NCBI GenBank assembly: GCA_029860345.1
Contig: JAOUBJ010000001.1
Span: 62,001-126,000, forward strand
DNA: 64,000 nucleotides
Reading direction: 5' to 3'
DNA from: Candidatus Zixiibacteriota bacterium
Lineage (GTDB): Bacteria > Zixibacteria > MSB-5A5 > GN15 > FEB-12
The notes beneath the pieces were generated by a model, which was given only the letters and a program-made list of their open reading frames with translations, was not told the origin of the DNA and did no database searches. A program made the position numbers and the translations under genes. This document shows positions 1 to 64,000 of this stretch, piece after piece. The stretch's first letter is position 1. Every line of letters starts with the position of its first letter.

Positions 1-60
1 TCAAAAAACTTGTGTTCGTCCGGGCTGTTCTGTTGGTTGTATAAGTTATTGGAGGATATG

Positions 61-1362
61 ATGGTTCACCTGACAGCCCGACATGTAATAGTGTCCTGTT
101 GCCTCGTTTTGGCGGCAGCGTCTGTTGTGGCCGGCGGCACGCTCCAGACCCGCATCCTACAGTACAGTCAGGATCGGCTCTACTTCGCCTCCGGAACTGA
201 GGCACATATCTACCCGCACAGCAGGTTCATTATAATGTGCGGCAACGATTCGATATATGAGGGCTGTATAAACAAATCGTTTCTGGGCGTGTCGTACAGC
301 TATCCTGCCCTCGGGTTTTTTGACAGCCTGCCGCTTGATTCGTGCTGCGCAAAGATCGAGTCGGCTGAAGTTGACCGATCATCGATAATCAGAATCGGGC
401 TTTCGGGAATCGAGCCACATCTCTGGCAACGTATGATGATCGATACGTCGAACCCTGGGAGTTCCTTTCCGAATCCGTTCAGTCCGGGTGATTCGATCAG
501 GTCCGGCGGCAGCAGTGCGTCGATAAGCTCTTATCCCGATTACATCGATTTGGTGTTCAAAATGCAACTGGGAGAATTGGATGGGTTTGTTTCCTTTGTC
601 AATCATGGTCAAGAGATGCCGGGCGACATTGTTATCGATGCCCAGGCTCCCTTTATCGTTGTCATGATTCCGAACCTATCACGAGACGTTAATCGCGGCG
701 GGCAGCTTGCCGTTTCGCTGTACTACCGGTTCAACGAGGATAGGCTGCCATTGCTCTTTAGGGGAGACAACGCTACACCCATTCACAGTTTTTGTCCATC
801 GGCTTCAGCAGGTGTCCGTCCATATCCATTCTCGACTCGGCAGGGACGTGAGCTTTTGGAACAACACCAAAACCGACCAAGGCAGGTGCATCTGGGTGTT
901 TGGCGGGAATCGCTTGAGAAACCTGCCTTGTTTTTCGCCGATGTTCTCTCGCGAGACAGAGTCGAGGTGAAACTGGTCGACCGCTTTGAGGACGCTGACG
1001 TATGCTTCGCTTTAATTGAGTTCGATGAGCAAAACGATCTGCTCACTTTGAGACGGATCAACGATCTGCTCCGATCCGTCCCGACTGAGTTTATATTCCA
1101 ACAGGAAGTGCTGGACAGCGTCGGTGTTTGCATCGCCACCGCCGCCGGGGAAACGGATAGCACTCAGCGTACCAAGTTCCTGCTTCGCGCCGACCAATAC
1201 CTAATGCATGATCTGGGCGTCCTTCCCCTGTTTCGTCCCCGGGTCTATTTTCATGGCTCGAAACTCTTGACCGATTTTCGCTTCAGCGCCGGAGGACGCT
1301 TTGTGCTGAACGACCTGACGAAACTCAAGCTGCCGTCTCCGGGCGCCGGGTGCAGCCAATGA
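61..1362 (+). CDS. Exported solute-binding-like protein of a two-component operon
   Basis: About 433 aa. I do not recognise a named family over the whole length. The N terminus is a signal peptide (LVLAAASVVAGG). The last third (ADQYLMHDLGVLPLFRPRVYF, then FSAGGRFVLNDL) resembles the C-terminal lobe of extracellular solute-binding proteins of the peptide/nickel family, so a periplasmic ligand-binding role is likely but inferred. Two in-frame ATGs lie at 58 and 61; GGAGG at 51-55 fits the second one best. The stop overlaps the start of the sensor kinase as ATGA. It may therefore supply the ligand-sensing part of the two-component system downstream. Confidence 0.7.
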   Translation: MVHLTARHVIVSCCLVLAAASVVAGGTLQTRILQYSQDRLYFASGTEAHIYPHSRFIIMCGNDSIYEGCINKSFLGVSYSYPALGFFDSLPLDSCCAKIESAEVDRSSIIRIGLSGIEPHLWQRMMIDTSNPGSSFPNPFSPGDSIRSGGSSASISSYPDYIDLVFKMQLGELDGFVSFVNHGQEMPGDIVIDAQAPFIVVMIPNLSRDVNRGGQLAVSLYYRFNEDRLPLLFRGDNATPIHSFCPSASAGVRPYPFSTRQGRELLEQHQNRPRQVHLGVWRESLEKPALFFADVLSRDRVEVKLVDRFEDADVCFALIEFDEQNDLLTLRRINDLLRSVPTEFIFQQEVLDSVGVCIATAAGETDSTQRTKFLLRADQYLMHDLGVLPLFRPRVYFHGSKLLTDFRFSAGGRFVLNDLTKLKLPSPGAGCSQ

Positions 1363-2990
1363 CCTACACTGGGCGAATACGAGTCTACCTGATAGTTGTA
1401 GCCATGTTGCCACCGCTTCTGGTAATGTCGGTAATCTACTTTCACTCGGTCAGGCAGGTTGAAGCCTCGGATCGTCAGCATGCCGTCCAGAACCTTCAAA
1501 AGTATCAGATCTTTCTGCGCACCTTCGAGAGCGAACTGAACGACAACCTGGAAGCGCTTTTTGACTCTGAATCGCTGGGCCGGGCGCGATTACTGTTGCA
1601 ATCCGGGCGTGAGGACAAAGTAGTGCTGACCCCTAAGCAGTTTGGGTTCGACTTCATGGAGATCATTGATACTGCTTACAGGGTAGTGGCAACGCATCAT
1701 CGACCCGGCCTGTTGGGGGAGTCGATTCGACCGGCGCAGTTGTCGGAGGGTTTTGGCAACACCGGAAGTACTCACACCGTCGAATACGATGTCGGTGGAC
1801 CACATGCGGCCGTTACATTGGTGAGACCGATCGACCCGGGCCTGTTGTTGTATACCGGTCGATACCTCGACACGCAATACCAACTTCGTCTTGCGGGATT
1901 ACTGGATGCTGAGATTAACATCGTCATAGAGCCAAAGGTAACCGATATTCATCAGCAGATGGAACCGGGAACTCTGTACGATGTGGAAGGCGAGTACCAC
2001 GCGGTGTTGACCAAGCCCTCGCCACCTGGTTTTATCACGGTGGCCACCTTTGCAACCGGGGTCGAGAAGCCCATCTTCATTTCGCTTTTGTCTGTTACCG
2101 GCTTAGTCGCCGCTCTGTCGGTCAGTTTTGCAATCGGACTGGGCATGTTCATCACCAACCGCGTCAAACGTGAAATCGATAATCTGGTGATGGCCTCGGT
2201 CGGAATAGCGGCCGGAGATTTTACCACCCCGGTGATGGCCTACGAGGAAGGGGAGTTTTCTTTGTTGGCCGAATCGTTCAACGACATGAAAACCAAACTG
2301 AAATCAACCCAGAAGAAACTGGCCACCAGTGAGAAAATCGCCGCCTGGCAGATGGTCGGGCGAAAACTGGCCCATGAGATAAAAAACCCTCTGACCCCGA
2401 TCGTCATCGGAGTGGATGATCTCCGCCGCTCCTACCTGGAACAGCTACCCCAATTCGATCAGACGCTGGATCAAACAACCACTACGATAAAGAGCGAAGT
2501 CAGCCGAATGACCAAACTGCTGGAGCACTTCGCCGAATTCGCCCGCATGAGCGAACCGGTTATCCGTGTAGTGCCGGCCGATGACTTCGTCAATGAAGTA
2601 ACCCTCTTGTACCGTCGAGAGGTTGAGTCAAACCGCTTAGCCGTTTTCAACAGCATCCAGCCAAAAGATGTCCGGCTTGATCCCGATGCGTTCAAACAGG
2701 TGCTGGTCAATCTAATCAAGAACGGGCTCGAAACCGCTGACGGGACTAAAGTGACAGTGACGCTGAACGATGACAAAAGTGATCTGGTGATCACGGTCGA
2801 AGATACGGGTCCTGGTTTTACTCATGAGAAACTACAAAACAGTTTCGAGCCGTATATATCGCACAAGACTGGTGGGGCCGGCCTGGGTTTGGTGATATGT
2901 CATCGCATCGTTCATGATCACGGCGGAACGATGGAGCTTTACAATCGACCTGAAGGAGGAGGCGGGGTACGCATCACGTTGCCCCAATAG
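1359..2990 (+). CDS. NtrY-type sensor histidine kinase
   Basis: About 543 aa. The order is TM1 (about 8-30), an extracytoplasmic sensor domain, TM2 (about 240-265), HAMP, dimerisation domain with the phospho-acceptor motif AHEIKNPLTP, then HATPase_c with the N box (NLIKNG), DTGPGF and GGAGLGL. The HEIKNPLTP box and the single HAMP are typical of NtrY/AtoS-like kinases that feed sigma-54 regulators. I choose ATG 1359 over GTG 1350 because it forms an ATGA overlap with the upstream stop. The cognate regulator starts 3 bases after its stop. Confidence 0.92.
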   Translation: MTYTGRIRVYLIVVAMLPPLLVMSVIYFHSVRQVEASDRQHAVQNLQKYQIFLRTFESELNDNLEALFDSESLGRARLLLQSGREDKVVLTPKQFGFDFMEIIDTAYRVVATHHRPGLLGESIRPAQLSEGFGNTGSTHTVEYDVGGPHAAVTLVRPIDPGLLLYTGRYLDTQYQLRLAGLLDAEINIVIEPKVTDIHQQMEPGTLYDVEGEYHAVLTKPSPPGFITVATFATGVEKPIFISLLSVTGLVAALSVSFAIGLGMFITNRVKREIDNLVMASVGIAAGDFTTPVMAYEEGEFSLLAESFNDMKTKLKSTQKKLATSEKIAAWQMVGRKLAHEIKNPLTPIVIGVDDLRRSYLEQLPQFDQTLDQTTTTIKSEVSRMTKLLEHFAEFARMSEPVIRVVPADDFVNEVTLLYRREVESNRLAVFNSIQPKDVRLDPDAFKQVLVNLIKNGLETADGTKVTVTLNDDKSDLVITVEDTGPGFTHEKLQNSFEPYISHKTGGAGLGLVICHRIVHDHGGTMELYNRPEGGGGVRITLPQ

Positions 2991-2993
2991 GCT

Positions 2994-4310
2994 ATGGCAC
3001 GCATACTGATCATCGATGACGAAGAAAACATCCGCAGTTCGCTCAAATCGGCCTTGGAACGTAGGGGTCATGAGATCGTCACCGCCGAGAGCTTCACGCA
3101 AGGAGCTCAATTCGCATCGTCCGGATTCGATCTGATATTCCTCGATGTTCTCCTCCCCGACGGCAACGGACTGGACCTGCTCAAGTCTATCCTGGCTCAG
3201 AACCGTCGCCAGATTGTGGTAGTGATTTCCGGTCATGCCGATATCGATATGGCCGTTGAGGCTATCCGTGTCGGAGCCTACGATTTTATCGAAAAACCGG
3301 TTGCTCTGGACCGGGTCCTGATCACTATCGACAACGCCACCAAAACCAGCGACCTGGTTACTGAGAACACAAGACTCTCGTCTTTGCTCTACGGCGAGTT
3401 TATCGGTGAGTCGGCTGAGATTCGCGGCCTCAAGAACGATGTCGTGAAGTCGGCGCCCAAGGCGACCAACTTCATGATCTACGGAGAGAACGGCACCGGC
3501 AAGGAACTGATCGCACACATGATCCACCGGGCCAGTCGCTTTTCCGATGGACCCTTCGTGGCCGTAAACTGTGCCGCCCTGCCCTCTGAGCTTGTCGAGT
3601 CGACCTTGTTCGGTCATACCGCAGGCGCTTTCACCGGGGCTCGCAGCGCGCGCAAGGGGTGCTTTCGTGAAGCCGGAAGCGGTTCTATCTTTCTGGACGA
3701 GATCAGCGAAATGCCGCCGGCCGCACAGGCGAAAATTCTGCGCGTCGTCGAAACCCGGACGGTTGTGCCGGTCGGATCGGATAAACCCAGTTCCATAGAG
3801 TGCAACATCATAGCGGCGTCAAACCGTGATCTTGGCCGGATGGTTTCGGAAGGGAAGTTTAGGCAAGACCTCTTGTACCGTCTTAACGTGGTGCAGTTTC
3901 AGATACCTCCCTTGAGAGAGCGAACAGAGGATATCCCGCTCTTGGTGCAACACTTTCTTAGCCGCTTTGCCGCCGAGATCAAGACCGTTCCAAAAACACT
4001 ATCCGATGATGCGATTGCCTTACTGACCGGCTTTGACTTCCCAGGTAACACCCGTGAACTGAAGAACCTCATGGAGCGTGTAAACATTTACTGCGAAGAT
4101 CAGGTTGTCCAGCTGCCCGATCTGAAGCCGCTGATGCCGCGGACAATCGCTCCAGCCACAGCCCCCCTGAAGATGGCAATGGCAGATTTTGAGCGTGAGT
4201 ATATTCAGGCCGCTGTCTCACGCAACAGGGGGAACATTGCCAAAGCAGCCAGGGAGCTTGGTGTCGAGAGATCCCATCTCTACAAGAAAATGAAAAAGCA
4301 CACCCGGTAG
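2994..4310 (+). CDS. NtrC-family sigma-54-dependent response regulator
   Basis: 438 aa. REC domain (1-120) with the acidic pair after IIDDEEN and the phospho-acceptor Asp in IFLDVLLPDG. AAA+ domain with Walker A GENGTGKE, an intact GAFTGA loop, Walker B SIFLDEIS and the arginine-finger region RLNVVQFQIPPLRER. C-terminal Fis-type HTH (NIAKAARELGVERSHLYKKM). All key residues are present, so this should be a working activator of sigma-54 promoters, phosphorylated by the kinase just upstream. Its targets are not visible in the window. Confidence 0.95.
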   Translation: MARILIIDDEENIRSSLKSALERRGHEIVTAESFTQGAQFASSGFDLIFLDVLLPDGNGLDLLKSILAQNRRQIVVVISGHADIDMAVEAIRVGAYDFIEKPVALDRVLITIDNATKTSDLVTENTRLSSLLYGEFIGESAEIRGLKNDVVKSAPKATNFMIYGENGTGKELIAHMIHRASRFSDGPFVAVNCAALPSELVESTLFGHTAGAFTGARSARKGCFREAGSGSIFLDEISEMPPAAQAKILRVVETRTVVPVGSDKPSSIECNIIAASNRDLGRMVSEGKFRQDLLYRLNVVQFQIPPLRERTEDIPLLVQHFLSRFAAEIKTVPKTLSDDAIALLTGFDFPGNTRELKNLMERVNIYCEDQVVQLPDLKPLMPRTIAPATAPLKMAMADFEREYIQAAVSRNRGNIAKAARELGVERSHLYKKMKKHTR

Positions 4311-4359
4311 TCATACCTGGAGTTACTCGGGGAAATCGACCAGGGCAGTCGAATGCTGT

Positions 4360-4622
4360 CTATCGGATCAGGATCACTTTCTTGGTGAACATCCCGTCCC
4401 GGGAGATTCAACGGAGGTGGCCCCACGGCTTACGGGAAAGGTCACAGACATAGATGAAGGTATCAACTGAATCGTTGACTTATTATAGACGTTACCATGA
4501 GAAGACTCGACGGGGGGTGGAGATATCTATAGAGCCGCACACCATCAGGTCGGACCCGCTCGAAAACAAGTTGTCACCATCGTAACCGACCGTGAACGGA
4601 TTCACCGAGTCACGTGGCTGAT
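4360..4622 (-). pseudogene. Decayed C-terminal fragment with a type-IX-like sorting tail
   Basis: Read on the minus strand in one frame, this stretch gives about 85 codons with four internal stops. It holds protein-like pieces (DSVNPFTVGYDGDNLFSSGS; NDSVDTFIYVCDLSRKPWG) and ends DGMFTKKVILIR, then a stop. That ending resembles the C-terminal sorting tails (GvYf..TkKvvLlR) of secreted proteins in Bacteroidetes and relatives. It looks like the remnant of a secreted-protein gene. The rest of the 4311-4633 gap shows nothing else. The assignment rests on the short tail and the single-frame continuity. Confidence 0.35.
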
Positions 4623-4633
4623 GAGATCACCCG

Positions 4634-5266
4634 TCAGAGAATCGACACTTTCTGGATGTCAGCAAGTGATGCTTCCTCGTCACCGGCATCACCAACATCA
4701 CCGACATCACGTGCATTCACCAGTTTCCAGACCTTATTGAACGTCAACGAAGGGTTGTTAAGGTCCAGTGCCTTTTGACCCGATTGCGGTACATTGACCA
4801 GTATACGTATCTTGCGCTTGTCGATGATGGCTGCGTTTACCAAAATCGACGAGACCAATTGAGAACAATCTCTGAGTTGGTCGGCATCGTCCAACTGAAT
4901 GCTGAAGGACTGTAAGACACTTTCGAGTGGGACGGCATTTTCTGCGATGATGCATCTGAGGAGTTCTCGAATGTCATCCCGGTAGTGATCATTGAGTTTT
5001 TGGGTCAGTATTTTCAGACCGACGACTATTAGCAGTATCTCTGCGACGGTAAGTCTGCTATGGATTCTCGAATTCTGTTTTGACAGTTTATAGGCGCCCA
5101 AATCCTTATCGAAATGGACCGGGAAGTCCGCCTCCGAGATGAAGTTCAAGTAGCGGTATGCGGATCGCTCTGATATTCCGCAGACCGACTTGATAGTATC
5201 CATCGTGACATGTTGGCGGTTGCTGAGCAGGCTGATTAGAGCCACGATCTTGTTTATGCGTCTCAT
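4634..5266 (-). CDS. HTH transcriptional regulator (YafY-like N-terminal domain, no WYL domain)
   Basis: 210 aa. The first 60 residues form an HTH_11/DeoR-like winged helix (IVALISLLSNRQHVTMDTI, then SVCGISERSAYRYLNFI), as in YafY-type regulators. A WYL sensor domain is not evident. The middle is helical and hydrophobic (EILLIVVGLKIL). Near the end is a small internal repeat (RDVGDVGDAGDEE). It is the last gene of a minus-strand group behind two small exported peptides and is separated from them by a GC-rich hairpin, so it may regulate or respond to them. There is no clear Shine-Dalgarno at ATG 5266. Confidence 0.7.
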   Translation of the reverse strand: MRRINKIVALISLLSNRQHVTMDTIKSVCGISERSAYRYLNFISEADFPVHFDKDLGAYKLSKQNSRIHSRLTVAEILLIVVGLKILTQKLNDHYRDDIRELLRCIIAENAVPLESVLQSFSIQLDDADQLRDCSQLVSSILVNAAIIDKRKIRILVNVPQSGQKALDLNNPSLTFNKVWKLVNARDVGDVGDAGDEEASLADIQKVSIL

Positions 5267-5277
5267 AGTATTAGTCT

Positions 5278-5299
5278 GGGGGAGCGATTACGCTCCCCC
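5278..5299 (-). repeat. GC-rich hairpin after small peptide gene 1
   Basis: A perfect 9-bp stem (GGGGGAGCG / CGCTCCCCC) with a 4-base loop lies between the stop of the small gene and the start of the HTH regulator. There is no T-run on the minus strand, so it is more likely an RNA stabiliser or attenuator than a classical terminator. It is part of the duplicated unit described below. Confidence 0.7.
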
Positions 5300-5305
5300 G
5301 CTCCA

Positions 5306-5566
5306 TCATAGTATGGCAGTGATCAGACTGTAAGCCAGATCCATGAATGTTGTCTCGTATGTGCTTGCCTCGTTTGGATCCTCGGTCGCCGTTGTATCCG
5401 GCGGAGCCGGTGGACCCGGCGGTGGTTCCGGTGGTTCGATCGGCGGGTCGCCGGTGGTTCCGTCGGCGAAAGCTATAGATGGAGTTCCAAAGAACGGAGC
5501 CCCACATGCCAGGAATACCGCCAAAAGGCAAAACCAAATAACTGTACTGTGGCTTTTGCGTCTCAT
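5306..5566 (-). CDS. Small exported peptide 1 (tandem paralogue)
   Basis: 86 aa, unknown family. The signal peptide (MRRKSHSTVIWFCLLAVFLA, cleavage probably near FADG) is followed by a Pro-rich linker (PPIEPPEPPPGPPAPPD), an acidic stretch (TTATEDPNEA) and an amphipathic hydrophobic end (TTFMDLAYSLITAIL). Its start has GAGGTAG upstream. It is about 80% identical to the next gene upstream, and the C-terminal 15 residues are the most diverged part. Such a precursor could be a secreted signal peptide, toxin or surface peptide; none of these is proven. Confidence 0.72.
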   Translation of the reverse strand: MRRKSHSTVIWFCLLAVFLACGAPFFGTPSIAFADGTTGDPPIEPPEPPPGPPAPPDTTATEDPNEASTYETTFMDLAYSLITAIL

Positions 5567-5600
5567 CTTCTACCTCGTGCTGGGTCTAGGTATAACATGA

Positions 5601-5618
5601 GGGAGCGATAACGCTCCC
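5601..5618 (-). repeat. GC-rich hairpin after small peptide gene 2
   Basis: 7-bp stem GGGAGCG / CGCTCCC with an ATAA loop, placed at the same distance after the stop codon as the hairpin of the paralogue. It lies between the two small genes and could set their expression ratio. Confidence 0.65.
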
Positions 5619-5626
5619 CCGCTTCA

Positions 5627-5887
5627 TCATAGTATGACAGTGAACAAACTGAATGCGAGATCCAGAAATCCGCTTTCGAGTGTTCCGGCCTCATTTGGAT
5701 CCTCGGTCGCCGTTGTATCCGGCGGAGCTGGTGGACCCGGCGGTGGTTCCGGCGGCTCAACGGGTGGGTCACCGGTGGTTCCGTCAGCTAAGGCTATCGA
5801 CGGAGTTCCAAAGAACGGAGCTCCGCATGCCAGGAAGGCTGCCAAAAGGCAAATCCAGATAACTGTACTGTGGCTTTTGCGTCTCAT
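5627..5887 (-). CDS. Small exported peptide 2 (tandem paralogue)
   Basis: 86 aa from ATG 5887; an ATG at 5890 is also in frame, but 5887 gives the same length as the paralogue and better spacing to the strong AGGAGG. The architecture matches peptide 1: signal peptide, Pro-rich linker (PPVEPPEPPPGPPAPPD), acidic segment and an amphipathic end (ESGFLDLAFSLFTVIL). It is the first gene downstream of a sigma-54-like promoter. The linker is almost unchanged between copies while the tail differs, which fits an exported carrier with a functional C-terminal peptide. Confidence 0.72.
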   Translation of the reverse strand: MRRKSHSTVIWICLLAAFLACGAPFFGTPSIALADGTTGDPPVEPPEPPPGPPAPPDTTATEDPNEAGTLESGFLDLAFSLFTVIL

Positions 5888-5931
5888 CATTTTTCCTCCT
5901 GCGAGATGTGGTTACATGTTGCCGGAGGTAT

Positions 5932-5947
5932 ATCAAAGGCGGTGCCA
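5932..5947 (-). promoter_or_regulatory. Candidate sigma-54 (-24/-12) promoter for the small peptide genes
   Basis: On the minus strand: TGGCAC at 5947-5942, five bases (CGCCT), then TTGAT at 5936-5932. The consensus is TGGCAC-N5-TTGCW, so only the -12 C differs. It is about 45 bases upstream of the AGGAGG-led ATG. The next gene upstream encodes a sigma-54-type AAA+ activator. Confidence 0.55.
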
Positions 5948-6145
5948 CGCCCACCGAGTTTGGAGTCACACAGTTACTATCTTGTACTACAACGACTTAT
6001 GCTGTTCAGGCAGGCTGTGTCGGAGACCGATTATTCGCCTGGACTAAATACAAAGTGATCTTGGTTGGTAAATCCTTTGGATTAAAAGGAGTTACGTCAG
6101 ACGGTCAAGGATTCAAATGTGGTAAGGTGGTAAATGAGAGGGGTG

Positions 6146-9100
6146 TCAATCTCGGGAGATACCGTATTTTTTTATTTTTCGCCTCAAAGTAGCCAGCGAC
6201 ATCCCCAGCAGCTTGGCGACACGCGACTGAACCCAGTCACATTTGATCAGTGCCGCAATGATTTCTGCTTTCTCTCTGGCCTCTGCAATCTTCTTGGAGG
6301 ATTCTTTTTTGGAGTCAGAAGTATATATCTCCAGCGGCAGCATCGAAGGGGCGACACGCTGACCGGGGTACAGAATACACAGGCGCTCGATTGTGTTCTT
6401 GAGTTCTCGCACATTGCCGGACCAAGCATAAGCTATCAAGAAATCCATGACATCAGACTGAATGCGTGGCGGAACCTTGCCTGCCGAGAAGATTCGGATA
6501 AAATGGTCGACCAGAACAGGAATGTCGTTCTGACGTTCTCTCAGCGGTGGGATTTCAATGGTGAAAGTGTTAAGCCGGTGTAGCAGGTCTTCCCTGAATT
6601 CTTTGTCCTTTACAGCTTGGCGCAAGTTTTTGTTGGTTGAGTACAGAAATCTTATGTCTACTGAAATCGTTCTGTTACTACCTACTTTTTCGAACTGTTG
6701 ATACTCAAGAACGCGCAAGAGCTTGGCTTGCACCCCAATCGCCATGTCACCGATCTCATCAAGCAAGAGAGTACCGTTATCGGCGGCTGAGAACTTTCCG
6801 TCGCGAACGCCGACCCCGGTGGCCACATTCTTGGCCACTCCGAACAGTTCACTCTCAATGAGGTCATGGGCTATGGCCGAACAGTTCATTTTGATCATCG
6901 GCTGGTCAGCACGGACGCTGAGATTGTGAATCAGACTAGCCAGGATTTCTTTGCCCGTGCCGCTTTCGCCGGTTATCAAAACAGGAGCTTCCGAACGAGC
7001 GATTTCGGGCAGCCGACTCAATAACTGCTGAATAACAGGGTCGACCGTAACGAACGACTGCTCGTTCCCAAGCCGATTGAGGTCACCCAATAGCTCCTCG
7101 TGGGCCAGATTCGAAGCTTTGTATCTCTGAGCCGTGGTCAACATAACCGACATGAAGTTCGCAATTGACTCCATGTACATGATATCCGCCGCATCGAAAA
7201 GAGCGGGAATAGTATGGTGGTCCAGATAAAGGGCACCTATTTGTTCGTTGTCTCTCACAATCGGTAAGCAGGCCACAGAAAGAATGTTGTGATAGATTAT
7301 ACTCTGGTATTCTTTGGTGCGAGGATCGGCCAGTGCATTCTCGATAATGATCGACTTCGTCTCATTCATCGCATCCTGTGGAATCCTGGAGCTGATGGCC
7401 TGAATGTCCGCCAGACTTTCTTCATCACAATGAAGAAAGGCGCCAACTTGAAGAGCTTGTTTGTTACTCTTCTTCAGGAGCAAAGCTCCCCTTTCAGCGC
7501 CTGTTTGCTCAACAGCAAAGCCTACCATCTTCCTCAGTGACCCTTCGTAGTCATCAATACTGCTTAATGCCTCCGAAATCCCGTGCAAGGAACTGATCAG
7601 CCGGTCACGATTGTCAGTCTCAGGGGTGATCTTGTCGAGGCGCTCTTGTATTGAGTTCGAAAACAGAGAATTGCCCAGAGCCTCGGCGATCTTCAGCGCA
7701 TGCGCGTAGAACTTCTGAGCCAGTTTGGGGTTGGAGCCATCTTCGTATATGAGTGCCAACTGTTGGCATATCAACAGCGTCAGGAATTTCTGACCCGCCT
7801 TGTCAAGAATCCGGTAGACTGATTTTAGGACACCTAAGCGTTCAGCTGTTTCATGCGAGTCATACTTGGCAAATCGGACCATCATTGAGACTGCTTTCAG
7901 TACCGGACTCTTTGACTTCTCCAATCGATCTACTAACGGAGTGGCTATTTCGAGCGCATCGCGGACTATCGCCGTATCCGACCTGATGAGCAGATGAAAC
8001 AAACAGATCCCCGCACAGAATAGGCAGTTGTTCTCAACCAGTGTTCTCGCACAGGTAAGCAGCGCTTCCCCGGCCGGATCAGGTTCGTAATAAACCTGGC
8101 CAAGGCAGTTAATCAGTTCTACTTCGGCCAGAGCGGCGGTGTCGTGGAGGGGTGCGAAACAACTAATGGCTGACTTAATGTGTTCCCGGCAACTTTCAAT
8201 ATCGCCTTGAAAAAGAGCAACCTCAGCCAGGTTCTGATGCACTTTGCCGACCGGCTTCTGCATGGCATTTGAAGTGGGTATCTCAAGCGCCTGTTGCCAG
8301 GATTGCTTGGCCGCCGTAAGATCACCCATGTTTCCCTGCAGAAATCCTCGATTGAGATAAAAAAACATCAGATGACTGCTTTGGTCGGAAGCGAACTTGA
8401 AATTCAAATACTTTTGGAGCCAGTATTCAGCTTTTCTGAACTCACCGAGTCGGACAAAGCCGAACATGAGCGGTGTATATACAGCCTGCAGTTTCGCCGT
8501 TTCCCGTGGAGTCGATGCGTTCCGGATGGCCAGTTTGCCGTACTTGACAGCTTTGTCATACTCTGCCAGTTCACTGTATAGTAGCGTCAACATGGCCGTT
8601 ACAGGATTCTGTTCTATTGTAATGTTTTTGGACTTCGCGAGGCTGAACGCCTCCAAGAGGTGCATTTCAGACCGGATGAAATCTCCTCGTCGCCACTCGA
8701 CCACCCCCTGTGCATAGCCTATTAACACCGCCTGATCACACCAACCGGACTTCCTTGCCGATTGAAGTAAAGAACTGAGGATTTGCTCGGCGCTTTTGTG
8801 ATCGCCATTCAGACTATACTGCCATGCTCTCAAGCGGTCAAACTTTGATTTGTACTCAGAGTTGGACCGGTCCGAGGCCAACTCGAAACCAAATTGGATC
8901 ATTCCCTGTAGCTTCTCTGTATCCTTGGTATTTATAGCTGCCACAGTTTGCTCATGCAGAAGACTCAAATACTCCTCAGACTCCTTCGGTAGCAATTCAA
9001 GCAGTTGATCACTATAATGAGAAGCATCTTTGGGCCGGTTCAGTCCATACGAGACTTCTACCAATTCCCGGAGAACCTCCGTTCGGCCGTTTTCGTTATT

Positions 9101-10336
9101 TGCCTCAGGCTCGTTCTCTGTAATCTCCTCACACTCTTTGAGGATGAATAGAGCTTTGTATAGTTCGCCCGTTTGTTTCAGATCGGCCGCTTGTTGGATA
9201 AGAGTGTTTAATTGTGGGCGAGCGTCCTTACTATCGTCGACTAACTCACCCGAATCTCGCTTGCAAATGTTGTTGGCCGATCTAAACACGGCTTTGAGTT
9301 CGCTGTCGGATGGTGCGATGTGCCAGTAGTCGCCGAATCTCTCAATGCGAGCATCCTCAAGCAACTTACGGGCAACACGGAAGGTGGCCTGTCTGTCGAC
9401 TTCGTAGGCTTTCCCGAGATCAGTTAGCAGTTCATCACTCAATCCCATTACCATGTTCTTAGCCGACAGGAGGGTTTTGGCCAGACCGCGCCTGGCCGAT
9501 TGACGATGGCTTGAGAGCCTGAAGTCAGACAGTGACTTCATCCCGAAAAGCGATTTCTGAGACGATTCGAAAGTCCGGCGATCAATCAGGCCTTCTTCAA
9601 ACAAGGCGCTAGTTAGATAGGCCGGGCGTTGCGACCATTCCTCAGCCACCAGCCTGACGGCCAACCTCTCCGCCCCGGCCGTAGTGTCCTCGGTATCGGT
9701 ATCCCCGCTGGCCGGCTCCGCCCGCAGTTCCTCCAGCACTTTCTGAAGCGACACGCCCAGGGAGTAATTGTCCGACTGAGGAACGACCATACGGTTCGCA
9801 ATGACTTCAGGTGCTATGTGTTCAGGGGTCCCAAATACTTGCGCTTGAAGTCCTTCGTTGGCCTCGCACAGAAAGTCCAGGTCAATGAGAATGATCGATA
9901 ATCTGGTCGGCCTGGCGTCTATGAGGAAATTTCCGAATTTCAGATCGCCATGTACCAGCCCCGAGAGATGTAGATAATCGACTATGGTGCTGATCTGAGT
10001 GAGAATCTCTATGGGATTCTTGACAAATCTGTCCGCTGTGAGCGGCTTCCAGATACGATTATCAAGGTACGGGTACTCCACATAAAACGTATTGGCTTCA
10101 AAGTGCTTTGCCCTGGCCGTGAGGATTTTGGGCGTTCTCAAAGACCTCTGGTTGGCAAACGACCTCGCTATTATACGATTGGATGCCTGCAACTCCAGGG
10201 GGCCAGATTGGCTCGGCGTCTTTACGTATACTATCTCGCCGGTTTGCCTGTCTCTGGCCTGCCAGGACTGACAAAGTGCGTTTTCTGAAATCGGAGTAAT
10301 GAACTCGTATTTCTTGGATGTCGGCGTTGTGTTCAT
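6146..10336 (-). CDS. Ser/Thr kinase-TPR-GAF-AAA+(sigma-54)-Fis signal-integrating activator
   Basis: About 1396 aa from ATG 10336; ATG 10417 and TTG 10429 are also in frame but add poorly conserved residues. The N-terminal kinase-fold domain has HGDLKFGN and DLD in place of DFG. A long TPR array (about 370-940) is followed by a GAF domain (about 960-1100). The AAA+ domain has Walker A GESGTGKE (about 1126) and Walker B LLLDEIGD, and ends in a Fis-type HTH (SRVAKLLGMSLATLRRKIKK). The sigma-54-contacting GAFTGA loop reads NVATGV. From memory, GVATGV-like variants are common in kinase-linked activators. The probable target is the sigma-54-like promoter immediately downstream. Confidence 0.9.
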   Translation of the reverse strand: MNTTPTSKKYEFITPISENALCQSWQARDRQTGEIVYVKTPSQSGPLELQASNRIIARSFANQRSLRTPKILTARAKHFEANTFYVEYPYLDNRIWKPLTADRFVKNPIEILTQISTIVDYLHLSGLVHGDLKFGNFLIDARPTRLSIILIDLDFLCEANEGLQAQVFGTPEHIAPEVIANRMVVPQSDNYSLGVSLQKVLEELRAEPASGDTDTEDTTAGAERLAVRLVAEEWSQRPAYLTSALFEEGLIDRRTFESSQKSLFGMKSLSDFRLSSHRQSARRGLAKTLLSAKNMVMGLSDELLTDLGKAYEVDRQATFRVARKLLEDARIERFGDYWHIAPSDSELKAVFRSANNICKRDSGELVDDSKDARPQLNTLIQQAADLKQTGELYKALFILKECEEITENEPEANNENGRTEVLRELVEVSYGLNRPKDASHYSDQLLELLPKESEEYLSLLHEQTVAAINTKDTEKLQGMIQFGFELASDRSNSEYKSKFDRLRAWQYSLNGDHKSAEQILSSLLQSARKSGWCDQAVLIGYAQGVVEWRRGDFIRSEMHLLEAFSLAKSKNITIEQNPVTAMLTLLYSELAEYDKAVKYGKLAIRNASTPRETAKLQAVYTPLMFGFVRLGEFRKAEYWLQKYLNFKFASDQSSHLMFFYLNRGFLQGNMGDLTAAKQSWQQALEIPTSNAMQKPVGKVHQNLAEVALFQGDIESCREHIKSAISCFAPLHDTAALAEVELINCLGQVYYEPDPAGEALLTCARTLVENNCLFCAGICLFHLLIRSDTAIVRDALEIATPLVDRLEKSKSPVLKAVSMMVRFAKYDSHETAERLGVLKSVYRILDKAGQKFLTLLICQQLALIYEDGSNPKLAQKFYAHALKIAEALGNSLFSNSIQERLDKITPETDNRDRLISSLHGISEALSSIDDYEGSLRKMVGFAVEQTGAERGALLLKKSNKQALQVGAFLHCDEESLADIQAISSRIPQDAMNETKSIIIENALADPRTKEYQSIIYHNILSVACLPIVRDNEQIGALYLDHHTIPALFDAADIMYMESIANFMSVMLTTAQRYKASNLAHEELLGDLNRLGNEQSFVTVDPVIQQLLSRLPEIARSEAPVLITGESGTGKEILASLIHNLSVRADQPMIKMNCSAIAHDLIESELFGVAKNVATGVGVRDGKFSAADNGTLLLDEIGDMAIGVQAKLLRVLEYQQFEKVGSNRTISVDIRFLYSTNKNLRQAVKDKEFREDLLHRLNTFTIEIPPLRERQNDIPVLVDHFIRIFSAGKVPPRIQSDVMDFLIAYAWSGNVRELKNTIERLCILYPGQRVAPSMLPLEIYTSDSKKESSKKIAEAREKAEIIAALIKCDWVQSRVAKLLGMSLATLRRKIKKYGISRD

Positions 10337-10440
10337 TCGCTTGCTACTTTTGGGTTTCAGTCTAGTGGCGAATAGGCCTACGGCTCCTCTTTCCAATGTG
10401 GACCAGACTGCCGTCATCTTCAGACACAAGATAACACGAA

Positions 10441-10449
10441 ATTATACCA
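10441..10449 (-). promoter_or_regulatory. Extended -10 promoter of the giant activator gene
   Basis: On the minus strand TGGTATAAT (10449-10441) is a perfect extended -10 element (TGnTATAAT). The -35 region, 17 bases further up, is a T-tract with little match to TTGACA. Expected transcription start is about 10434, about 98 bases before ATG 10336. Confidence 0.6.
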
Positions 10450-10478
10450 TTGCAAACTGATGCAAAAAAAAATGCGCA

Positions 10479-10503
10479 GTCACTGTCACCCTTTGGCAGT
10501 GAC
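10479..10503. promoter_or_regulatory. Operator-like inverted repeat upstream of the -35 region
   Basis: GTCACTG (10479-10485) and CAGTGAC (10497-10503) form a perfect 7-bp inverted repeat with an 11-base centre, about 30-50 bases upstream of the extended -10 of the kinase/activator gene. The position suits an activator or repressor dimer. Confidence 0.4.
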
Positions 10504-10566
10504 CACCCCGATATATTCGGATGATCGAAAGATATAGAGTAGTTCGAGTTATTTGGTTCTTGAGTG

Positions 10567-10614
10567 TGGGGTAGAACGACTGCAGCGGGGGCCTGAGAAA
10601 GTTGTTCTACCCCA
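10567..10614. repeat. 11-bp perfect inverted repeat
   Basis: TGGGGTAGAAC (10567-10577) and GTTCTACCCCA (10604-10614) are exact reverse complements separated by 26 bases. It lies between two divergent genes (activator and VOC protein), so it could be a shared operator or a structured leader. There is no T-run, so a terminator is unlikely. Confidence 0.5.
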
Positions 10615-10728
10615 TCTCTACTGTCCTTAACCAGAAGTTGAAGCCGTTTTTGAAGCGATATCCAGTTCCCTGAACACAACTATAACCAGGTTAGCAGTCT
10701 CTCAGGAAGCTTCTTCTTAGACCCAGCT

Positions 10729-11109
10729 ATGAGACATTCAAGTAAGACTGAGAAAACCGACATCGTATACGTTAAGGATCTGCAGCCATCCCGAGGTTTC
10801 TACGGCAGCTTACCAGAGACCGAGATCCTTCACTCGGAGCCCGGGGTGTTCATCCAGTTGGAAATCAGTGGCCATGTTCTCCGAATCGTTGAGGCACGCG
10901 ACTCGTGGGGCAGACGACCGGGTCCGGCTATAGTCTTCATCACTGTCGCCAGTATTGCCCATTGGACGAGTTTGCTTCGGAAGGTGAACATCAAGTACAC
11001 AGTGCACTCGCAGTCGTCCAGGGATCACCTTGTAGAGATTATGGACCCTGATAGAAATACGATCATTTTTGCCGAGGCACCAAACGCAGTGCACCACAAG
11101 AACTCATGA
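10729..11109 (+). CDS. VOC-superfamily protein (glyoxalase/bleomycin-resistance-like)
   Basis: 126 aa. It shows the single VOC repeat pattern: IVYVKDLQPSRGFYG at the start, PGVFIQLEISGHVLRI in the middle, and the C-terminal HLVEIMDPDRNTIIFAEAP, which matches the DPDGN-x-I-x-(F/L)-x-E signature of the fold with Gly replaced by Arg. The first metal-ligand position (H/Q/E of the first strand) is not obvious, so enzymatic activity is uncertain. The Shine-Dalgarno is weak. The gene stands alone next to a decayed region. Confidence 0.6.
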   Translation: MRHSSKTEKTDIVYVKDLQPSRGFYGSLPETEILHSEPGVFIQLEISGHVLRIVEARDSWGRRPGPAIVFITVASIAHWTSLLRKVNIKYTVHSQSSRDHLVEIMDPDRNTIIFAEAPNAVHHKNS

Positions 11110-11545
11110 TTTCGTGAGCGCATCATTCAGGGATAGAAGTTGCTACCCTGACCCAACCGGCTGCCTTAGAAACTCTACGTAACGGTCCTCTTAAAGTGTA
11201 TTATGAGTTTGCATCGTCGGGCAGTCAAGTTTATGGAATTCGAACGGGTGCTTTCTCTACTTGAAACTCAAGTACTGTAGCAGATCGCCCAACTTAGCTT
11301 CCACACACGAGAAAAGCGCCAGCCGTAAGCAATCCCGGCGATCGCCTTGCATCATAACCGGTTATATAACAAACATTAGTTGGCTCACATGGGCAGGCGT
11401 TAGCTTCCCGTATCCTCCAAGCAGCTGCACTGCGCCGGTTCCACATTAATAGCACCGAGTTATTGGGGCTTTTGCTCGTCCTTCTCATAAGTGACTTGTG
11501 CCACCGAGCCTACCGCGACCCCGTGGCTGTGCCGGCGGTTACTCA
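11110..11545. other. Intergenic stretch without a supported gene
   Basis: No frame shows protein-like composition. The only structure seen is a 12-bp palindrome ATAACCGGTTAT at 11354-11365. The segment adjoins a decayed gene and may itself be decayed sequence. Confidence 0.5.
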
Positions 11546-11996
11546 TCACCGCAACGCTGAGGTTATCCGGAAATGAATTCCGTTGACATTCGGGAGGTTA
11601 CACACTATTATAACTGACGCTGTCTCGTTAACGACTCGGCGCAAGGAGTTTTCGGAATGTTGATAGGCTGGGTGCCATTTTAGGGGCGCACGAGCCGGGT
11701 TTTCGGAGAATCCGGGTCTAATCAGCCAGTCCCATCCTAGTTTGCCCCAACTGCTTGCAGAGTAATCAGCCTTCATCATTCCGAGGGCATCGTTGGCGCC
11801 GGTTGTTTGAGAGGTTAGATAGACGTACTGGGCCAAGCCTGACCTTAAGCACAATGGCTTCATGCATGGAGTGTGGTCCGAATGTCGGTTTTTGGCCGGT
11901 GAACAGACGGTAGAAGCGCAGTGGGATGGTTGCCGAGAGTGACCTATCTGAGTTGTGATGTATGTTGAGCGTCCGATGGGCAGGGAGCCGTAGCAC
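11546..11996 (-). pseudogene. Decayed beta-lactamase-family serine hydrolase (C-terminal part)
   Basis: Two overlapping minus-strand frames carry consecutive parts of the C-terminal half of a class C beta-lactamase/serine hydrolase. One frame has SATIPLRFYRLFTGQKP then FGPHSMHEAIV, like ST..DL.RFy..LftGq..ls..Sm. The other has WGKLGWDWLIRPG and TASVIIVCNLPNVNG, like YGlGw...(peg)..ivvl.N. A frameshift near 11800 separates them, and the N-terminal catalytic SxxK part is missing. The identification is by pattern only. Confidence 0.4.
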
Positions 11997-12057
11997 ACCG
12001 ACTTAGTGGTCGCGCCGGACATGGGCAAAGGCAGAACTCAGTGGTCTTCTTTGAGAA

Positions 12058-12070
12058 ACCCAAATTGGGT
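12058..12070. promoter_or_regulatory. Inverted repeat just upstream of the giant operon
   Basis: ACCCAA-A-TTGGGT is a 13-base pseudo-palindrome ending 14 bases before ATG 12085. It could be an operator at the head of the nine-gene operon. I see no convincing -35/-10 pair upstream of it. Confidence 0.3.
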
Positions 12071-12084
12071 ATGGGAACACAGTG

Positions 12085-15000
12085 ATGGTTAAGACAGTGA
12101 GGTGTCTTGTAAGTCGAGCCGTCAAGGTATTATCCTACAGGGCGATTTCACGGTTTAGTGAGATCGACACAGGTCTCGTTTTGCCACAATCTCCAGCCAA
12201 ATGGGCAACTCTCGGAGGAAGGGCACACTGGTTGTGCCTAATCCTATCGGTCGTCATCCAGCTGGGTATTGGTCCGGCTGGATTTGCACAGGACAGTGAA
12301 GCAGCGTCTGTAGATTCAATCCCACAGATTGCCAACCAAAACCACTTCGTTATCCTTCTGGATCGATCGGGAGTGTTCAAGGACACAATCGGTCAGAATA
12401 CTTTCATACACTTGCTCAAGGTGACTCTGCCGAAAGTACTGTCGGACTCGCTGGGTTACCGGTTCAAGAAGGACTACGTGTCGATGATGTGGTTTGGGCC
12501 CACCAAGGAAACACCGAACATCGATACGGACTTTCTAAAAGAGGTTTTTCTTCTCAAAGACGACAAACGATTCAAGGATCTCACACTCAGTAGTACTCAA
12601 TGGTGGCAGAACCGGAGCAACTGGACAGCCAGTTCGGCCGCCTTTGGTCTGGCCCTGCACAAGCTTGGCGAAGCCTACCGTAACCAGTCTGTCATCAATA
12701 CCGTTTTTAACAAAACCTACCTGGTCCGGATCAGCGACGAGGTTCTAAACACAACCGGCAGCTTCTTTGCTGAATTGACGAACCTGGAGCGAAGCTGGGA
12801 CGAGCTGAAGGGTTTTGATTCGGCATATACTTGGTTGGATGAAGTACATAATAGCACGACCATTCTGAACCCACGTTCCACCGTACAATTCTGCCTCAGC
12901 AGCTCGGGGCGGGTTAGTTGGGACGCCGGCGATTATCGAAGTGCGAGCAGCGGCTTCCCTGTAAAGTGTGTAATCACAGAAGTGGTTTGCAGGCCAAGCG
13001 AAGATGAGCACTTTGACGCCGCCTTTGACTCCAGAACACCCCAAAGCCTTAGACATCACACACACCGCCCCATGTCTGGGTCTGCCTGGTTTAAGCTTCG
13101 GAGTGAGTTCCTCCAGGCTCATCCCGGACTCAAACCGCTGGGCTGGCGATGCGACGTTAAATATGATGGTGGGGCTGAAGAAGTCGGGGCCATCAATGTG
13201 CTTAGCGAGGGTCTCGATATAGATATCACGGTGGCTGAGAAGAATGAAAGTCTGCCGGAGTTGATGACGTTTACAGCATTTTTCAGCCGAGTGGATCCAT
13301 ATCTGGGAGCTCGACTCTTCAGACTCACCAAGACAGAGATATATACCCCCGATCCTATCCATTGGTCTGAAAGCATCCTGATGGCTGTGTGGCCCATCCC
13401 GGAGATGTCCCAAAACGCTGTTGTTGCCTGGTTTATGGCCCTGCTGTTATTGGTGGTTTTCGGTGTGGTATCCGGCCCACGCAAGGCCATACTGTCTATC
13501 GAACCGGAGGAGGACGCTAACCAAGAACCCGCCCGGGTGGTGATCGACCTGAATGAGAACTCGAAACTCCCGCTTGTGCTCGGTTATGTCAGGCGCAGTG
13601 ACAGCAACTACCATCGACCGCGCATCAGACTTACGACCAGGATCAAGGACTTCTACTACATTCCCGAGCGGCAGGACAGCAAGTGTTTGCAGTTCGCGGA
13701 TAATGTCACAGCGCCGGAAGGTGAGGAACTTCCTCACGAAACGATTCAACTTGCCCTGCCTAAAGAGCTTAAGAGTTACCGTTTCCGCTCTCCCGAGACC
13801 ATGGCTCTGCGATTTCACCCTACCACGATCGCCGACTTAACGGCTGCCGGACACTCCATAATGGGCGGCGGCGCGACTATCAGCAGAGAGAGTGAACAGA
13901 AGATTGATCTAAGCGGGCGTTTCGGATGGACACAGGGACGGCTGTTGGGGAAAGACCGAACAGGTATGTCCGATGGTGTTTTCAATATGTCGGTGGTACT
14001 GCGGCCTCGTCTCAATCGCACCAGCCTGGAGGCGGAGGAGCTTGAGCCTATCGAATTCGAATGGAACCAACCGTTAACGATATCCAACCTAATTCTGAAG
14101 GGTCTGGAGCAGGAAACCAACTTTGTCACCGACCTGGACCTTACCTTAAGGGCGGAACTGCGGCCGCGCTCGGATGCTGTGGCGCCTGACCTAAGTTTCG
14201 AAATCAAGTCCAACGGCACGCCCAACACACAGAACGAAACCGAACCGGCGATGACCGACGACAGCGGTGAGGAAGATGCCCGACCGGCGGTCACCGCGAC
14301 GCCTCTGTTTACAACCTCTCCCCTCGACGCCGACAGCTCACACCCCGGTTTGCGTGTTCAAGGACGCCTTCCGGACGAAGGTCTTTGCCTGATGGTGAAG
14401 GCCAGATTCGGAACCTTGCAAAACATCAAAACCAGCATTCACTACGATTTATACGTCAGCGTGGTAAAAGGGCGGGACCAGGTAGACCTCCTCGCCGACG
14501 GCAAAGAAGTCGCTACCCTTCCTGAAATCCACGCTCAGTTCATACCCAGCCACAGGTTAGCAACGGCCAAACTGCAATATGTCCTTCGCGCCGGTGACAC
14601 GGAGAGAACATACAGCCTTACCGATTATCGGCACGACGGGAGGATCGAGATCGACCGTATTGGCATCAAGCAGGTTGCGGAATTGCCGCATGATGCCGAT
14701 TGGCTGGTCCCGCGGTACCCCACGCTGGTACTGGGTAACAATGCGTCGAGTGGTAACGGTAAGGTCACTTTCGCTCTTGACTTTGAAAATGCGAGAGTGA
14801 CCTATAATTCTGAGCATATCACCACACTGGGCGTGCACGAACCCCGTCGTTTGATGTCGGTGGCGATACAGAAAGTAGCAGCCGACACGGAGGCAACTTC
14901 ACTTCCCGAGAAGAAGTTGCTGGCCCTGTGGCCTAACCTCGAAGAGACCATACACTCCTACGAGGGTAAGAAACAGGTGCGGATCGACATTTCTATAATC

Positions 15001-17190
15001 CCAGATGGCATAGAGTTGAATCCGGATGTCCTGAACACCACGATTGAACTGGCTGTGCCGGTGACAGTGACGCTTGACAACCCGGACTCGACCGATGCAG
15101 GTATGACCACCACCGAACGTTTTCCGATCGTCTGGCCGTTCCATCTCCACCGAGAACCGGCTCGCGGGCTGGTCGCGGTAGATTTCGGGACTAGCGCAAT
15201 CGCCGCCGCCTACGCCGATGAGGGCCTTAGTGAACCTGAAGGTGTGGTCCTGGACTTGCAAGCCTCTTTGAAGGGGCTCGATCCAAAGCGTATCGCCTTT
15301 ATCAACTACGAGGTTGGCAAGAGCCGTTTCCTCTCGGGCCTCCTGGGTTATGGTGATGACGAGACAGTCAGGGCGCAACTCCCGGACCCGGAATTGCCGT
15401 TCTTACAACCGACCGGTGTTGTCTTTCCCGCCACCAGAACCTTCTTGAAGGAGTCGGAGTACCTGGTCCCGCACCTGAAAATGCTGGTCGCGAGTGGAAC
15501 CGAGGACACAATCATCGGGGGTAAGTCGGTCAAAGTCCATGACCTTCTGAAAGGTGCTCTCGAAAGTCTATTCAGCCGGTTTGTTCGTCCTCAACTCGTC
15601 AACGAGTCACCGCAAGATTCCGATCAGGTACTTCAGGGTATAAGACGTGTCGTAATGACCCTACCTAACTCCTCGTTGCAGCATCATTGTGAGATGCTCA
15701 GAAAGGCACTGCCAATGGGAGACGGTTTCCGTTTCGAGGAGGATTACATCAGTTTCATGAGTGAGTCTGACGCGGCCGCCTACAGTTACCTTTATCATCA
15801 TGCGACCGTTGAAGACCTGAAGCGCTTCGGATCATCATTCAAACTACTGGTTTACGACTGTGGAGCGGGCACGCTCGATCTATCACTTCGCACTGTGAAG
15901 ACAGATAGTAGCCAACCATCAAGTGAACTGGTTCGTCTGTTGTCGATTGAGGGCGCCGGCAATGCCCTGGACGATTGCATCATGCGCGCGACTCAGACAC
16001 ATATTGAGAACCTAAGAAACGAAGAGGAACTCAAGGACAGGTTCGATTTCCATGTCAATTACCTTCCGTGGGACCGTTTCGAGTCGCTGTCGGGCAACAT
16101 CACCCAGTCGGGTTGGCGGAATTATTTAACCGAGCTCAAGAAGGACCTGTACTACACCAAAAACCGGTTGTCAGAACAGGTCTTGGAAGGGGAGGATTTC
16201 TCAAGCCTGGAGGCGCGTGTTAGTTTTGCGGCACAAATGAATAAGATGTTCGACATCATGGACGGTAGCGCCCTCTCCGATGAGGAGTTAAACCTCCTTG
16301 ACCAGGAGTACGGTATAACCTACATGCCTGACAACAGAAATGAAGGCGTCCGTGACACGGGAAAGAAAACGCGTTACGTGCGCCTGGATATTCCATACGA
16401 GGATCTCGAAAAAGTCCTTGGGGATCAGAACTTCTACCATGATCACATCGAATTGCCGCTGGAGTCCATCATGCAGGAGCCTGACGGCAACATGGTCTGG
16501 CCGGATGTAGTCCTGATGACTGGTCGCACCGCCCTCTTCCCCGGCCTTCGACAAGAATTGAAAGAGTGGTTTGAAGAACGCGGGAAGTCACCGGAATTGG
16601 TTTCTTTCGCCGAAGACCCGGCCCGAATGAAGGCAATCGTGGTGCAGGGCGCTTTGGCCTGGGCTGATCGCGGTCGTAAAGCGCGCCGATTCCAAACTTC
16701 CGGCCTTTACGGTCATTACGGATTGTTGACTTGTGAGAATAACCAGTGGCACTGGTATCCGGTTTGCAGTCACCTTACAGTCGAGGACTTGGTGGATGGA
16801 ACCGGCGCCAACGTACCCTGTGGTGACTGTGAGGTCGGTTCTCTCCAGCAGCTGTTTTTCGTCTACAGCAGTATCGATCCGACACCGTTACTTAAGAAAT
16901 TCAATGAGGATCAGTCGCGACCCCTTATTGCCGCAGGTCCGTTGGACGTCTACCGTCATTTCTTGAAACTCCAATCCAAGGCGTCAGCAGAGACACTCAG
17001 GAGGGTGGCCAACGATAATGGAGTGGAGAGAGTCCGTTTCGAAGGCTCGTATACAAAGCAAGGCGAACTTCTCAATGTAGAGGTAGAATTGCGAATAGGG
17101 GATCAAGCCATCGTGCTCACACCCGGCGACGACTCCAAACCTAGAAGCAGTTATTCCGCGTGGCCATACAGTCTATGGACAGAAAAATGA
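12085..17190 (+). CDS. Exported vWA-like domain - TM - Hsp70/actin-like ATPase giant protein
   Basis: About 1701 aa. A hydrophobic signal/anchor near residues 50-68 precedes a vWA-like segment (HFVILLDRSGVFK), in which the MIDAS DxSxS is incomplete. TM2 is at about 446-464. A long beta-rich region follows, then an actin/Hsp70-superfamily ATPase from about 1025: phosphate-1 motif VAVDFGTSAIAAAY, phosphate-2 LLVYDCGAGTLDLSL (about 1254) and adenosine motif DVVLMTGRTALFPGL (about 1475). The predicted layout puts the ATPase in the cytoplasm and the vWA-like part outside. GTG 12082 precedes ATG 12085; TTG 12232 would start directly at the signal peptide. Its stop overlaps the next gene as ATGA. 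It heads the nine-gene operon. Confidence 0.85.
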   Translation: MVKTVRCLVSRAVKVLSYRAISRFSEIDTGLVLPQSPAKWATLGGRAHWLCLILSVVIQLGIGPAGFAQDSEAASVDSIPQIANQNHFVILLDRSGVFKDTIGQNTFIHLLKVTLPKVLSDSLGYRFKKDYVSMMWFGPTKETPNIDTDFLKEVFLLKDDKRFKDLTLSSTQWWQNRSNWTASSAAFGLALHKLGEAYRNQSVINTVFNKTYLVRISDEVLNTTGSFFAELTNLERSWDELKGFDSAYTWLDEVHNSTTILNPRSTVQFCLSSSGRVSWDAGDYRSASSGFPVKCVITEVVCRPSEDEHFDAAFDSRTPQSLRHHTHRPMSGSAWFKLRSEFLQAHPGLKPLGWRCDVKYDGGAEEVGAINVLSEGLDIDITVAEKNESLPELMTFTAFFSRVDPYLGARLFRLTKTEIYTPDPIHWSESILMAVWPIPEMSQNAVVAWFMALLLLVVFGVVSGPRKAILSIEPEEDANQEPARVVIDLNENSKLPLVLGYVRRSDSNYHRPRIRLTTRIKDFYYIPERQDSKCLQFADNVTAPEGEELPHETIQLALPKELKSYRFRSPETMALRFHPTTIADLTAAGHSIMGGGATISRESEQKIDLSGRFGWTQGRLLGKDRTGMSDGVFNMSVVLRPRLNRTSLEAEELEPIEFEWNQPLTISNLILKGLEQETNFVTDLDLTLRAELRPRSDAVAPDLSFEIKSNGTPNTQNETEPAMTDDSGEEDARPAVTATPLFTTSPLDADSSHPGLRVQGRLPDEGLCLMVKARFGTLQNIKTSIHYDLYVSVVKGRDQVDLLADGKEVATLPEIHAQFIPSHRLATAKLQYVLRAGDTERTYSLTDYRHDGRIEIDRIGIKQVAELPHDADWLVPRYPTLVLGNNASSGNGKVTFALDFENARVTYNSEHITTLGVHEPRRLMSVAIQKVAADTEATSLPEKKLLALWPNLEETIHSYEGKKQVRIDISIIPDGIELNPDVLNTTIELAVPVTVTLDNPDSTDAGMTTTERFPIVWPFHLHREPARGLVAVDFGTSAIAAAYADEGLSEPEGVVLDLQASLKGLDPKRIAFINYEVGKSRFLSGLLGYGDDETVRAQLPDPELPFLQPTGVVFPATRTFLKESEYLVPHLKMLVASGTEDTIIGGKSVKVHDLLKGALESLFSRFVRPQLVNESPQDSDQVLQGIRRVVMTLPNSSLQHHCEMLRKALPMGDGFRFEEDYISFMSESDAAAYSYLYHHATVEDLKRFGSSFKLLVYDCGAGTLDLSLRTVKTDSSQPSSELVRLLSIEGAGNALDDCIMRATQTHIENLRNEEELKDRFDFHVNYLPWDRFESLSGNITQSGWRNYLTELKKDLYYTKNRLSEQVLEGEDFSSLEARVSFAAQMNKMFDIMDGSALSDEELNLLDQEYGITYMPDNRNEGVRDTGKKTRYVRLDIPYEDLEKVLGDQNFYHDHIELPLESIMQEPDGNMVWPDVVLMTGRTALFPGLRQELKEWFEERGKSPELVSFAEDPARMKAIVVQGALAWADRGRKARRFQTSGLYGHYGLLTCENNQWHWYPVCSHLTVEDLVDGTGANVPCGDCEVGSLQQLFFVYSSIDPTPLLKKFNEDQSRPLIAAGPLDVYRHFLKLQSKASAETLRRVANDNGVERVRFEGSYTKQGELLNVEVELRIGDQAIVLTPGDDSKPRSSYSAWPYSLWTEK

Positions 17191-17726
17191 GTCTGTTCCA
17201 TCACACAGCCCTTATCAGCAGGCAGATGTTGAAAGTGTCAGCGCTAACTGGTCTTGCTCTCGTCGCTCTGTTACTGCCTTCAGCCATGGCCGAGGACTTT
17301 GACGAACCACGCGTCGCTTACATTGACTCAATCTTGTTGGCTGATAGTTCGTATCTTCAGGTGCTGACAGTCGTAGATACTCATAAGGTGAAGAGGTTTG
17401 TCAGGTTTCCAGACGGAAGTTCGGATGGTTTTGACGATGCGCTGGAGGAGGAAGCATACACGGTAGGCATTCGCACAACCAAACTCAGCAGCGATATGGC
17501 GGCAAGTTACGTAAAGCTGGCAGATGATATCTACGACAAGCAGAAGCAACTGAGAAACCGAGCGCGTGAGGTTCAAAAGAGAATTGATAAAGAAAAAAGA
17601 GAGCACGAACTGCCGAAAGATAATACGATCATATTCATTGTCGGTTTGGCCCTGGCCTTTGGAGGCGTCGGTGCCAAAGTGGCCACAGCACTAGTGCGAA
17701 AGGGACGATCTGAGTCGGTAGAGTAA
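17187..17726 (+). CDS. Small exported coiled-coil membrane protein
   Basis: 179 aa from ATG 17187, chosen because it forms an ATGA overlap with the preceding stop; GTG 17160 and ATG 17175 are also in frame. A signal peptide (LTGLALVALLLPSAMAEDF), a short beta-rich domain, a charged coiled coil (residues about 112-145, DKQKQLRNRAREVQKRIDKE) and a C-terminal TM segment (IIFIVGLALAFGGVGAKVAT) with a short basic tail. No family recognised. Translational coupling to the Hsp70-like fusion suggests it is a partner subunit. Confidence 0.75.
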   Translation: MSLFHHTALISRQMLKVSALTGLALVALLLPSAMAEDFDEPRVAYIDSILLADSSYLQVLTVVDTHKVKRFVRFPDGSSDGFDDALEEEAYTVGIRTTKLSSDMAASYVKLADDIYDKQKQLRNRAREVQKRIDKEKREHELPKDNTIIFIVGLALAFGGVGAKVATALVRKGRSESVE

Positions 17727-17759
17727 TTGAAGACCTGGGTAGTAACGTAATTGGATAAC

Positions 17760-20700
17760 ATGTTCACGCTTGACAAGACAACTGAGTTGGTAAAACGAAG
17801 CATCGGAGCGCTTCTGGTCTTCATGGTTTGCACACTGCTCCTGAGTAGCATGGCTCAGGCGCAGGACAAACACACTATTCGTTTCAGCTTTCACCGGCTG
17901 GTTTTCGACCGGAATGCCGATGATTCACTCGGGTACTTGTTAATCATCGACAACTTGACGACCGAAACAAGCTACTGTGTGGCCTACGACGGCGAAGAGG
18001 TGCATGGCCTGCCAGAGCGTGAGTTGCTCAATGTTCTAAGCGTATGGACAGCGCCATCAGATGATCCCGCCGGTTATTGGAGCTTCGCCGCGAAGCAGAT
18101 CATTCCGGACTCGCGAATCGAAGTCGAGGAGTCCGACATCAATCTGTTAAACGCCATGGAGAGTCTGTCGGGTGACGAAGAGGATCAGGCAATCATGTGG
18201 TTCGAATCTCTGCTGAACAGGCTGGAAACGCAGGGGACAGGACCCATCATTGGCCAAACAGGACAGTTCAGATTCGCTGACAAGCCGGCTTTCCCTTATC
18301 TGAGTAGAAAGTCATTCCTAGATGGCTTCAGACCGGGAATGAAGCGCATGGACGTTCGATTAGATGAGAGGCCCCAACCGATCAGTCTGATGGACAGAGT
18401 TTTCGCGATGTGGCAGACGGTGGCCGGCCTGGTGCTTGGCCTGTTCGGCATCATACTCTTTCTTTTCACCTTTCTGTGGGGACCTTCGGAAGAAGAAGGC
18501 GTAGCGGCAGACTCGTCTCCAACAGACAAGACATCGGGAGCGCCGGATAGCACATCGCACAGGGAGCACCCAGCGCCGGTGGTCTCATCCCACCCAGGGG
18601 AGGCCAAGCGCCCAATTCTGGAGCGATTGCAACTAAAGATTGACCAAAGGAAAGAGGGCAAAAAACAGGAACAGAGAGCGCGGACAGAGCGCGTTGATAT
18701 GTTGGAGAACTTGCTCAGCAAATCAATCGATGCTCTCAACGAACAACACCTCCTGGCCGTTCACTATTACCAGGTCGTCAAGTCGGCAGCCGAACGAATG
18801 AATGTAAGAATCCCGTCGGAGCGGGAGGTAGATCCAAGTGCTATGATCAGGCTGTTGAACATCGAGGACCGTAGTATCGTGGCGTTCAAAAAAGGAGACA
18901 TCCTTGAACCGGTCATAAGACAAACACCGCGCCTGGTTGAAAAGGCTCCGTCTCAAGACACCGCCGAGACGAAACCGGAAGAAACTGACACTGGAGAGAG
19001 GGGTTCTGACTCCGCCGGTGGCGAGCCAGAAACCTCCAAAGAAAAGCCCGACCCCGGCGTGAGTAAAGCTCATGATGACCAGAGTGTAGCTACTGAACAA
19101 GACGACCGACATCCTGCAATTGACGAGACGGGCGCTGCGAAGGCTCCATCGGCCAACCAGATACCACCGGACGATCAGCAGACAGGTGTATCTTCGCTTG
19201 AGGCCTATGAAGAGTACCTACTCAGGGATCGCAAAGTACCGATGAGAAAGGACTTTCTGCGCAGTTTGTTCAGGTCGCTTCACCGCAACTTGTGGATGGG
19301 TCGATACCTGGAAGCCGGCATGGAAGACTATCGTCAGATCATACGCGGAGAAGAGTACAAGGAGGCCGTCGAATTGGCTGAGTCGAGGCTTCGCCAGTGT
19401 GATCATAGCGAAAGCAAGTCTTTGGTCCCGCGGATGACCAGAGTCTGGACCGATCAACCCACTGTTCCACCAGTCGGCATCCCGAGTCCGGAGAGGTTGG
19501 CCTTGATGTACCCGCTGTTCGGCGGCGTGGTCTCCGAGCGGGACTGGCTCGAAAAATCTGACCACGATTACCAGCTTAAGGAAATCGGGTATCGCCGATT
19601 CGTAGAAGCTCAATGGCCGCTCAGCGTATTTCGGAGTATCGATTTTGCCGAGTTCGGCAAGGTCCGCCAGCCTACCTGGGAAACTCTGAGCAAAATGCTG
19701 GAAGACGAGGGTTTCATTACCAGCGCCTCGCTGCTAGCCCGAGACTTGCGCCACGCCGACATCGATTTGTATTTGGACGGGCTCGACCTTCCTGAAGACG
19801 TTAAGGACACTATTCGCGTGGCATGTATAGGTGCCTTGAGCGGTCCTCGCCTGTCCGAACTGCTGGAGACCATCCTGAAAGAGTTTGCTCGGATTTGCCT
19901 GACGCTGTGCGCCGATGTCGATAAGGGACAGTTGGAGCTTCATCTGTTACCGGAGGTAGTTAGGAACCGTCTATCTCACCAGATGGCCAGCGCCAGTAGA
20001 TTGCTTTTGGCCCCACTGTTAAAGAGCCATGCGCTTTTGAGCCTGGTGTGGGGTCTGGCGGAGAGTAGTATTCCGAAACATGCAAGCCAGATACGGTGCG
20101 CCTTGCACCCCATGATGCGGCTGTCCCGAAGGGCTCAGACGCACATACGTCGCCTCATACGCTCAGTCGGGCTGGAAGTGGACAACGTGCGGCTGCTGGC
20201 CCCGGCCAAGGACGGCTACATAATTGAGAAGTATGAAAACCACGGACGCAGTGTTCTCATAGAGGACCTCAGGCGTCGGTTTGGGGATGATGCTTTCAGA
20301 AAGTTCTTCAGTCTCGCCGGTATCAAGGACGGCGACGACGAAGCTGTAGTAGATATCGCCGAATGGGAGATTCGTCGAGACGGTAAAGTGATCACCGACT
20401 GCCGAGCCAAAGTGTTTACTTTCGGATATCTTTCTCTCAAGATTGGGTCGAAGGCGGTTTCCCCCGGGACCGTATCATCCTTCGATGCGAGCGCTTTCGT
20501 TCTCGAACCGGATATCGATCTACCTGCCGGCGCTGTTGGGAAGCGCGCAGTGGCAGATTCAATCACTATTCCCCAGCCGAAGCCGCGACCTGCTCCCAAA
20601 GCGACGCCGGAACCTATCGCCGACGAAAAAATACAAATGACGATAACGGAACACGAACCGATCAGCATAGAACGTGAAAACAGGCAATTTCCAGTGGTGC

Positions 20701-20903
20701 CGGAGAGTGAACAGAAAAAACCGTTGGTCCACGACGTTAAGCCTGAACGGATATCGACACCTCATTCACCTCAACCGGACCAGCCCAGCGAGGATACTTC
20801 GCGGCGTTCACGGGATGAACAGCGTCCACCGGCGAATGAGTCGCCGGAAGATGAACCCGATTTGACCGATCAGGACGATCACGGTGAAGACCCAACGAAA
20901 TGA
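17760..20903 (+). CDS. Exported domain - TM - coiled coil - disordered scaffold protein
   Basis: About 1047 aa from ATG 17760 (an in-frame TTG at 17751 is less likely). Signal peptide ending MAQAQ, an exported domain of about 185 residues, TM at about 222-242 (VLGLFGIILFLFTFLW), a cytoplasmic coiled coil rich in K/E/R (about 280-330), an acidic low-complexity linker (about 385-480), a helical domain (about 490-900) and a Pro/Glu-rich disordered tail. No enzyme motif is seen. The architecture, exported head plus long flexible cytoplasmic arm, fits a scaffold linking envelope and cytosol in this operon. Confidence 0.8.
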   Translation: MFTLDKTTELVKRSIGALLVFMVCTLLLSSMAQAQDKHTIRFSFHRLVFDRNADDSLGYLLIIDNLTTETSYCVAYDGEEVHGLPERELLNVLSVWTAPSDDPAGYWSFAAKQIIPDSRIEVEESDINLLNAMESLSGDEEDQAIMWFESLLNRLETQGTGPIIGQTGQFRFADKPAFPYLSRKSFLDGFRPGMKRMDVRLDERPQPISLMDRVFAMWQTVAGLVLGLFGIILFLFTFLWGPSEEEGVAADSSPTDKTSGAPDSTSHREHPAPVVSSHPGEAKRPILERLQLKIDQRKEGKKQEQRARTERVDMLENLLSKSIDALNEQHLLAVHYYQVVKSAAERMNVRIPSEREVDPSAMIRLLNIEDRSIVAFKKGDILEPVIRQTPRLVEKAPSQDTAETKPEETDTGERGSDSAGGEPETSKEKPDPGVSKAHDDQSVATEQDDRHPAIDETGAAKAPSANQIPPDDQQTGVSSLEAYEEYLLRDRKVPMRKDFLRSLFRSLHRNLWMGRYLEAGMEDYRQIIRGEEYKEAVELAESRLRQCDHSESKSLVPRMTRVWTDQPTVPPVGIPSPERLALMYPLFGGVVSERDWLEKSDHDYQLKEIGYRRFVEAQWPLSVFRSIDFAEFGKVRQPTWETLSKMLEDEGFITSASLLARDLRHADIDLYLDGLDLPEDVKDTIRVACIGALSGPRLSELLETILKEFARICLTLCADVDKGQLELHLLPEVVRNRLSHQMASASRLLLAPLLKSHALLSLVWGLAESSIPKHASQIRCALHPMMRLSRRAQTHIRRLIRSVGLEVDNVRLLAPAKDGYIIEKYENHGRSVLIEDLRRRFGDDAFRKFFSLAGIKDGDDEAVVDIAEWEIRRDGKVITDCRAKVFTFGYLSLKIGSKAVSPGTVSSFDASAFVLEPDIDLPAGAVGKRAVADSITIPQPKPRPAPKATPEPIADEKIQMTITEHEPISIERENRQFPVVPESEQKKPLVHDVKPERISTPHSPQPDQPSEDTSRRSRDEQRPPANESPEDEPDLTDQDDHGEDPTK

Positions 20904-20998
20904 GCGGGAGGTTCCGTGCAACTATCATTAATCGATGCTCCGGCATATACCAATCCTGTGCGGGTGCTCGGTTTTGCAGTAAAGATGGGTAACTGATA

Positions 20999-23900
20999 AT
21001 GTCCGACTTGGGTTTCGATTTGGCGAAGGCTTTGGCCGAAGCCTTGATGGATCAGCAATACCGGCTGTTCTTGTCGATCCTGCGCAAGCATGAAACCGAT
21101 CCGGCTCTGACCGAAGAAAGAGTGTCTAAAGCACTGGAACCGGTTCTGGCCCGCGTGAAGCAAAAGAAAGGTGATTGGCAAAGCCAGGTTTATCTTTGTG
21201 CAGTGGCCGACAAGATTGCCGCAATACTCGAACCACAGTTACCCAACAAGGCCATACTTTTCGCTGCCGGAGCGGAAACCGTGCGTAAAGAGGTTCTGAG
21301 CGGATGCGATCCGGGAGAGATGCCGGTTCTTCAGGACCTGGTGTTTAGGCTGCGCAGCGCCCGCAGTCAGAAAAACCTGCTGTACTTCACGGAGTTTCTC
21401 CACGACCTGCTGCGCGAGAGGCCGGTCACTGAAACCCGATCTCACGTTTTCAAGAATCGCTTCAAGGAAATTGACGCCGAGAGTAGCTTGGTCTTCGAGG
21501 ATCTCCTCAACGGACTGCAATGGGAGCACTCGCGTCAATTGAAATACGAATTCCCGGAGTTCGTTCAGGCGCTGACCAAGGAGCAGTCGATGCGCTTGCA
21601 GGAACGCTTGACAGATTTGGAGAATGAACGGATCCTCAAGGAGTTCGCTTTGGACGAATTCGCAGAGTATTCCGGCCCCAATGATGGGATCACGGCGATT
21701 CTCCACGTAAAAGAGTCGGCAGCGCGGCTTTTCAGCGACCCCGAGTACACCACGAAAGAAACCAACAGCGAGGCCATCGGGGCTGTACAGAACCTCGATC
21801 AGTTTCTGGGGAAGAAGTTGCCCCCTTATACCTGGGATCAGCTTACGGCAAAACTGGGTCTGGATGGGTTCCTCGGTTCTATGGGCAGATGGCTGGCCTT
21901 GAAAGCGGGCTTGGCTGATTACAATGCCTTCTTGCAGGCGCGCGATCTGGTTTCAGCATGGCAGAACTGTAAGTTGGCGGAGCATTCGATGCTTCCGGAG
22001 GGAACCTTCTCACAGTTCTTGGCGAGAGCGCTGAAACGCTTCGCAGACGTATTGCTGGCAAAGGCCCGGGATCTGCTTGATAATCCCGAAAAGTGGGATA
22101 TCGAGGGAGACGCAAACGAGTGGAAAGCGGTGCAGGTCGGCCTTGATCTTGTCGAAGCCGGCCAGGAGGAAATCTGGCCTGCGTGGTGCCTGGCAAACGA
22201 GGTTCTCGAATTAGCACGCCACCAAAAGTATCCGCAGTTGAGGGCGCTGTTGATCAATAGTGATTATCAATCGTCTTTCGGTGCACATCGGACTGCGGAC
22301 TTGATCGAGACATTGAAAAAGGAGGCCCACCACGAACACACAAGGATGATGTCTGAGATTCGAGGCATCCTACACACTTTGAGTATGGGCCCCCGGGGAC
22401 CACTGGAGCAATCTGCATCCATTGATTCTCTTCGGCGGTTGATAGACTCAAAGAACGTGGTGTTCACCGGTTTTCTTGCCGGCTATGCGGACGAATTTGA
22501 AGAAGTCAACCTGTGGCAGCGGCTGGCCGCGGGGGATGACCTGGAGCACATCGAGACCGATATTGGCAGGCTGTCACCGACCAGGAGAGACCTTCTGCAG
22601 ACTACGCTCGTAGCCGCCCGCGCGGTCTTGTTTCCGGAAGCCGGTGGTAGAACAAGTGCCAGAGATTACACCTCTAATTACATCAATCTAACGGCGGTTC
22701 TTGCAAATAAACAGATCGATCCATCCAGCGCCTACAGCAACGCCCTCAGGGAATACGTCAATCAATACTGTGATCGAGTCGAACAGACGTGGAAGCAATC
22801 CGCTGCCAAAGGAGACCGTCAGGCTATTATTGAATCCTATCGGGGATTGAGCGTGACGGTTCGCTGGAGTGAGCTTAGTCAGAACCGGGATATCGTTGAC
22901 CGTCGGGAAGTCAACGCTGTACGATATCGCGAGTTCGAGAAGATTGCCATGGTTAGAGGGTTCGTAGCCCAGGGGAAGCATATCGACGCTGTGAGGTCGG
23001 CCCTTGGCGCCAGTAGCATCATCCCTGAGGAAGAGAGGCACGCCGTGTTTAACCTGGCCTTGTCGTCGGTTGATCCGGGGTTGTTATCCCAGGACGAGGT
23101 ACAAGACCTTCTGGATCTTGGGATCCGATGGGATACTGAACCGGTCCATAAGCTTGCCGACGCTTGCTTTCGATTTCCCCACAGGCCGGAGTTGTTCAAG
23201 AAGCTCGACACGTACCGTGGGTCGTTGTCGCCTGAGTATGGGCAGCTTCTGAGGTGGCATGCGTGTCTGGCCAACAAAGATGTGACGGGCCTGAGATCGC
23301 TTGCCCATGCCGGGAGTTTGTCGGAGATGTTGACTGGAGCGATTGGCCGCTACCTGGAAGTCAATTCGGGATCGGATGAAACAACGGTTCTGGTCTGGGC
23401 GCTCTTCGGTGCCAAACTGGGGCTCGTCTCAGAACCTTATTCTGTCCAGACCAGCCTGGCTGTGCGCGATAGCGACCTATCACATGCAAGGAACGATCTG
23501 GATAAACTGCCCGATTTGTTTAAGTCGTTGGCCGACAAATTTACCGCCCAAGATATTGAAACAGTGGTCGCCGATGTCAATATGGTATGCGACAGGATAT
23601 TCAAGCAGGTCGACCCTTGGCGGTCCTCCATGGAATTGTCCGATACAGACTTCCCGCTGGGTGACATTGATCAGCTCAAACGAGACCTAAAGTGGCTGCA
23701 ACCACGGTGGGAGGATATGGCCGGTATGCTGCGAGCCCAGGATTTACATGGCTGGTCGAGCGTGTTCACTGACGTGAAGTACTACACCGAAGATACTGCA
23801 CGAAAAGCCACTACGGTGATTGCGATTGAGACACGGTACTTGCTTCAGCGCATCAATAGCTACACCCGACCTCCCTCCGACCGAATTGAGTGGCTTCATA

Positions 23901-24313
23901 ATTGGCTGGACGGTGCCTATGACACTCGTATCCCCAGCGAACAAATAGACACGCTGCGTGACGATTCTCGCCAGCACCCGGACCTCTTGCAGGGACACAG
24001 CCGGGCCGATGGAGATTTGTCGGAGTTCTTGCAGCGGCTCGAATCAGCCGCAAACCGGATAGCACGGTGGAACGAATCCAATGACCATTTCGATAAGCGC
24101 CGCACAGCTTTCAGCGACTTCCTCAACAATGGCGGCGACACGCCCGCCGGACTTCGGGAATTCGTCGGTTGGTATGATGAACTGGAGAGCTTTGATAACG
24201 ATCAATCCCCCGGGGTCCTTCAAAAGTGGTTCGAGATTTGGCGAAAAGACTCCGGCAAAGGATGGAGCCCAATGCCCGATCCACTGCGGAAGGCAATTGA
24301 AGGGTCAGTGTAG
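20999..24313 (+). CDS. Large helical cytosolic protein of the cytoskeletal operon
   Basis: 1104 aa. I do not recognise a family. There is no signal peptide and no TM segment. The sequence is almost entirely amphipathic helices rich in Leu, Asp, Glu and Arg (for example LTKEQSMRLQERLTDLENER), which suggests a helical-solenoid or assembly protein. A 95-base gap with no promoter signal precedes it and a 52-base gap follows, so it is probably cotranscribed with its neighbours. As one of only two soluble giants in the operon, it may bind the cytoplasmic ATPase or GTPase domains. Confidence 0.8.
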   Translation: MSDLGFDLAKALAEALMDQQYRLFLSILRKHETDPALTEERVSKALEPVLARVKQKKGDWQSQVYLCAVADKIAAILEPQLPNKAILFAAGAETVRKEVLSGCDPGEMPVLQDLVFRLRSARSQKNLLYFTEFLHDLLRERPVTETRSHVFKNRFKEIDAESSLVFEDLLNGLQWEHSRQLKYEFPEFVQALTKEQSMRLQERLTDLENERILKEFALDEFAEYSGPNDGITAILHVKESAARLFSDPEYTTKETNSEAIGAVQNLDQFLGKKLPPYTWDQLTAKLGLDGFLGSMGRWLALKAGLADYNAFLQARDLVSAWQNCKLAEHSMLPEGTFSQFLARALKRFADVLLAKARDLLDNPEKWDIEGDANEWKAVQVGLDLVEAGQEEIWPAWCLANEVLELARHQKYPQLRALLINSDYQSSFGAHRTADLIETLKKEAHHEHTRMMSEIRGILHTLSMGPRGPLEQSASIDSLRRLIDSKNVVFTGFLAGYADEFEEVNLWQRLAAGDDLEHIETDIGRLSPTRRDLLQTTLVAARAVLFPEAGGRTSARDYTSNYINLTAVLANKQIDPSSAYSNALREYVNQYCDRVEQTWKQSAAKGDRQAIIESYRGLSVTVRWSELSQNRDIVDRREVNAVRYREFEKIAMVRGFVAQGKHIDAVRSALGASSIIPEEERHAVFNLALSSVDPGLLSQDEVQDLLDLGIRWDTEPVHKLADACFRFPHRPELFKKLDTYRGSLSPEYGQLLRWHACLANKDVTGLRSLAHAGSLSEMLTGAIGRYLEVNSGSDETTVLVWALFGAKLGLVSEPYSVQTSLAVRDSDLSHARNDLDKLPDLFKSLADKFTAQDIETVVADVNMVCDRIFKQVDPWRSSMELSDTDFPLGDIDQLKRDLKWLQPRWEDMAGMLRAQDLHGWSSVFTDVKYYTEDTARKATTVIAIETRYLLQRINSYTRPPSDRIEWLHNWLDGAYDTRIPSEQIDTLRDDSRQHPDLLQGHSRADGDLSEFLQRLESAANRIARWNESNDHFDKRRTAFSDFLNNGGDTPAGLREFVGWYDELESFDNDQSPGVLQKWFEIWRKDSGKGWSPMPDPLRKAIEGSV

Positions 24314-24365
24314 AAGATAGAGCAATCAAAGAGTCATGAATTCTGAATCACGTGGAGATTAGAGC

Positions 24366-25256
24366 TTGAACCATCGAATCAGACGACTATTCGTGTTGAT
24401 TTCGCTCATTACCTTCATCGGATGGGCCTTGTTCATATTTATGGGCTGGCACTCATATCTCGTGTCGGCCCCTGAGGCGCCGTCGCGGGTGAGTGAGAGC
24501 TACAGCGGACCGGTTCTGCACTGGGAGGCGACCGCCGGCGATCCGGACAATTGTCCCCCGGTCTTTCCAGAACTGGAAGAGGCCATACTTGAGAAAGTAA
24601 ACGAGAGGCGTGACCGAAACCGACTGGGACGACTTGAGTTCGATTCTCTGTTGTCGGCCGCGGCCAGATGTGAAGCCACCATCATGTTGTCTGAGGGAAT
24701 AAGAGGCTTCACTTCCCCCGACGGCAGCCACCTGGACGAACGGATATCCACCTGGGCGACCGATCGAATCGGGATCAGTCGTGGCTTGCAGATGCCGATT
24801 CCACATCTCAGCGCAAGTATCCTCTCCGACGCCGAAGATATCGTGCGCGGCTGGCACAATCCGGGAAAGCAACAGGCCCTTCTGGCTGACCCGGGATATG
24901 ACCTGGCCGGAGTGGGCGTCGCCCGCGGTGGCGACTCGGCTGTCGTCGTGCTCATACTATATGCAGACTTGATCAGGTTGGACGAACACCTGCCGTTGCG
25001 CCTGGCTGGAGATTCGACTCTTTCCGTGAACGGCGAATACACCAATAACACTACGGAAGGCGAGATCAAGGTTACTCTGGAGAAACAGGGACGCGGTTTC
25101 TTCACCAGATATGACCATGAACCGATGCCATTAGAAGTCAATCGAGTCGGTAACAGATTACAGATGGAACTGTCATTCGACGGCAAAGGACTCTACCTGC
25201 TTCGCGGTGAGGCCGGCGACCGCCTGCTTGACACTCATCCCATAGAGGTATACTAG
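24366..25256 (+). CDS. Membrane-anchored CAP/SCP-domain protein
   Basis: 296 aa, TTG start at 24366 preceded by GGAGA at suitable spacing. One N-terminal TM (LFVLISLITFIGWALFIFMG) anchors an exported CAP domain (about 60-205): ILEKVNERRDRNRLGRLEFD corresponds to the conserved first helix, SPDGSHLDERI holds a His at the site of the CAP cavity, and GWHNPGKQQALLADPGYDLA with GVGVARG matches the conserved tail. A short beta domain ends the protein. Bacterial CAP proteins act at the cell surface but have no common enzymatic function. It sits inside the vWA/cytoskeletal operon, 11 bases before the next gene. Confidence 0.8.
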   Translation: MNHRIRRLFVLISLITFIGWALFIFMGWHSYLVSAPEAPSRVSESYSGPVLHWEATAGDPDNCPPVFPELEEAILEKVNERRDRNRLGRLEFDSLLSAAARCEATIMLSEGIRGFTSPDGSHLDERISTWATDRIGISRGLQMPIPHLSASILSDAEDIVRGWHNPGKQQALLADPGYDLAGVGVARGGDSAVVVLILYADLIRLDEHLPLRLAGDSTLSVNGEYTNNTTEGEIKVTLEKQGRGFFTRYDHEPMPLEVNRVGNRLQMELSFDGKGLYLLRGEAGDRLLDTHPIEVY

Positions 25257-25267
25257 TCATAGAATTT

Positions 25268-27697
25268 ATGCGAACCCTTGCCATCCGACCCACAATAGTC
25301 TCCTGCGCCCTTGTCGGTCTGCTGACGTTGATGCGCGCGGACCTGGCCGCCCAGACGCCGCCAATCACGACCCAGACGGGGGCTGACATTATTTTTGTCA
25401 TCGACCAATCCGGCAGTATGAGTGGCTGCACGGTACATCCGAAGTCCAACGACCCGCATGGACTTCGTGTCGATGCGTTCAATGAGCTACTGGGGCGGCT
25501 TCACGGTGGCGCCTACCGGAGCCTTATCACGGGAAATCCGGAATCGTTTCGCGTGTCGGTGATCGAATTCGGAGACTCGGCTCGCATAGGCCTCGACTGG
25601 TTCTTGATAGAAGCGGACTCTCTTATGTCGGAAGCCGACCACTCGGATGATCTGGAGAAAAGGATTAAAGGCATCCTTTCGAGCGAAACAAACCTGGGCA
25701 ACACTCATCACATCGATGCTCTTGAGACTTGCAGAAGTCAGTTTGACAAAATACTATGGGGACGTGACGGGACGCAAAACCGAACGCTGGCCCTGTTGTT
25801 CCTGACTGATGGTCAGTCCTACTCTTCCTTGCCGCAGTACTTCACCAACGGCACCTTCAGTACCGCCCGCTACCTGCGCGATCTTCGTTCCGAACTGTCG
25901 GACATAACGGATACGCTCACGGCCGGACGCAGCATCCCTCTTGATTTCGTGGTGGTGGGCTTGGCCGACTCAGCACAGGGCAGCAACAAGTGGGAACAGA
26001 GCGCCGATACCTGGCGCCGGTACTCCGACGAGGTCCACACTGTATTCGATCCCAGTGAGTTTCCGGCGACATTGGATAGCCTGGCCGCCCGACTGATTTC
26101 ATCACCCGCGAGTAACGTCAGGGATAGCATGGAGGTCCCTTGCTATACAGCCAAGGTCCGTCTCAGAGTTCGTTATAGCACTACCATGCCACAGTTTGTG
26201 TTGAAGGACCCTGACGGCAACCGCGTGTCACTGGATGCAATCCGTGTGGAAGAGAGTTCGCACCGAGAAGTATTCGATATTGTCAGACCGATGGCCGGTG
26301 TCTGGAAACTGGAAGGCAACAAGAACTCCTACCAGGTCTTGTCGGAACTCTACTATCAAAAGGTCACGCCGTTGGTGCCGTCGCTACAAAACCCCGAGGT
26401 GCCGAACCGACCGGTAACTTTCCGCTGGCAGGTGCGATCACTTGATGATTCACTCTTCCAGCCGCATCCCGGATGCAATATACACGCTTTCACACAAGTC
26501 GAAGACACCGCCGGTAATGTGGATAAGGTCGACATGAGGTACGTAGCGGCCGATCCGGGCGTCTTCGAAGGTGTGGCCGACTGGCAGCCACCGGGTTCCG
26601 GTGAATACCAGGTTCAACTGTTCGGACTTACGCCCATGAGTACCGGGCCTGACACCGTGATTTTCAAGTCAGCGGTGGTACCCATGATTATCTCCGACAA
26701 ACAGCCGCTGGCCGGCGAAGTGGTATCTCCCTCCAACGTCAAGCGGTCGATGGGTCGAGCCAAGGCTCCACTCACGATCAGGCTGAAGTCACTTGACTCC
26801 GGGCGACCGGCTCCTCCTCTGGACTCGGTTACCACCGACGCCGATAATCTGATATTCTACGAAGTCCTTTCCTCCGACGGACTTACTCGTCAGCCGCGAA
26901 CCGCCCTGAGAGGCGTGAGTGCCTCCCAACCGGGAGAGTTCACCGGTGATATCGATTTCGATTATGAAGAAACACCCAGTGATTGGTTCGGCATCACGAT
27001 GCTTGAGCGCGACAGCGTGATCGTTCGCTTTGACGTCGACCGTGGCCGCTTGAATCCTCAGTTCGGCATTTACGGTTTCGGTGACGATCCGTTTGACGGC
27101 TACGAACATTCGGTAGTCTGCCGGCGGAGTTTACTTAGCGGCGGCACCATCGCCCTCGTTCTCTTGTACTTGCTGGCAAACGTAATGATGTTGGTGTTCG
27201 ATTTCGCATGGTGGGGTCTGATGCTGGCCTGGGATTTCGTGTGCGGCCTCAAAAGACTCCGCCTCTACTACCAGAAAGACTACACCGACAGTAAGTTGTT
27301 TCGGACCATTGGTGGAATGCATCGGTATAACTTCGGAGAGGTCCGTTGGTCTGTCGTCGATAAAGTATTTGCCCTCCGGAGCCTCATTCTGCGATTCATA
27401 ATACGCACCAAGAATCTCCCGTTCCCTCAACTCCAGGCCACGACCACAGGACCTGAGTTGGAGGGGCTGACTTTGTGGCGGAGGCCTTTCAGCCAGACGG
27501 CTAACGTGCGACTTTTCCCAAAACCGGCAGTAATAGCACCGGCCGACGAAACACGCAGCGCCGACACGGTCAAACGAGAGAAAAAACGAGCCTCCGAAAA
27601 GGAGAAGCGCAGCCGAGCCAATGTCTATCAACTCGATGATCAGCGAGCGACCAAACTGCCCGGAGACTTGGGCCGATTGGGCTTGGACAAGAGATAG
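25268..27697 (+). CDS. Exported vWA protein with C-terminal membrane hairpin
   Basis: 809 aa. Signal peptide (SCALVGLLTLMRADLAAQ). The vWA domain (about 38-280) has an intact MIDAS: DQSGSM (residue about 46), the downstream Thr region (LGNTHHIDAL) and LTDGQ. Two or three beta-sandwich domains follow (about 290-600). Two closely spaced TM segments at about 625-656 and a basic cytoplasmic tail of about 150 residues end the protein. The metal-dependent ligand site should face outside the inner membrane. It is the only vWA protein of the operon with no NTPase domain attached, so it may be the shared ligand or adhesion subunit. Confidence 0.85.
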   Translation: MRTLAIRPTIVSCALVGLLTLMRADLAAQTPPITTQTGADIIFVIDQSGSMSGCTVHPKSNDPHGLRVDAFNELLGRLHGGAYRSLITGNPESFRVSVIEFGDSARIGLDWFLIEADSLMSEADHSDDLEKRIKGILSSETNLGNTHHIDALETCRSQFDKILWGRDGTQNRTLALLFLTDGQSYSSLPQYFTNGTFSTARYLRDLRSELSDITDTLTAGRSIPLDFVVVGLADSAQGSNKWEQSADTWRRYSDEVHTVFDPSEFPATLDSLAARLISSPASNVRDSMEVPCYTAKVRLRVRYSTTMPQFVLKDPDGNRVSLDAIRVEESSHREVFDIVRPMAGVWKLEGNKNSYQVLSELYYQKVTPLVPSLQNPEVPNRPVTFRWQVRSLDDSLFQPHPGCNIHAFTQVEDTAGNVDKVDMRYVAADPGVFEGVADWQPPGSGEYQVQLFGLTPMSTGPDTVIFKSAVVPMIISDKQPLAGEVVSPSNVKRSMGRAKAPLTIRLKSLDSGRPAPPLDSVTTDADNLIFYEVLSSDGLTRQPRTALRGVSASQPGEFTGDIDFDYEETPSDWFGITMLERDSVIVRFDVDRGRLNPQFGIYGFGDDPFDGYEHSVVCRRSLLSGGTIALVLLYLLANVMMLVFDFAWWGLMLAWDFVCGLKRLRLYYQKDYTDSKLFRTIGGMHRYNFGEVRWSVVDKVFALRSLILRFIIRTKNLPFPQLQATTTGPELEGLTLWRRPFSQTANVRLFPKPAVIAPADETRSADTVKREKKRASEKEKRSRANVYQLDDQRATKLPGDLGRLGLDKR

Positions 27698-27767
27698 CAG
27701 GTTATAAAATCGAAGCTAAGAATACACAGGCCAAGACAATAATAGATACTAATAGAGGAGATATGCC

Positions 27768-30700
27768 ATGCAAAACCTGATCGTGGCCATCGGAGGGACC
27801 GGCGGTACTACCATTCGCAGTCTTAAGTACCGGCTGGGACTATTCAACACCAATGAGCAGGTCGACGAGATATACATCGACGCCTTGCAGAAAAAGTGGA
27901 TCGAGGCGGGCAAAGAGGGCGAAAACGACAACCAATCGGAGAACTATCGCACCCTGGGTAACTGGGATGTTTTTTCTTATGCCGAATACCAGGGCGGCGA
28001 TCTCGTCGATATCGGAAGGCTGCTCGAAACCGAGGCGGCTGGGAAAAAGTTCACGGACCGCGAGATTTATCAACGTTACGCTTACCGCTGGTTCCAGTCA
28101 CATTATTATACCAAGGTCGGTGGTAGAGCTATTCTCGAAAGCGTAACCGAAGGCGCTGGTCGCTGGCGTCAGTTCGGTCGCATGCTGGTAGATCGAAACC
28201 ACGACGTCGTGGCCAAAATGCTCCAGGAGAAAATCCGCGCCATGGAATCTACTTTCAAGGTCTTCATGGTGTTTTCCCTGGCCGGTGGAACCGGAGCCGG
28301 AGCAGCCTTCGACACCGCCATGATGCTTAGAAAAATAGCCCAGAAGGAGAACAAACATCCCGTTATATATGCCTTCATAGTGATGGGACAGGCGTTCCGT
28401 TTGGAGGATCCATCGCCTACCTACGCCGCCCTTCGGGAACTCAGCAGGCTGAGCGATGTCGACGCCAATAACCATTATGCCACCACCTACAAGGCATCGA
28501 TGGAGAATGCCACGGTGTTGACTCGACCCCTCTTCGATTCCAAGTTCATAATCGACTTCACCCAGCGCTTCAAAGGACTCACCGACGACGAACTTCGTTA
28601 TCTGGGCCTCTACCCTGCGCTGGCCGATATGATCGAGTTGCTGATCCAACCGGAAGCCAGTAATTACCTGTATCAGGCGGCGGCCAACTGGCCCAAGGAC
28701 GTCGACACCGCCAAGCAGGTGAAGGACAAGGACCAGTTTACGGGTGGCGCGCCCGCCGGTATTGCATACCAAATGCTGAAAAAGAAACTGCATTCGGCCG
28801 AGGACTGGTTCGTTACCTACAAAACACAGAGAATATTCTTCCCCAAAGACATATACCTGGATATCTCGCGGGACAAGTTGGTCATTCAATTCATCGATGA
28901 TCTCTTCCCTCGCGGCGGGGGCAACGTGCTGCAGGAGAATTATGGCTATGACGGCAAAGAGATAACAGACACGGAACTACTCAAAGAGGCAACAAACCAA
29001 CGTTGCTACTCGATTTTGGAGGACTGGAATCCGGGTTTCCTGGCCAGTGCGGTTGGGGCGAAATCCACCACCAGGAAACCGTTCTCTGAGCCCAAACTGA
29101 ATGAGCGTTTTGAAGGCTACCCTGCCGACGAACTGGTACGCAATCTATTTGTCAGCGGCTCTTCGGAGGCCGAAGATGCCATTACGGATATCGACAGGCT
29201 AAGCCTTACCGACCGTGCCGGAGGCAGTACCGTTAGCAAGCTGGACGATCTCGGTACCTTTACCATGAGCCTGGAACAAACGCGGGAAGAGATTCATACC
29301 GAGATAGACAAGAAATTGGCGCTGACGGATACTTACAGCAAGAACCTGATTCGAAAGGTTATGGCCGATCATGCGCTGAACCTATTGAATCGCCCCCACA
29401 AGAAGGGTTGTCTTGGCTTTGCTCGCGAGGTATTTCGTCACCTCGCGGATGATTACTTGCAGGACATCGCCAACCGTATCGAGGAGCGCGAGACCTCAAT
29501 TAAGAAACGCGAAGGTGGCTTAAAGGCTCAGTGCCGCGAACTCAGCACTCGCATGCGAACGGAATTCAAGAAGGCCAAACAAAAGCAACTGCTGGTTCTC
29601 GAAGACGAGCAACTCGAGGAACTCAAGCGCCGGAAAGCTAACGAGAAACTTATGGAGTCTATCACCTTCGCCATCGCCGAAGCGAATTACTGGAAGGACT
29701 TGCTGGCTTCGTGGGGAGAAGAGCTAACCGTAAACTCCAAAGGCTCCATGCGGGTCGATGCCTCAGAGTCTATCGAGCGTTCGGAAAGAGTGTTGAAGGA
29801 GTTGGCCATGTCATCGGGTATCAGTCTCGGACTACCCAAACATGAATACGACGCGGACAGTCAGGGTGGGTCCGAAGGCAAATCGTTCGATACCGTTCAC
29901 ACAAACATGGGCGGTTTCCAGGAATCTGTTCACGAACTCCTGGAGCCACAGCGGTTGATTGACGGATGGAAGCTCAACATTAACTGGCACGCCGAAATCC
30001 CTGAGAAGCTGCCCAGCGAACACGTCATTGGGCAGATCAAACCGATGCTCTCGCTGGCCGCAATGGAGCAGCAACCGGATAACATTAGCGATGTATCAGG
30101 ACTGAAAGAGAGTCTCAACGAGGTGATCAGCAGGGAGGCGGAAACGAAGCTGAAGGGTGTCGACCTGTTCACTTATCTCACCGAGTGGGTGCCAAAAGAA
30201 TCCGGCGACACGGACATGCAGGTGGCCAACCTGGTGGGTCAATTCTTCCATGGCTGCAAACACTATCTGGAGTTTAATGAGAACGTTGGGCTTTGGCATT
30301 CCTACCTGGCTTATAACCAACGCGGCCGCGACGTAGGTGATTTCGTTGCCGAGATGGGCACCTATTCGATTGGACCGGACGAATCCAGACCGACGGCTAT
30401 TCCCAATTACGGCGACGGCAACAGTCTCGTTTTCGTGCACTTCGTAATCGGTCTCACTATTGAGGATGCCCCGTCACTCAAAGTGCCCCGCCAGAAGTAC
30501 CTGGGCCGGCTGAACAATGCCATCGGCGATAGTGGGCGCGAGCACCACCTGGTCGGAGGCGTCCTTAGCAATCATATCTTCCCCGAGGAGCAGGCAATGC
30601 TAAGGTTTGAGATCGAAGCTGTCGGCCCCCAACTCGGCGGCCGCGATTTTGACACCCAGGACTTTATCCCGCTGGAGCTGTCGCCGCTCTTCGGTGACCT

Positions 30701-31280
30701 GGACCGCATGGATCTGTTCGCCAGACTCTACGCCGTCGGGCTCATCCGGACAGATGAATACCGAGGTGAGGACTATTTCTATTTCCGCCGAGGTCTTGAG
30801 GTCGATCCGCAGGTCTCGCCCAATGACGTGTTCATACTGTCGCAAAGCGCCAGTCTGGTCCACGCTGCTCGCTCGTTCGTGACCAATGAACCGAACATAC
30901 GAACGGAAGCGGTCTTCTCGCGGCTACCCGACATGGACGAGATGACCGACTGTCTCTACCGATGCATCGACAAAGACTACCTTGAAAAAGATGAGAATTT
31001 CCGTGAGGGAATTCAGAAATCAAATCCAGAGAAAGCAATGTGGCCAGAAGCTGCACTTATGAACCTGCTGGACTGGACCATTGATGACCTGGAGAAACTC
31101 GAGGGCGAAAAGCTCAAGGAAACTTTCAAGGTACCATACGGTGTGAAACGGGAATCGTCCGCCAAAGAACAGCTTCGCGACGTCACGGTGCTCTTCTTTA
31201 AGCGTGCAGTACGCCAGGCTGAGCGCAGGCGGGAAAAGAAGCGCTCGACGCGCGCGTCTGAGGGACGGACGTTCCGGTAA
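27768..31280 (+). CDS. Soluble tubulin-like GTPase (Tubulin_2-type)
   Basis: 1170 aa, led by a strong GAGGAGAT Shine-Dalgarno. The N-terminal Rossmann-like start LIVAIGGTGGTTIRSLKYRL carries the T1 loop. The T4 signature of the tubulin/FtsZ superfamily appears as SLAGGTGAGAA (about 168-178; FtsZ has GGGTGTG). This pattern is that of the Pfam 'tubulin like' family (PF13809). A long charged coiled coil (about 570-640) and a further domain of about 500 residues follow; there is no TM segment. Likely a GTP-binding, possibly polymer-forming cytosolic protein. It is followed directly by two membrane-bound paralogues of the same GTPase domain. Confidence 0.85.
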   Translation: MQNLIVAIGGTGGTTIRSLKYRLGLFNTNEQVDEIYIDALQKKWIEAGKEGENDNQSENYRTLGNWDVFSYAEYQGGDLVDIGRLLETEAAGKKFTDREIYQRYAYRWFQSHYYTKVGGRAILESVTEGAGRWRQFGRMLVDRNHDVVAKMLQEKIRAMESTFKVFMVFSLAGGTGAGAAFDTAMMLRKIAQKENKHPVIYAFIVMGQAFRLEDPSPTYAALRELSRLSDVDANNHYATTYKASMENATVLTRPLFDSKFIIDFTQRFKGLTDDELRYLGLYPALADMIELLIQPEASNYLYQAAANWPKDVDTAKQVKDKDQFTGGAPAGIAYQMLKKKLHSAEDWFVTYKTQRIFFPKDIYLDISRDKLVIQFIDDLFPRGGGNVLQENYGYDGKEITDTELLKEATNQRCYSILEDWNPGFLASAVGAKSTTRKPFSEPKLNERFEGYPADELVRNLFVSGSSEAEDAITDIDRLSLTDRAGGSTVSKLDDLGTFTMSLEQTREEIHTEIDKKLALTDTYSKNLIRKVMADHALNLLNRPHKKGCLGFAREVFRHLADDYLQDIANRIEERETSIKKREGGLKAQCRELSTRMRTEFKKAKQKQLLVLEDEQLEELKRRKANEKLMESITFAIAEANYWKDLLASWGEELTVNSKGSMRVDASESIERSERVLKELAMSSGISLGLPKHEYDADSQGGSEGKSFDTVHTNMGGFQESVHELLEPQRLIDGWKLNINWHAEIPEKLPSEHVIGQIKPMLSLAAMEQQPDNISDVSGLKESLNEVISREAETKLKGVDLFTYLTEWVPKESGDTDMQVANLVGQFFHGCKHYLEFNENVGLWHSYLAYNQRGRDVGDFVAEMGTYSIGPDESRPTAIPNYGDGNSLVFVHFVIGLTIEDAPSLKVPRQKYLGRLNNAIGDSGREHHLVGGVLSNHIFPEEQAMLRFEIEAVGPQLGGRDFDTQDFIPLELSPLFGDLDRMDLFARLYAVGLIRTDEYRGEDYFYFRRGLEVDPQVSPNDVFILSQSASLVHAARSFVTNEPNIRTEAVFSRLPDMDEMTDCLYRCIDKDYLEKDENFREGIQKSNPEKAMWPEAALMNLLDWTIDDLEKLEGEKLKETFKVPYGVKRESSAKEQLRDVTVLFFKRAVRQAERRREKKRSTRASEGRTFR

Positions 31281-31339
31281 GTTCGGTGGGTTAGAGATCG
31301 AAAGAGTGGTAACATGAGGATTTTCTAAGAGGACTCTGC

Positions 31340-34300
31340 ATGCCGAGGAAAAAGAGCATTCTAAGCAGCAACTGGTTCACCCTGATGGTGCTACTGATTG
31401 CCCCGGCCATAATTTTATTGGCCGCGTGGTTTTACGTGGGGTACCTCAATCAAGGTAAGACCGGCCAACTGTACCGCACCCTTGACGCCGAAGTAGCCTG
31501 GACGGGAGAACATTTGCAGGCTTCCCTTCACTTTTTCGGCGGTGAAACTCTCGACTCGGTTTATCACGTCAAGGGACGGGCAGCTGATGTCCTGGTCTGC
31601 CTGGATCGCTCTTACTCGATGGGTTTTCCCGAGGGTCCGGCGTCCCCGCTGGCCAAAGGAATTAGCGCCACGGTGCGGTTGTGCGGAATGTTAGGCGGTG
31701 CCGGCGCCAGAGTGGGTCTTATGACATTTGACGACGTTGCCGAGCAGGTAGCTCCTCTAACCGAAGAACCTGAGCAAATCCGTGATGCCGCGCAGGATGT
31801 CAAGGTCCGTGGCGGAACGGATATCGCTGTGGCTTTGTTGGCGGCTCTGGACTTGTTTGCCGCTGACAATACCACAACTGACCGAGACAAATACCTGGTC
31901 GTGATAAGCGACTTTTGTGCCCCGAACCCCGGCGCCGGCCAAGCTGCAATACGTAGATTGGCTTCGGCTTCCGTGCAAACGATTGGCATAGGTGTTGGTT
32001 CGGAAATCTGTGATGAGTACCTTAACGAGGTATTCGAAGTGTCTATCATGGCGGCCAATGTCTCCGATCTGGACAGCATTTTCAACAAGGTGGTGATGGA
32101 GTCCCAGATTCTGCCGGTGTATGCCGAACGATTCGACCTTCAGGAGCGGATTGATGTCCGAGATTTCGAAGTTTGGCAGCCGAAAGAAGAGATTCCGTAC
32201 TTGATGATGGATTCAGATTTGCCAACCGGCCGGCTGAGCTTTTGGATACCCGCACTCTTTGAGGCAACCAATACTTTCAATTACGGCGTGGCTCCAAGGA
32301 CGGTGGGCATTCAGCGACTGGCCCTGGAACCCGCCGTGGGGACAATGGTCGGCGGAACCGGGACACAGATACCCGTGTCCAGCGATCTGCGACCTTATCT
32401 GCTCGTGATTTCCTGGTGGCTTCTGTTTCTGATGTGGCTACCGGCCCTGATCTATCTGGCCTTTATGATATCTCATCGGGAGAACCGGTTATACGATCCA
32501 ACACTCAGGCGTGGAAGGCAGGTGTACCCCGATCCTCAAACATATCCCCGGCGTCAAGTGCCGGAGATGGACCCGGTGCCGACACTGTTCGTTGGAGTCG
32601 GCGGCAAGGGCCGGGAGACCTTGGTCCATGTAAAGCATATCGTGTCTGAGTGGTTTGAAGAATCTCAGAAAGTTCCATTCGAGTACGTCGGCCTGGACAC
32701 CGATCGCCGAGAGGAGGCAAACCCGAGATTCTGTGACCAAGCATTGAACGAGCAGGAGACTCTCATCTTCCCCGACGATGACAATCTTAACGCCTTTTTC
32801 GATGATGTGTCGGACAGACCCGACGATTTCAACGATATCACATCATGGGCCGGAATAGCCGAACTGCGCAGGAAAGGTGGGCAGGCCACCGACATCAAAG
32901 CAGGAACGCACGGCAACCGACGAATAGGCCGGTTGGCTTACCTTAGGGCGATCAATCAGCCCGATTCTACCATCGACCAGCTTCGCGAGAAAGTAACTCA
33001 ATGGGCTCTCAGCCACCGGGACACCGGCGAACAGCCGGTGGTGATTGTGGCCGGTTCAGGCTACGGGGGTACTTCGTCGGGAATCATCGCAGATGTTGCT
33101 CATCAGATTCGTGTGGGACTGGCCGAGGCCGGATGCCGCGACCGGGAGGAACAAGACTTGGTTACGACTGACTCGGTGCCCATGTATTTATATTTGACCT
33201 ATCAAGGCTGGTCTCCTCAGCAATCCCAGAACGCCGAAGCAATGCTAACTGAGCTTGAGCGCTACCAAGTCGGCGGCCACCGCGACCTGAGAAGCCCTCT
33301 TAAGATTGGCGCCGAGGAAACACCCGAGGGCATAGTACACCGACCGTTATTTGATCGAATTCATTTGATGGATCCTGAGAGCAGCGTAGCCGAGATGGCT
33401 GACTCCATGTTCCATTATTGTGAGCGCTCTCTGTCGAGTGCCTTGATAAACTCCATTGACGACGCCCATTGGCGGATTCATCGCGCCTCCCGTCAGGACG
33501 GACGCATGCGCATCAATATGCCCTCTACTATTTCACTGAGGTTTCCGCGCGGTCGCATCATACACAACCTGGCTGTCCAGGCCATTCGGGAACTACTGGA
33601 GACCCAGTTAATAGGCTTCCTGGTTCAGCGAAGCGCCGATGGTAGCCTGACAGCCGAGTTCACAGATCGGTTTGGTGATCAGCACGAACGTACCATTAAC
33701 GAGTGGATGGGTATCAGCACCACCCTCGATCAGAGCAAAGAGGGTCCCATGGGGAGTCTCTCCGGGTTTTATCAAGTTCTTACCGCCGTTACCTCGGGAC
33801 GATCACCCACAGCTCCGATGGACTCCAAGTCACCGGATGAGGAAGTGATCAAAACCAAGTTGGCCCGTGATCTGACCGAGTGGCTTCGGATAGATCCCTC
33901 GGTTAAGGACCCGGACCTGGTGATCAAGTCACGATGCGGCAAGCTGGGAGACCTGAATGGTGTGCTGCACGCGGCGGCCACGGAACTTAAGAGGATTCTT
34001 GAGAGCCCGGCCCAGAAGGATTCGGAAGGGGCGGCTTTTCTTAAGACCGTGCGACGGGTTGTAGAAAGCGCATCGGCAGGTCTTGATTTCTGGAAAAAGA
34101 CGCTGTTGCACAATAGCTCCTTTGAGCGCGGTCATGTGGTTCGTCCGGGGGCGGGGTTGGCCTTGTATCTGGATGAGCGAATGGTCGAGTTGAAGCAGCA
34201 GGACACCGACCTGCACAAGCTCACCCCGCGACGTGTGTACCTAATGGGCGGTGATGAGTGTCCGGAAGACATCCGACGAGATAAGCTATACGAGCGCTAT

Positions 34301-35344
34301 TTGTTCAAACCACTGCTATCAAACGCCCAACTGGCCCGATTGTTTCGGTGGCACTTTGACGCGGGGCTACGCTTGGCCCTGGAATTCAGATCGAAACCGG
34401 ATCGTGCACTGACTGTCAAGTCTGAATCTTCGAGTAAAGCCGCGGCAGAAAAGGCCGGCACATTGTGGGAGGCGATACATGAATACATCCTCACACACCG
34501 CGAGTGCCGACGCATCAGAGAGATTACCCTGGCCAATGCCTGTCCGGACCTGGCCGGGAGCCTGAAAAAGGCCCTCGGCAATGTGGAAGCGCAGCATCTG
34601 CACGTTCTGTACTCATATCCCAGAGTCACCGAGTGGCCGGAGTTCGAACAGTTGGAAGGCAACCTGAGAAAGCAACTCTTCGGCGGTGTCAATTACCAGA
34701 GTGCTTTAACCAACAACCCTCTGATGATATCCATACACTACGTTGCACCCGACCGACTTTGGTTTACGGAAATATCGGATCGACAGGGCGGCGCCAACTG
34801 GCTAAGGCACCCTGATGATCAGTCAATGCTCAATTTGCCTTTTGTTCAGCCGCCGGAGGCTTATGCAGCCAACTGGAACCGACTTTATGCCCGCACCGAG
34901 GGTAGCCATCAGCCATACCCCGCGGCACCATACCGGGCTTTGGCCGAGAATTACGAGAATCTCCGACGGGTCGTTTTCATGGACGCCATGGGAATGATCA
35001 AACTGATTGAAGATGATAACCTACTGAGAGCGTGGCGCCTTGTAACCGATGATCGGACATTCAACTTGAATCCGCCCGGCTATCCCGACAGGAGAGACGC
35101 TCTGTATCAGCTTGTCGCCGACCGTCGCGATGACGATGGAAGCGATCTGCGACCTGAACTTGAGGCATCCGAACGCCGTTGGGACACGATCCCTGCGGAG
35201 CGGAAACTGGACATGCTGGATAACTACATCAAAAGGTTGAGTCAGACTTTCGATGACGCTGATACAGAAAAACAGGTGAATATGATGCTTCGCTTGATCG
35301 CCTCCGTTCAGCGTGAGATCATCAGCCAGCAGGTGAGGACTTAG
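31340..35344 (+). CDS. TM-vWA-TM-tubulin-like GTPase fusion, copy A
   Basis: 1334 aa. The basic N terminus (MPRKK) and TM1 (about 12-36) place the vWA domain outside. Its MIDAS is complete: DRSYS (about 90), RGGTD and VVISDF. TM2 (about 352-377) leads to a cytoplasmic tubulin-like domain with T1 loop LFVGVGGKGRETL (about 414) and a T4-like loop AGSGYGGTSSGI (about 567), somewhat diverged from GGTGTG. About 700 more residues follow. AGAGGA precedes the start. The protein joins an exterior metal-binding adhesion/assembly domain to an interior cytoskeletal GTPase fold, with the same layout as the next gene. Confidence 0.87.
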   Translation: MPRKKSILSSNWFTLMVLLIAPAIILLAAWFYVGYLNQGKTGQLYRTLDAEVAWTGEHLQASLHFFGGETLDSVYHVKGRAADVLVCLDRSYSMGFPEGPASPLAKGISATVRLCGMLGGAGARVGLMTFDDVAEQVAPLTEEPEQIRDAAQDVKVRGGTDIAVALLAALDLFAADNTTTDRDKYLVVISDFCAPNPGAGQAAIRRLASASVQTIGIGVGSEICDEYLNEVFEVSIMAANVSDLDSIFNKVVMESQILPVYAERFDLQERIDVRDFEVWQPKEEIPYLMMDSDLPTGRLSFWIPALFEATNTFNYGVAPRTVGIQRLALEPAVGTMVGGTGTQIPVSSDLRPYLLVISWWLLFLMWLPALIYLAFMISHRENRLYDPTLRRGRQVYPDPQTYPRRQVPEMDPVPTLFVGVGGKGRETLVHVKHIVSEWFEESQKVPFEYVGLDTDRREEANPRFCDQALNEQETLIFPDDDNLNAFFDDVSDRPDDFNDITSWAGIAELRRKGGQATDIKAGTHGNRRIGRLAYLRAINQPDSTIDQLREKVTQWALSHRDTGEQPVVIVAGSGYGGTSSGIIADVAHQIRVGLAEAGCRDREEQDLVTTDSVPMYLYLTYQGWSPQQSQNAEAMLTELERYQVGGHRDLRSPLKIGAEETPEGIVHRPLFDRIHLMDPESSVAEMADSMFHYCERSLSSALINSIDDAHWRIHRASRQDGRMRINMPSTISLRFPRGRIIHNLAVQAIRELLETQLIGFLVQRSADGSLTAEFTDRFGDQHERTINEWMGISTTLDQSKEGPMGSLSGFYQVLTAVTSGRSPTAPMDSKSPDEEVIKTKLARDLTEWLRIDPSVKDPDLVIKSRCGKLGDLNGVLHAAATELKRILESPAQKDSEGAAFLKTVRRVVESASAGLDFWKKTLLHNSSFERGHVVRPGAGLALYLDERMVELKQQDTDLHKLTPRRVYLMGGDECPEDIRRDKLYERYLFKPLLSNAQLARLFRWHFDAGLRLALEFRSKPDRALTVKSESSSKAAAEKAGTLWEAIHEYILTHRECRRIREITLANACPDLAGSLKKALGNVEAQHLHVLYSYPRVTEWPEFEQLEGNLRKQLFGGVNYQSALTNNPLMISIHYVAPDRLWFTEISDRQGGANWLRHPDDQSMLNLPFVQPPEAYAANWNRLYARTEGSHQPYPAAPYRALAENYENLRRVVFMDAMGMIKLIEDDNLLRAWRLVTDDRTFNLNPPGYPDRRDALYQLVADRRDDDGSDLRPELEASERRWDTIPAERKLDMLDNYIKRLSQTFDDADTEKQVNMMLRLIASVQREIISQQVRT

Positions 35345-35345
35345 A

Positions 35346-38300
35346 ATGAGCTACTTTGAAATATTGTTGCTGGCCCTGCTGATCGCTTACATAGTGGTGG
35401 GATTCGGTCTGTTGATGTGGTCCACACGATCTCAAAAACGCTTCGCCAAAGATCTGTTTGTCACTCGGCGCTCCAACAGACGAATGGTAGCCAAAGGTGG
35501 GCGTTTCGAGGTCGCACTCAATGCCCGGGCTGAGGGGCACCAACGGCGCGAGGTACAGCCTTTGCGAATAGTTTTGGTTGTTGACCGGTCCAGCAGTATG
35601 ATGTCGGAAAAAGTGGCCGGAAGTCCATTACACATTGCCGTTCGCTCCGTCATTGAATTCGCCCGCCAACTCGATCTCACCAGACACCGGATCGGACTGG
35701 TGCAGTTTGACACTTCGGCGGAGATACTGTGTGAATTGACCGGGAGTGCACCGTTGGTAGCAGCTGCGGCCAAGCGAATCAGGGGAGGCGGGGGGACCGA
35801 TGCCTTGCCCGGCATAGAGGACGCCGCAGCGCTCTTGGGATACAGCGACACAGAATCCGCGTCCGGCATCGATGGTACCAATCGCGACGTTGTCATTCTG
35901 CTTACCGACGGGGAAACCTACAACGAAGACAAGATCGCCAAACTGTGTGAATCTCTAAAGACCAAGAACGGCTTGCGCATTATTACCATCGGATTGGGGT
36001 CCGAAGTCAACTCCGATTTTCTGGCAAGCATAGCCAGCCCGTCTCCGGGTTCGTCAGATGAGTCGGGTCCTGCCGAATACCACCAGGTCCTCGATGTTTC
36101 CCAATTGGTTTCGGTGTATCGCTCACTGGCCGTACAAATCGCGGCATCAGTCGGCGGCGGAGGTACCCTTGAAGAGACCATCAGTCGGCGAAAATTCACT
36201 TACGTGGGCTTCGGAGAAGATCATGAACCGGTGAAGCATCTTTCTGAGGACGGCACGGTGCAGTGGATATTCCCCGCAATCAATGAAGCCCCGCAGGAAG
36301 TGCGGTATTACATCAAAGGTAACCGAGTGGGTTGGCATCGCATTGTCGAACGGAGCGCCTCGCTCGATTACTTTTCGATACCCGACAACGTGCACCATAG
36401 GTATGACCCGCGGCTGCCGAAATATGGCCAGGCCGAGGATGACAAGGAAGTCCATGAAGAACGATGCCGCTCCAACCGTAATCCACACATATTGGTGACC
36501 CCCAGATTCGGTCCGGCGATCCTCTGGGCCATCTTTCTGAACCCGCTCTTTTGGATTTTGTGGTCGGCCTTCTCCCGGCTGCACAAACGCCGGTCAGGCA
36601 AGGCTGTAAGCGAATCCGAGAGTTCCTTGACTCCTCCGCCACTTAAGCAACCAAAGCCAATGAAACTTGTCCCGCCTCAGGCTCTGGAGTGCCCTCCCCT
36701 TCGTCCGACTATGGTGGTTGGGCTGGGCAAGAGCGGACGTCACGTACTCAGTGCCTACAAGGCCATGATTGCCGACACCTGCGGAGGCACCTATCCTTCG
36801 GACAAAATCAAGTTGCTCCAGATTGATACTGACATACGCACTGATGACCGGGAGTTTGATTTCGCCGGCTCCTCACTGACCGATGATGAATCGGCAGACC
36901 TTTCCGCCGATGTTTTCGAGTTGCATCAGCGACTGCTGGTTAAGAAGGAGCCTCACCTTCGCTGGTATATTGCGTCGCGGTTGGCCGGTTTGCCGCGGGA
37001 AGTATTCAATACTGCCGGCGGTGTACACCGCGTAAGACAGGTTGCTCGACTGGCCCTGTTCCAACATCTGAACGATCCCGAGGCGGTGATACGACAGCGC
37101 TTGCAGAGTGCGATCGAATTCTTGTCCGAATTCCTTCTAGACGGCAAGACCGCCCAGGTGTTCATCGTCGGGTCAAGCTCGGGCGGCACTGGCTCTGCCA
37201 TCGCTCATGATCTTGCTTACCTGATCCGACGTGGTCTCCAACTTCGACTGCCCAAAGGGCGCGAACACGCCCAGACCATCGGTTTCTTCCTTGGCAACAC
37301 CTGCTTTGCACCGCATAGCCGCAACATTGCCACCTACCAGAAGAATTCTCGCTCTCTGCTGGAGGAAGCCGGTCGCTTTATGACCAATACTGAGTTGCCC
37401 CTGATGATAGATTACGGAACCGCAGTTTCGGACATCACCGGGTGCCCCGAAGGGACCGGTCCGGTAGCGTCCGACTCCACGGAGAACGCTGCAAGTGCGC
37501 CTGGTAGCATATATGACCAGGTATACGTAGTCGATCCGGCGCCGGAGGGATATCGAGACTCGGCCGGTATGACCGGTACCGTTGTCGCAGAGGACGGCCA
37601 CTACCCTGCCCTGGCGGACATCCTGTCTCACTACTCGCTTGAAGACACAGGTTTCCAAAAGTTCATCGCCAAAAGTATCTGGGAAAGAAACGCTGATCGA
37701 ACCGTTAAAGAGCAAAAAGGACACATAAGTAACATTAATGCCCGGGCTGTTCGTTTCCCAATCGGCTTGACCTCCACGTGGCTTGCCCACCGTTTTGTCC
37801 ACGAGTGGTTCATTGGCAGGTCACTTTGGGCGGAGCAAATAGCCGGTGAATTCGTACCGGCCCAGGACCTTCCGAAGGATGGTTTGAGCCTTGATTCACT
37901 GCTGCGTGATGACAACCTGGGTCCATCATCGGACCCACCTATGTTGTTCGACATCCTGGACGAGTTAGCCGAGGATCTTCGGTCGGGCTGGGACAGGAAC
38001 TGGAGTACCGCATTTCGCCGTATTCAGGTCAATGAGGGTGTTGATTACGGCCGGGACTATGTTCGAAAGCAGTCGAAGATTGCGTTCTTTTCTGTCTTGA
38101 GTTGGATGCTCCGTTCGCTGAACGACTCCGGCCACGACGATTCGCAGGAAATCAATGGAGCTCTGCCGAAGACCATAAATCGGCTGACCGAGTTCCGCGA
38201 TCTAACCGAGAAGGCCGCTCTGAACCTGAGCCGACTGCCGATAGGCAATCTCACCGAAACAGGCGCCGAATCGTTTCTTCATTGGAAAGCGCGCATTGTC

Positions 38301-39542
38301 GAAGAGTTGTTGGATAGCTACTATCAAGTGGCCGATACTTGTCTCCGCATCACCCGACGTTGGTACCGATGCCTGCTGGGTGTGTCGCCGGAGAACGAGA
38401 AGAACCGCGAGGCAGGCGTCTGCCAGCGTATTGCGCATTCGCTGCGCTCCGATGAAAACGACCTGAGTTTCCTTAAGACTATTCGCAGCGTTAAGTACCA
38501 GACGGACGAACTGTTCCGCGATGATTTGTACAATCGATATCTGAAGCCGTACCTCGACAACGGCGGTTTCCGCTCCCGGCTTAGATGGCAGTTGGATGCC
38601 CTGGCACTGAAACAACTCAGCGCCGGCATGTCCAGTGGAGCCGGCAGCTTTGGTACTGATCGGATAAACGCGCGAATACTGAAGTTGGCCGTACTGGTCG
38701 ACGATGAGCAACCACCGGTTGAGTTTTCGGACCCTGTCAAGGACGCCGAAGGTATCTGCCAAGCTCTGAGCGATGTCGCCAAGAAGCTGAACCAAGCCTA
38801 TGAATACTGCCGTGCCTTTGCAGATAATGGCGCCGACGACCGACGAGAGCACCTGTCCAGAACCGACCTGATCATTCAGGCAACGCCCGAAGGAGGCGCC
38901 ACCTTCGACCGCAAGCGATTGGTGTTGGACTCGGAAGTGTTCAAGGACGTGGTAGTGGATGCCATAGCCGATCGATTCCCCTTGTATCCAATGCCGATGT
39001 GTCGAACGGTCATAGACTGTGAGATAGGTATCCCCATCGATCGCGCTGTATCCTGGGCAACCGAAGCCATACCGGACATTGCCAACTATGTATTCCTTGA
39101 AGAGCAGTTCTCAACTGTGTTGCAGGGACTTATTGATAGCCAGCTCCACGAACGGTTCGACGATTTTTCGGTGCGTCTGCGCCAGTACTTTAACTACTTC
39201 GACCGCTTGCAGGAGTTCTTGTATCTCGCTCTGAAGCGCGACATCCGCCCCACCGTCAACCCGAGCGGTCAGGAATTACTGGCTTGGTGTCACGGCGATC
39301 AGACCGACTACCTTACCGACACTGGCACCGGTCTATTGGAGGGGATGAGTAGCTTCATAGGTAATCGACACAGGTTCTCGGAAGTTGAGATAGATCGTAA
39401 TGAGTTCCTGCGTGTTATCAGCGCCCATCATTCAACGCCGGCCGTGGACTTTCGACAATTGCCGAAACCGATGCCGAAGGAGATCGGTTATCTCCTGAAG
39501 CTGATCGAGAAATCCAACGGGTATCTCGACATTCGCATTTAG
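35346..39542 (+). CDS. TM-vWA-TM-tubulin-like GTPase fusion, copy B
   Basis: 1398 aa, starting one base after the previous stop with AGGA upstream. TM1 (about 4-26) is followed by a basic stretch, which makes the orientation of the vWA domain less certain than in copy A. The MIDAS is complete: DRSSS (about 80), GGGTD and LTDGE. TM2 at about 390-410 (GPAILWAIFLNPLFWILW) is followed by KRR. The tubulin-like domain has T1 MVVGLGKSGRHVL (about 456) and T4 GSSSGGTGSAIA (about 607). It is the last gene of the nine-gene operon; a new promoter follows. Confidence 0.87.
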   Translation: MSYFEILLLALLIAYIVVGFGLLMWSTRSQKRFAKDLFVTRRSNRRMVAKGGRFEVALNARAEGHQRREVQPLRIVLVVDRSSSMMSEKVAGSPLHIAVRSVIEFARQLDLTRHRIGLVQFDTSAEILCELTGSAPLVAAAAKRIRGGGGTDALPGIEDAAALLGYSDTESASGIDGTNRDVVILLTDGETYNEDKIAKLCESLKTKNGLRIITIGLGSEVNSDFLASIASPSPGSSDESGPAEYHQVLDVSQLVSVYRSLAVQIAASVGGGGTLEETISRRKFTYVGFGEDHEPVKHLSEDGTVQWIFPAINEAPQEVRYYIKGNRVGWHRIVERSASLDYFSIPDNVHHRYDPRLPKYGQAEDDKEVHEERCRSNRNPHILVTPRFGPAILWAIFLNPLFWILWSAFSRLHKRRSGKAVSESESSLTPPPLKQPKPMKLVPPQALECPPLRPTMVVGLGKSGRHVLSAYKAMIADTCGGTYPSDKIKLLQIDTDIRTDDREFDFAGSSLTDDESADLSADVFELHQRLLVKKEPHLRWYIASRLAGLPREVFNTAGGVHRVRQVARLALFQHLNDPEAVIRQRLQSAIEFLSEFLLDGKTAQVFIVGSSSGGTGSAIAHDLAYLIRRGLQLRLPKGREHAQTIGFFLGNTCFAPHSRNIATYQKNSRSLLEEAGRFMTNTELPLMIDYGTAVSDITGCPEGTGPVASDSTENAASAPGSIYDQVYVVDPAPEGYRDSAGMTGTVVAEDGHYPALADILSHYSLEDTGFQKFIAKSIWERNADRTVKEQKGHISNINARAVRFPIGLTSTWLAHRFVHEWFIGRSLWAEQIAGEFVPAQDLPKDGLSLDSLLRDDNLGPSSDPPMLFDILDELAEDLRSGWDRNWSTAFRRIQVNEGVDYGRDYVRKQSKIAFFSVLSWMLRSLNDSGHDDSQEINGALPKTINRLTEFRDLTEKAALNLSRLPIGNLTETGAESFLHWKARIVEELLDSYYQVADTCLRITRRWYRCLLGVSPENEKNREAGVCQRIAHSLRSDENDLSFLKTIRSVKYQTDELFRDDLYNRYLKPYLDNGGFRSRLRWQLDALALKQLSAGMSSGAGSFGTDRINARILKLAVLVDDEQPPVEFSDPVKDAEGICQALSDVAKKLNQAYEYCRAFADNGADDRREHLSRTDLIIQATPEGGATFDRKRLVLDSEVFKDVVVDAIADRFPLYPMPMCRTVIDCEIGIPIDRAVSWATEAIPDIANYVFLEEQFSTVLQGLIDSQLHERFDDFSVRLRQYFNYFDRLQEFLYLALKRDIRPTVNPSGQELLAWCHGDQTDYLTDTGTGLLEGMSSFIGNRHRFSEVEIDRNEFLRVISAHHSTPAVDFRQLPKPMPKEIGYLLKLIEKSNGYLDIRI

Positions 39543-39639
39543 AAAGCGCACGCACCAAAGCCGACCGGGCATCTTCCCGATGCGAGTTGATCGTGGTATA
39601 GAGCGCCGTGGATTCTGGGCTTGTCCATTGGCCGACGCC

Positions 39640-39672
39640 TTTTTGTTGCCACCCATCTAATGTCAACAAAAA
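39640..39672. repeat. AT-rich inverted repeat upstream of a promoter
   Basis: TTTTTGTTG (39640-39648) and CAACAAAAA (39664-39672) are exact reverse complements with a 15-base loop. It ends 14 bases before a -35 box. It could be an operator, or a weak terminator after the giant operon. The remaining bases 39543-39639 show no gene. Confidence 0.45.
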
Positions 39673-39686
39673 ACAACCAGTTTCTC

Positions 39687-39715
39687 TTGACAAAACCGGC
39701 GATTTCTCATATAGT
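39687..39715 (+). promoter_or_regulatory. Strong sigma-70-type promoter of the kinase unit
   Basis: TTGACA (39687-39692, perfect), a 17-base spacer, then TATAGT (39710-39715, 5 of 6). It is the best match to the housekeeping consensus that I found in the window. Transcription should start near 39722, ahead of AGAGG (39744-39748) and ATG 39759. Confidence 0.75.
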
Positions 39716-39758
39716 TAGTCAAGTCCATATTTGGCAAAGACCTAGAGGCAAAAACTCG

Positions 39759-39870
39759 ATGCGGCGCGAACGAACCATAGCGGTCCTACTGATCCTGTGC
39801 GTCGACCGATAACAGACCTACTGACTACTACCTTCTCGTCGACGCCACCGATCCAGGCGATAGCCTGAAC
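39759..39870 (+). other. N-terminal coding segment in another frame (apparent frameshift)
   Basis: ATG 39759, with AGAGG 10 bases upstream and a promoter before it, encodes MRRERTIAVLLILCVDR and then stops at 39810-39812. The +1 frame is open from 39793 and reads SCASTDNRPTDYYLLVDATD straight into the next gene, with no start codon before ATG 39871. So the original start of that gene is probably 39759, and a one-base shift between about 39790 and 39810 separates its signal peptide or lipobox from the body. Confidence 0.5.
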
Positions 39871-40695
39871 ATGAACTTGATAGCCAATGTCACGAATCGT
39901 GTGCTGAGTGCGGCGACCAAAACGGGCGACCATGTGACGGTCACTGCCATTGGTGAATATCCCCAAACGGTATTCAGCCGTACAATAGGACCCCGAACGG
40001 ATAGGAAGAAACTGATCCAGGAGTTGCAACCAAGCATCGACTCGTCACGAACTAGAGAGGGGTCGTTCGAATCTGAAATCCTCTGGAGCACTCTTGTAAT
40101 GACTGCTTTTGACCGGATGCTGGTTCACTCATTAACTGCCCACATGGGAGATTCGCATCGTAACGTACTGATTCTCCTCTGTCGCCCGCAGACCGGCTCG
40201 AACTTGCGCAAAGAGGCAATCGAATACATGGCCGGCAGCTTGACCGATCCCGACAGTTGGCAGATTCACGTTTTCGGAGTTCCAAAAAACGCTCTCGGGG
40301 TCAGCCCCATCGCTTTCACTTTTTACGATGCCTATACACCCAAAGAGATCGAATCGTCAATAGGCCAGATGTCCACATTCTTGCCACCGGTACCGGTCGA
40401 GGAGTCTAGATCGGATGTGGCATCAAGGTCCGGCAACAGCCCAACGAAACTGCAGAGTGTCGCGCTGAATGGAATTCGCGTGGGGAAGGTAATAGCTCTT
40501 GCGGTGTTCGCCTATAGCCTATTCGGTCTCCTCGGTCGCAAACGTTGGCGAGCAGCGGCTGGCATGCTGAAAGCACGAAGAGAGAAGATCAAAGAGCACA
40601 AGGATGTACCGACATCGCCCTCCCCGCAAGCCACTAAGCCTCCGACAACATCGCCGCCGACCTCTCCACCGACGGCCGACGACCCAACCAGATGA
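39871..40695 (+). CDS. vWA-like exported protein with one TM (5' end frameshifted)
   Basis: 274 aa as an intact frame from ATG 39871, which lacks a Shine-Dalgarno; see the upstream segment for the likely true start. The body (YYLLVDATDPG, then GDHVTVTAIGEYPQTV and HRNVLILLCRPQTG) has the strand-helix rhythm of a vWA domain, but the MIDAS Ser/Thr residues are not conserved. One TM (about 203-220, VGKVIALAVFAYSLFGLLG), a basic segment and a Pro/Thr-rich tail end it. It leads the unit that contains the phosphoesterase and kinases. The stop overlaps the next start as ATGA. Confidence 0.65.
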   Translation: MNLIANVTNRVLSAATKTGDHVTVTAIGEYPQTVFSRTIGPRTDRKKLIQELQPSIDSSRTREGSFESEILWSTLVMTAFDRMLVHSLTAHMGDSHRNVLILLCRPQTGSNLRKEAIEYMAGSLTDPDSWQIHVFGVPKNALGVSPIAFTFYDAYTPKEIESSIGQMSTFLPPVPVEESRSDVASRSGNSPTKLQSVALNGIRVGKVIALAVFAYSLFGLLGRKRWRAAAGMLKARREKIKEHKDVPTSPSPQATKPPTTSPPTSPPTADDPTR

Positions 40696-40976
40696 CCGGA
40701 CAAACCCCCGGCCGGAGACAACCTGACCACACCGCGCGATCCGGGATCGCGTGGTTCGCGTTTGATACCGCACCTTCGCCACCCTTGACACCAAGTCCGT
40801 TCCACCGTATATTCGTCCAGTCGGGCATCGTAACGCTCGGCATCCTCGTGGCGCCATTGGTCGGGCCTGCCGGCAGCAGGCAATCGTTTGGAGAGACCCA
40901 GGCAGCAGCCAATGTCCCGGTCATGGTCACCTGGTTTGGGAAGGATTGTGATGCACGACTTTCGAAGCAGTCATAG
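40692..40976 (+). CDS. Small protein with one hydrophobic segment
   Basis: 94 aa, unknown. The start is ATGA-coupled to the preceding stop. A polar N-terminal part is followed by one hydrophobic segment (SGIVTLGILVAPLVGPAG) and a short tail. Codon use resembles the neighbours. It overlaps the start of the next gene by 26 bases, which is somewhat more than usual, so it could be spurious. Confidence 0.45.
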   Translation: MTGQTPGRRQPDHTARSGIAWFAFDTAPSPPLTPSPFHRIFVQSGIVTLGILVAPLVGPAGSRQSFGETQAAANVPVMVTWFGKDCDARLSKQS

Positions 40977-41199
40977 GATTGTCACAGAGGACCTGGAGGC
41001 GCAACGTGTATGGGCGCGTCGCCAGGCCAGAAGTCTTCTGTTTCAAGGCGCATTGTGGCTTGTGGGCGCTATCATTATTGCCTATGTGTCCAGCGAAATC
41101 AACCTGCCACTCTTGCTGCTCGCGGCCGGAATGGCTCTGATTCCGTTTTTGGTGAAATCGCTCAGAGCCCTGCATCTCTATGTAAAGTACTCGAAATGA
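40951..41199 (+). CDS. Small two-TM membrane protein
   Basis: 82 aa from ATG 40951, led by GGGAAGGA. A charged amphipathic N terminus (EDLEAQRVWARRQAR) precedes two TM segments (GALWLVGAIIIAYV and LPLLLLAAGMALIPFLV) and a basic end. No family recognised; probably a small membrane subunit of the neighbouring system. After it comes a 195-base gap with no convincing promoter or terminator. Confidence 0.6.
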   Translation: MHDFRSSHRIVTEDLEAQRVWARRQARSLLFQGALWLVGAIIIAYVSSEINLPLLLLAAGMALIPFLVKSLRALHLYVKYSK

Positions 41200-41394
41200 T
41201 CGGGTAGGGAAACGGCGATCTGTCGCTTAAATTGATAGCGATTGCCATCCGAGTGTGAAACTCAAATCTTTTTGTTTACGTGTGAAAGAGTCAATCCGAT
41301 TTAGTCATTTGAACCGGCTCGTGCAGTTGAGCGTTTTCGATGGCGCATGGGCCTTTGGCCTGGCAACCTGTAGCTGGGAGAGGTTTCAACAGAA

Positions 41395-42123
41395 GTGATA
41401 GCTATTCTGGGTGACATACACGCGAATGTGGAGGCGCTTCGGGCTGTGATAGCCCACTGTGAATCGTCCGGGGTCGAACAGTATTACTCGGTGGGCGATG
41501 TAATCGGCTACTACGCCAACCCGTGCGAGACAATCGACTTGTTGAATGAACAAAAAGCAAGGGCAGTGCTGGGCAATCACGAGTTGTACGTACAGAAGAA
41601 CGTTGATTTCGATCACATCAGCCCCACCGCGGCGGCGGCAATCGAGTGGACACGGAAGACCCTTCGGGCGGAAGATCGAGCGTACATAGAGCAATTGCCC
41701 TGGTCAATCAGAGTCGACGGTCCCGTACCGTTTCGCGTCGTTCACGCCTCTCTGATGTACCCCTTCGACTGGACCTACGTGATTGATCTCAACCGGGCTG
41801 TCAACGCCCTTGCCGTCCAGGATACGCCCGTGTGCTTCTATGGACACACACACCAGCCGATGGCTTTTTCGGTCGGAACGCGAACGACGGCCGGTTACTT
41901 CGATAAGATCAAGCTGCGCGAGGGTTCCAGGTATCTGATTAATGTCGGTAGTGTCGGTCAGCCAAGGAACGGCGATACCGGGGCTCATGTGGTAATATTC
42001 GATCCGAAAAAGCGGGAGGTGCGTTTGGAACTGATACCCTATGATCCTGCGCCGACGATTAAAGGTCTGCGGTCAGCGGGTCTCCCGTCCGAGTTGTCGG
42101 ATTACTTGAGTGGCCGGGGTTGA
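41395..42123 (+). CDS. Calcineurin-like metallophosphoesterase
   Basis: 242 aa, GTG start. All metal-binding blocks of the family are present: GDIHAN, GDVIGYYANP, GNHE, VHAS and GHTHQP. The length and block spacing match the YfcE/MJ0936 and bacterial diadenosine/phosphoprotein phosphatase group. Its stop lies 5 bases before the start of a Ser/Thr kinase gene, followed by two further kinase-fold genes. It may therefore be the phosphatase that opposes these kinases; that role is inferred from context, since small-molecule phosphodiesterases share the same motifs. Confidence 0.85.
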   Translation: MIAILGDIHANVEALRAVIAHCESSGVEQYYSVGDVIGYYANPCETIDLLNEQKARAVLGNHELYVQKNVDFDHISPTAAAAIEWTRKTLRAEDRAYIEQLPWSIRVDGPVPFRVVHASLMYPFDWTYVIDLNRAVNALAVQDTPVCFYGHTHQPMAFSVGTRTTAGYFDKIKLREGSRYLINVGSVGQPRNGDTGAHVVIFDPKKREVRLELIPYDPAPTIKGLRSAGLPSELSDYLSGRG

Positions 42124-42127
42124 GTTG

Positions 42128-43918
42128 ATGGATGAGAACAAACATAGCGCCGCCGAGTTGTTCTATCAGCCGGATCAACTATTGCTCTATGCCAAGAGAG
42201 TGCTGCCCCGGAGATTTGAACTGCATGAGACCTTACTTGACACCCAGAACGGGGTCTTCGTATCGGCTTTCGATCATTCGGAAAACCGCGCTATAACACT
42301 CAAGCTGTTCCCGGAGATATTGGCCTCCGACAAAGATAGCGCCGGCAGGATTCTTACCGAGGTCCAACGTTCACTTCGCCTGTCTCACGCAAACACCTGG
42401 AGCGTTCGGGTGTTGGATCGGGTGGACGACCTGCAATTCTTGTGTCTGGACCGGATAGATGGAAAGCCCCTGCTGACATTCATCGGCACCAATCCCAAAC
42501 CCAAGTTTGCCGAAACCGTTCTGGTGCAATGTCTATTGGCCCTCTGTTATGCCCACAAACAGAAAGTACTGCACGGCGACATACGTCCGGCGTCGATCCT
42601 GATCGACACTGATAATAAAGTAACCCTTATCGATTTTGGTGTATCACGAACAGTCACGGAAATGCTCACTCGGGTTACCAACATCACACCCTCTACCGGA
42701 CACTTGTATTCCGCTCCCGAATTCATACGGGGTAAGTCCTACAGCCGAGCATCTGAGTTTTACTCGCTGGCGTGCATCATGTATGAGTTGTTAACGGGCG
42801 ATCCACCCTTTCTGGTGGGCAACCTGGCCCACCAGCATATACACGAAAACCCACAGCCGCTGGACAAGTCGGTAGTTTCACGTCATCCCTTCGTGTCCCA
42901 ATTCATTGATCTGGGTTTGATCAAGGACCCGGATAAACGCATCGACGGATTGCACGACATGCTCACGCAGGTTGCCAGTAATACTCCCCGCGCAACAGCC
43001 AGCCTGGCAGGATTCAAGAAGGGTGTGAGGTCCAAGCGTGCCAAACGCCTACTCCCCCGTCTGTCCTTGCTTCTCGTTCCGATATTCCTGATCGCGGTTG
43101 CCATCTGGTTCGCTGTCAATGCGTATGAAGAACACCGACTGACGGAATTGCGTCGATCACTGGGGCTCCAGTTTGCTATCGTGGCTCGGGGCGAGTTCGA
43201 GATGGGTGATCGGCAGGCCGCTTCGGACGCCAACAATCCATGGCACCCGGTATCCATCACGCGGGAGTTTTATATCAGCATGCACGAAACGACCATAGGT
43301 CAATACATGGCATTTCTCAACAATCGCCACGAAGGTGTGAGCGTCGGTAAGCCCGATGTCCCGACCACGGTGGTGCCTGTGGGTGACCGATATGTAGTCT
43401 CAGCCGGCACCGACCCGAGCCTGCCGGTGACCGAGATCGGGTGGGAATCGGCCATGGACTATTGCCGATGGTTGTCCGGACTTTCTGCGGATTCGCTTTA
43501 CATCCTGCCGACCGAAGCGCAATGGGAGTTTGCTGCGCGCGACGGATCGGTACGAAAGTACCCCCAAGGAGATGAACCACCCGAGATGAACTGCGCCGGT
43601 ACCGGTCCGATGCCGGTGGGAAGGCACAAGCATACACGTGAGCTCTACAATATCTGTGCCAACGTCTCGGAATGGGTCTTCGACTTTTACGATCCCGATT
43701 ATTTTCGTTCTCCAGAAAACAGTGTCGATCCGATCGGGCCGCCGAGCGGGAATTCCCACGTTGTCAGAGGTGGGTCCTACCTGGATTCGGCAGCCATGTG
43801 TGAAATTCACGTTCGAAGGAGTGGTGCCCAGGTGAAGCCGCAGGCTCTTGGATTCCGAGTAATCAGAGTTCCCAGAGCGGACACTCTACATTTTGAAGAC
43901 TTTCTGAAAGGAATGTGA
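42128..43918 (+). CDS. Ser/Thr kinase - TM - formylglycine-generating-enzyme-like fusion
   Basis: About 596 aa from ATG 42128 (an in-frame GTG at 42110 is less likely). Kinase domain (about 30-285): the ATP-binding Lys is in ITLKLF, the catalytic loop reads HGDIRPAS instead of HRDLKPxN, and DFG is intact (LIDFGVS). The loss of the loop Lys and Asn makes activity uncertain. TM at about 308-330. The exported part (about 345-595) is an FGE-sulfatase (SUMF1-like) domain: RGEFEMGD, HETTIGQYMAFLN, LPTEAQWEFAARDG, NVSEWVFDFYD, VVRGGSY and GFRVIRV. Such domains often act in binding rather than catalysis. Coupled to the next gene by GTGA overlap. Confidence 0.88.
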   Translation: MDENKHSAAELFYQPDQLLLYAKRVLPRRFELHETLLDTQNGVFVSAFDHSENRAITLKLFPEILASDKDSAGRILTEVQRSLRLSHANTWSVRVLDRVDDLQFLCLDRIDGKPLLTFIGTNPKPKFAETVLVQCLLALCYAHKQKVLHGDIRPASILIDTDNKVTLIDFGVSRTVTEMLTRVTNITPSTGHLYSAPEFIRGKSYSRASEFYSLACIMYELLTGDPPFLVGNLAHQHIHENPQPLDKSVVSRHPFVSQFIDLGLIKDPDKRIDGLHDMLTQVASNTPRATASLAGFKKGVRSKRAKRLLPRLSLLLVPIFLIAVAIWFAVNAYEEHRLTELRRSLGLQFAIVARGEFEMGDRQAASDANNPWHPVSITREFYISMHETTIGQYMAFLNNRHEGVSVGKPDVPTTVVPVGDRYVVSAGTDPSLPVTEIGWESAMDYCRWLSGLSADSLYILPTEAQWEFAARDGSVRKYPQGDEPPEMNCAGTGPMPVGRHKHTRELYNICANVSEWVFDFYDPDYFRSPENSVDPIGPPSGNSHVVRGGSYLDSAAMCEIHVRRSGAQVKPQALGFRVIRVPRADTLHFEDFLKGM

Positions 43919-45576
43919 GGTCCTCCGTGAATGCAGACATACGCCAGGCAGACCTATTTCGTTCGGCCGGACTTGATCTCCGCGACCCGGGTGCATCAAT
44001 CAGCGACGATCTTATTGTTCAGAACCCGGTCGGTATTGGCAAACTTGGCATTACCTATATCTGCAAGCACAATCGCCGGGAGGAGTTTTATCATGTGCGC
44101 GAGTTGTTGCCCTCGCTTGGTACCGATGTTCTCGATGAGAGTCTGACAAAGCGCTTGGGGGAGCTTGGTTTCGCACTTGCGGGCAGCCACCTCCTCATCC
44201 GCCGTTGGACAGGGGGCGACTCGCTGCTCTCGCGGCTTGTCGCCGAGACAAGTATCGATCTCGACGATGTCGTAAGGATGGGGTCCCAGATGACTGACCA
44301 GCTTCGGAGGTTGCACGACTGCGAACTGGTCCATGGAGCCGTCCACGACCGCAACATAGTGATTGACGCCGGGCATTTCACTCTGGTGGATGCTGCAATC
44401 CCATCCGCACTGCGCGAAAGGTCGTTCCGAATTCTCAAGGGAGATATCTTCGACAATAAGATTCATCTGGCCCCTGAACGTCTGCGTGGTCAGCCGTTTG
44501 ATGCGGCTTCAGACTGGTACAGCCTGGCCAGCGTCTTATGGTTGGCTCGAACCGGCCTGCCCCCCTATTTTGTCGGGGACACGGTGGCCAAACGGATACA
44601 GGACCACGCCTTCGATTCGCCGTGGCTCTCCGGAACCGACGACTCATGGTTGCACGATCTCCTTCGGGACATGCTCGTTCCCGACCCGGAAAACAGGCTG
44701 ACCAATTCTGAACTTGTCCAGAAAGCTCTCACCGACAAGACATATCGAACGATCACGGTAAGGGCGGCGCCAAGTGTATCTCACCCGGCGGAGGACCAGA
44801 CGGCCGCGGCTCCTTCAAATCCGGATCGCAAGCGGAAGGTAGTCGTACAATTCAAAGCAAACAACGGCAGTTCTCGTCGACTGGTGTGGCCGATTGCGGC
44901 GGCAATCTTGGCAATCGGTAATCTCGTGTTGTTCTTACTTCTTTGGGGCGCCGGAGATCGTGAACAGGAGTTGGCCGGCCAGATCACCGAGTTGCGCGGG
45001 TCCTTCTCCAGCGCCCTGTCGGACAGGAATAACGAACTTCAGCAGCAAACCAAGCAATCAGGGCAGTTGGAGGAAGAACTTCGCCGAACCGAATCCTCGG
45101 CTCAGGCGACGAAGGACTCACTTGAGAGAGCGGCTGACGCAGTACGGGGTGATCTTGAACGTACTGCCACTACCAATCGACGGGAAATCAACCGGCTCCA
45201 GGAGAATCTGGATGACGAGAGGCGAAGGCTTGGCCTTCTCACCGACTCGCTTGAAATGATTATCAGCACACTCTCCAGGGAGCTGACCACCAGTCGCACC
45301 AATGCAAAGACCCTGTCCGGCGATCTCGAATCGGCCAGACGGACGTTGGAGGCCAAAGATCGCGAGCTTACTGAAAACTCACGCCAGATCGCCGGGCTAA
45401 ACGACAGTCTTGAAATCCTCAAATCGAAACTCGATGAGCCTTCAGGAAACCGGGATAGATTGCAGGACGAAATCGATCACTTGCGGACAGTCATGGACGA
45501 ACTTCAGGGCAAACTTGATGAATGTCGTGTCCAAAAGGAGAATACTCAGAAGGACGGAAATGGGGGACCAAACTAA
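43915..45576 (+). CDS. Ser/Thr pseudokinase - TM - coiled-coil protein
   Basis: 553 aa, GTG start overlapping the previous stop, with AAAGGA upstream. The kinase fold (about 30-280) is recognisable (APERLRGQPFDAASDWYSLA, as in the activation segment and helix F), but the catalytic centre is gone: HRD is HGA and DFG is DAA. TM at about 324-347 (PIAAAILAIGNLVLFLLLWG). The exported part is a nearly unbroken coiled coil (about 350-545) rich in Glu, Arg, Leu and Ser. It is probably a regulator or scaffold of the two neighbouring kinases. The end overlaps a possible 28-codon frame. Confidence 0.87.
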   Translation: MRSSVNADIRQADLFRSAGLDLRDPGASISDDLIVQNPVGIGKLGITYICKHNRREEFYHVRELLPSLGTDVLDESLTKRLGELGFALAGSHLLIRRWTGGDSLLSRLVAETSIDLDDVVRMGSQMTDQLRRLHDCELVHGAVHDRNIVIDAGHFTLVDAAIPSALRERSFRILKGDIFDNKIHLAPERLRGQPFDAASDWYSLASVLWLARTGLPPYFVGDTVAKRIQDHAFDSPWLSGTDDSWLHDLLRDMLVPDPENRLTNSELVQKALTDKTYRTITVRAAPSVSHPAEDQTAAAPSNPDRKRKVVVQFKANNGSSRRLVWPIAAAILAIGNLVLFLLLWGAGDREQELAGQITELRGSFSSALSDRNNELQQQTKQSGQLEEELRRTESSAQATKDSLERAADAVRGDLERTATTNRREINRLQENLDDERRRLGLLTDSLEMIISTLSRELTTSRTNAKTLSGDLESARRTLEAKDRELTENSRQIAGLNDSLEILKSKLDEPSGNRDRLQDEIDHLRTVMDELQGKLDECRVQKENTQKDGNGGPN

Positions 45577-45646
45577 GATCACCACTTTGAAGTTTCAGAA
45601 TTCGGGCAATCGGCAATTGCTACTTATGCAGGAGGTAGGGTCATGA
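45560..45646 (+). CDS. Possible 28-aa coupling peptide
   Basis: An ATG at 45560, preceded by AAGGA at 5 bases, opens a 28-codon frame (MGDQTKITTLKFQNSGNRQL to MQEVGS). It overlaps the pseudokinase stop upstream and ends in an ATGA overlap with the kinase start at 45643. Such frames often couple translation across a gap. The kinase also has its own Shine-Dalgarno (GGAGG). There is no homology evidence. Confidence 0.3.
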   Translation: MGDQTKITTLKFQNSGNRQLLLMQEVGS

Positions 45647-47310
45647 AAGAGTGGAGTAAGTTTCCCGAAGGATCGGAGTTCCTTGGCAGATACATCGTTA
45701 AAGACCACATAAGCTCTACGTTAATGTCGCAAGTGTACCGGGCCTACGACAAACTCCAGGACATGGATGTATGTCTGAAACTGCTGCACCCCGCACTCAA
45801 ATCGGATTCACGGGGCATCAAGGAACTCAGACAGGAGTTCGATCACACCGTAAGTCTGGTCCATCAACACATCGTTAGAATGTACCGCTTTGAGGACACC
45901 GAGGAAGACATGCCCATGATGATCATGGAGTTCATCGAGGGCAAGACAGTGGAAGACATTCTGGGCGAAGAGAGCCAACTGACTTTCGATCAGGCCATCG
46001 ACATCGTGCATCAAATCTCTTCGGCCCTTCAGGTGGCACACTCGAAGAACGTCGTGCACCTTGATCTGAAACCGGCCAACATAATGATTAATACCGAAGG
46101 CGTATTGAAGGTGGTGGACTTCGGTATCGCCAGGAAAGTGAAGGAGACTTTCACCAGGGTGTCCAACCAAAGCCCGCCGGGAACGCAGATTTTCATGGCG
46201 CCCGAACTGCTGAGCGGAAAAACCAGGAAAGTCGGCGCAGTAAGTGACTGGTATGGGCTCGGTATTATTCTGTTCGAGATGTTGGCCGGTCGCCCCCCGT
46301 TCTATCAGGGCGACATCAGCTATCAGAAGCTGCACGAGGAGCCGCCCAAAGTGAGCCAATATCGACCCGACTGCCCCGAGGTTTTGGTAACCCTCGTCGA
46401 CAAGATGCTGGAACGTGACCCCGATGTCCGCCAGGCAACTGTACCGGCCATAATCGATACTATCCAGGCTCTGGCCGACAAGGACGATGAAGCGATCCAG
46501 AAGGCCGGGCAAGTACTCAGCGGTATGGAAATCGTGCCGGACTCACAACCGGCCAAGCGAGGTCTGGTAATTGCTTTGGCTGTCGCATGTGCCGTTCTTT
46601 TGGTCACCAACTCATACACGGGACACGCCTGGTGGAGGCTGTCGGATCGATACGGTGAGCTCAGCGCCGACAGGGACTCGGCGGTGAGTCAACTTACCGA
46701 TGAGGGGCGCCGGATATACGAGCAATCCAATCAGTTGCTGAAAACTGAGGAGGACCGCGATAGGACTGCCGAGGAGTTGGAACAATCGGAGGCCGAGAGT
46801 AAACGGTTATCTGACTCCGCCAAAGGATTGGCAAGTGCCAAGCGTACTCTTGAGACCACTGCGGCAGGTTTGCGCGATGATCTCGGGAGCCTCAATACGA
46901 GCTACGATGCTCTGGACGGAAGATACAGGAAGTTGTCATCCGACTTTGACAATCAAAGCATGCTGTATGGCGAACTCAAATCTGACTTCAAGGACGCTCA
47001 AAACGAGAACGGAAGGCTGGATAGGGTAGTCCGACGGCTGGAAAACGAGAAAGAGGACATCAGGATTAAACACAACAACCTCGTTGGCATGGCCAAAGAT
47101 TTGCAGCTCGAATTAAAGGCCGCCAGAAGTTCGGCGACCCATTGGGAAAGCGAAGCGGGTCGATTTGGGCGAGGCTGGAACAATGCGGAGGCGAAGGCCC
47201 AAAGGAATATCGACTGCCTCAATAAGGCGATCTATGCTCTACGTAGTTACTACTCATGTTACCAACTGAGCCAAGCTGGCATAATCTCCTCGAACGCTAC
47301 ATGCAGGTGA
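45643..47310 (+). CDS. Ser/Thr protein kinase - TM - coiled-coil protein
   Basis: 555 aa, ATG with GGAGGT upstream. This is the most complete kinase of the trio: ATP-binding Lys (VCLKLL), catalytic loop HLDLKPAN with Asp, Lys and Asn intact, DFGIAR and APE. The glycine-rich loop is unusual (ISSTLMSQVYRAYD, no glycines), which may weaken nucleotide binding. TM at about 307-330. The exported part is a long coiled coil (about 335-500) with a short Cys-containing end. It shares its layout with the pseudokinase upstream, so the two may form a parallel heterodimer through the exterior coils. It converges with the channel operon, 94 bases away. Confidence 0.9.
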   Translation: MKEWSKFPEGSEFLGRYIVKDHISSTLMSQVYRAYDKLQDMDVCLKLLHPALKSDSRGIKELRQEFDHTVSLVHQHIVRMYRFEDTEEDMPMMIMEFIEGKTVEDILGEESQLTFDQAIDIVHQISSALQVAHSKNVVHLDLKPANIMINTEGVLKVVDFGIARKVKETFTRVSNQSPPGTQIFMAPELLSGKTRKVGAVSDWYGLGIILFEMLAGRPPFYQGDISYQKLHEEPPKVSQYRPDCPEVLVTLVDKMLERDPDVRQATVPAIIDTIQALADKDDEAIQKAGQVLSGMEIVPDSQPAKRGLVIALAVACAVLLVTNSYTGHAWWRLSDRYGELSADRDSAVSQLTDEGRRIYEQSNQLLKTEEDRDRTAEELEQSEAESKRLSDSAKGLASAKRTLETTAAGLRDDLGSLNTSYDALDGRYRKLSSDFDNQSMLYGELKSDFKDAQNENGRLDRVVRRLENEKEDIRIKHNNLVGMAKDLQLELKAARSSATHWESEAGRFGRGWNNAEAKAQRNIDCLNKAIYALRSYYSCYQLSQAGIISSNATCR

Positions 47311-47404
47311 TTACTTCTTTGCCGCCAGGTCACTGGACCTTGGAACTGCTCACACCGGTAAACCGAACAAGGACGCCACGGTTAGTGGAAAAACCGCATC
47401 CGAT

Positions 47405-48700
47405 CTATCCGGCCGGCCGCACCGTATCATCCTGCGTTTTGCGCACGTTACCGATGTTCTCCATGATCCTCTTCTGGGTTCGAAGAACGAACGAAGTCTC
47501 ACGAGTTTCCACCAGATCGGCGACAAAGCCTATAGCTATGCTGGCGACCAAGCCAACCAGCGTAGTGTCAAAGGCCACGTGCAGGTTGGCGCTCAAGTCA
47601 TAATTGGCCAAGAGCCGGTCGGCCGCCGGGGCTGCCGACGTCATCACACCCGTTACCGACAGCGCTTCGCCGATCCCCAGAACGGTGCCGATAAACCCAA
47701 GTGACGGCAGTGTGATTACGAAATAGCGCAGAATCTGGAATCGAGTGTTCAGTTTCTCCAGTATGGTTTGGCTCGACGTGTCCAGTATCGTGTGCACTTC
47801 GGCGGCATTGACCTCACCTCGGTATGACATCAGTAGTTTGTATCCGGGTTCTACCAGGTCCAGGACGACGTTGGGACAAATGTCGTCGGACAATCGTCTT
47901 TTCATGCGTTCGCCGCGAACACTGTTGACCAGGCTCTGCATTTGAGACAATGGAGTGACCTCGGTCAGATTGGGTAGCAACAGGCGGTTGGCAAAGGTCC
48001 GTCTGCTTCGCCAAACCACCATCAGTTCCAGGGCCACCAGACCAAGAGCCATAAATGAGAACAGATAGATCAACGCCTGGATGTAACCGGACAACAGGAT
48101 GCTGGCTCTGGCCGAGGACTCGGCGGATTCAAGGACGATTTGGAGCCATCGCAAAGCGTCCGGGTTGTCATCCCCCCAAGTCTGAGCAACAACGACGAAC
48201 TGCTTTTTCCGAACTTGAAAACGACGCACGCCCGTCAATCTATCATAACTGCTTTCGGCAACGGTATCGATAGAATTGTCGCGGCCCAGCCTTCCGGCCG
48301 TCACTTCGAACCGCCAGTCTTTCTGTGTCAACGTGTCTTCACGGGAATCAGGCCTCAGTGCTCCCGGACGCCGAACGATCACCAGGTATGCGTTACCGTC
48401 GAACGGTTCGCTGGGCACGGTTACCGCTATGAAAGTTGTGTCACTTACGGTAATCCGAAACTTCCGGTCCGGGTTGAGAGTCAGCATGGTAGTGTCAAGC
48501 GTGGTGATCTTGCCGTCCAGCTTGCTCTCGAAGTCGGACGGCTCGCCGACGACGCCAGTGTATCCCCAGCTTACGGGATCGAACGTCATTCTGTCGACCA
48601 TACCCAGGAAGAGCCTGGTCATCAACAGGGCGCCGATGACGATGATGAATCCCTGAAGTCCCACGCTTCTTTTCATCCAGTGTGAAATGTGACTAAACAC
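47405..48700 (-). CDS. ExbB/TolQ/MotA-like proton channel subunit with an added exported domain
   Basis: 431 aa, GTG start with GAGGT upstream. TM1 (about 17-37) is followed by an exported domain of about 160 residues that ordinary ExbB lacks. Then TM2 (about 208-232), a cytoplasmic loop, TM3 (LPSLGFIGTVLGIGEAL) and TM4 (DTTLVGLVASIAIGFVADL). TM3 and TM4 carry the family's signature residues (GlxGTVxGi and the Thr/Gly-rich TM4). It should form the proton-conducting stator with the ExbD-like proteins encoded just upstream in the same operon. The channel may drive the neighbouring envelope/cytoskeletal system. Confidence 0.85.
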   Translation of the reverse strand: MFSHISHWMKRSVGLQGFIIVIGALLMTRLFLGMVDRMTFDPVSWGYTGVVGEPSDFESKLDGKITTLDTTMLTLNPDRKFRITVSDTTFIAVTVPSEPFDGNAYLVIVRRPGALRPDSREDTLTQKDWRFEVTAGRLGRDNSIDTVAESSYDRLTGVRRFQVRKKQFVVVAQTWGDDNPDALRWLQIVLESAESSARASILLSGYIQALIYLFSFMALGLVALELMVVWRSRRTFANRLLLPNLTEVTPLSQMQSLVNSVRGERMKRRLSDDICPNVVLDLVEPGYKLLMSYRGEVNAAEVHTILDTSSQTILEKLNTRFQILRYFVITLPSLGFIGTVLGIGEALSVTGVMTSAAPAADRLLANYDLSANLHVAFDTTLVGLVASIAIGFVADLVETRETSFVLRTQKRIMENIGNVRKTQDDTVRPAG

Positions 48701-48738
48701 TTGATCTACCTCATGCTCAGATGGCCGGCTGGCCCGGT

Positions 48739-50271
48739 CTATTCAAGTCCCACAATTGTAAGCTCTCGCCGAAGGTGCGCCAGCGGATCTTGTTTGAAGA
48801 AATCTTCCCAGTTCGAGGCACACATATCGAAAATGCGGGCCACCAATTCAGTGTCGCTAACGTCAAACCTGTGAACTGTCTTGCTCTTCCAGCGGGCGTA
48901 CCATTTGTCAAAGGCTGCTCGGTCAAAGCCTCCGCTGTGCTCTACCCGATGCTCACCGGTAACGAGGACCGGGTCGCCGGCATCCGACATGAACGTGAAT
49001 CCTGTTTCGCCGATGGTGCGAAGACGGTTAACGGTGATGGTACCCTTCCGACGCAAACTAATGGCCAGACTAACACTCTGTAAGATCGGCGATGCCAGGC
49101 CGGCCGAATCGGTCACGATAGAGTCTACCTGCAGAGGCTGGTCCAAAGCGGGTGCAATGATCTGGACCTCGCTTCCGGTTTCGACACCGCCACATTTGTA
49201 GCATGAACGGTCAGCGATGATGATCCAGGAATTGAGGTCGTCACCAATACCGTCATCCAAAATCACCACCGACGAAGGAGGGCGATAACCGGCATCCGTG
49301 TCTTTCAGTTCCATCGGGCAAAACTGCACTTGAAAGGACTGTTCCTCCCATTGGGCCACGTTCGCCTGGCGGCCGCCTCCCTGGGGTTGCTGTGGTTCTC
49401 GGTCCAGGTCCGCGGCCTTCGGAAAAATCCCGCGCGCCATAAGAGAATCCTGGGGGATTTTGAAATCCGGGTCGGGGTAGCGCACACCACCGATGTCGGT
49501 TGCAGAATAGTAGACCGAGGCAGGCGTTTCGAAAGTACGAACAGTCAGACCGTCATACCGTTTAGCCCGGATGAGGTCGGTGATTCGCCTGGCGCTGTGC
49601 TGATCGCATGACAACATAACTACGAAAATGACCTCGTTCTCCACGTCCAGCACTATCAGTTCGTCGTCATAGAAAATGAGTTTCCCTTCTTGCGGCAGCC
49701 GGTCGGGGTCGTATCTCTCACTCAGAATCTCTCGTCGTCGTTCTTGCTCTTTCAGTTCCGCCTCGCTGCGGATGGATTCCAGGTCAACGGCGGTTTGCTC
49801 CATACTCTTTGACATAGCGTCGATCTCTTCGATAGGGAGATAGCAGAAGATCGCATGGAGTGCCTCGATCAACGCGATGACAGCCTGCTCTTCCTGAGCG
49901 GACAAATTGTACTCAAGTTCGGTGGTGAGGCTGCGATAGACCCGCCCCGGAGTGTCGACAAAGAGTACACGCTCCAAAAAACGCTTCCATCTGGCAGACT
50001 TGTTTTCGATTTGCACGATGACGTTCTCATCCAGGTTGAGAAAGAACCAATAACCGCTTCGATCGAAGATAATCCGACCGCTGTCCGACTCGAACAGTTT
50101 TGATTCGGGAGCCAACCGGCTGAGGATGTAGTCGGTACGGGGCACGGTTAGGCTCACCGTATTGTCACCGGCCATCATGGGGTCCAGCCTGGGACCGGAC
50201 TGTGCCGGTAACTCGTGAGCGACGATTATCACCAAGACAACCACCACAAAGTAGCGCCATGCATTCATCAT
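48739..50271 (-). CDS. Exported protein of the channel operon
   Basis: 510 aa, unknown family. Signal peptide (YFVVVVLVIIVAHELPAQ). The mature part is mixed alpha/beta with a short charged helix (about 170-190, EAELKEQERRREIL), a Gln/Gly-rich linker (about 300) and a CYKC motif (about 370) that could form a disulfide or bind metal. ATG 50271 overlaps the stop of the ExbD-like gene (ATGA) and has AGGAG upstream. It lies between channel subunits, so it is probably the periplasmic partner or effector of the motor. Confidence 0.75.
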   Translation of the reverse strand: MMNAWRYFVVVVLVIIVAHELPAQSGPRLDPMMAGDNTVSLTVPRTDYILSRLAPESKLFESDSGRIIFDRSGYWFFLNLDENVIVQIENKSARWKRFLERVLFVDTPGRVYRSLTTELEYNLSAQEEQAVIALIEALHAIFCYLPIEEIDAMSKSMEQTAVDLESIRSEAELKEQERRREILSERYDPDRLPQEGKLIFYDDELIVLDVENEVIFVVMLSCDQHSARRITDLIRAKRYDGLTVRTFETPASVYYSATDIGGVRYPDPDFKIPQDSLMARGIFPKAADLDREPQQPQGGGRQANVAQWEEQSFQVQFCPMELKDTDAGYRPPSSVVILDDGIGDDLNSWIIIADRSCYKCGGVETGSEVQIIAPALDQPLQVDSIVTDSAGLASPILQSVSLAISLRRKGTITVNRLRTIGETGFTFMSDAGDPVLVTGEHRVEHSGGFDRAAFDKWYARWKSKTVHRFDVSDTELVARIFDMCASNWEDFFKQDPLAHLRRELTIVGLE

Positions 50272-50747
50272 CGGAACAACTCCTTTCTTATCGGGGCCGA
50301 ATAGGCTTCATCTGCCCGCAACAAGAGTGAATCTGTACGTGCAGTTGATCCCGCCACGCACGCATCCACCACCACGACAACGGTCTCCGGAGCGTTGATG
50401 GTGAAGCGTTTGAGAAAGACACCTAGTTCGGTGATATCCTTCACCGCCGGGGTGATCAGCGCTGTCACGGAACCACGCCTGGTGAGAAACGGAACCTTCG
50501 CCTGGCGAGTGGATTCCTCGGAGTCAATCGTCGTGGAGTCAATGAGCGCATACATGGCAAGTTCGACACCGGCCGTGTTATTGGGAATGAACACGGTCAC
50601 ATGGGAGAACCCCTCGATTTCCGCGGTCTTGGTACTGGGGTGCATTTGTATGATTGCGATGATCAGAATCGCGGCCAGGGCATTGCACAGGGTATCCAAA
50701 AAAGTAATCAATAGGCCCGCCCTGGCGACTCTGCTGCGGCGTTTCAT
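50268..50747 (-). CDS. ExbD-like single-TM protein 1
   Basis: 159 aa. Basic N terminus (MKRRSRVAR), one TM with a membrane-entry Asp (ITFLDTLCNALAAILIIAI), then an exported domain. The position of the Asp matches the proton-carrying Asp of ExbD/TolR (PLIDVmlvLLiif). ATG 50747 overlaps the preceding stop (ATGA), with a perfect GGAGGT upstream. Sequence similarity beyond the TM is not evident, so the call rests on topology, the Asp and the neighbouring ExbB-like gene. Confidence 0.7.
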   Translation of the reverse strand: MKRRSRVARAGLLITFLDTLCNALAAILIIAIIQMHPSTKTAEIEGFSHVTVFIPNNTAGVELAMYALIDSTTIDSEESTRQAKVPFLTRRGSVTALITPAVKDITELGVFLKRFTINAPETVVVVVDACVAGSTARTDSLLLRADEAYSAPIRKELFR

Positions 50748-51346
50748 CGATACCTCCAGAACACTTGATCGCCGGACAGCACTTTCACGTTGGGCTTAGC
50801 GCTGAAAATTAACTGAAGGGTCGTTTCGCCGTCACAGCTGTCGGAGAACCGAAATGTTTCCGGTACCTGATCAAGATCGCTAATCACCCGGGCTTCATAA
50901 TAATACGGGGCAAGAGTGGTGTAGTCATGCTCATTGGTAATCTTGAACTCGAACCGAAGCTGACCTCGCTCCGCCGGGAGTGCGTCGGGCGCAATAATCA
51001 CCAGTATGTCCCTAATCCGGTGATCCTCGTGCAGGAGTGGACGATAAACCCGCACCGACATGGCCGAGTCCAGAGCCTGAGGCAACGGCACCAGGTAGTC
51101 GATGGCCGGATTGGTGGCGTTTATCTGGTCGAGAACCACCGTATCGGTACGGGAACCGTGCACGGTCATGATCACATCCTGGTTTGCTTCTTGCACCAGT
51201 CTGTGGTTATTGTGAATCGTCACCTCATAAAGGGTAGCCCGGAGATTCTGTTCACCTTGCGATTCCGATGTACTCAATGCGATAATGAGCAGGATTATCA
51301 CTGCGGCCAAACCGCAGGACAATATGTCCATAAGCGCTGTTGACAT
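50744..51346 (-). CDS. ExbD-like single-TM protein 2
   Basis: 200 aa from ATG 51346. One TM with a membrane-entry Asp (ALMDILSCGLAAVIILLIIAL), followed by a beta-rich exported domain of about 165 residues. It is a diverged relative of protein 1 (LD-L--LAAI--I in both). The frame stays open upstream to a stop at 51412-51410 and encodes a basic stretch (ALRKLRRSSSGGD) like the usual N terminus of ExbD. No ATG, GTG or TTG occurs there, so the real start may be non-canonical (CTG 51373 or 51409). Confidence 0.7.
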   Translation of the reverse strand: MSTALMDILSCGLAAVIILLIIALSTSESQGEQNLRATLYEVTIHNNHRLVQEANQDVIMTVHGSRTDTVVLDQINATNPAIDYLVPLPQALDSAMSVRVYRPLLHEDHRIRDILVIIAPDALPAERGQLRFEFKITNEHDYTTLAPYYYEARVISDLDQVPETFRFSDSCDGETTLQLIFSAKPNVKVLSGDQVFWRYR

Positions 51347-51424
51347 ATCACCACCTGAAGAACTACGGCGCAGCTTACGGAGGGCCGCGTCTGACCATGT
51401 CCATACCAGTTACTTTGCCGCGGG

Positions 51425-54400
51425 TCACTGACATTCTTCTGTTACCGAATGTAGAATCTCTATATCGAGTTTATCGTTGATCGGTTCACCCACCTTTTGA
51501 AGTGGATATATCACGGTCCTGTTTTGTGCGTCCACAGCAAGGAGGTGGTTCCTGTACTTGTAGCTCACATCATCGACCCTTAGCAAACAGACTTTTTTCA
51601 GCTTGAGGTCGGAGAGTACTACGTCATTGTCAAGATCGTATACCGGCAGGTCCCGGGCGCCGAAGTAAACCTGATGGCCATTGTCATCTACAACCACAAA
51701 TCGGTATTTGCTGTTAGGATCGGTGAAATACTTCAACTGGTAGCTATTCCCATCACTACCTTCAACGGTGGTGGAGCCCTCACCCTCCGGCTTCTCCGTC
51801 GGTTCCGTGGAATCCGGCTCCGCCGGTTCCACTCCGTTGGTGTCCGGAGGCGGCGGTGGCGGTGGCGGATCTGCTGGTGGCGGCCAGTTGTCCTCGATAT
51901 ACCGGCAGCATTCGGTCATATCCCCTGTGTTCTTGGCATCGCACTGGAGACTGTGATGCACCTGCACGCCGGTGTGTGATGTCAAGTCTAGGTCTTGATA
52001 GGGACGCAATTCGAGCGTGGCAGAATACCCTTCGAGGGTGAAAACGTCGAGCGACGTCTGACCGTCTCGGTCGGAAACTCCACAGATGAAACCCAGCCGG
52101 ATCGAATCCGGGATGCGGCAATAGTACTCATCTTGACCGGTGAGGCCATTGCGAACCACCATGGCGTCAGCCAGACTGACCAGTTCGTAGTCTTCACCGG
52201 GGTTCACAGGGACCGAGAAGGCGCCGTCGTTGACGCTGTCGACATCGGCGGTATGACCGGTGATCGGATCGTAGGTCATGATGTCGACCAAACTGTCCAA
52301 CAAGCTGTCACAGCAAGCCTGGGGGTTGGACATGGTGACACACTGATCATTGAGTACATCCTGCCTCGACCGAGGAAGATCGTCCAGTCGATCCTTGTAG
52401 TCGGGATAGCTGTGGATCCACATTTGCACAAAAACGCCGCTGCGCGCATCAATGAAAGTCACCAGCCCTCCACGCGTTGCACTTGGCGCTATACCGCAAA
52501 GGTAGGCATCCTGCATTCTGTAGACAGCAGTAGATTCTGCTTTTGAACGGATCGGCCCCGCCGATGGATCGCGACGCTCCGCCGTGGCGTTATCCCGGAA
52601 GGCGTAGGCGAAGGCCTCCTCATAGGCGTCGTACACCAGGATACAACTGTGCGCACGGTCCAGGTGGAAGGAATAGCGCCGACCGTTTGTGGCCAAAGGT
52701 AGGCCCTCAAGTGTTTCGCCGGTGTTCGGATCGGTTACCGTGGGTAAGTCCTCAAGGCCCATGCCGTCACCCAGGTGCTCCCACCCGGCCGGTTCGGTTT
52801 GCTGACCAGTGCTCGGATCGGTCTCTTGACCAGTGCTTGGATCGGTCTCTTGACCAGTGCTTGGATCGGTCTGCTGACCGGTGCTTGGATCGGTCTGCTG
52901 ACCGGTGCTCGGATCGGTCTCTTGACCAGTGCTCGGATCGGTCGCTTGACCAGTGCTTGGATCGGTCTGTTGACCAGTGCTCGGATCGGTCTGCTGACCA
53001 GTGCTCGGATCGGTCTGTTGACCAGTGCTCGGATCGGTCTGCTGACCAGTGCTCGGATCGGTCTGCTGACCAGTGCTCGGGGTCTCACCCTGGTCTCCTT
53101 CTTTTTGACTCTGACCTTGGCCGGATGGGTATTCCGACTCTCGACCGGTCCACTGGTTTTCGCCGCCCGAGGTGCCGCCATCAGTGCTCTGGCCCTGGCC
53201 GCCGGTGGTTCCGCCGCCGGACGGACTGTATTCTCCGCCTGTCCCCCCCTCGCTGGAACTCTCACCCTGGCCGCCCCCCTCGTTTTGCCCTTGCTGCTGC
53301 TGCGTCGCGCTGGCATCACCGTTGCCACCGTCGCTGCCGTCGGACCCGCCTTGGGGGTTTCCGCCGCCCAACATGGCCATGGCGCCAATAAAGAAGGCCG
53401 CCGCCAGGGCCAGGTTGCCGCTAAGAGCAAGGGCCAGTGCAAAAGCGAACAGGAGCGCCGCCAGCGACAGCTTGAGGGCCATCATCAACTTTTTCTTTCG
53501 TTCCTGACGCTTTCGCTCTTTTTCGCATTCTTGTCTCTCTTGTTCAAGGCGAGAGATTTCATGCTTGTTGTCGATCAACTCCCGACGAACGTCGCCGATA
53601 TCAGACGCCACCTTTATGCAGAAGTCCTCATTCTCGCTGTGAAACAACCGACCGGCACATTTTGCCGAATCGGCCCGTAGCTGATAGTGGTAGTCCCCCA
53701 GTTCTTCTCGTCTCTGAACCTGTTTGTCTATCATTCTGCCCTTTTGGTAGACGCACTTCTCGGCTCGCTCAGCGGCCTGACCGGCCTTGTTCGCCTTGTT
53801 CTGAAGTTTGTCACCCAGTCCTTTGGCCGTGTTCAAGACTCCCTGGCCGCTCTTTTGCAGAGCTTCTTTGTCGGCCCCACCGCTCACTTGCCCAAGAAAA
53901 TCCGTTGTTTCCGAGGCGAAGCTTTTGCCGTCTTTTAAGAGGTCACGGGTCTCTTCGTCCATCGGTACATGCTCAAGGACTTTGTCGGCGACTTTCTCTA
54001 CCGTTTCGCGATCAAGGGTCGGTTTTGCATTCTTGGTAAAGTCCACGATGTCTTTGCGGAGATTGTCGATATCCTCAACGGTGGCGTTTGCCAGCCGTTC
54101 TCGGAACTCCCGGTAGACTTTGGCCGCCAATTGCTTGTCACCGGTGACCGCTTCCACTTCCTGTCGGGCCAGATGACCGAGCGGTGCCTGTATCTGGTTC
54201 GCTGCCTCCTGGACATTGCGTTTCAGGACATCAGGATCCTGGTTTTTGCTGAGGCGCTCGAGTTGTTCTATCGCCTCTTGTTCGGTGATCTTTCCCCGTT
54301 GTGTCAAGAGTTGCTCGAAACCGGATGGTGTCATACCGTTGAGCAGCTTTTGGCTGTTCCGCAAAACCTCGATCTCGGAGTCAAGCTCTTTGTTGGCCAG

Positions 54401-54895
54401 GACCGTGTCGACGGTCGCGGCTGCCCTCCACATTTGGGCCTGCGCCTGCTCAACATCCGGCGCCCGGGATGCCTCCTCGATATTGCTGAGGATTCGGTCG
54501 CCGTCCTTCTTGGGCAGATGGCTGATATCGAGCAAATCCGTTGCGATTTCTTCGAGGGCCTGATTGACGCTGTCCTTGTCCACGTCCGGAGATGCCGAGA
54601 TCGAATTCGCCAATGTCTTCAGATCTTCTCGGACCTCATTGAGGTCGGCTTTGGTAGCCGCGATTTCCGCATCTGCAGGTGTGTCGCGCAGTTCCTCCTG
54701 GACGAGTTCCGCCGACCGCCGCCTTAGCCCGGCTGCTGATTCCTTGCTTATTTTCGAGCCCTCTTTGCTGATAACGTCTTCAATGTCGGCCAGGTATTGG
54801 TCTTTCCAACTCTGTGTATCCCGACCGAGGAACAGTATTATCGCAAACACAACAACGATCCCGACAATGACAACAGCCACGGATTTTGAGCGCAT
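51425..54895 (-). CDS. Large membrane protein with helical domain, 8-residue repeats and Cys-rich exported end
   Basis: 1156 aa, ATG preceded by GGAGGGAG. N-terminal TM (about 6-24), then about 440 residues of charged helices, a very basic coiled segment (EKERKRQERKKKL), a two-TM hairpin (about 470-515), a Gly/Gln/Ser-rich linker and 11 copies of TDPSTGQ(Q/E/A) (residues 612-699). Next come a beta-rich domain with several Cys (about 705-995), a run of Pro and a final small domain. No family recognised. It is the first gene of the channel operon, and the flexible linker may let the C-terminal domain reach across the envelope. Confidence 0.8.
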   Translation of the reverse strand: MRSKSVAVVIVGIVVVFAIILFLGRDTQSWKDQYLADIEDVISKEGSKISKESAAGLRRRSAELVQEELRDTPADAEIAATKADLNEVREDLKTLANSISASPDVDKDSVNQALEEIATDLLDISHLPKKDGDRILSNIEEASRAPDVEQAQAQMWRAAATVDTVLANKELDSEIEVLRNSQKLLNGMTPSGFEQLLTQRGKITEQEAIEQLERLSKNQDPDVLKRNVQEAANQIQAPLGHLARQEVEAVTGDKQLAAKVYREFRERLANATVEDIDNLRKDIVDFTKNAKPTLDRETVEKVADKVLEHVPMDEETRDLLKDGKSFASETTDFLGQVSGGADKEALQKSGQGVLNTAKGLGDKLQNKANKAGQAAERAEKCVYQKGRMIDKQVQRREELGDYHYQLRADSAKCAGRLFHSENEDFCIKVASDIGDVRRELIDNKHEISRLEQERQECEKERKRQERKKKLMMALKLSLAALLFAFALALALSGNLALAAAFFIGAMAMLGGGNPQGGSDGSDGGNGDASATQQQQGQNEGGGQGESSSEGGTGGEYSPSGGGTTGGQGQSTDGGTSGGENQWTGRESEYPSGQGQSQKEGDQGETPSTGQQTDPSTGQQTDPSTGQQTDPSTGQQTDPSTGQQTDPSTGQATDPSTGQETDPSTGQQTDPSTGQQTDPSTGQETDPSTGQETDPSTGQQTEPAGWEHLGDGMGLEDLPTVTDPNTGETLEGLPLATNGRRYSFHLDRAHSCILVYDAYEEAFAYAFRDNATAERRDPSAGPIRSKAESTAVYRMQDAYLCGIAPSATRGGLVTFIDARSGVFVQMWIHSYPDYKDRLDDLPRSRQDVLNDQCVTMSNPQACCDSLLDSLVDIMTYDPITGHTADVDSVNDGAFSVPVNPGEDYELVSLADAMVVRNGLTGQDEYYCRIPDSIRLGFICGVSDRDGQTSLDVFTLEGYSATLELRPYQDLDLTSHTGVQVHHSLQCDAKNTGDMTECCRYIEDNWPPPADPPPPPPPPDTNGVEPAEPDSTEPTEKPEGEGSTTVEGSDGNSYQLKYFTDPNSKYRFVVVDDNGHQVYFGARDLPVYDLDNDVVLSDLKLKKVCLLRVDDVSYKYRNHLLAVDAQNRTVIYPLQKVGEPINDKLDIEILHSVTEECQ
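52799..53062 (-). repeat. 11 x 24-bp coding tandem repeat
   Basis: Eleven exact-length 24-bp units encode TDPSTGQQ or its Q-to-E/A variants, flanked by a partial copy (TPSTGQQ) at 53063-53083. Differences are nearly all in the last two codons and in C/T third positions, which points to recent expansion by slippage or recombination. Confidence 0.9.
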
Positions 54896-54911
54896 GATGG
54901 GATTCTCCCTC

Positions 54912-54925
54912 CGAACAAATGTTCA
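54912..54925. promoter_or_regulatory. Inverted repeat resembling a CGAAC-N4-GTTC operator
   Basis: CGAACAAATGTTCA lies in the predicted 5' untranslated region, just before the GGAGGGAG of the 1156-aa gene. It matches the Firmicutes-type LexA box CGAACRNRYGTTYC at 13 of 14 positions. The LexA site of this lineage is unknown, so this is an operator candidate only. Confidence 0.3.
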
Positions 54926-54975
54926 TGTCTAGAACGACACTTGGTTTGTTTCAGCCTGTACAGATAGTCGGTTTC

Positions 54976-55004
54976 ATGATAGTTGCTTGGCCCCATTATG
55001 GCAA
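54976..55004 (-). promoter_or_regulatory. Sigma-70-type promoter of the channel operon
   Basis: On the minus strand: TTGCCA (55004-54999; 5 of 6), a 17-base spacer, then TATCAT (54981-54976; 5 of 6). Transcription would start near 54969, about 73 bases before ATG 54895. Confidence 0.65.
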
Positions 55005-55128
55005 GCTGATTCTCGGTGGTGGGCTGTGCCGAAGTCATCGCCTTTGGCGCGTCACCAGGTTTTCACAAGCCGGTTTCCGCAAAGGTGTTGATTTCCTGCA
55101 TGATGATCGACGGCATGAAAGGAAACAA

Positions 55129-55207
<79 letters not shown>

Positions 55208-55241
55208 CGAACCCGTCAATCTATACCAATATCGGCATTTG

Positions 55242-56051
55242 TCAACCGTTTTCAAGCCGATCCTCCGGCGACACTCCCAGGCACTTACGAACCGTCCGCT
55301 CGATCGACGAAAGGTCTATACACGTGTTTTTGCAAGGTCCTTCCGGGCGCTGATTGGGAAAACCTATTACCGGCACAAAGGGATTGATCTCCTTGAAACC
55401 CGAAATCAAATCCCGTTCGCAGGCAATGGCCAGAACCAGTCGCGGTTTCACCGCCCGTATCTTCTGACGAGCGGCCGTGCCACCATCACACACAGCCATG
55501 TGAAAACCGAATTCATCACGCAGTCGTCGTAGCCTGATGTTATTGTCGCGCGTGAGACATCGTGGCGCCAAAATCAACAGCCGCTCAGGCGGGATCAGGG
55601 CAGGGAGGGCAGTCACAAACAAATTGTGGATTTTCAAAAAAGAGTTGGTCAAGCGGTCAGACGAAATGCCAAAGAGTTTTCCTGTCCCGATTACCAGCGA
55701 CAACAACCGATTGACCAGACGTGGGACTACGATCAATCTCGTTAAAGGGCGACGCGTTGCCGCCGACCACGCAAACAGAGCCACCCAGACAAACAGGACC
55801 AAGGCGAAACAGCCAAAGGCGATGGCAAAAGCGCGCGGCAGCAGCGTGCCGAACTGCGACAGGCGCGGGCTGATTAGCCACAGGAACAAACCCACCGCAG
55901 CGATAAGGCCGGCGATGGCCAGCACGGACAGGACCAGGAATAGTCGTGCGTTGGATTCAGTCGATGCCGGGGTGGCGCTGCCGTCCCAATCCTCCCATTC
56001 GTCGCCCAACTTGCGATCTTTGACATCCGACTTTTTGGTCTGTTCTTCCAT
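55242..56051 (-). CDS. DUF116-family membrane protein
   Basis: About 269 aa from ATG 56051; a TTG start at 56093 is possible, and neither has a good Shine-Dalgarno. Two TM segments (about 36-58 and 72-96) are followed by a cytoplasmic domain with the DUF116 features: LLILAPRCLTRDNNIRLRR, FHMAVCDGGTAARQ, AIACERDLISGF, PVIGFPNQRPEGPCKNTCID. The conserved Cys residues suggest a metal- or Fe-S-binding site. Function is unknown for the family. The stop is 40 bases from the tRNA gene. Confidence 0.8.
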   Translation of the reverse strand: MEEQTKKSDVKDRKLGDEWEDWDGSATPASTESNARLFLVLSVLAIAGLIAAVGLFLWLISPRLSQFGTLLPRAFAIAFGCFALVLFVWVALFAWSAATRRPLTRLIVVPRLVNRLLSLVIGTGKLFGISSDRLTNSFLKIHNLFVTALPALIPPERLLILAPRCLTRDNNIRLRRLRDEFGFHMAVCDGGTAARQKIRAVKPRLVLAIACERDLISGFKEINPFVPVIGFPNQRPEGPCKNTCIDLSSIERTVRKCLGVSPEDRLENG

Positions 56052-56178
56052 TTGAAAAAGATACGCAGCCCGGCCGGATTTATCAATCGACAAATTCCGA
56101 GCGATAGCAGACCTCCAGGAAACAACGAACCGAAAGCCAACTGATGGGAGTTAAGCCACTAAACGCCAGAATATGGAC

Positions 56179-56207
56179 TTGCAAAGTCCTTAATGTGTCC
56201 GTATATT
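56179..56207 (+). promoter_or_regulatory. Sigma-70-type promoter of the kinase-TPR-thioredoxin gene
   Basis: TTGCAA (56179-56184; 4 of 6), 17 bases, TATATT (56202-56207; 5 of 6). Predicted start near 56214, about 42 bases before ATG 56256. Confidence 0.5.
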
Positions 56208-56255
56208 TCCTGATACTGAGAACCAGGTGACGTATCAAAAACCGGGAACACGACT

Positions 56256-58553
56256 ATGTCTGATTCTGAACTTGATAACAACAATGACTCTGGGCGCAAG
56301 CCGGATGCGGATGACAAAACTCGTACGCACCACATAGACCCCGACTCCGACAATCTTTCCGACCAGCACCCCCGGCAGATTGGCCAGTATGTCATAAAAC
56401 GGGTGATTGCCTCAGGCGGCATGGGAACTGTTTTTGAGGCTCTGCAGGAGAATCCACGCAGACCGGTAGCAGTCAAGATTGTCAAGGGTTCGCTTGGGGA
56501 CGAAAGTGCAGTGGCCCGGCTCGAATATGAGGCTCAGGTGTTGGCACGGCTTAGGCATCCGGGTATCGCCCAAATCTATGAGGCCGGTTCTTTCGATGAT
56601 AAGGGGACTCAGACGCCGTTCTTCGCAATGGAGTACATTCCTAACGCTAAAGGGATCACAGATTTTGCGCGCGACTCCCAATTGAACGCGCGTGAGCGTT
56701 TGCACCTGTTTCTACAGGTTTGCGATGCCGTGCACCACGGTCATCAAAGAGGTGTCGTTCACCGCGACTTGAAACCGTCGAACATCCTCGTCGATTCCAG
56801 TGGTCAGGCGCGAGTAATAGATTTCGGTGTCGCGCGAGCCACCGATGCCGACATGAGGCAGGCTGCGGCGCAGACTCAGGTGGGTCAGGTCTTGGGTACT
56901 GTTCAGTACATGAGTCCGGAACAGTTTGATGCCGACCCGCATGACATCGATACACGCAGTGACGTGTATACGCTTGGCCTGATACTCTATGAACTACTTA
57001 CAGGAAAGCTGCCTTACACGACCAGTTCGGACCGGCTGTTTGACTTTGCTTCGGAGGTACGGTCCGGTTCTTTCAGTCGTTTGGGTCTCCACGACAAAGC
57101 AATGGACGGTGAGTTGGAAGCGATCGTTCACAAGGCGATGTCCCGACAGCGCGAAGAGCGCTATCAGTCTACCTTTGGATTAGCCCAGGACATTCGCAGA
57201 TACCTGTCCGGGGATGCAATCGTCGCACGGCGTACCGGTTGGTCTTATCAGGCTCGCGTTTTTGCGCGACGCAATAAGGTTGTCATGGGACTTCTCGGAA
57301 CTGCTTTTGTTATTCTGTTGGCCGGGGTGATAACGACAACTTCGCTGCTGGTACAAGTGGACGAGGAGCGTCAGAAGGCCGAACTCGCATCTCAAAAGGC
57401 TGCCAAAGGACAACAGTTCCTGTCCGATGTGCTGACCTCGGCCTTCCCTCCCGGATTCGGTGACCAAACCACCGTGTTGGATGTTTTGGATCGGGCCAGC
57501 CAGAAACTCACCGGGGCTTTCCCGGACGATCCTGAGGTCGAGGCGGATCTTCGTTGGTCTTTGGGCATGGCCTATGGAAACATCGGACATTGGGAACCGT
57601 GGAAACGAGAGTTGCTCGCGGCCCTAAGGCTGAGAGAGAGAGCGCTGGGTCCATCACACGACAAAACTCTGGCTATCCGGGGGGATTTGGCCCTCGCATA
57701 CAGCGTGCTCAACGACAGGCATGAAAAACTGAACAACGAGAGAGCCATGTTGGCGGCCTGTATCAATCGCTGGGGAGACACCGACATAGACGTGCTGGAC
57801 TGCAAGGGACGGGTTGCTGGTGCCCTCGAAGCGGTAGGCTCCATGAATGATGCCAGGCGATTATCAGAAGAAGCATGGACAGGCCTTAAACAGCATTTGG
57901 GTGTTGACTCATCCAGAACGGTGTACGAGCAATTACAATTCGCCTGGCTCTTGTTAGAGGACGGACGGGTTGCAGAAGCTGAAGGCTTGGCTCGAGATGC
58001 CTTAAACAGAGCCAAACGAGCGTATGGCGATAGTCACTACAACGTCAGGTACGCCAAGAGCTGTCTGTCTGCGGCTCACATTCTTGAGGGCAATATTGAC
58101 TCGGCTAAAGCTGTTTATGGATACCGCGAAGTGCCCGACACTTTCGGAATTGAGCGCGTCTTTCAGGGCACCTTTGATCTGGAGAGCGAACCGTTCCAAC
58201 TATTGATTTTCTTTGAAACCTGGTGTCCGTTTTCCGCCCAAGGCATGGACAGACTTGACAAAGTCAACAGGCAGTACGATCAATTCGGATTAAACGTAGT
58301 AGGACTAACCAAGGTCAGCAAGAATACCACCGAGGACGAGGTCGAACGGTATATCGAGGATAGAGAGATTAGCTTCGCCGCATTCAAAGAGAATGGGCGC
58401 GCCTGGAACTACTTTGATTGCACCGGCACGCCCTCGGTTAGACTGTTGTGCAACGGATATCTGATCTGGGAACAGGCCGGACCGACCACAGATAGAATCC
58501 CGACACCGATACTCGAAGCGATAGTGGCCGCGCAAAGTAGCGGCAGCCTTTAG
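56256..58553 (+). CDS. Ser/Thr kinase - TM - TPR - thioredoxin-like fusion
   Basis: 765 aa. Canonical PknB-type kinase (about 45-310): SGGMGTVFEAL, VAVKIVKG, HRDLKPSN (about 168), DFGVAR and SPEQF; all catalytic residues are present. TM at about 341-363. The exported part has a TPR region (about 400-620), as in many bacterial kinases of this group. Unusually, it ends in a thioredoxin-like domain (about 630-755): LLIFFETWCPFSAQGM, NVVGLTKVSK and TGTPSVRLLCNGYLIW with the cis-Pro. The active site is WCPFS, so only one of the two redox Cys remains. It may sense thiols or bind a partner rather than act as an oxidoreductase. Confidence 0.9.
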   Translation: MSDSELDNNNDSGRKPDADDKTRTHHIDPDSDNLSDQHPRQIGQYVIKRVIASGGMGTVFEALQENPRRPVAVKIVKGSLGDESAVARLEYEAQVLARLRHPGIAQIYEAGSFDDKGTQTPFFAMEYIPNAKGITDFARDSQLNARERLHLFLQVCDAVHHGHQRGVVHRDLKPSNILVDSSGQARVIDFGVARATDADMRQAAAQTQVGQVLGTVQYMSPEQFDADPHDIDTRSDVYTLGLILYELLTGKLPYTTSSDRLFDFASEVRSGSFSRLGLHDKAMDGELEAIVHKAMSRQREERYQSTFGLAQDIRRYLSGDAIVARRTGWSYQARVFARRNKVVMGLLGTAFVILLAGVITTTSLLVQVDEERQKAELASQKAAKGQQFLSDVLTSAFPPGFGDQTTVLDVLDRASQKLTGAFPDDPEVEADLRWSLGMAYGNIGHWEPWKRELLAALRLRERALGPSHDKTLAIRGDLALAYSVLNDRHEKLNNERAMLAACINRWGDTDIDVLDCKGRVAGALEAVGSMNDARRLSEEAWTGLKQHLGVDSSRTVYEQLQFAWLLLEDGRVAEAEGLARDALNRAKRAYGDSHYNVRYAKSCLSAAHILEGNIDSAKAVYGYREVPDTFGIERVFQGTFDLESEPFQLLIFFETWCPFSAQGMDRLDKVNRQYDQFGLNVVGLTKVSKNTTEDEVERYIEDREISFAAFKENGRAWNYFDCTGTPSVRLLCNGYLIWEQAGPTTDRIPTPILEAIVAAQSSGSL

Positions 58554-58884
58554 AACCAGCGCTTAACAATTCTTGCAGGGCGTCCGCCGCGGCGGATTAG
58601 CGGTTCCGCCATCTAGAGCCACAGCAAGCTATGGGGCACCCGGCGTGGCAGAACCAAAAGCGGTTCTGCCCTACTTCAGTCAAGACCCACCGCGACCAAG
58701 GACTGTTGCGCAAGAGAGCAAACCATATTACCATTGGCCCAACCCGTGTGCGGCGGACATCGACGTCGGCCGCGGTTGCTCATGCTTCGACTGCGCTCAG
58801 CATGACGAGCGTCGCCGCACGAGGATGTAGACCGACCACGAAACGGTCTGGTATTGAGGATTACACGGTCGAACTGGAGGATAG
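58554..58884. other. Intergenic stretch with palindromes
   Basis: No gene is seen. It holds the perfect 14-bp palindrome TCCGCCGCGGCGGA (58583-58596) and one REP-like hairpin (58780-58805, listed separately). GGAGGATAG at its end serves the acetyltransferase gene. Confidence 0.6.
58780..58805. repeat. REP-like hairpin, copy 1
   Basis: TCATGCT / AGCATGA 7-bp perfect stem around the 12-base loop TCGACTGCGCTC. The loop is the same, apart from one base, as in copy 2 at 60042-60067, while the stem differs. Confidence 0.65.
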
Positions 58885-59757
58885 ATGAATATTGAATATC
58901 ACAGCAACTACTTCGGCGAGCCTGATGCGATAGCATCGTTCCAGCGCTACGCGATAGCCGTTTTCGGACTTGACTTTACTCTTTGGAAAGAGCGGGGACT
59001 TTGGGATGACCAGTACACACCTTTCTCTGCATTCGTCAACGGTGAGTGTGTCGCCTCAATCTGCGTCTATCCTTCACAAATGAAAGTCGACGGCAGGGAC
59101 AAACTGGGCGCTCAGCTACTGACAGTCGGCACACTTCCGGAGTATCGGAAACTGGGTATCCAGAGAGAAATCTGGAATCGGGCGAAGGCGTGGATTCGCC
59201 CGCGATGCGATTTCGTTTTTCTGTTCACCGACGAGTCAGCAGCGGGCTTCTATGAGAGACTGGGCTTGAAAAGACAACCGGAGTTCTACGAAACAGTAGT
59301 AAGCCCATTGGGCAAGGATGAGACTTCTCATAGCTTCAGAAAGCTGAACCTGGACGTAGTGTCCGACTACTCAATTGTCGAACGGCTGGCGCACGAAAGA
59401 GAGATGGTCTCAGACAGGCTCGGATTTCACACGCCCAAGTTGCTGATGTTCATGTTTCTCTATGTTTACCAGAACCGAACGTATTACCTGGATGACATCG
59501 ATACCTTGGTCGTTGCCGAGGAGGTAGAAGATCGGCTGCGGATTCATGACATTGTGGCCACCAAAATGCCCGAGCTTTCAGCTATCGAAGGATTCCTGGC
59601 GCACTTCAACAAAAGGGAAATCGACTTCTTGTTCTGCGCCGACCGCCTCGGCCTGAGCAAGTCGACCAGGACCAGGGCTGAGGATGACGTGTTGTTTGTC
59701 AGCGACGATTTCCAATTGGACGGTGAGTTTGTCTTTCCCTACTCGATACGTGGATAA
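58885..59757 (+). CDS. GNAT-family N-acetyltransferase
   Basis: 290 aa, ATG with GGAGGATAG upstream. The N-terminal GNAT domain (about 1-140) shows the acetyl-CoA binding strand-loop-helix LLTVGTLPEYRKLGIQREIW, where RKLGIQ replaces the usual Q/RxxGxG/A, then FLFTDESAAGFYERLGLKRQ as motif B. The C-terminal half (about 150-290) resembles a second, degenerate acyltransferase lobe. The substrate is unknown. It stands alone between repeat-containing intergenic regions. Confidence 0.8.
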   Translation: MNIEYHSNYFGEPDAIASFQRYAIAVFGLDFTLWKERGLWDDQYTPFSAFVNGECVASICVYPSQMKVDGRDKLGAQLLTVGTLPEYRKLGIQREIWNRAKAWIRPRCDFVFLFTDESAAGFYERLGLKRQPEFYETVVSPLGKDETSHSFRKLNLDVVSDYSIVERLAHEREMVSDRLGFHTPKLLMFMFLYVYQNRTYYLDDIDTLVVAEEVEDRLRIHDIVATKMPELSAIEGFLAHFNKREIDFLFCADRLGLSKSTRTRAEDDVLFVSDDFQLDGEFVFPYSIRG

Positions 59758-59935
59758 CCTCACTATGTTCAGCAGGGTCCTGACTACACCGAGGGTGAAG
59801 GTGTGACCCTGCTGGGAGCTGGGGCGCAGGGTCTCATCCCGCCTTCCGCGGGAAAGGACCCCGCGCAACATTTCATTCGTGGATGAATGCTCGTGGGCGG
59901 CAATTCGTAAACCTCCGTCCGCGTCAAGGCGAGGA

Positions 59936-59954
59936 GTCCCGCGCCCCGCGGGAC
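59936..59954. repeat. GC-rich hairpin
   Basis: GTCCCGCG-CCC-CGCGGGAC, 8-bp perfect stem with a 3-base loop. A related hairpin, CCCCGCG-TGG-CGCGGGG, lies at 60112-60128. Neither has a T-run. Confidence 0.55.
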
Positions 59955-60041
59955 GACGCGGCAATCTCATTGCCAATGTTGTCAGATGACCTTCATTCTT
60001 CGCACAATTCGTGCGACGGCCGGTGAATGATGAAATCAGGG

Positions 60042-60067
60042 TCACCCTTCGACTCCGCTCAGGGTGA
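60042..60067. repeat. REP-like hairpin, copy 2
   Basis: TCACCCT / AGGGTGA 7-bp perfect stem around the loop TCGACTCCGCTC. Same size and loop as copy 1, with compensatory changes on both sides of the stem. Confidence 0.65.
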
Positions 60068-60111
60068 GGTTACAAACTAGATAGCGATTTATCGCCGCGA
60101 AGTGCGAGAAA

Positions 60112-60128
60112 CCCCGCGTGGCGCGGGG
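60112..60128. repeat. GC-rich hairpin
   Basis: CCCCGCG-TGG-CGCGGGG, 7-bp perfect stem, 3-base loop. Similar in plan to the hairpin at 59936-59954. Confidence 0.5.
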
Positions 60129-60263
60129 CGTCGGGCGGGGTCGCCACGACACCACTCCCGAATTGGCTGCCGCTGTGTCCACGTAGCGCACGAGGACATT
60201 CGACACGCACCGCCACTTCACAGGTTGGCCAATATGCGCCCTGAAAATGTCCTTAATAAAAAC

Positions 60264-60296
60264 GAAGGAGTTCCACCCTCACAATGGAACTCCTTC
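60264..60296 (-). terminator. Intrinsic terminator, minus strand
   Basis: 12-bp perfect stem (GAAGGAGTTCCA / TGGAACTCCTTC) with a 9-base loop. On the minus strand it is followed by GTTTTTATT, which gives the U-run; the plus strand has none. It lies about 330 bases beyond the dehydrogenase stop and is the best terminator seen in the window. Confidence 0.75.
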
Positions 60297-60623
60297 AGAC
60301 CCCACCTCTAAGATACCCTTCACCGCCATACTGTATCTAGAGTAACTAACTTCGAGTCTATATATAACAACTTGTGTGCCGATTCTGAGCCGCCGCCGAT
60401 AAAACGGACTAACTTGTTGAATACCAATTCATTAAAACACTCGATAGCGTTTAGCTTCGATTCACTGAATCCGGGTCGAACGCAGTTGTTGCGCCCATGT
60501 TTGACATCATGACCACAGGGCATGAACCTAATCGGCAGTTATTCAAGGGATTACGTTTACGAAGCCGACATTAATCGACCTACGACTCTAATCGCCGTAT
60601 CTGTGGGGGCGCAGAAAGTGCGC

Positions 60624-62000
60624 TCATTTCTTGCGCGGCAGATGAACCGATGAATTGTGGAGATTGTGGGCGGCTTCCATCAGCGCTTCGGAGATCACCG
60701 GGTGGCCGAAGATCAACTCACCAAGTTGGCGCACGGTCAGACCTTGCTTGACGGCAAGAGCCGCGGTGTGGATAATCTCCGTGGCATGGCTTCCGACTAT
60801 GTGGGTGCCGAGCAATCGATCTGTCTTTTTATCTGCGACCAGTTTAACTTCGCCGGAAATCTCATTTTCTGCGTGCGCTTTACCGAGCGTGCGCAAGGGA
60901 AACTTGCTGGTGACAACATTATGTTTCTCAGCCGCCTGCTCTTCGGTTAATCCCACCGAAGCAACTTCGGGGTGCGTAAAGATCACCGAGGGAACGCCTG
61001 AGTAGTCTCTCTTCACTTTGCCGCCGAGGGCATTGTCGACCGCCACGGCGCCGTCGTGAACGGCCGTGTAGGCCAGCATGATTTCCCCGCGGACATCACC
61101 GATTGCGAAAACACTCTTGTGGCTGGTGCGCATATCCGCGCCGGTCTTAATCGAGCCGTTCTTGTTCAGTTTGACCCCAAGATCGACCAGCCCGAGTTCC
61201 TCGGTGTTGAAAGAACGTCCCACTGCCATCAGAACCTGATTGGCTTCAATTGTCTGGCCGTTGGACAGCCTGGCGCTGACCCCCGATGGTCCCGGTTGCA
61301 TTGATTCTACTTTTGTATTTGTGTAGAGTTTTGTCTTGACCTTTTTGAGCTCACGTTCGATCAGCTTAGAAACATCAGCATCCTCAAGTGGCAAGGCCCG
61401 AGGCAGCATTTCCACCATTTGCACCTTTACATCCAACATCGATAACATAAAAGCCCACTCGCACCCGATCACACCGGCGCCGACTATCAGGATAGTTTCC
61501 GGAAGTGATTGAGCTTTCAACAGATGATCTGAAGTCAGGACTCGCACGCCGTCAATCGGGAAGGTCGGTATGTTCATGGCTCGCGAACCGGTAGCAACAA
61601 TGATGTTGGCCGTCTTGATTTTGGTCTCCTGGCCGTCTTCGTCGGTGATGATCAGATGCTTGCTGTCGGCAATCCGGCCGAAACCCTGATAATGAGTTAC
61701 GCCGTGTGATTTGAACAATTGCCCAATTCCTCCCACCAGCGAACCGACAATCTTCTCCTTGCGCGCAAGCATCGCCGTCCAATCGTAACCGGGCGCACCA
61801 CCCAGAGTGAGGCCGAAAGACTGAGCCTCTTTCAGTTTCTGATATTGAACGGCCGAGGCGATTAGCGCTTTTGAAGGGATACAGCCCTTATTCAGACAGA
61901 CACCGCCTAAACGGTCGACTTCAACCACGGCCACTTTGGCGCCTTTGATAGCCGCTCGGATGCCGGCTGTGTAGCCACCCGGGCCGCCGCCGATTATCAC
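60624..62000 (-). CDS. lpdA: Dihydrolipoyl dehydrogenase (E3)
   Basis: 458 aa as bounded by GTG 62000. FAD site GGGPGG, redox disulfide GGVCLNKGCIPSK, NAD site VGAGVIGCEWA, second FAD motif FAIGDVRG, and the C-terminal His-Glu dyad (GHPVISEALMEA). It reoxidises the lipoyl groups of 2-oxoacid dehydrogenase or glycine cleavage complexes in the cytosol. The start is a problem: family members begin before the first strand, and here the frame continues upstream as VTDIDTYDIVIIGGG with no ATG, GTG or TTG. GGAG lies 8 bases before an ATC codon. The true start is therefore uncertain. No E1/E2 genes are adjacent in the window. Confidence 0.92.
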   Translation of the reverse strand: MIIGGGPGGYTAGIRAAIKGAKVAVVEVDRLGGVCLNKGCIPSKALIASAVQYQKLKEAQSFGLTLGGAPGYDWTAMLARKEKIVGSLVGGIGQLFKSHGVTHYQGFGRIADSKHLIITDEDGQETKIKTANIIVATGSRAMNIPTFPIDGVRVLTSDHLLKAQSLPETILIVGAGVIGCEWAFMLSMLDVKVQMVEMLPRALPLEDADVSKLIERELKKVKTKLYTNTKVESMQPGPSGVSARLSNGQTIEANQVLMAVGRSFNTEELGLVDLGVKLNKNGSIKTGADMRTSHKSVFAIGDVRGEIMLAYTAVHDGAVAVDNALGGKVKRDYSGVPSVIFTHPEVASVGLTEEQAAEKHNVVTSKFPLRTLGKAHAENEISGEVKLVADKKTDRLLGTHIVGSHATEIIHTAALAVKQGLTVRQLGELIFGHPVISEALMEAAHNLHNSSVHLPRKK

Positions 62001-62126
62001 TATATCATAAGTGTCGATGTCAGTTACTCCTAAAACTCTCCGGGCTTTCTTCGGACGCCCAAATTAGCACGCTTCGATCATATTGGCAAGAGACAAACAA
62101 CGAATTATCGATAACTGTTCCTCAGC

Positions 62127-63035
62127 TTACTGACAGGGAGGCGGCAACGGGCCGGCGAGGAACATGTAATCGATCAGGTACACCAGGTCCCCGATGTCGA
62201 TAGTCGGTAGACCGTCGCCGTTGACGTCAGCCTCCACCAGACAGACCGGTTCGGCGCCGCCGGTAAACATATAATCGACCAGCGCCACCAGGTCGCCGAT
62301 ATCCAGCGGCAAAGCGCCGGAGTGGTCGATGTCGCCGCGCAGGTTACAGCAGTTTCCCTCAAAACTCACTGTTACAATATCCGAATGTCGGCTAAGCTGG
62401 GCGGCGGCATCTTCGGCAATCAGCAAGTACTGGTAGCTCATCGCAGTGTCCACACTTGCATCGGCAAACCTATCCCCTGCCACTCCGGGGTTGGCCAATG
62501 AGCCCACTGGATCGTCAAGACGGAAAAACGATCCTTCGGACGGCAGAGTCCGTCGATATACATGCACAGTTGTAACGGGGTCGTCATCCCAGACGATTTC
62601 GACACTTTCCCCTGAGATGAACTCGTGAGAAAGTATTGTCGGTGGCTCCGGCCAGTTCACACTGCCGAGGGTGACGTTTTCCTGGTGAAATGAGTTGTTG
62701 GGGATCAAACCGGAAAGCACGAATCCCTCGCCCTGACCAAGATCGAAAAAGTGAAAGTCATACGGATTGCCGGCTGCTTCAGTCTGGTAATTCTGAAAAT
62801 CATCAAACCAGTTGCCGGCGTCATAACCTGCGCCTACCGACGTTTCGACTCGAATCTCCTCGTCGGTGTCGTCGAGATACCCGAAGAAGCTGACCTGGCC
62901 GTTGTCAGGGACACTGCCCCCGCCGCGATTTACCGACCCGAAGATCGAACCCTGGGCCAAAGCCACAACGGGCAAAGCCTGAACCAGGGCAACGACCAGG
63001 GCAACGACAATTAGTATCAGGATGGCGGTTCGCAT
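62127..63035 (-). CDS. Secreted FnIII-dockerin protein
   Basis: About 302 aa from ATG 63035; TTG 63047 is also in frame. Signal peptide (LIVVALVVALVQALPVVALAQ), an N-terminal Gly-rich beta domain, an FnIII-like domain (PEPPTILSHEFISGESVEIV to QYLLIAED), and a C-terminal type I dockerin with two calcium-loop repeats (GDIDHSGALPLDIGDLV and ADVNGDGLPTIDIGDLV), ending PPPC. Two Cys before and after the repeats may bond. Dockerins bind cohesins to assemble extracellular complexes, but no cohesin is present in the window. Similar dockerin-tailed proteins are typical of uncultured FCB-group bacteria. Confidence 0.85.
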   Translation of the reverse strand: MRTAILILIVVALVVALVQALPVVALAQGSIFGSVNRGGGSVPDNGQVSFFGYLDDTDEEIRVETSVGAGYDAGNWFDDFQNYQTEAAGNPYDFHFFDLGQGEGFVLSGLIPNNSFHQENVTLGSVNWPEPPTILSHEFISGESVEIVWDDDPVTTVHVYRRTLPSEGSFFRLDDPVGSLANPGVAGDRFADASVDTAMSYQYLLIAEDAAAQLSRHSDIVTVSFEGNCCNLRGDIDHSGALPLDIGDLVALVDYMFTGGAEPVCLVEADVNGDGLPTIDIGDLVYLIDYMFLAGPLPPPCQ

Positions 63036-63077
63036 GACAATCTTCAAATTCAGGGTTTGTAACTAGTCCTTCTTACA

Positions 63078-63083
63078 ATTATA
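63078..63083 (-). promoter_or_regulatory. -10 box upstream of the dockerin gene
   Basis: A perfect TATAAT on the minus strand (63083-63078), about 43 bases before ATG 63035. No good -35 lies at 16-18 bases, so this is a partial promoter candidate only. Confidence 0.4.
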
Positions 63084-63281
63084 ACGTCGAGGATCGGAAA
63101 CAGCGTACACTATTGTGAGATAATCGACAGTTTTCGAATCCGGCTGAATAACGGCTTGAGTTGGCCGGTCCCGATTGTGGCGGCAAACAGACTTGCCTTA
63201 GGCGGAATCCGTATGTAACTTGAAAGGTCGCCGGGCGATTGTCCGCTCGGTAGTGAGGTGGAAACTCGTTTGAGGTATTGC

Positions 63282-64000
63282 ATGGTTCAAAGGTTGTCGG
63301 CGCTTGTCTTGTTGGTACCGCTGCTTTTCTTGTTGTCGTGCGGCAGCACTGAGTTGCCGTTGACGTACAATTCCATTCGCGGGTCGGGGAATCTGATAAC
63401 GGTTCTCGTTGAAGATTTGGATCTGTTTCATTCGGTGACGCTGAAGACTACAGGGGATGTTATGCTGGTTTTTGACACTGAACCAGCGGTAGCGGTCAGT
63501 GTTGACCACAATCTGCAAAGATTCATCACTACCGAAGTGGTCAACGACGTCCTTATGATCGGATTGAAAACGCCGAAAGAGGTGAAAGTTTCCGGCATGA
63601 AGCTCACGGTCTGGGTTACAATGCCGGTGTTGCAGCAGTTGACTCTGGACGTGGACGGCATTGGGTCATTCCAGACCGACAGCAGCCTGTTCCAGGTGCC
63701 GGAAGTAGACCTTGTCCTGGCCGGCGTCGGCAACATGGAATTGGACCTGGAAGTATCTCAACGATTGAGTTCGACCCTGACCGGGGTTGGGAATTTGGTC
63801 CTGACCGGGTCGGCCCGCAGACACGACCTCACGCATGAAGCAACCGGCGGTGTGCATGCTTTCGAGTTCGAAACTGATAGTTGCACGATTATATCCAACA
63901 GCGTCGGTGATATCGAAGTGGATGTCCGGGAGTACCTCAACGCCACGATAAGCAACATCGGTAGTATCTATTACCATGGCTTCCCTGCCATTGAAGTAGT
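63282..64000 (+). CDS. GIN-domain (DUF2807) lipoprotein, 3' end outside the window
   Basis: ATG 63282 with GAGGT at 63271-63275; the frame runs open to the window end (239 codons seen). The signal peptide ends in a lipobox (LLFLLSCGS), so it is a lipoprotein. The mature part is a repetitive beta-solenoid typical of the head-GIN/DUF2807 fold: short strands with DVDGIGSFQTDS, LAGVGNMELD, LTGVGNLVLTG, SNSVGDIEVD and SNIGSIYYHG, each with a G-x-G/N turn. Such proteins are common in Bacteroidetes and relatives; their function is unknown. Confidence 0.85.
   Translation, partial: MVQRLSALVLLVPLLFLLSCGSTELPLTYNSIRGSGNLITVLVEDLDLFHSVTLKTTGDVMLVFDTEPAVAVSVDHNLQRFITTEVVNDVLMIGLKTPKEVKVSGMKLTVWVTMPVLQQLTLDVDGIGSFQTDSSLFQVPEVDLVLAGVGNMELDLEVSQRLSSTLTGVGNLVLTGSARRHDLTHEATGGVHAFEFETDSCTIISNSVGDIEVDVREYLNATISNIGSIYYHGFPAIEV

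Follow-up and report, generated by a model that had tools for sequence, protein, structure and literature searches.

How should a bacterial tubulin-like domain be read when it is held in the membrane by its own chain, shares that chain with a vWA domain and lies beside a soluble copy? FtsZ, CetZ and TubZ are soluble, and FtsA and ZipA are examples of the separate anchors that recruit FtsZ to the membrane. To our knowledge, membrane contact of the known bacterial tubulin relatives goes via such separate anchor proteins. The question is raised by a gene run within a stretch of 64,000 nucleotides of Candidatus Zixiibacteriota DNA (the window), in which an earlier note had pointed out two tandem fusions next to a soluble paralogue.

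The gene trio and its neighbours

The trio consists of the following genes, with an intergenic gap of 1 base between A and B:

27768..31280, + strand: C, soluble tubulin-like protein without transmembrane (TM) segment, 1170 aa, upstream of A
31340..35344, + strand: A, vWA-TM-tubulin fusion, 1334 aa, intact ORF
35346..39542, + strand: B, vWA-TM-tubulin fusion, 1398 aa, intact ORF

The TM-vWA-TM-tubulin-like order claimed for both fusions is borne out by Pfam matches and hydropathy. A is formed by TM1 (15-33), vWA (84-243), TM2 (353-371), a tubulin-like domain (416-682) and a long helical C-terminal region; hydropathy places its TM segments near 15-33 and 353-371, and the Pfam matches are VWA_2 at 84-192 (1.3e-14) and Tubulin_2 at 416-682 (2.2e-23). 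B comprises TM1 (6-24), vWA (75-233), a second hydrophobic segment (388-406) that is weak by hydropathy, and a tubulin-like domain (457-748), with matches to VWA_2 at 75-190 (4e-13) and Tubulin_2 at 457-748 (7.9e-21). C matches Tubulin_2 at 4-373 (4.3e-25) and, below threshold, Tubulin PF00091 (5.9e-5). All three exceed the curated Tubulin_2 (PF13809) cut-off of 27 bits, scoring 89 (C), 83.5 (A) and 75.1 (B), so the tubulin-like domain proposed for each is found in each. The MIDAS is intact in A (DRSYS, GGTD, SDF) and in B (DRSSS, GGGTD, TDG), its strings reading as quoted earlier. Since BLASTP shows A and B to be homologous along the entire fusion (E 3e-12, residues 84-679 versus 75-731), the duplication happened as a fusion. 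This arrangement of intact ORFs, domains and motifs exceeds chance by a wide margin.

Besides the trio, the run and its flanks contain:

12082..17190, + strand: vWA-TM-ASKHA protein with signal peptide, vWA-like domain, TM at 446-464 and predicted ASKHA region at about 1030-1600
17160..17726, + strand: gene of the same run, N-terminus resembling a signal peptide, one additional TM
17751..20903, + strand: gene of the same run, N-terminus resembling a signal peptide, one additional TM
20999..24313, + strand: large cytoplasmic protein in which neither a domain nor a TM is recognisable
24366..25256, + strand: membrane-anchored CAP-domain (PF00188) protein, with an orthologue in a Desulfobacterota operon
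25268..27697, + strand: vWA-TM protein with signal peptide, vWA (DQSGS) outside the cytoplasm, C-terminal TM and a tail in the cytoplasm
39871..40695, + strand: ORF with C-terminal TM, downstream of B, matching no family
41395..42123, + strand: calcineurin-like metallophosphoesterase
42110..47310, + strand: three protein kinase genes (starts 42110, 43915 and 45643)

The first of these, which was absent from the earlier note, is a third protein of this design in the gene run, with a vWA-like domain, a TM and an Hsp70/actin-like domain. Its vWA-like domain has a degenerate MIDAS (DRSGV), and its one orthologue lies within the Desulfobacterota trio operon. Motifs for phosphate-1 (VDFGTSAIA), phosphate-2 (YDxGAGTLDxSLR) and adenosine (GRTAxxPGL) are kept in both homologues, and hhalign pairs the region with DnaK (E 5e-5, 67% probability, 72 columns; FtsZ control 0.37). 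The best PDB profile matches are nearly all Hsp70, though weak (E 0.03), and a single-sequence Pfam scan of the region gave no significant match. By its motifs and profile alignment, the C-terminal region is assigned to the Hsp70/actin (ASKHA) superfamily.

Large TM-less proteins also occur near corresponding operons elsewhere, with no homology detected between them and the one at 20999..24313. The ORF at 39871..40695 probably has its natural start upstream in another frame, and a frameshift is possible. The kinase starting at 42110 ends in an FGE-sulfatase domain, and the other two have coiled coils. In some of the Chloroflexota loci, the fusion gene is likewise followed by kinase genes, and a calcineurin-like metallophosphoesterase was read by eye in the Chloroflexota operon at locus L172. 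GC and GC3 of the operon are uniform with the flanks and thus give no sign of a recent island; recent horizontal transfer was rejected on this ground.

Fold, nucleotide loops and topology

AlphaFold2 models were made for C and A and compared with the PDB by Foldseek. For each protein, all 50 listed matches belong to the FtsZ, CetZ, TubZ/PhuZ or tubulin families (best E 1.8e-5 for C, 2.8e-4 for A). Model confidence is moderate overall, and in these models C and A carry a tubulin-type Rossmann nucleotide domain, the same GTPase fold as in FtsZ, CetZ and TubZ. The structure predictions proposed in the earlier note therefore place both proteins within the tubulin superfamily only, but the T7 loop and the tubulin C-terminal domain that it had also asked for were not found: no strands follow H7 in either model, and pLDDT is low there. 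Neither element was identified in the family in the 2010 paper (PMC2875224). After H7, a conserved N (34/36) and a conserved D/E (31/36) are kept in C and absent from A, as candidate T7 equivalents only. Assembly may thus differ from that of tubulins or be absent. A phmmer search of C against the PDB returned only malic-enzyme matches, judged to be chance.

The soluble neighbour had been said to own the cleanest T4 loop, and C is indeed canonical in both T1 (GGTGG) and T4 (AGGTGAG). The strings quoted for the fusions also stand, and both depart from this: A has T1 GVGGKG and T4 GYGGTSSG, and B has T1 GLGKSG and T4 SSGGTGSA. The family signature in T4, GGTG(S/A)G, is present in C as GGTGAG, with GGTSSG in A and GGTGSA in B. 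Because the last also occurs as T4 in one of the soluble copies, the degeneracy of B lies mainly in T1 (GKSG). Both nucleotide loops are canonical in six of six soluble copies and in none of seven fusion copies, a split with a probability of 1/1716 under random labelling, in an arithmetic that ignores relatedness. Loop degeneracy is thus confined to the fusions. The pattern of one canonical and two diverged copies noticed here recurs in other phyla, with the orthologues of the trio paired in the tree.

The suggestion that an external ligand could act through these proteins holds for one fusion. The positive charge N-terminal to TM1 in A leads to the prediction that its vWA is extracytoplasmic. 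TM1 of B and of its Desulfobacterota orthologue is preceded by a net charge of -1/0 and directly followed by one of +7/+6, a pattern that suggests an N-out TM1 and a cytoplasmic vWA.

Distribution and comparison with known systems

The search for relatives covered about 1,150 genomes from four phyla. A Desulfobacterota genome has the operon order CAP / vWA-TM / C / A / B / two small genes / vWA-TM-ASKHA, its first five genes being ordered as in the Zixiibacteriota locus; this operon contains an OmpA-domain gene as well. The phmmer E values to these orthologues are 1.4e-11 for CAP, 1.2e-87 for the vWA-TM protein, whose gene adjoins C there, 4.8e-63 for C, 7.8e-85 for A, 3e-134 for B and 1.5e-53 for the ASKHA protein. 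In the tree, the orthologues of the two phyla pair with SH-aLRT supports of 99 (A), 90 (B) and 100 (C), and a branch supported at 97 separates all the tubulins of the system from the other sampled FtsZl1 sequences. Three Chloroflexota (G1194, G1147 and G794) have one vWA-TM-tubulin fusion each, adjoining a soluble tubulin; a common origin of these with A and B is not resolved in the tree (support 25). The trio is thus conserved in a second phylum, and a soluble tubulin with a fusion in a third. In G1147, CAP, vWA, propeller and Tubulin_2 form a single chain of 2263 aa, which argues that the parts work together. A 3513-aa ORF of G794 (L172) with two tubulin domains was rejected as one protein because it spans a block of N, and use was limited to the stretch that follows this gap, from vWA to tubulin. 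The relatives do not all follow one scheme: G1152 encodes a TM-tubulin that lacks vWA, and in G614 the second tubulin-like protein is very divergent and lacks both TM and vWA.

Within the host phylum, any Tubulin_2 is found in 4 of 132 genomes, and fusions in the source genome only. No fusion was seen with the A/B profile in 396 Acidobacteriota genomes. Viral sequences scanned with A and the A/B alignment gave no relatives; plasmids gave no match, nor did the genome contigs scanned with the A/B tubulin alignment. The FtsZl1 alignment found 80 loci on genome contigs, mostly of cyanobacteria and Chloroflexota, none with a vWA fusion.

By their Tubulin_2 scores, A, B and C are members of the FtsZ-like 1 (FtsZl1) family, already linked to separate vWA genes, and their vWA and kinase neighbours are as in that family (PMC2875224). 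Described members are mostly soluble with an N-terminal FtsZ-like domain, except for an N-terminal kinase in four Planctomycetes proteins and a TM region in one archaeon (PMC2875224). C has its FtsZ-like domain at the N-terminus; in contrast, A and B have theirs after TM-vWA-TM in one chain, twice, with a third copy beside them. No tested function of FtsZl1 was found in the literature searched. Compared to FtsZ, CetZ and TubZ, A and B have a built-in anchor and an extra binding domain. Kaur et al. (2020, PMC7159879) also describe predicted conflict systems that combine membrane vWA proteins with HSP70 and tubulin homologues. In the GAP1-N2 DO-GTPase systems, of which the Firmicutes versions have two tubulin genes, tubulin, Hsp70-like and extracytoplasmic vWA proteins occur in one locus class, as here, although in separate genes, whereas here vWA, TM and tubulin or ASKHA share one chain.

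Readings of the operon and their significance

We lean, tentatively and at somewhat less than an even chance, to reading the operon as a membrane-spanning, receptor-coupled tubulin scaffold, in which C, the soluble tubulin, would have A and B as partners that are diverged and tethered to the membrane. C would be a nucleotide-competent tubulin of FtsZl1 type, binding GTP and assembling on, or being switched by, the degenerate A and B. These may act on C as template, cap or regulatory subunit, given their degenerate loops and their tie to a MIDAS-containing vWA and the membrane. The vWA of A would face the envelope and probably form the envelope-binding side together with the CAP protein and the free-standing vWA-TM protein, and that of B would probably remain in the cytoplasm. 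The vWA-TM-ASKHA protein would add an Hsp70/actin-like ATPase to the complex, the kinases and the phosphoesterase may set its state, and ectodomain binding would control assembly. The wider idea of transmembrane tubulins as a receptor-type cytoskeletal machine, with vWA wired in-chain to membrane-anchored tubulin-fold (A and a modified B) and actin/Hsp70-fold subunits, and with envelope contact nucleating or capping soluble tubulin assembly inside, seems to us rather unlikely as a whole.

The tubulin folds might also work without filaments, as a GTP switch or adaptor in a signalling complex, a fixed hetero-oligomer of C, A and B with the kinases as its output. The models, with no recognisable T7 or C-terminal domain, agree with this, as do the degenerate loops of every fusion, the long helical C-terminal regions and the kinases adjoining the locus here and in Chloroflexota. 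However, both nucleotide loops are kept in C, and low AlphaFold2 confidence in the C-terminal part leaves room for a divergent assembly surface; we find this alternative rather doubtful. Envelope or membrane remodelling, as proposed in 2010 for FtsZl1, would have the tubulins move or shape the membrane, with the cell wall or the outer membrane being held by the vWA and CAP ectodomains. At least four locus proteins with predicted ectodomains, the association of the family with vWA, kinase and OmpA genes, and the OmpA-domain and CAP genes of the Desulfobacterota operon fit this picture, but the patchy distribution within the phylum argues against a core envelope function and makes it improbable.

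Sporadic distribution would suit an anti-invader system akin to the GTPase-centric ones, with assembly triggered by infection, and the combination of tubulin, Hsp70(-like) and vWA is common to both. Yet the defining DO-GTPase and GAP1 were not detected: the 27 window proteins scanned gave no GTPase or GAP1-type Pfam match with a library that includes TCAD9 (ternary-complex-associated domain family), and the single Walker A string in 16 operon and neighbouring proteins was judged spurious. No match of seven proteins to PADLOC defence profiles, no known effector and the uniform GC and GC3 likewise count against this reading, which we hold to be quite unlikely.

What is unusual here is a tubulin domain with its own membrane segments and vWA, and with degenerate loops, that lies beside an intact soluble copy and is kept across phyla. 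The trio and the simpler Chloroflexota versions suggest a machine, so far unstudied, whose membrane sensors would steer a scaffold of tubulin. The FtsZl1 family gains a compact set of testable parts, and in the gene run an ectodomain of this kind is also coupled to an apparent Hsp70/actin-like domain. If C assembles under the control of A and B, the operon would connect the outside of the cell directly with a bacterial tubulin scaffold inside, and would also provide a natural system of capping subunits.

Three tubulin-like genes and their products

Three genes, within a run of plus-strand genes, encode the only Tubulin_2 (PF13809) proteins of the 4.76-Mb source genome; a single base separates A from B.

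27768-31280, plus strand: C, soluble tubulin-like paralogue, intact reading frame
31340-35344, plus strand: A, vWA-TM-tubulin fusion, intact reading frame
35346-39542, plus strand: B, vWA-TM-tubulin fusion, intact reading frame

The three Pfam Tubulin_2 matches (cut-off 27) reach 89 bits in C (E 4.3e-25), 83.5 bits in A (E 2.2e-23) and 75.1 bits in B (E 7.9e-21). Moreover, A and B both match vWA in Pfam, and hydropathy places TM segments on both sides of the vWA and none in C. These domains agree with those that an earlier note had proposed, and its MIDAS and T-loop strings for the three proteins are correct. A and B can be aligned across vWA plus tubulin (E 3e-12); therefore, the fusion predates their duplication.

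AlphaFold2 models of C (residues 1-530; pLDDT 58, pTM 0.55) and A (from about residue 398; pLDDT 63, pTM 0.57) were built from 37-row family alignments, with a majority of the rows in common. The nucleotide half of both is good, with block means mostly of 75-94 around S1/H1 and S4/T4/H5, and the rest is helical and of low confidence. For each model, the 50 listed PDB matches are without exception structures of the FtsZ, CetZ, TubZ/PhuZ or tubulin families, with a best E of 1.8e-5 (C) and 2.8e-4 (A). Since TM-scores normalised to target length lie around 0.3-0.49, the models place both proteins in the tubulin superfamily and no details should be read from them. The tubulin fold claimed for C and A by the earlier note thus stands insofar as no different Rossmann fold appears, and a C-terminal tubulin domain was not demonstrated.

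Tubulin_2 corresponds to the FtsZl1 family, in which Makarova and Koonin (2010, PMC2875224) could not recognise T6-H7 or the C-terminal domain. They already reported its association with kinases, OmpA-type proteins and separately encoded vWA domains, and described members with kinase fusions plus an archaeal one that has a TM region; their text makes no mention of vWA-TM-tubulin chains. No paper on such chains was found in the open full-text literature.

Distribution, loops and descent

The fusions were sought in roughly 1,150 genomes from four phyla, several of them metagenome assemblies, using A/B profiles for Acidobacteriota and two class searches and Tubulin_2 for the rest; E-values are per genome. 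Any Tubulin_2 occurs in 4 of 132 genomes of the Zixibacteria phylum, and fusions only in the window's genome. The system recurs on the minus strand of a Desulfobacterota genome (G905) in the order CAP (302 aa), vWA-TM (779), C (1152), A (about 1277), B (1347), two small genes, one carrying an OmpA domain, and vWA-TM-ASKHA (1623). The phmmer E-values between window and G905 are 1.4e-11, 1.2e-87, 4.8e-63, 7.8e-85, 3e-134 and 1.5e-53 for CAP, vWA-TM, C, A, B and vWA-TM-ASKHA, respectively. All 16 other genomes of this class lack the fusions when searched with A/B profiles.

Among Chloroflexota, G1194 encodes a clean 1390-aa vWA-TM-tubulin after C, together with a kinase-like gene; G1147 unites CAP, vWA, PD40 propeller and Tubulin_2 within a single 2263-aa chain; and G794 has vWA-TM, C and, past an assembly gap, a vWA/TM/propeller-like/TM/tubulin gene. 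Related loci show simpler states, with a TM-tubulin without vWA (G1152) or a soluble, very divergent second tubulin-like protein (G614). Of 180 tubulin-like ORFs in the loci of the first searches, those with a vWA are all from the window, G905 and G794; the G1194 and G1147 fusions come from a later search outside that set. A 3513-aa ORF (locus L172, 5299-15840) was rejected as one protein: it crosses an N block in an artificial frame and probably joins two genes. In L089 and other Caldilineaceae loci (L046-L094), a vWA gene lies upstream of a canonical Tubulin_2 gene and a very divergent tubulin-like gene with one mid-protein TM. Sets of two tubulins may be frequent among Chloroflexota.

The six soluble copies compared (window, G905, G794, G1194, G1157, L131) all have T1 GxGGTG (AIGGTGG in window C) and T4 GGTG(S/A), and none of the seven fusions keeps both canonical loops.

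Loops of the fusions
A: T1 GVGGKG, T4 GGTSSG
B: T1 GLGKSG, T4 GGTGSA
G905 A: T1 GIGGCG, T4 GGTSSG
G905 B: T1 GFGHTG, T4 GGCSSG
G794: T1 GTGGTG, T4 GGM-SG
G1147: T1 GVGGTG, T4 GGM-SG
G1194: T1 GLGRFG, T4 DQVGSG

In the tubulin-domain tree, every system copy and the canonical-looking Chloroflexota L131 lie on one side of a branch with SH-aLRT 97; a single origin for all fusions receives 25. The window and G905 proteins pair across the two phyla (A-A 99, B-B 90, C-C 100), and therefore the trio is older than the split of these operons.

Partner and neighbouring genes

12082-17190: vWA-TM-ASKHA (Hsp70/actin-like) protein, with signal peptide, vWA-like domain, TM and C-terminal domain
6146-10429, minus strand: 1427-aa chain of protein kinase, TPR, GAF, sigma-54 activator and Fis-type HTH
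42110-43918: protein kinase, TM and formylglycine-generating-enzyme-like (FGE-sulfatase) domain in a single chain
47405-48700, minus strand: MotA/TolQ/ExbB-family gene, convergent with kinase genes
50268-50747 and 50744-51346, minus strand: small single-TM proteins near the MotA/TolQ/ExbB-family gene, without a Pfam family match
51425-54895, minus strand: large two-TM protein
55129-55202, minus strand: tRNA gene, sole Rfam match in the window
56256-58553: protein kinase that also contains a TM, TPR repeats and a C-terminal thioredoxin/AhpC-like segment

The vWA-like domain of the vWA-TM-ASKHA protein has a degenerate MIDAS (DRSGV; DQSGT in the orthologue), and its C-terminal domain conserves VDFGTSAIA, YDxGAGTLDxSLR, SESDA, GAGN and GRTAxxPGL. 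The C-terminal profile matches E. coli DnaK (E 5e-5, 67% probability, 72 columns) and FtsA (E 0.0024), with the FtsZ control at 0.37; PDB profile matches are nearly all Hsp70, and weak (E 0.03). G905 gave the only full-length match among 297 Desulfobacterota genomes, so in the sampled genomes this protein occurs only alongside the vWA-TM-tubulin pair.

The two small single-TM proteins could be ExbD/MotB-like partners of the MotA/TolQ/ExbB-family protein. Within the 51425-54895 gene, 12 tandem copies of a 24-base unit (52790-53080) code for TDPSTGQQ-type repeats. The ORF listed from 39871 seems to start further upstream (39760-40695); a signal-peptide-like start, MRRERTIAVLLILCV, directly precedes it in another frame, which points to a possible frameshift (or an error of assembly) in this gene.

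Proposed mechanism and alternatives

We think that, most likely, C binds nucleotide and possibly assembles, and that A and B, tethered to the membrane and non-catalytic, would template, cap or gate it. The ectodomains, namely A's vWA, the separate vWA-TM protein and CAP, would provide envelope contact, with the ASKHA protein and kinases as regulators. Domain composition, conservation and the loop pattern are observed, and nucleotide binding, assembly and control are inferred. In both phyla the trio persists as one canonical and two diverged copies, the pattern expected of an obligate hetero-complex.

The three proteins could instead form a fixed, non-filamentous signalling complex, or the system could be an envelope remodelling machine. 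A conflict system is a further candidate, since the closest ones (Kaur et al. 2020, PMC7159879) also combine tubulin, HSP70 and vWA. However, those are defined by DO-GTPase and GAP1, neither of which was detected by a Pfam scan of 27 window proteins or a Walker A check of 16 operon and neighbouring proteins, and PADLOC gave no defence-system match for the seven proteins checked.

A rule-based reading of charges points to different topologies for A and B. A and its orthologue carry 3-5 positive residues before TM1, 1-2 after it and further positives after TM2; this predicts an external vWA and a cytoplasmic tubulin domain. In B and its orthologue, no positives precede TM1 and eight fall within the 20 residues after it, a pattern that predicts N-out with a cytoplasmic vWA. 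The second hydrophobic segment of B may be re-entrant or peripheral, because it is weak and has a central Asn-Pro. If these topologies are true, A and B would be non-equivalent sensors.
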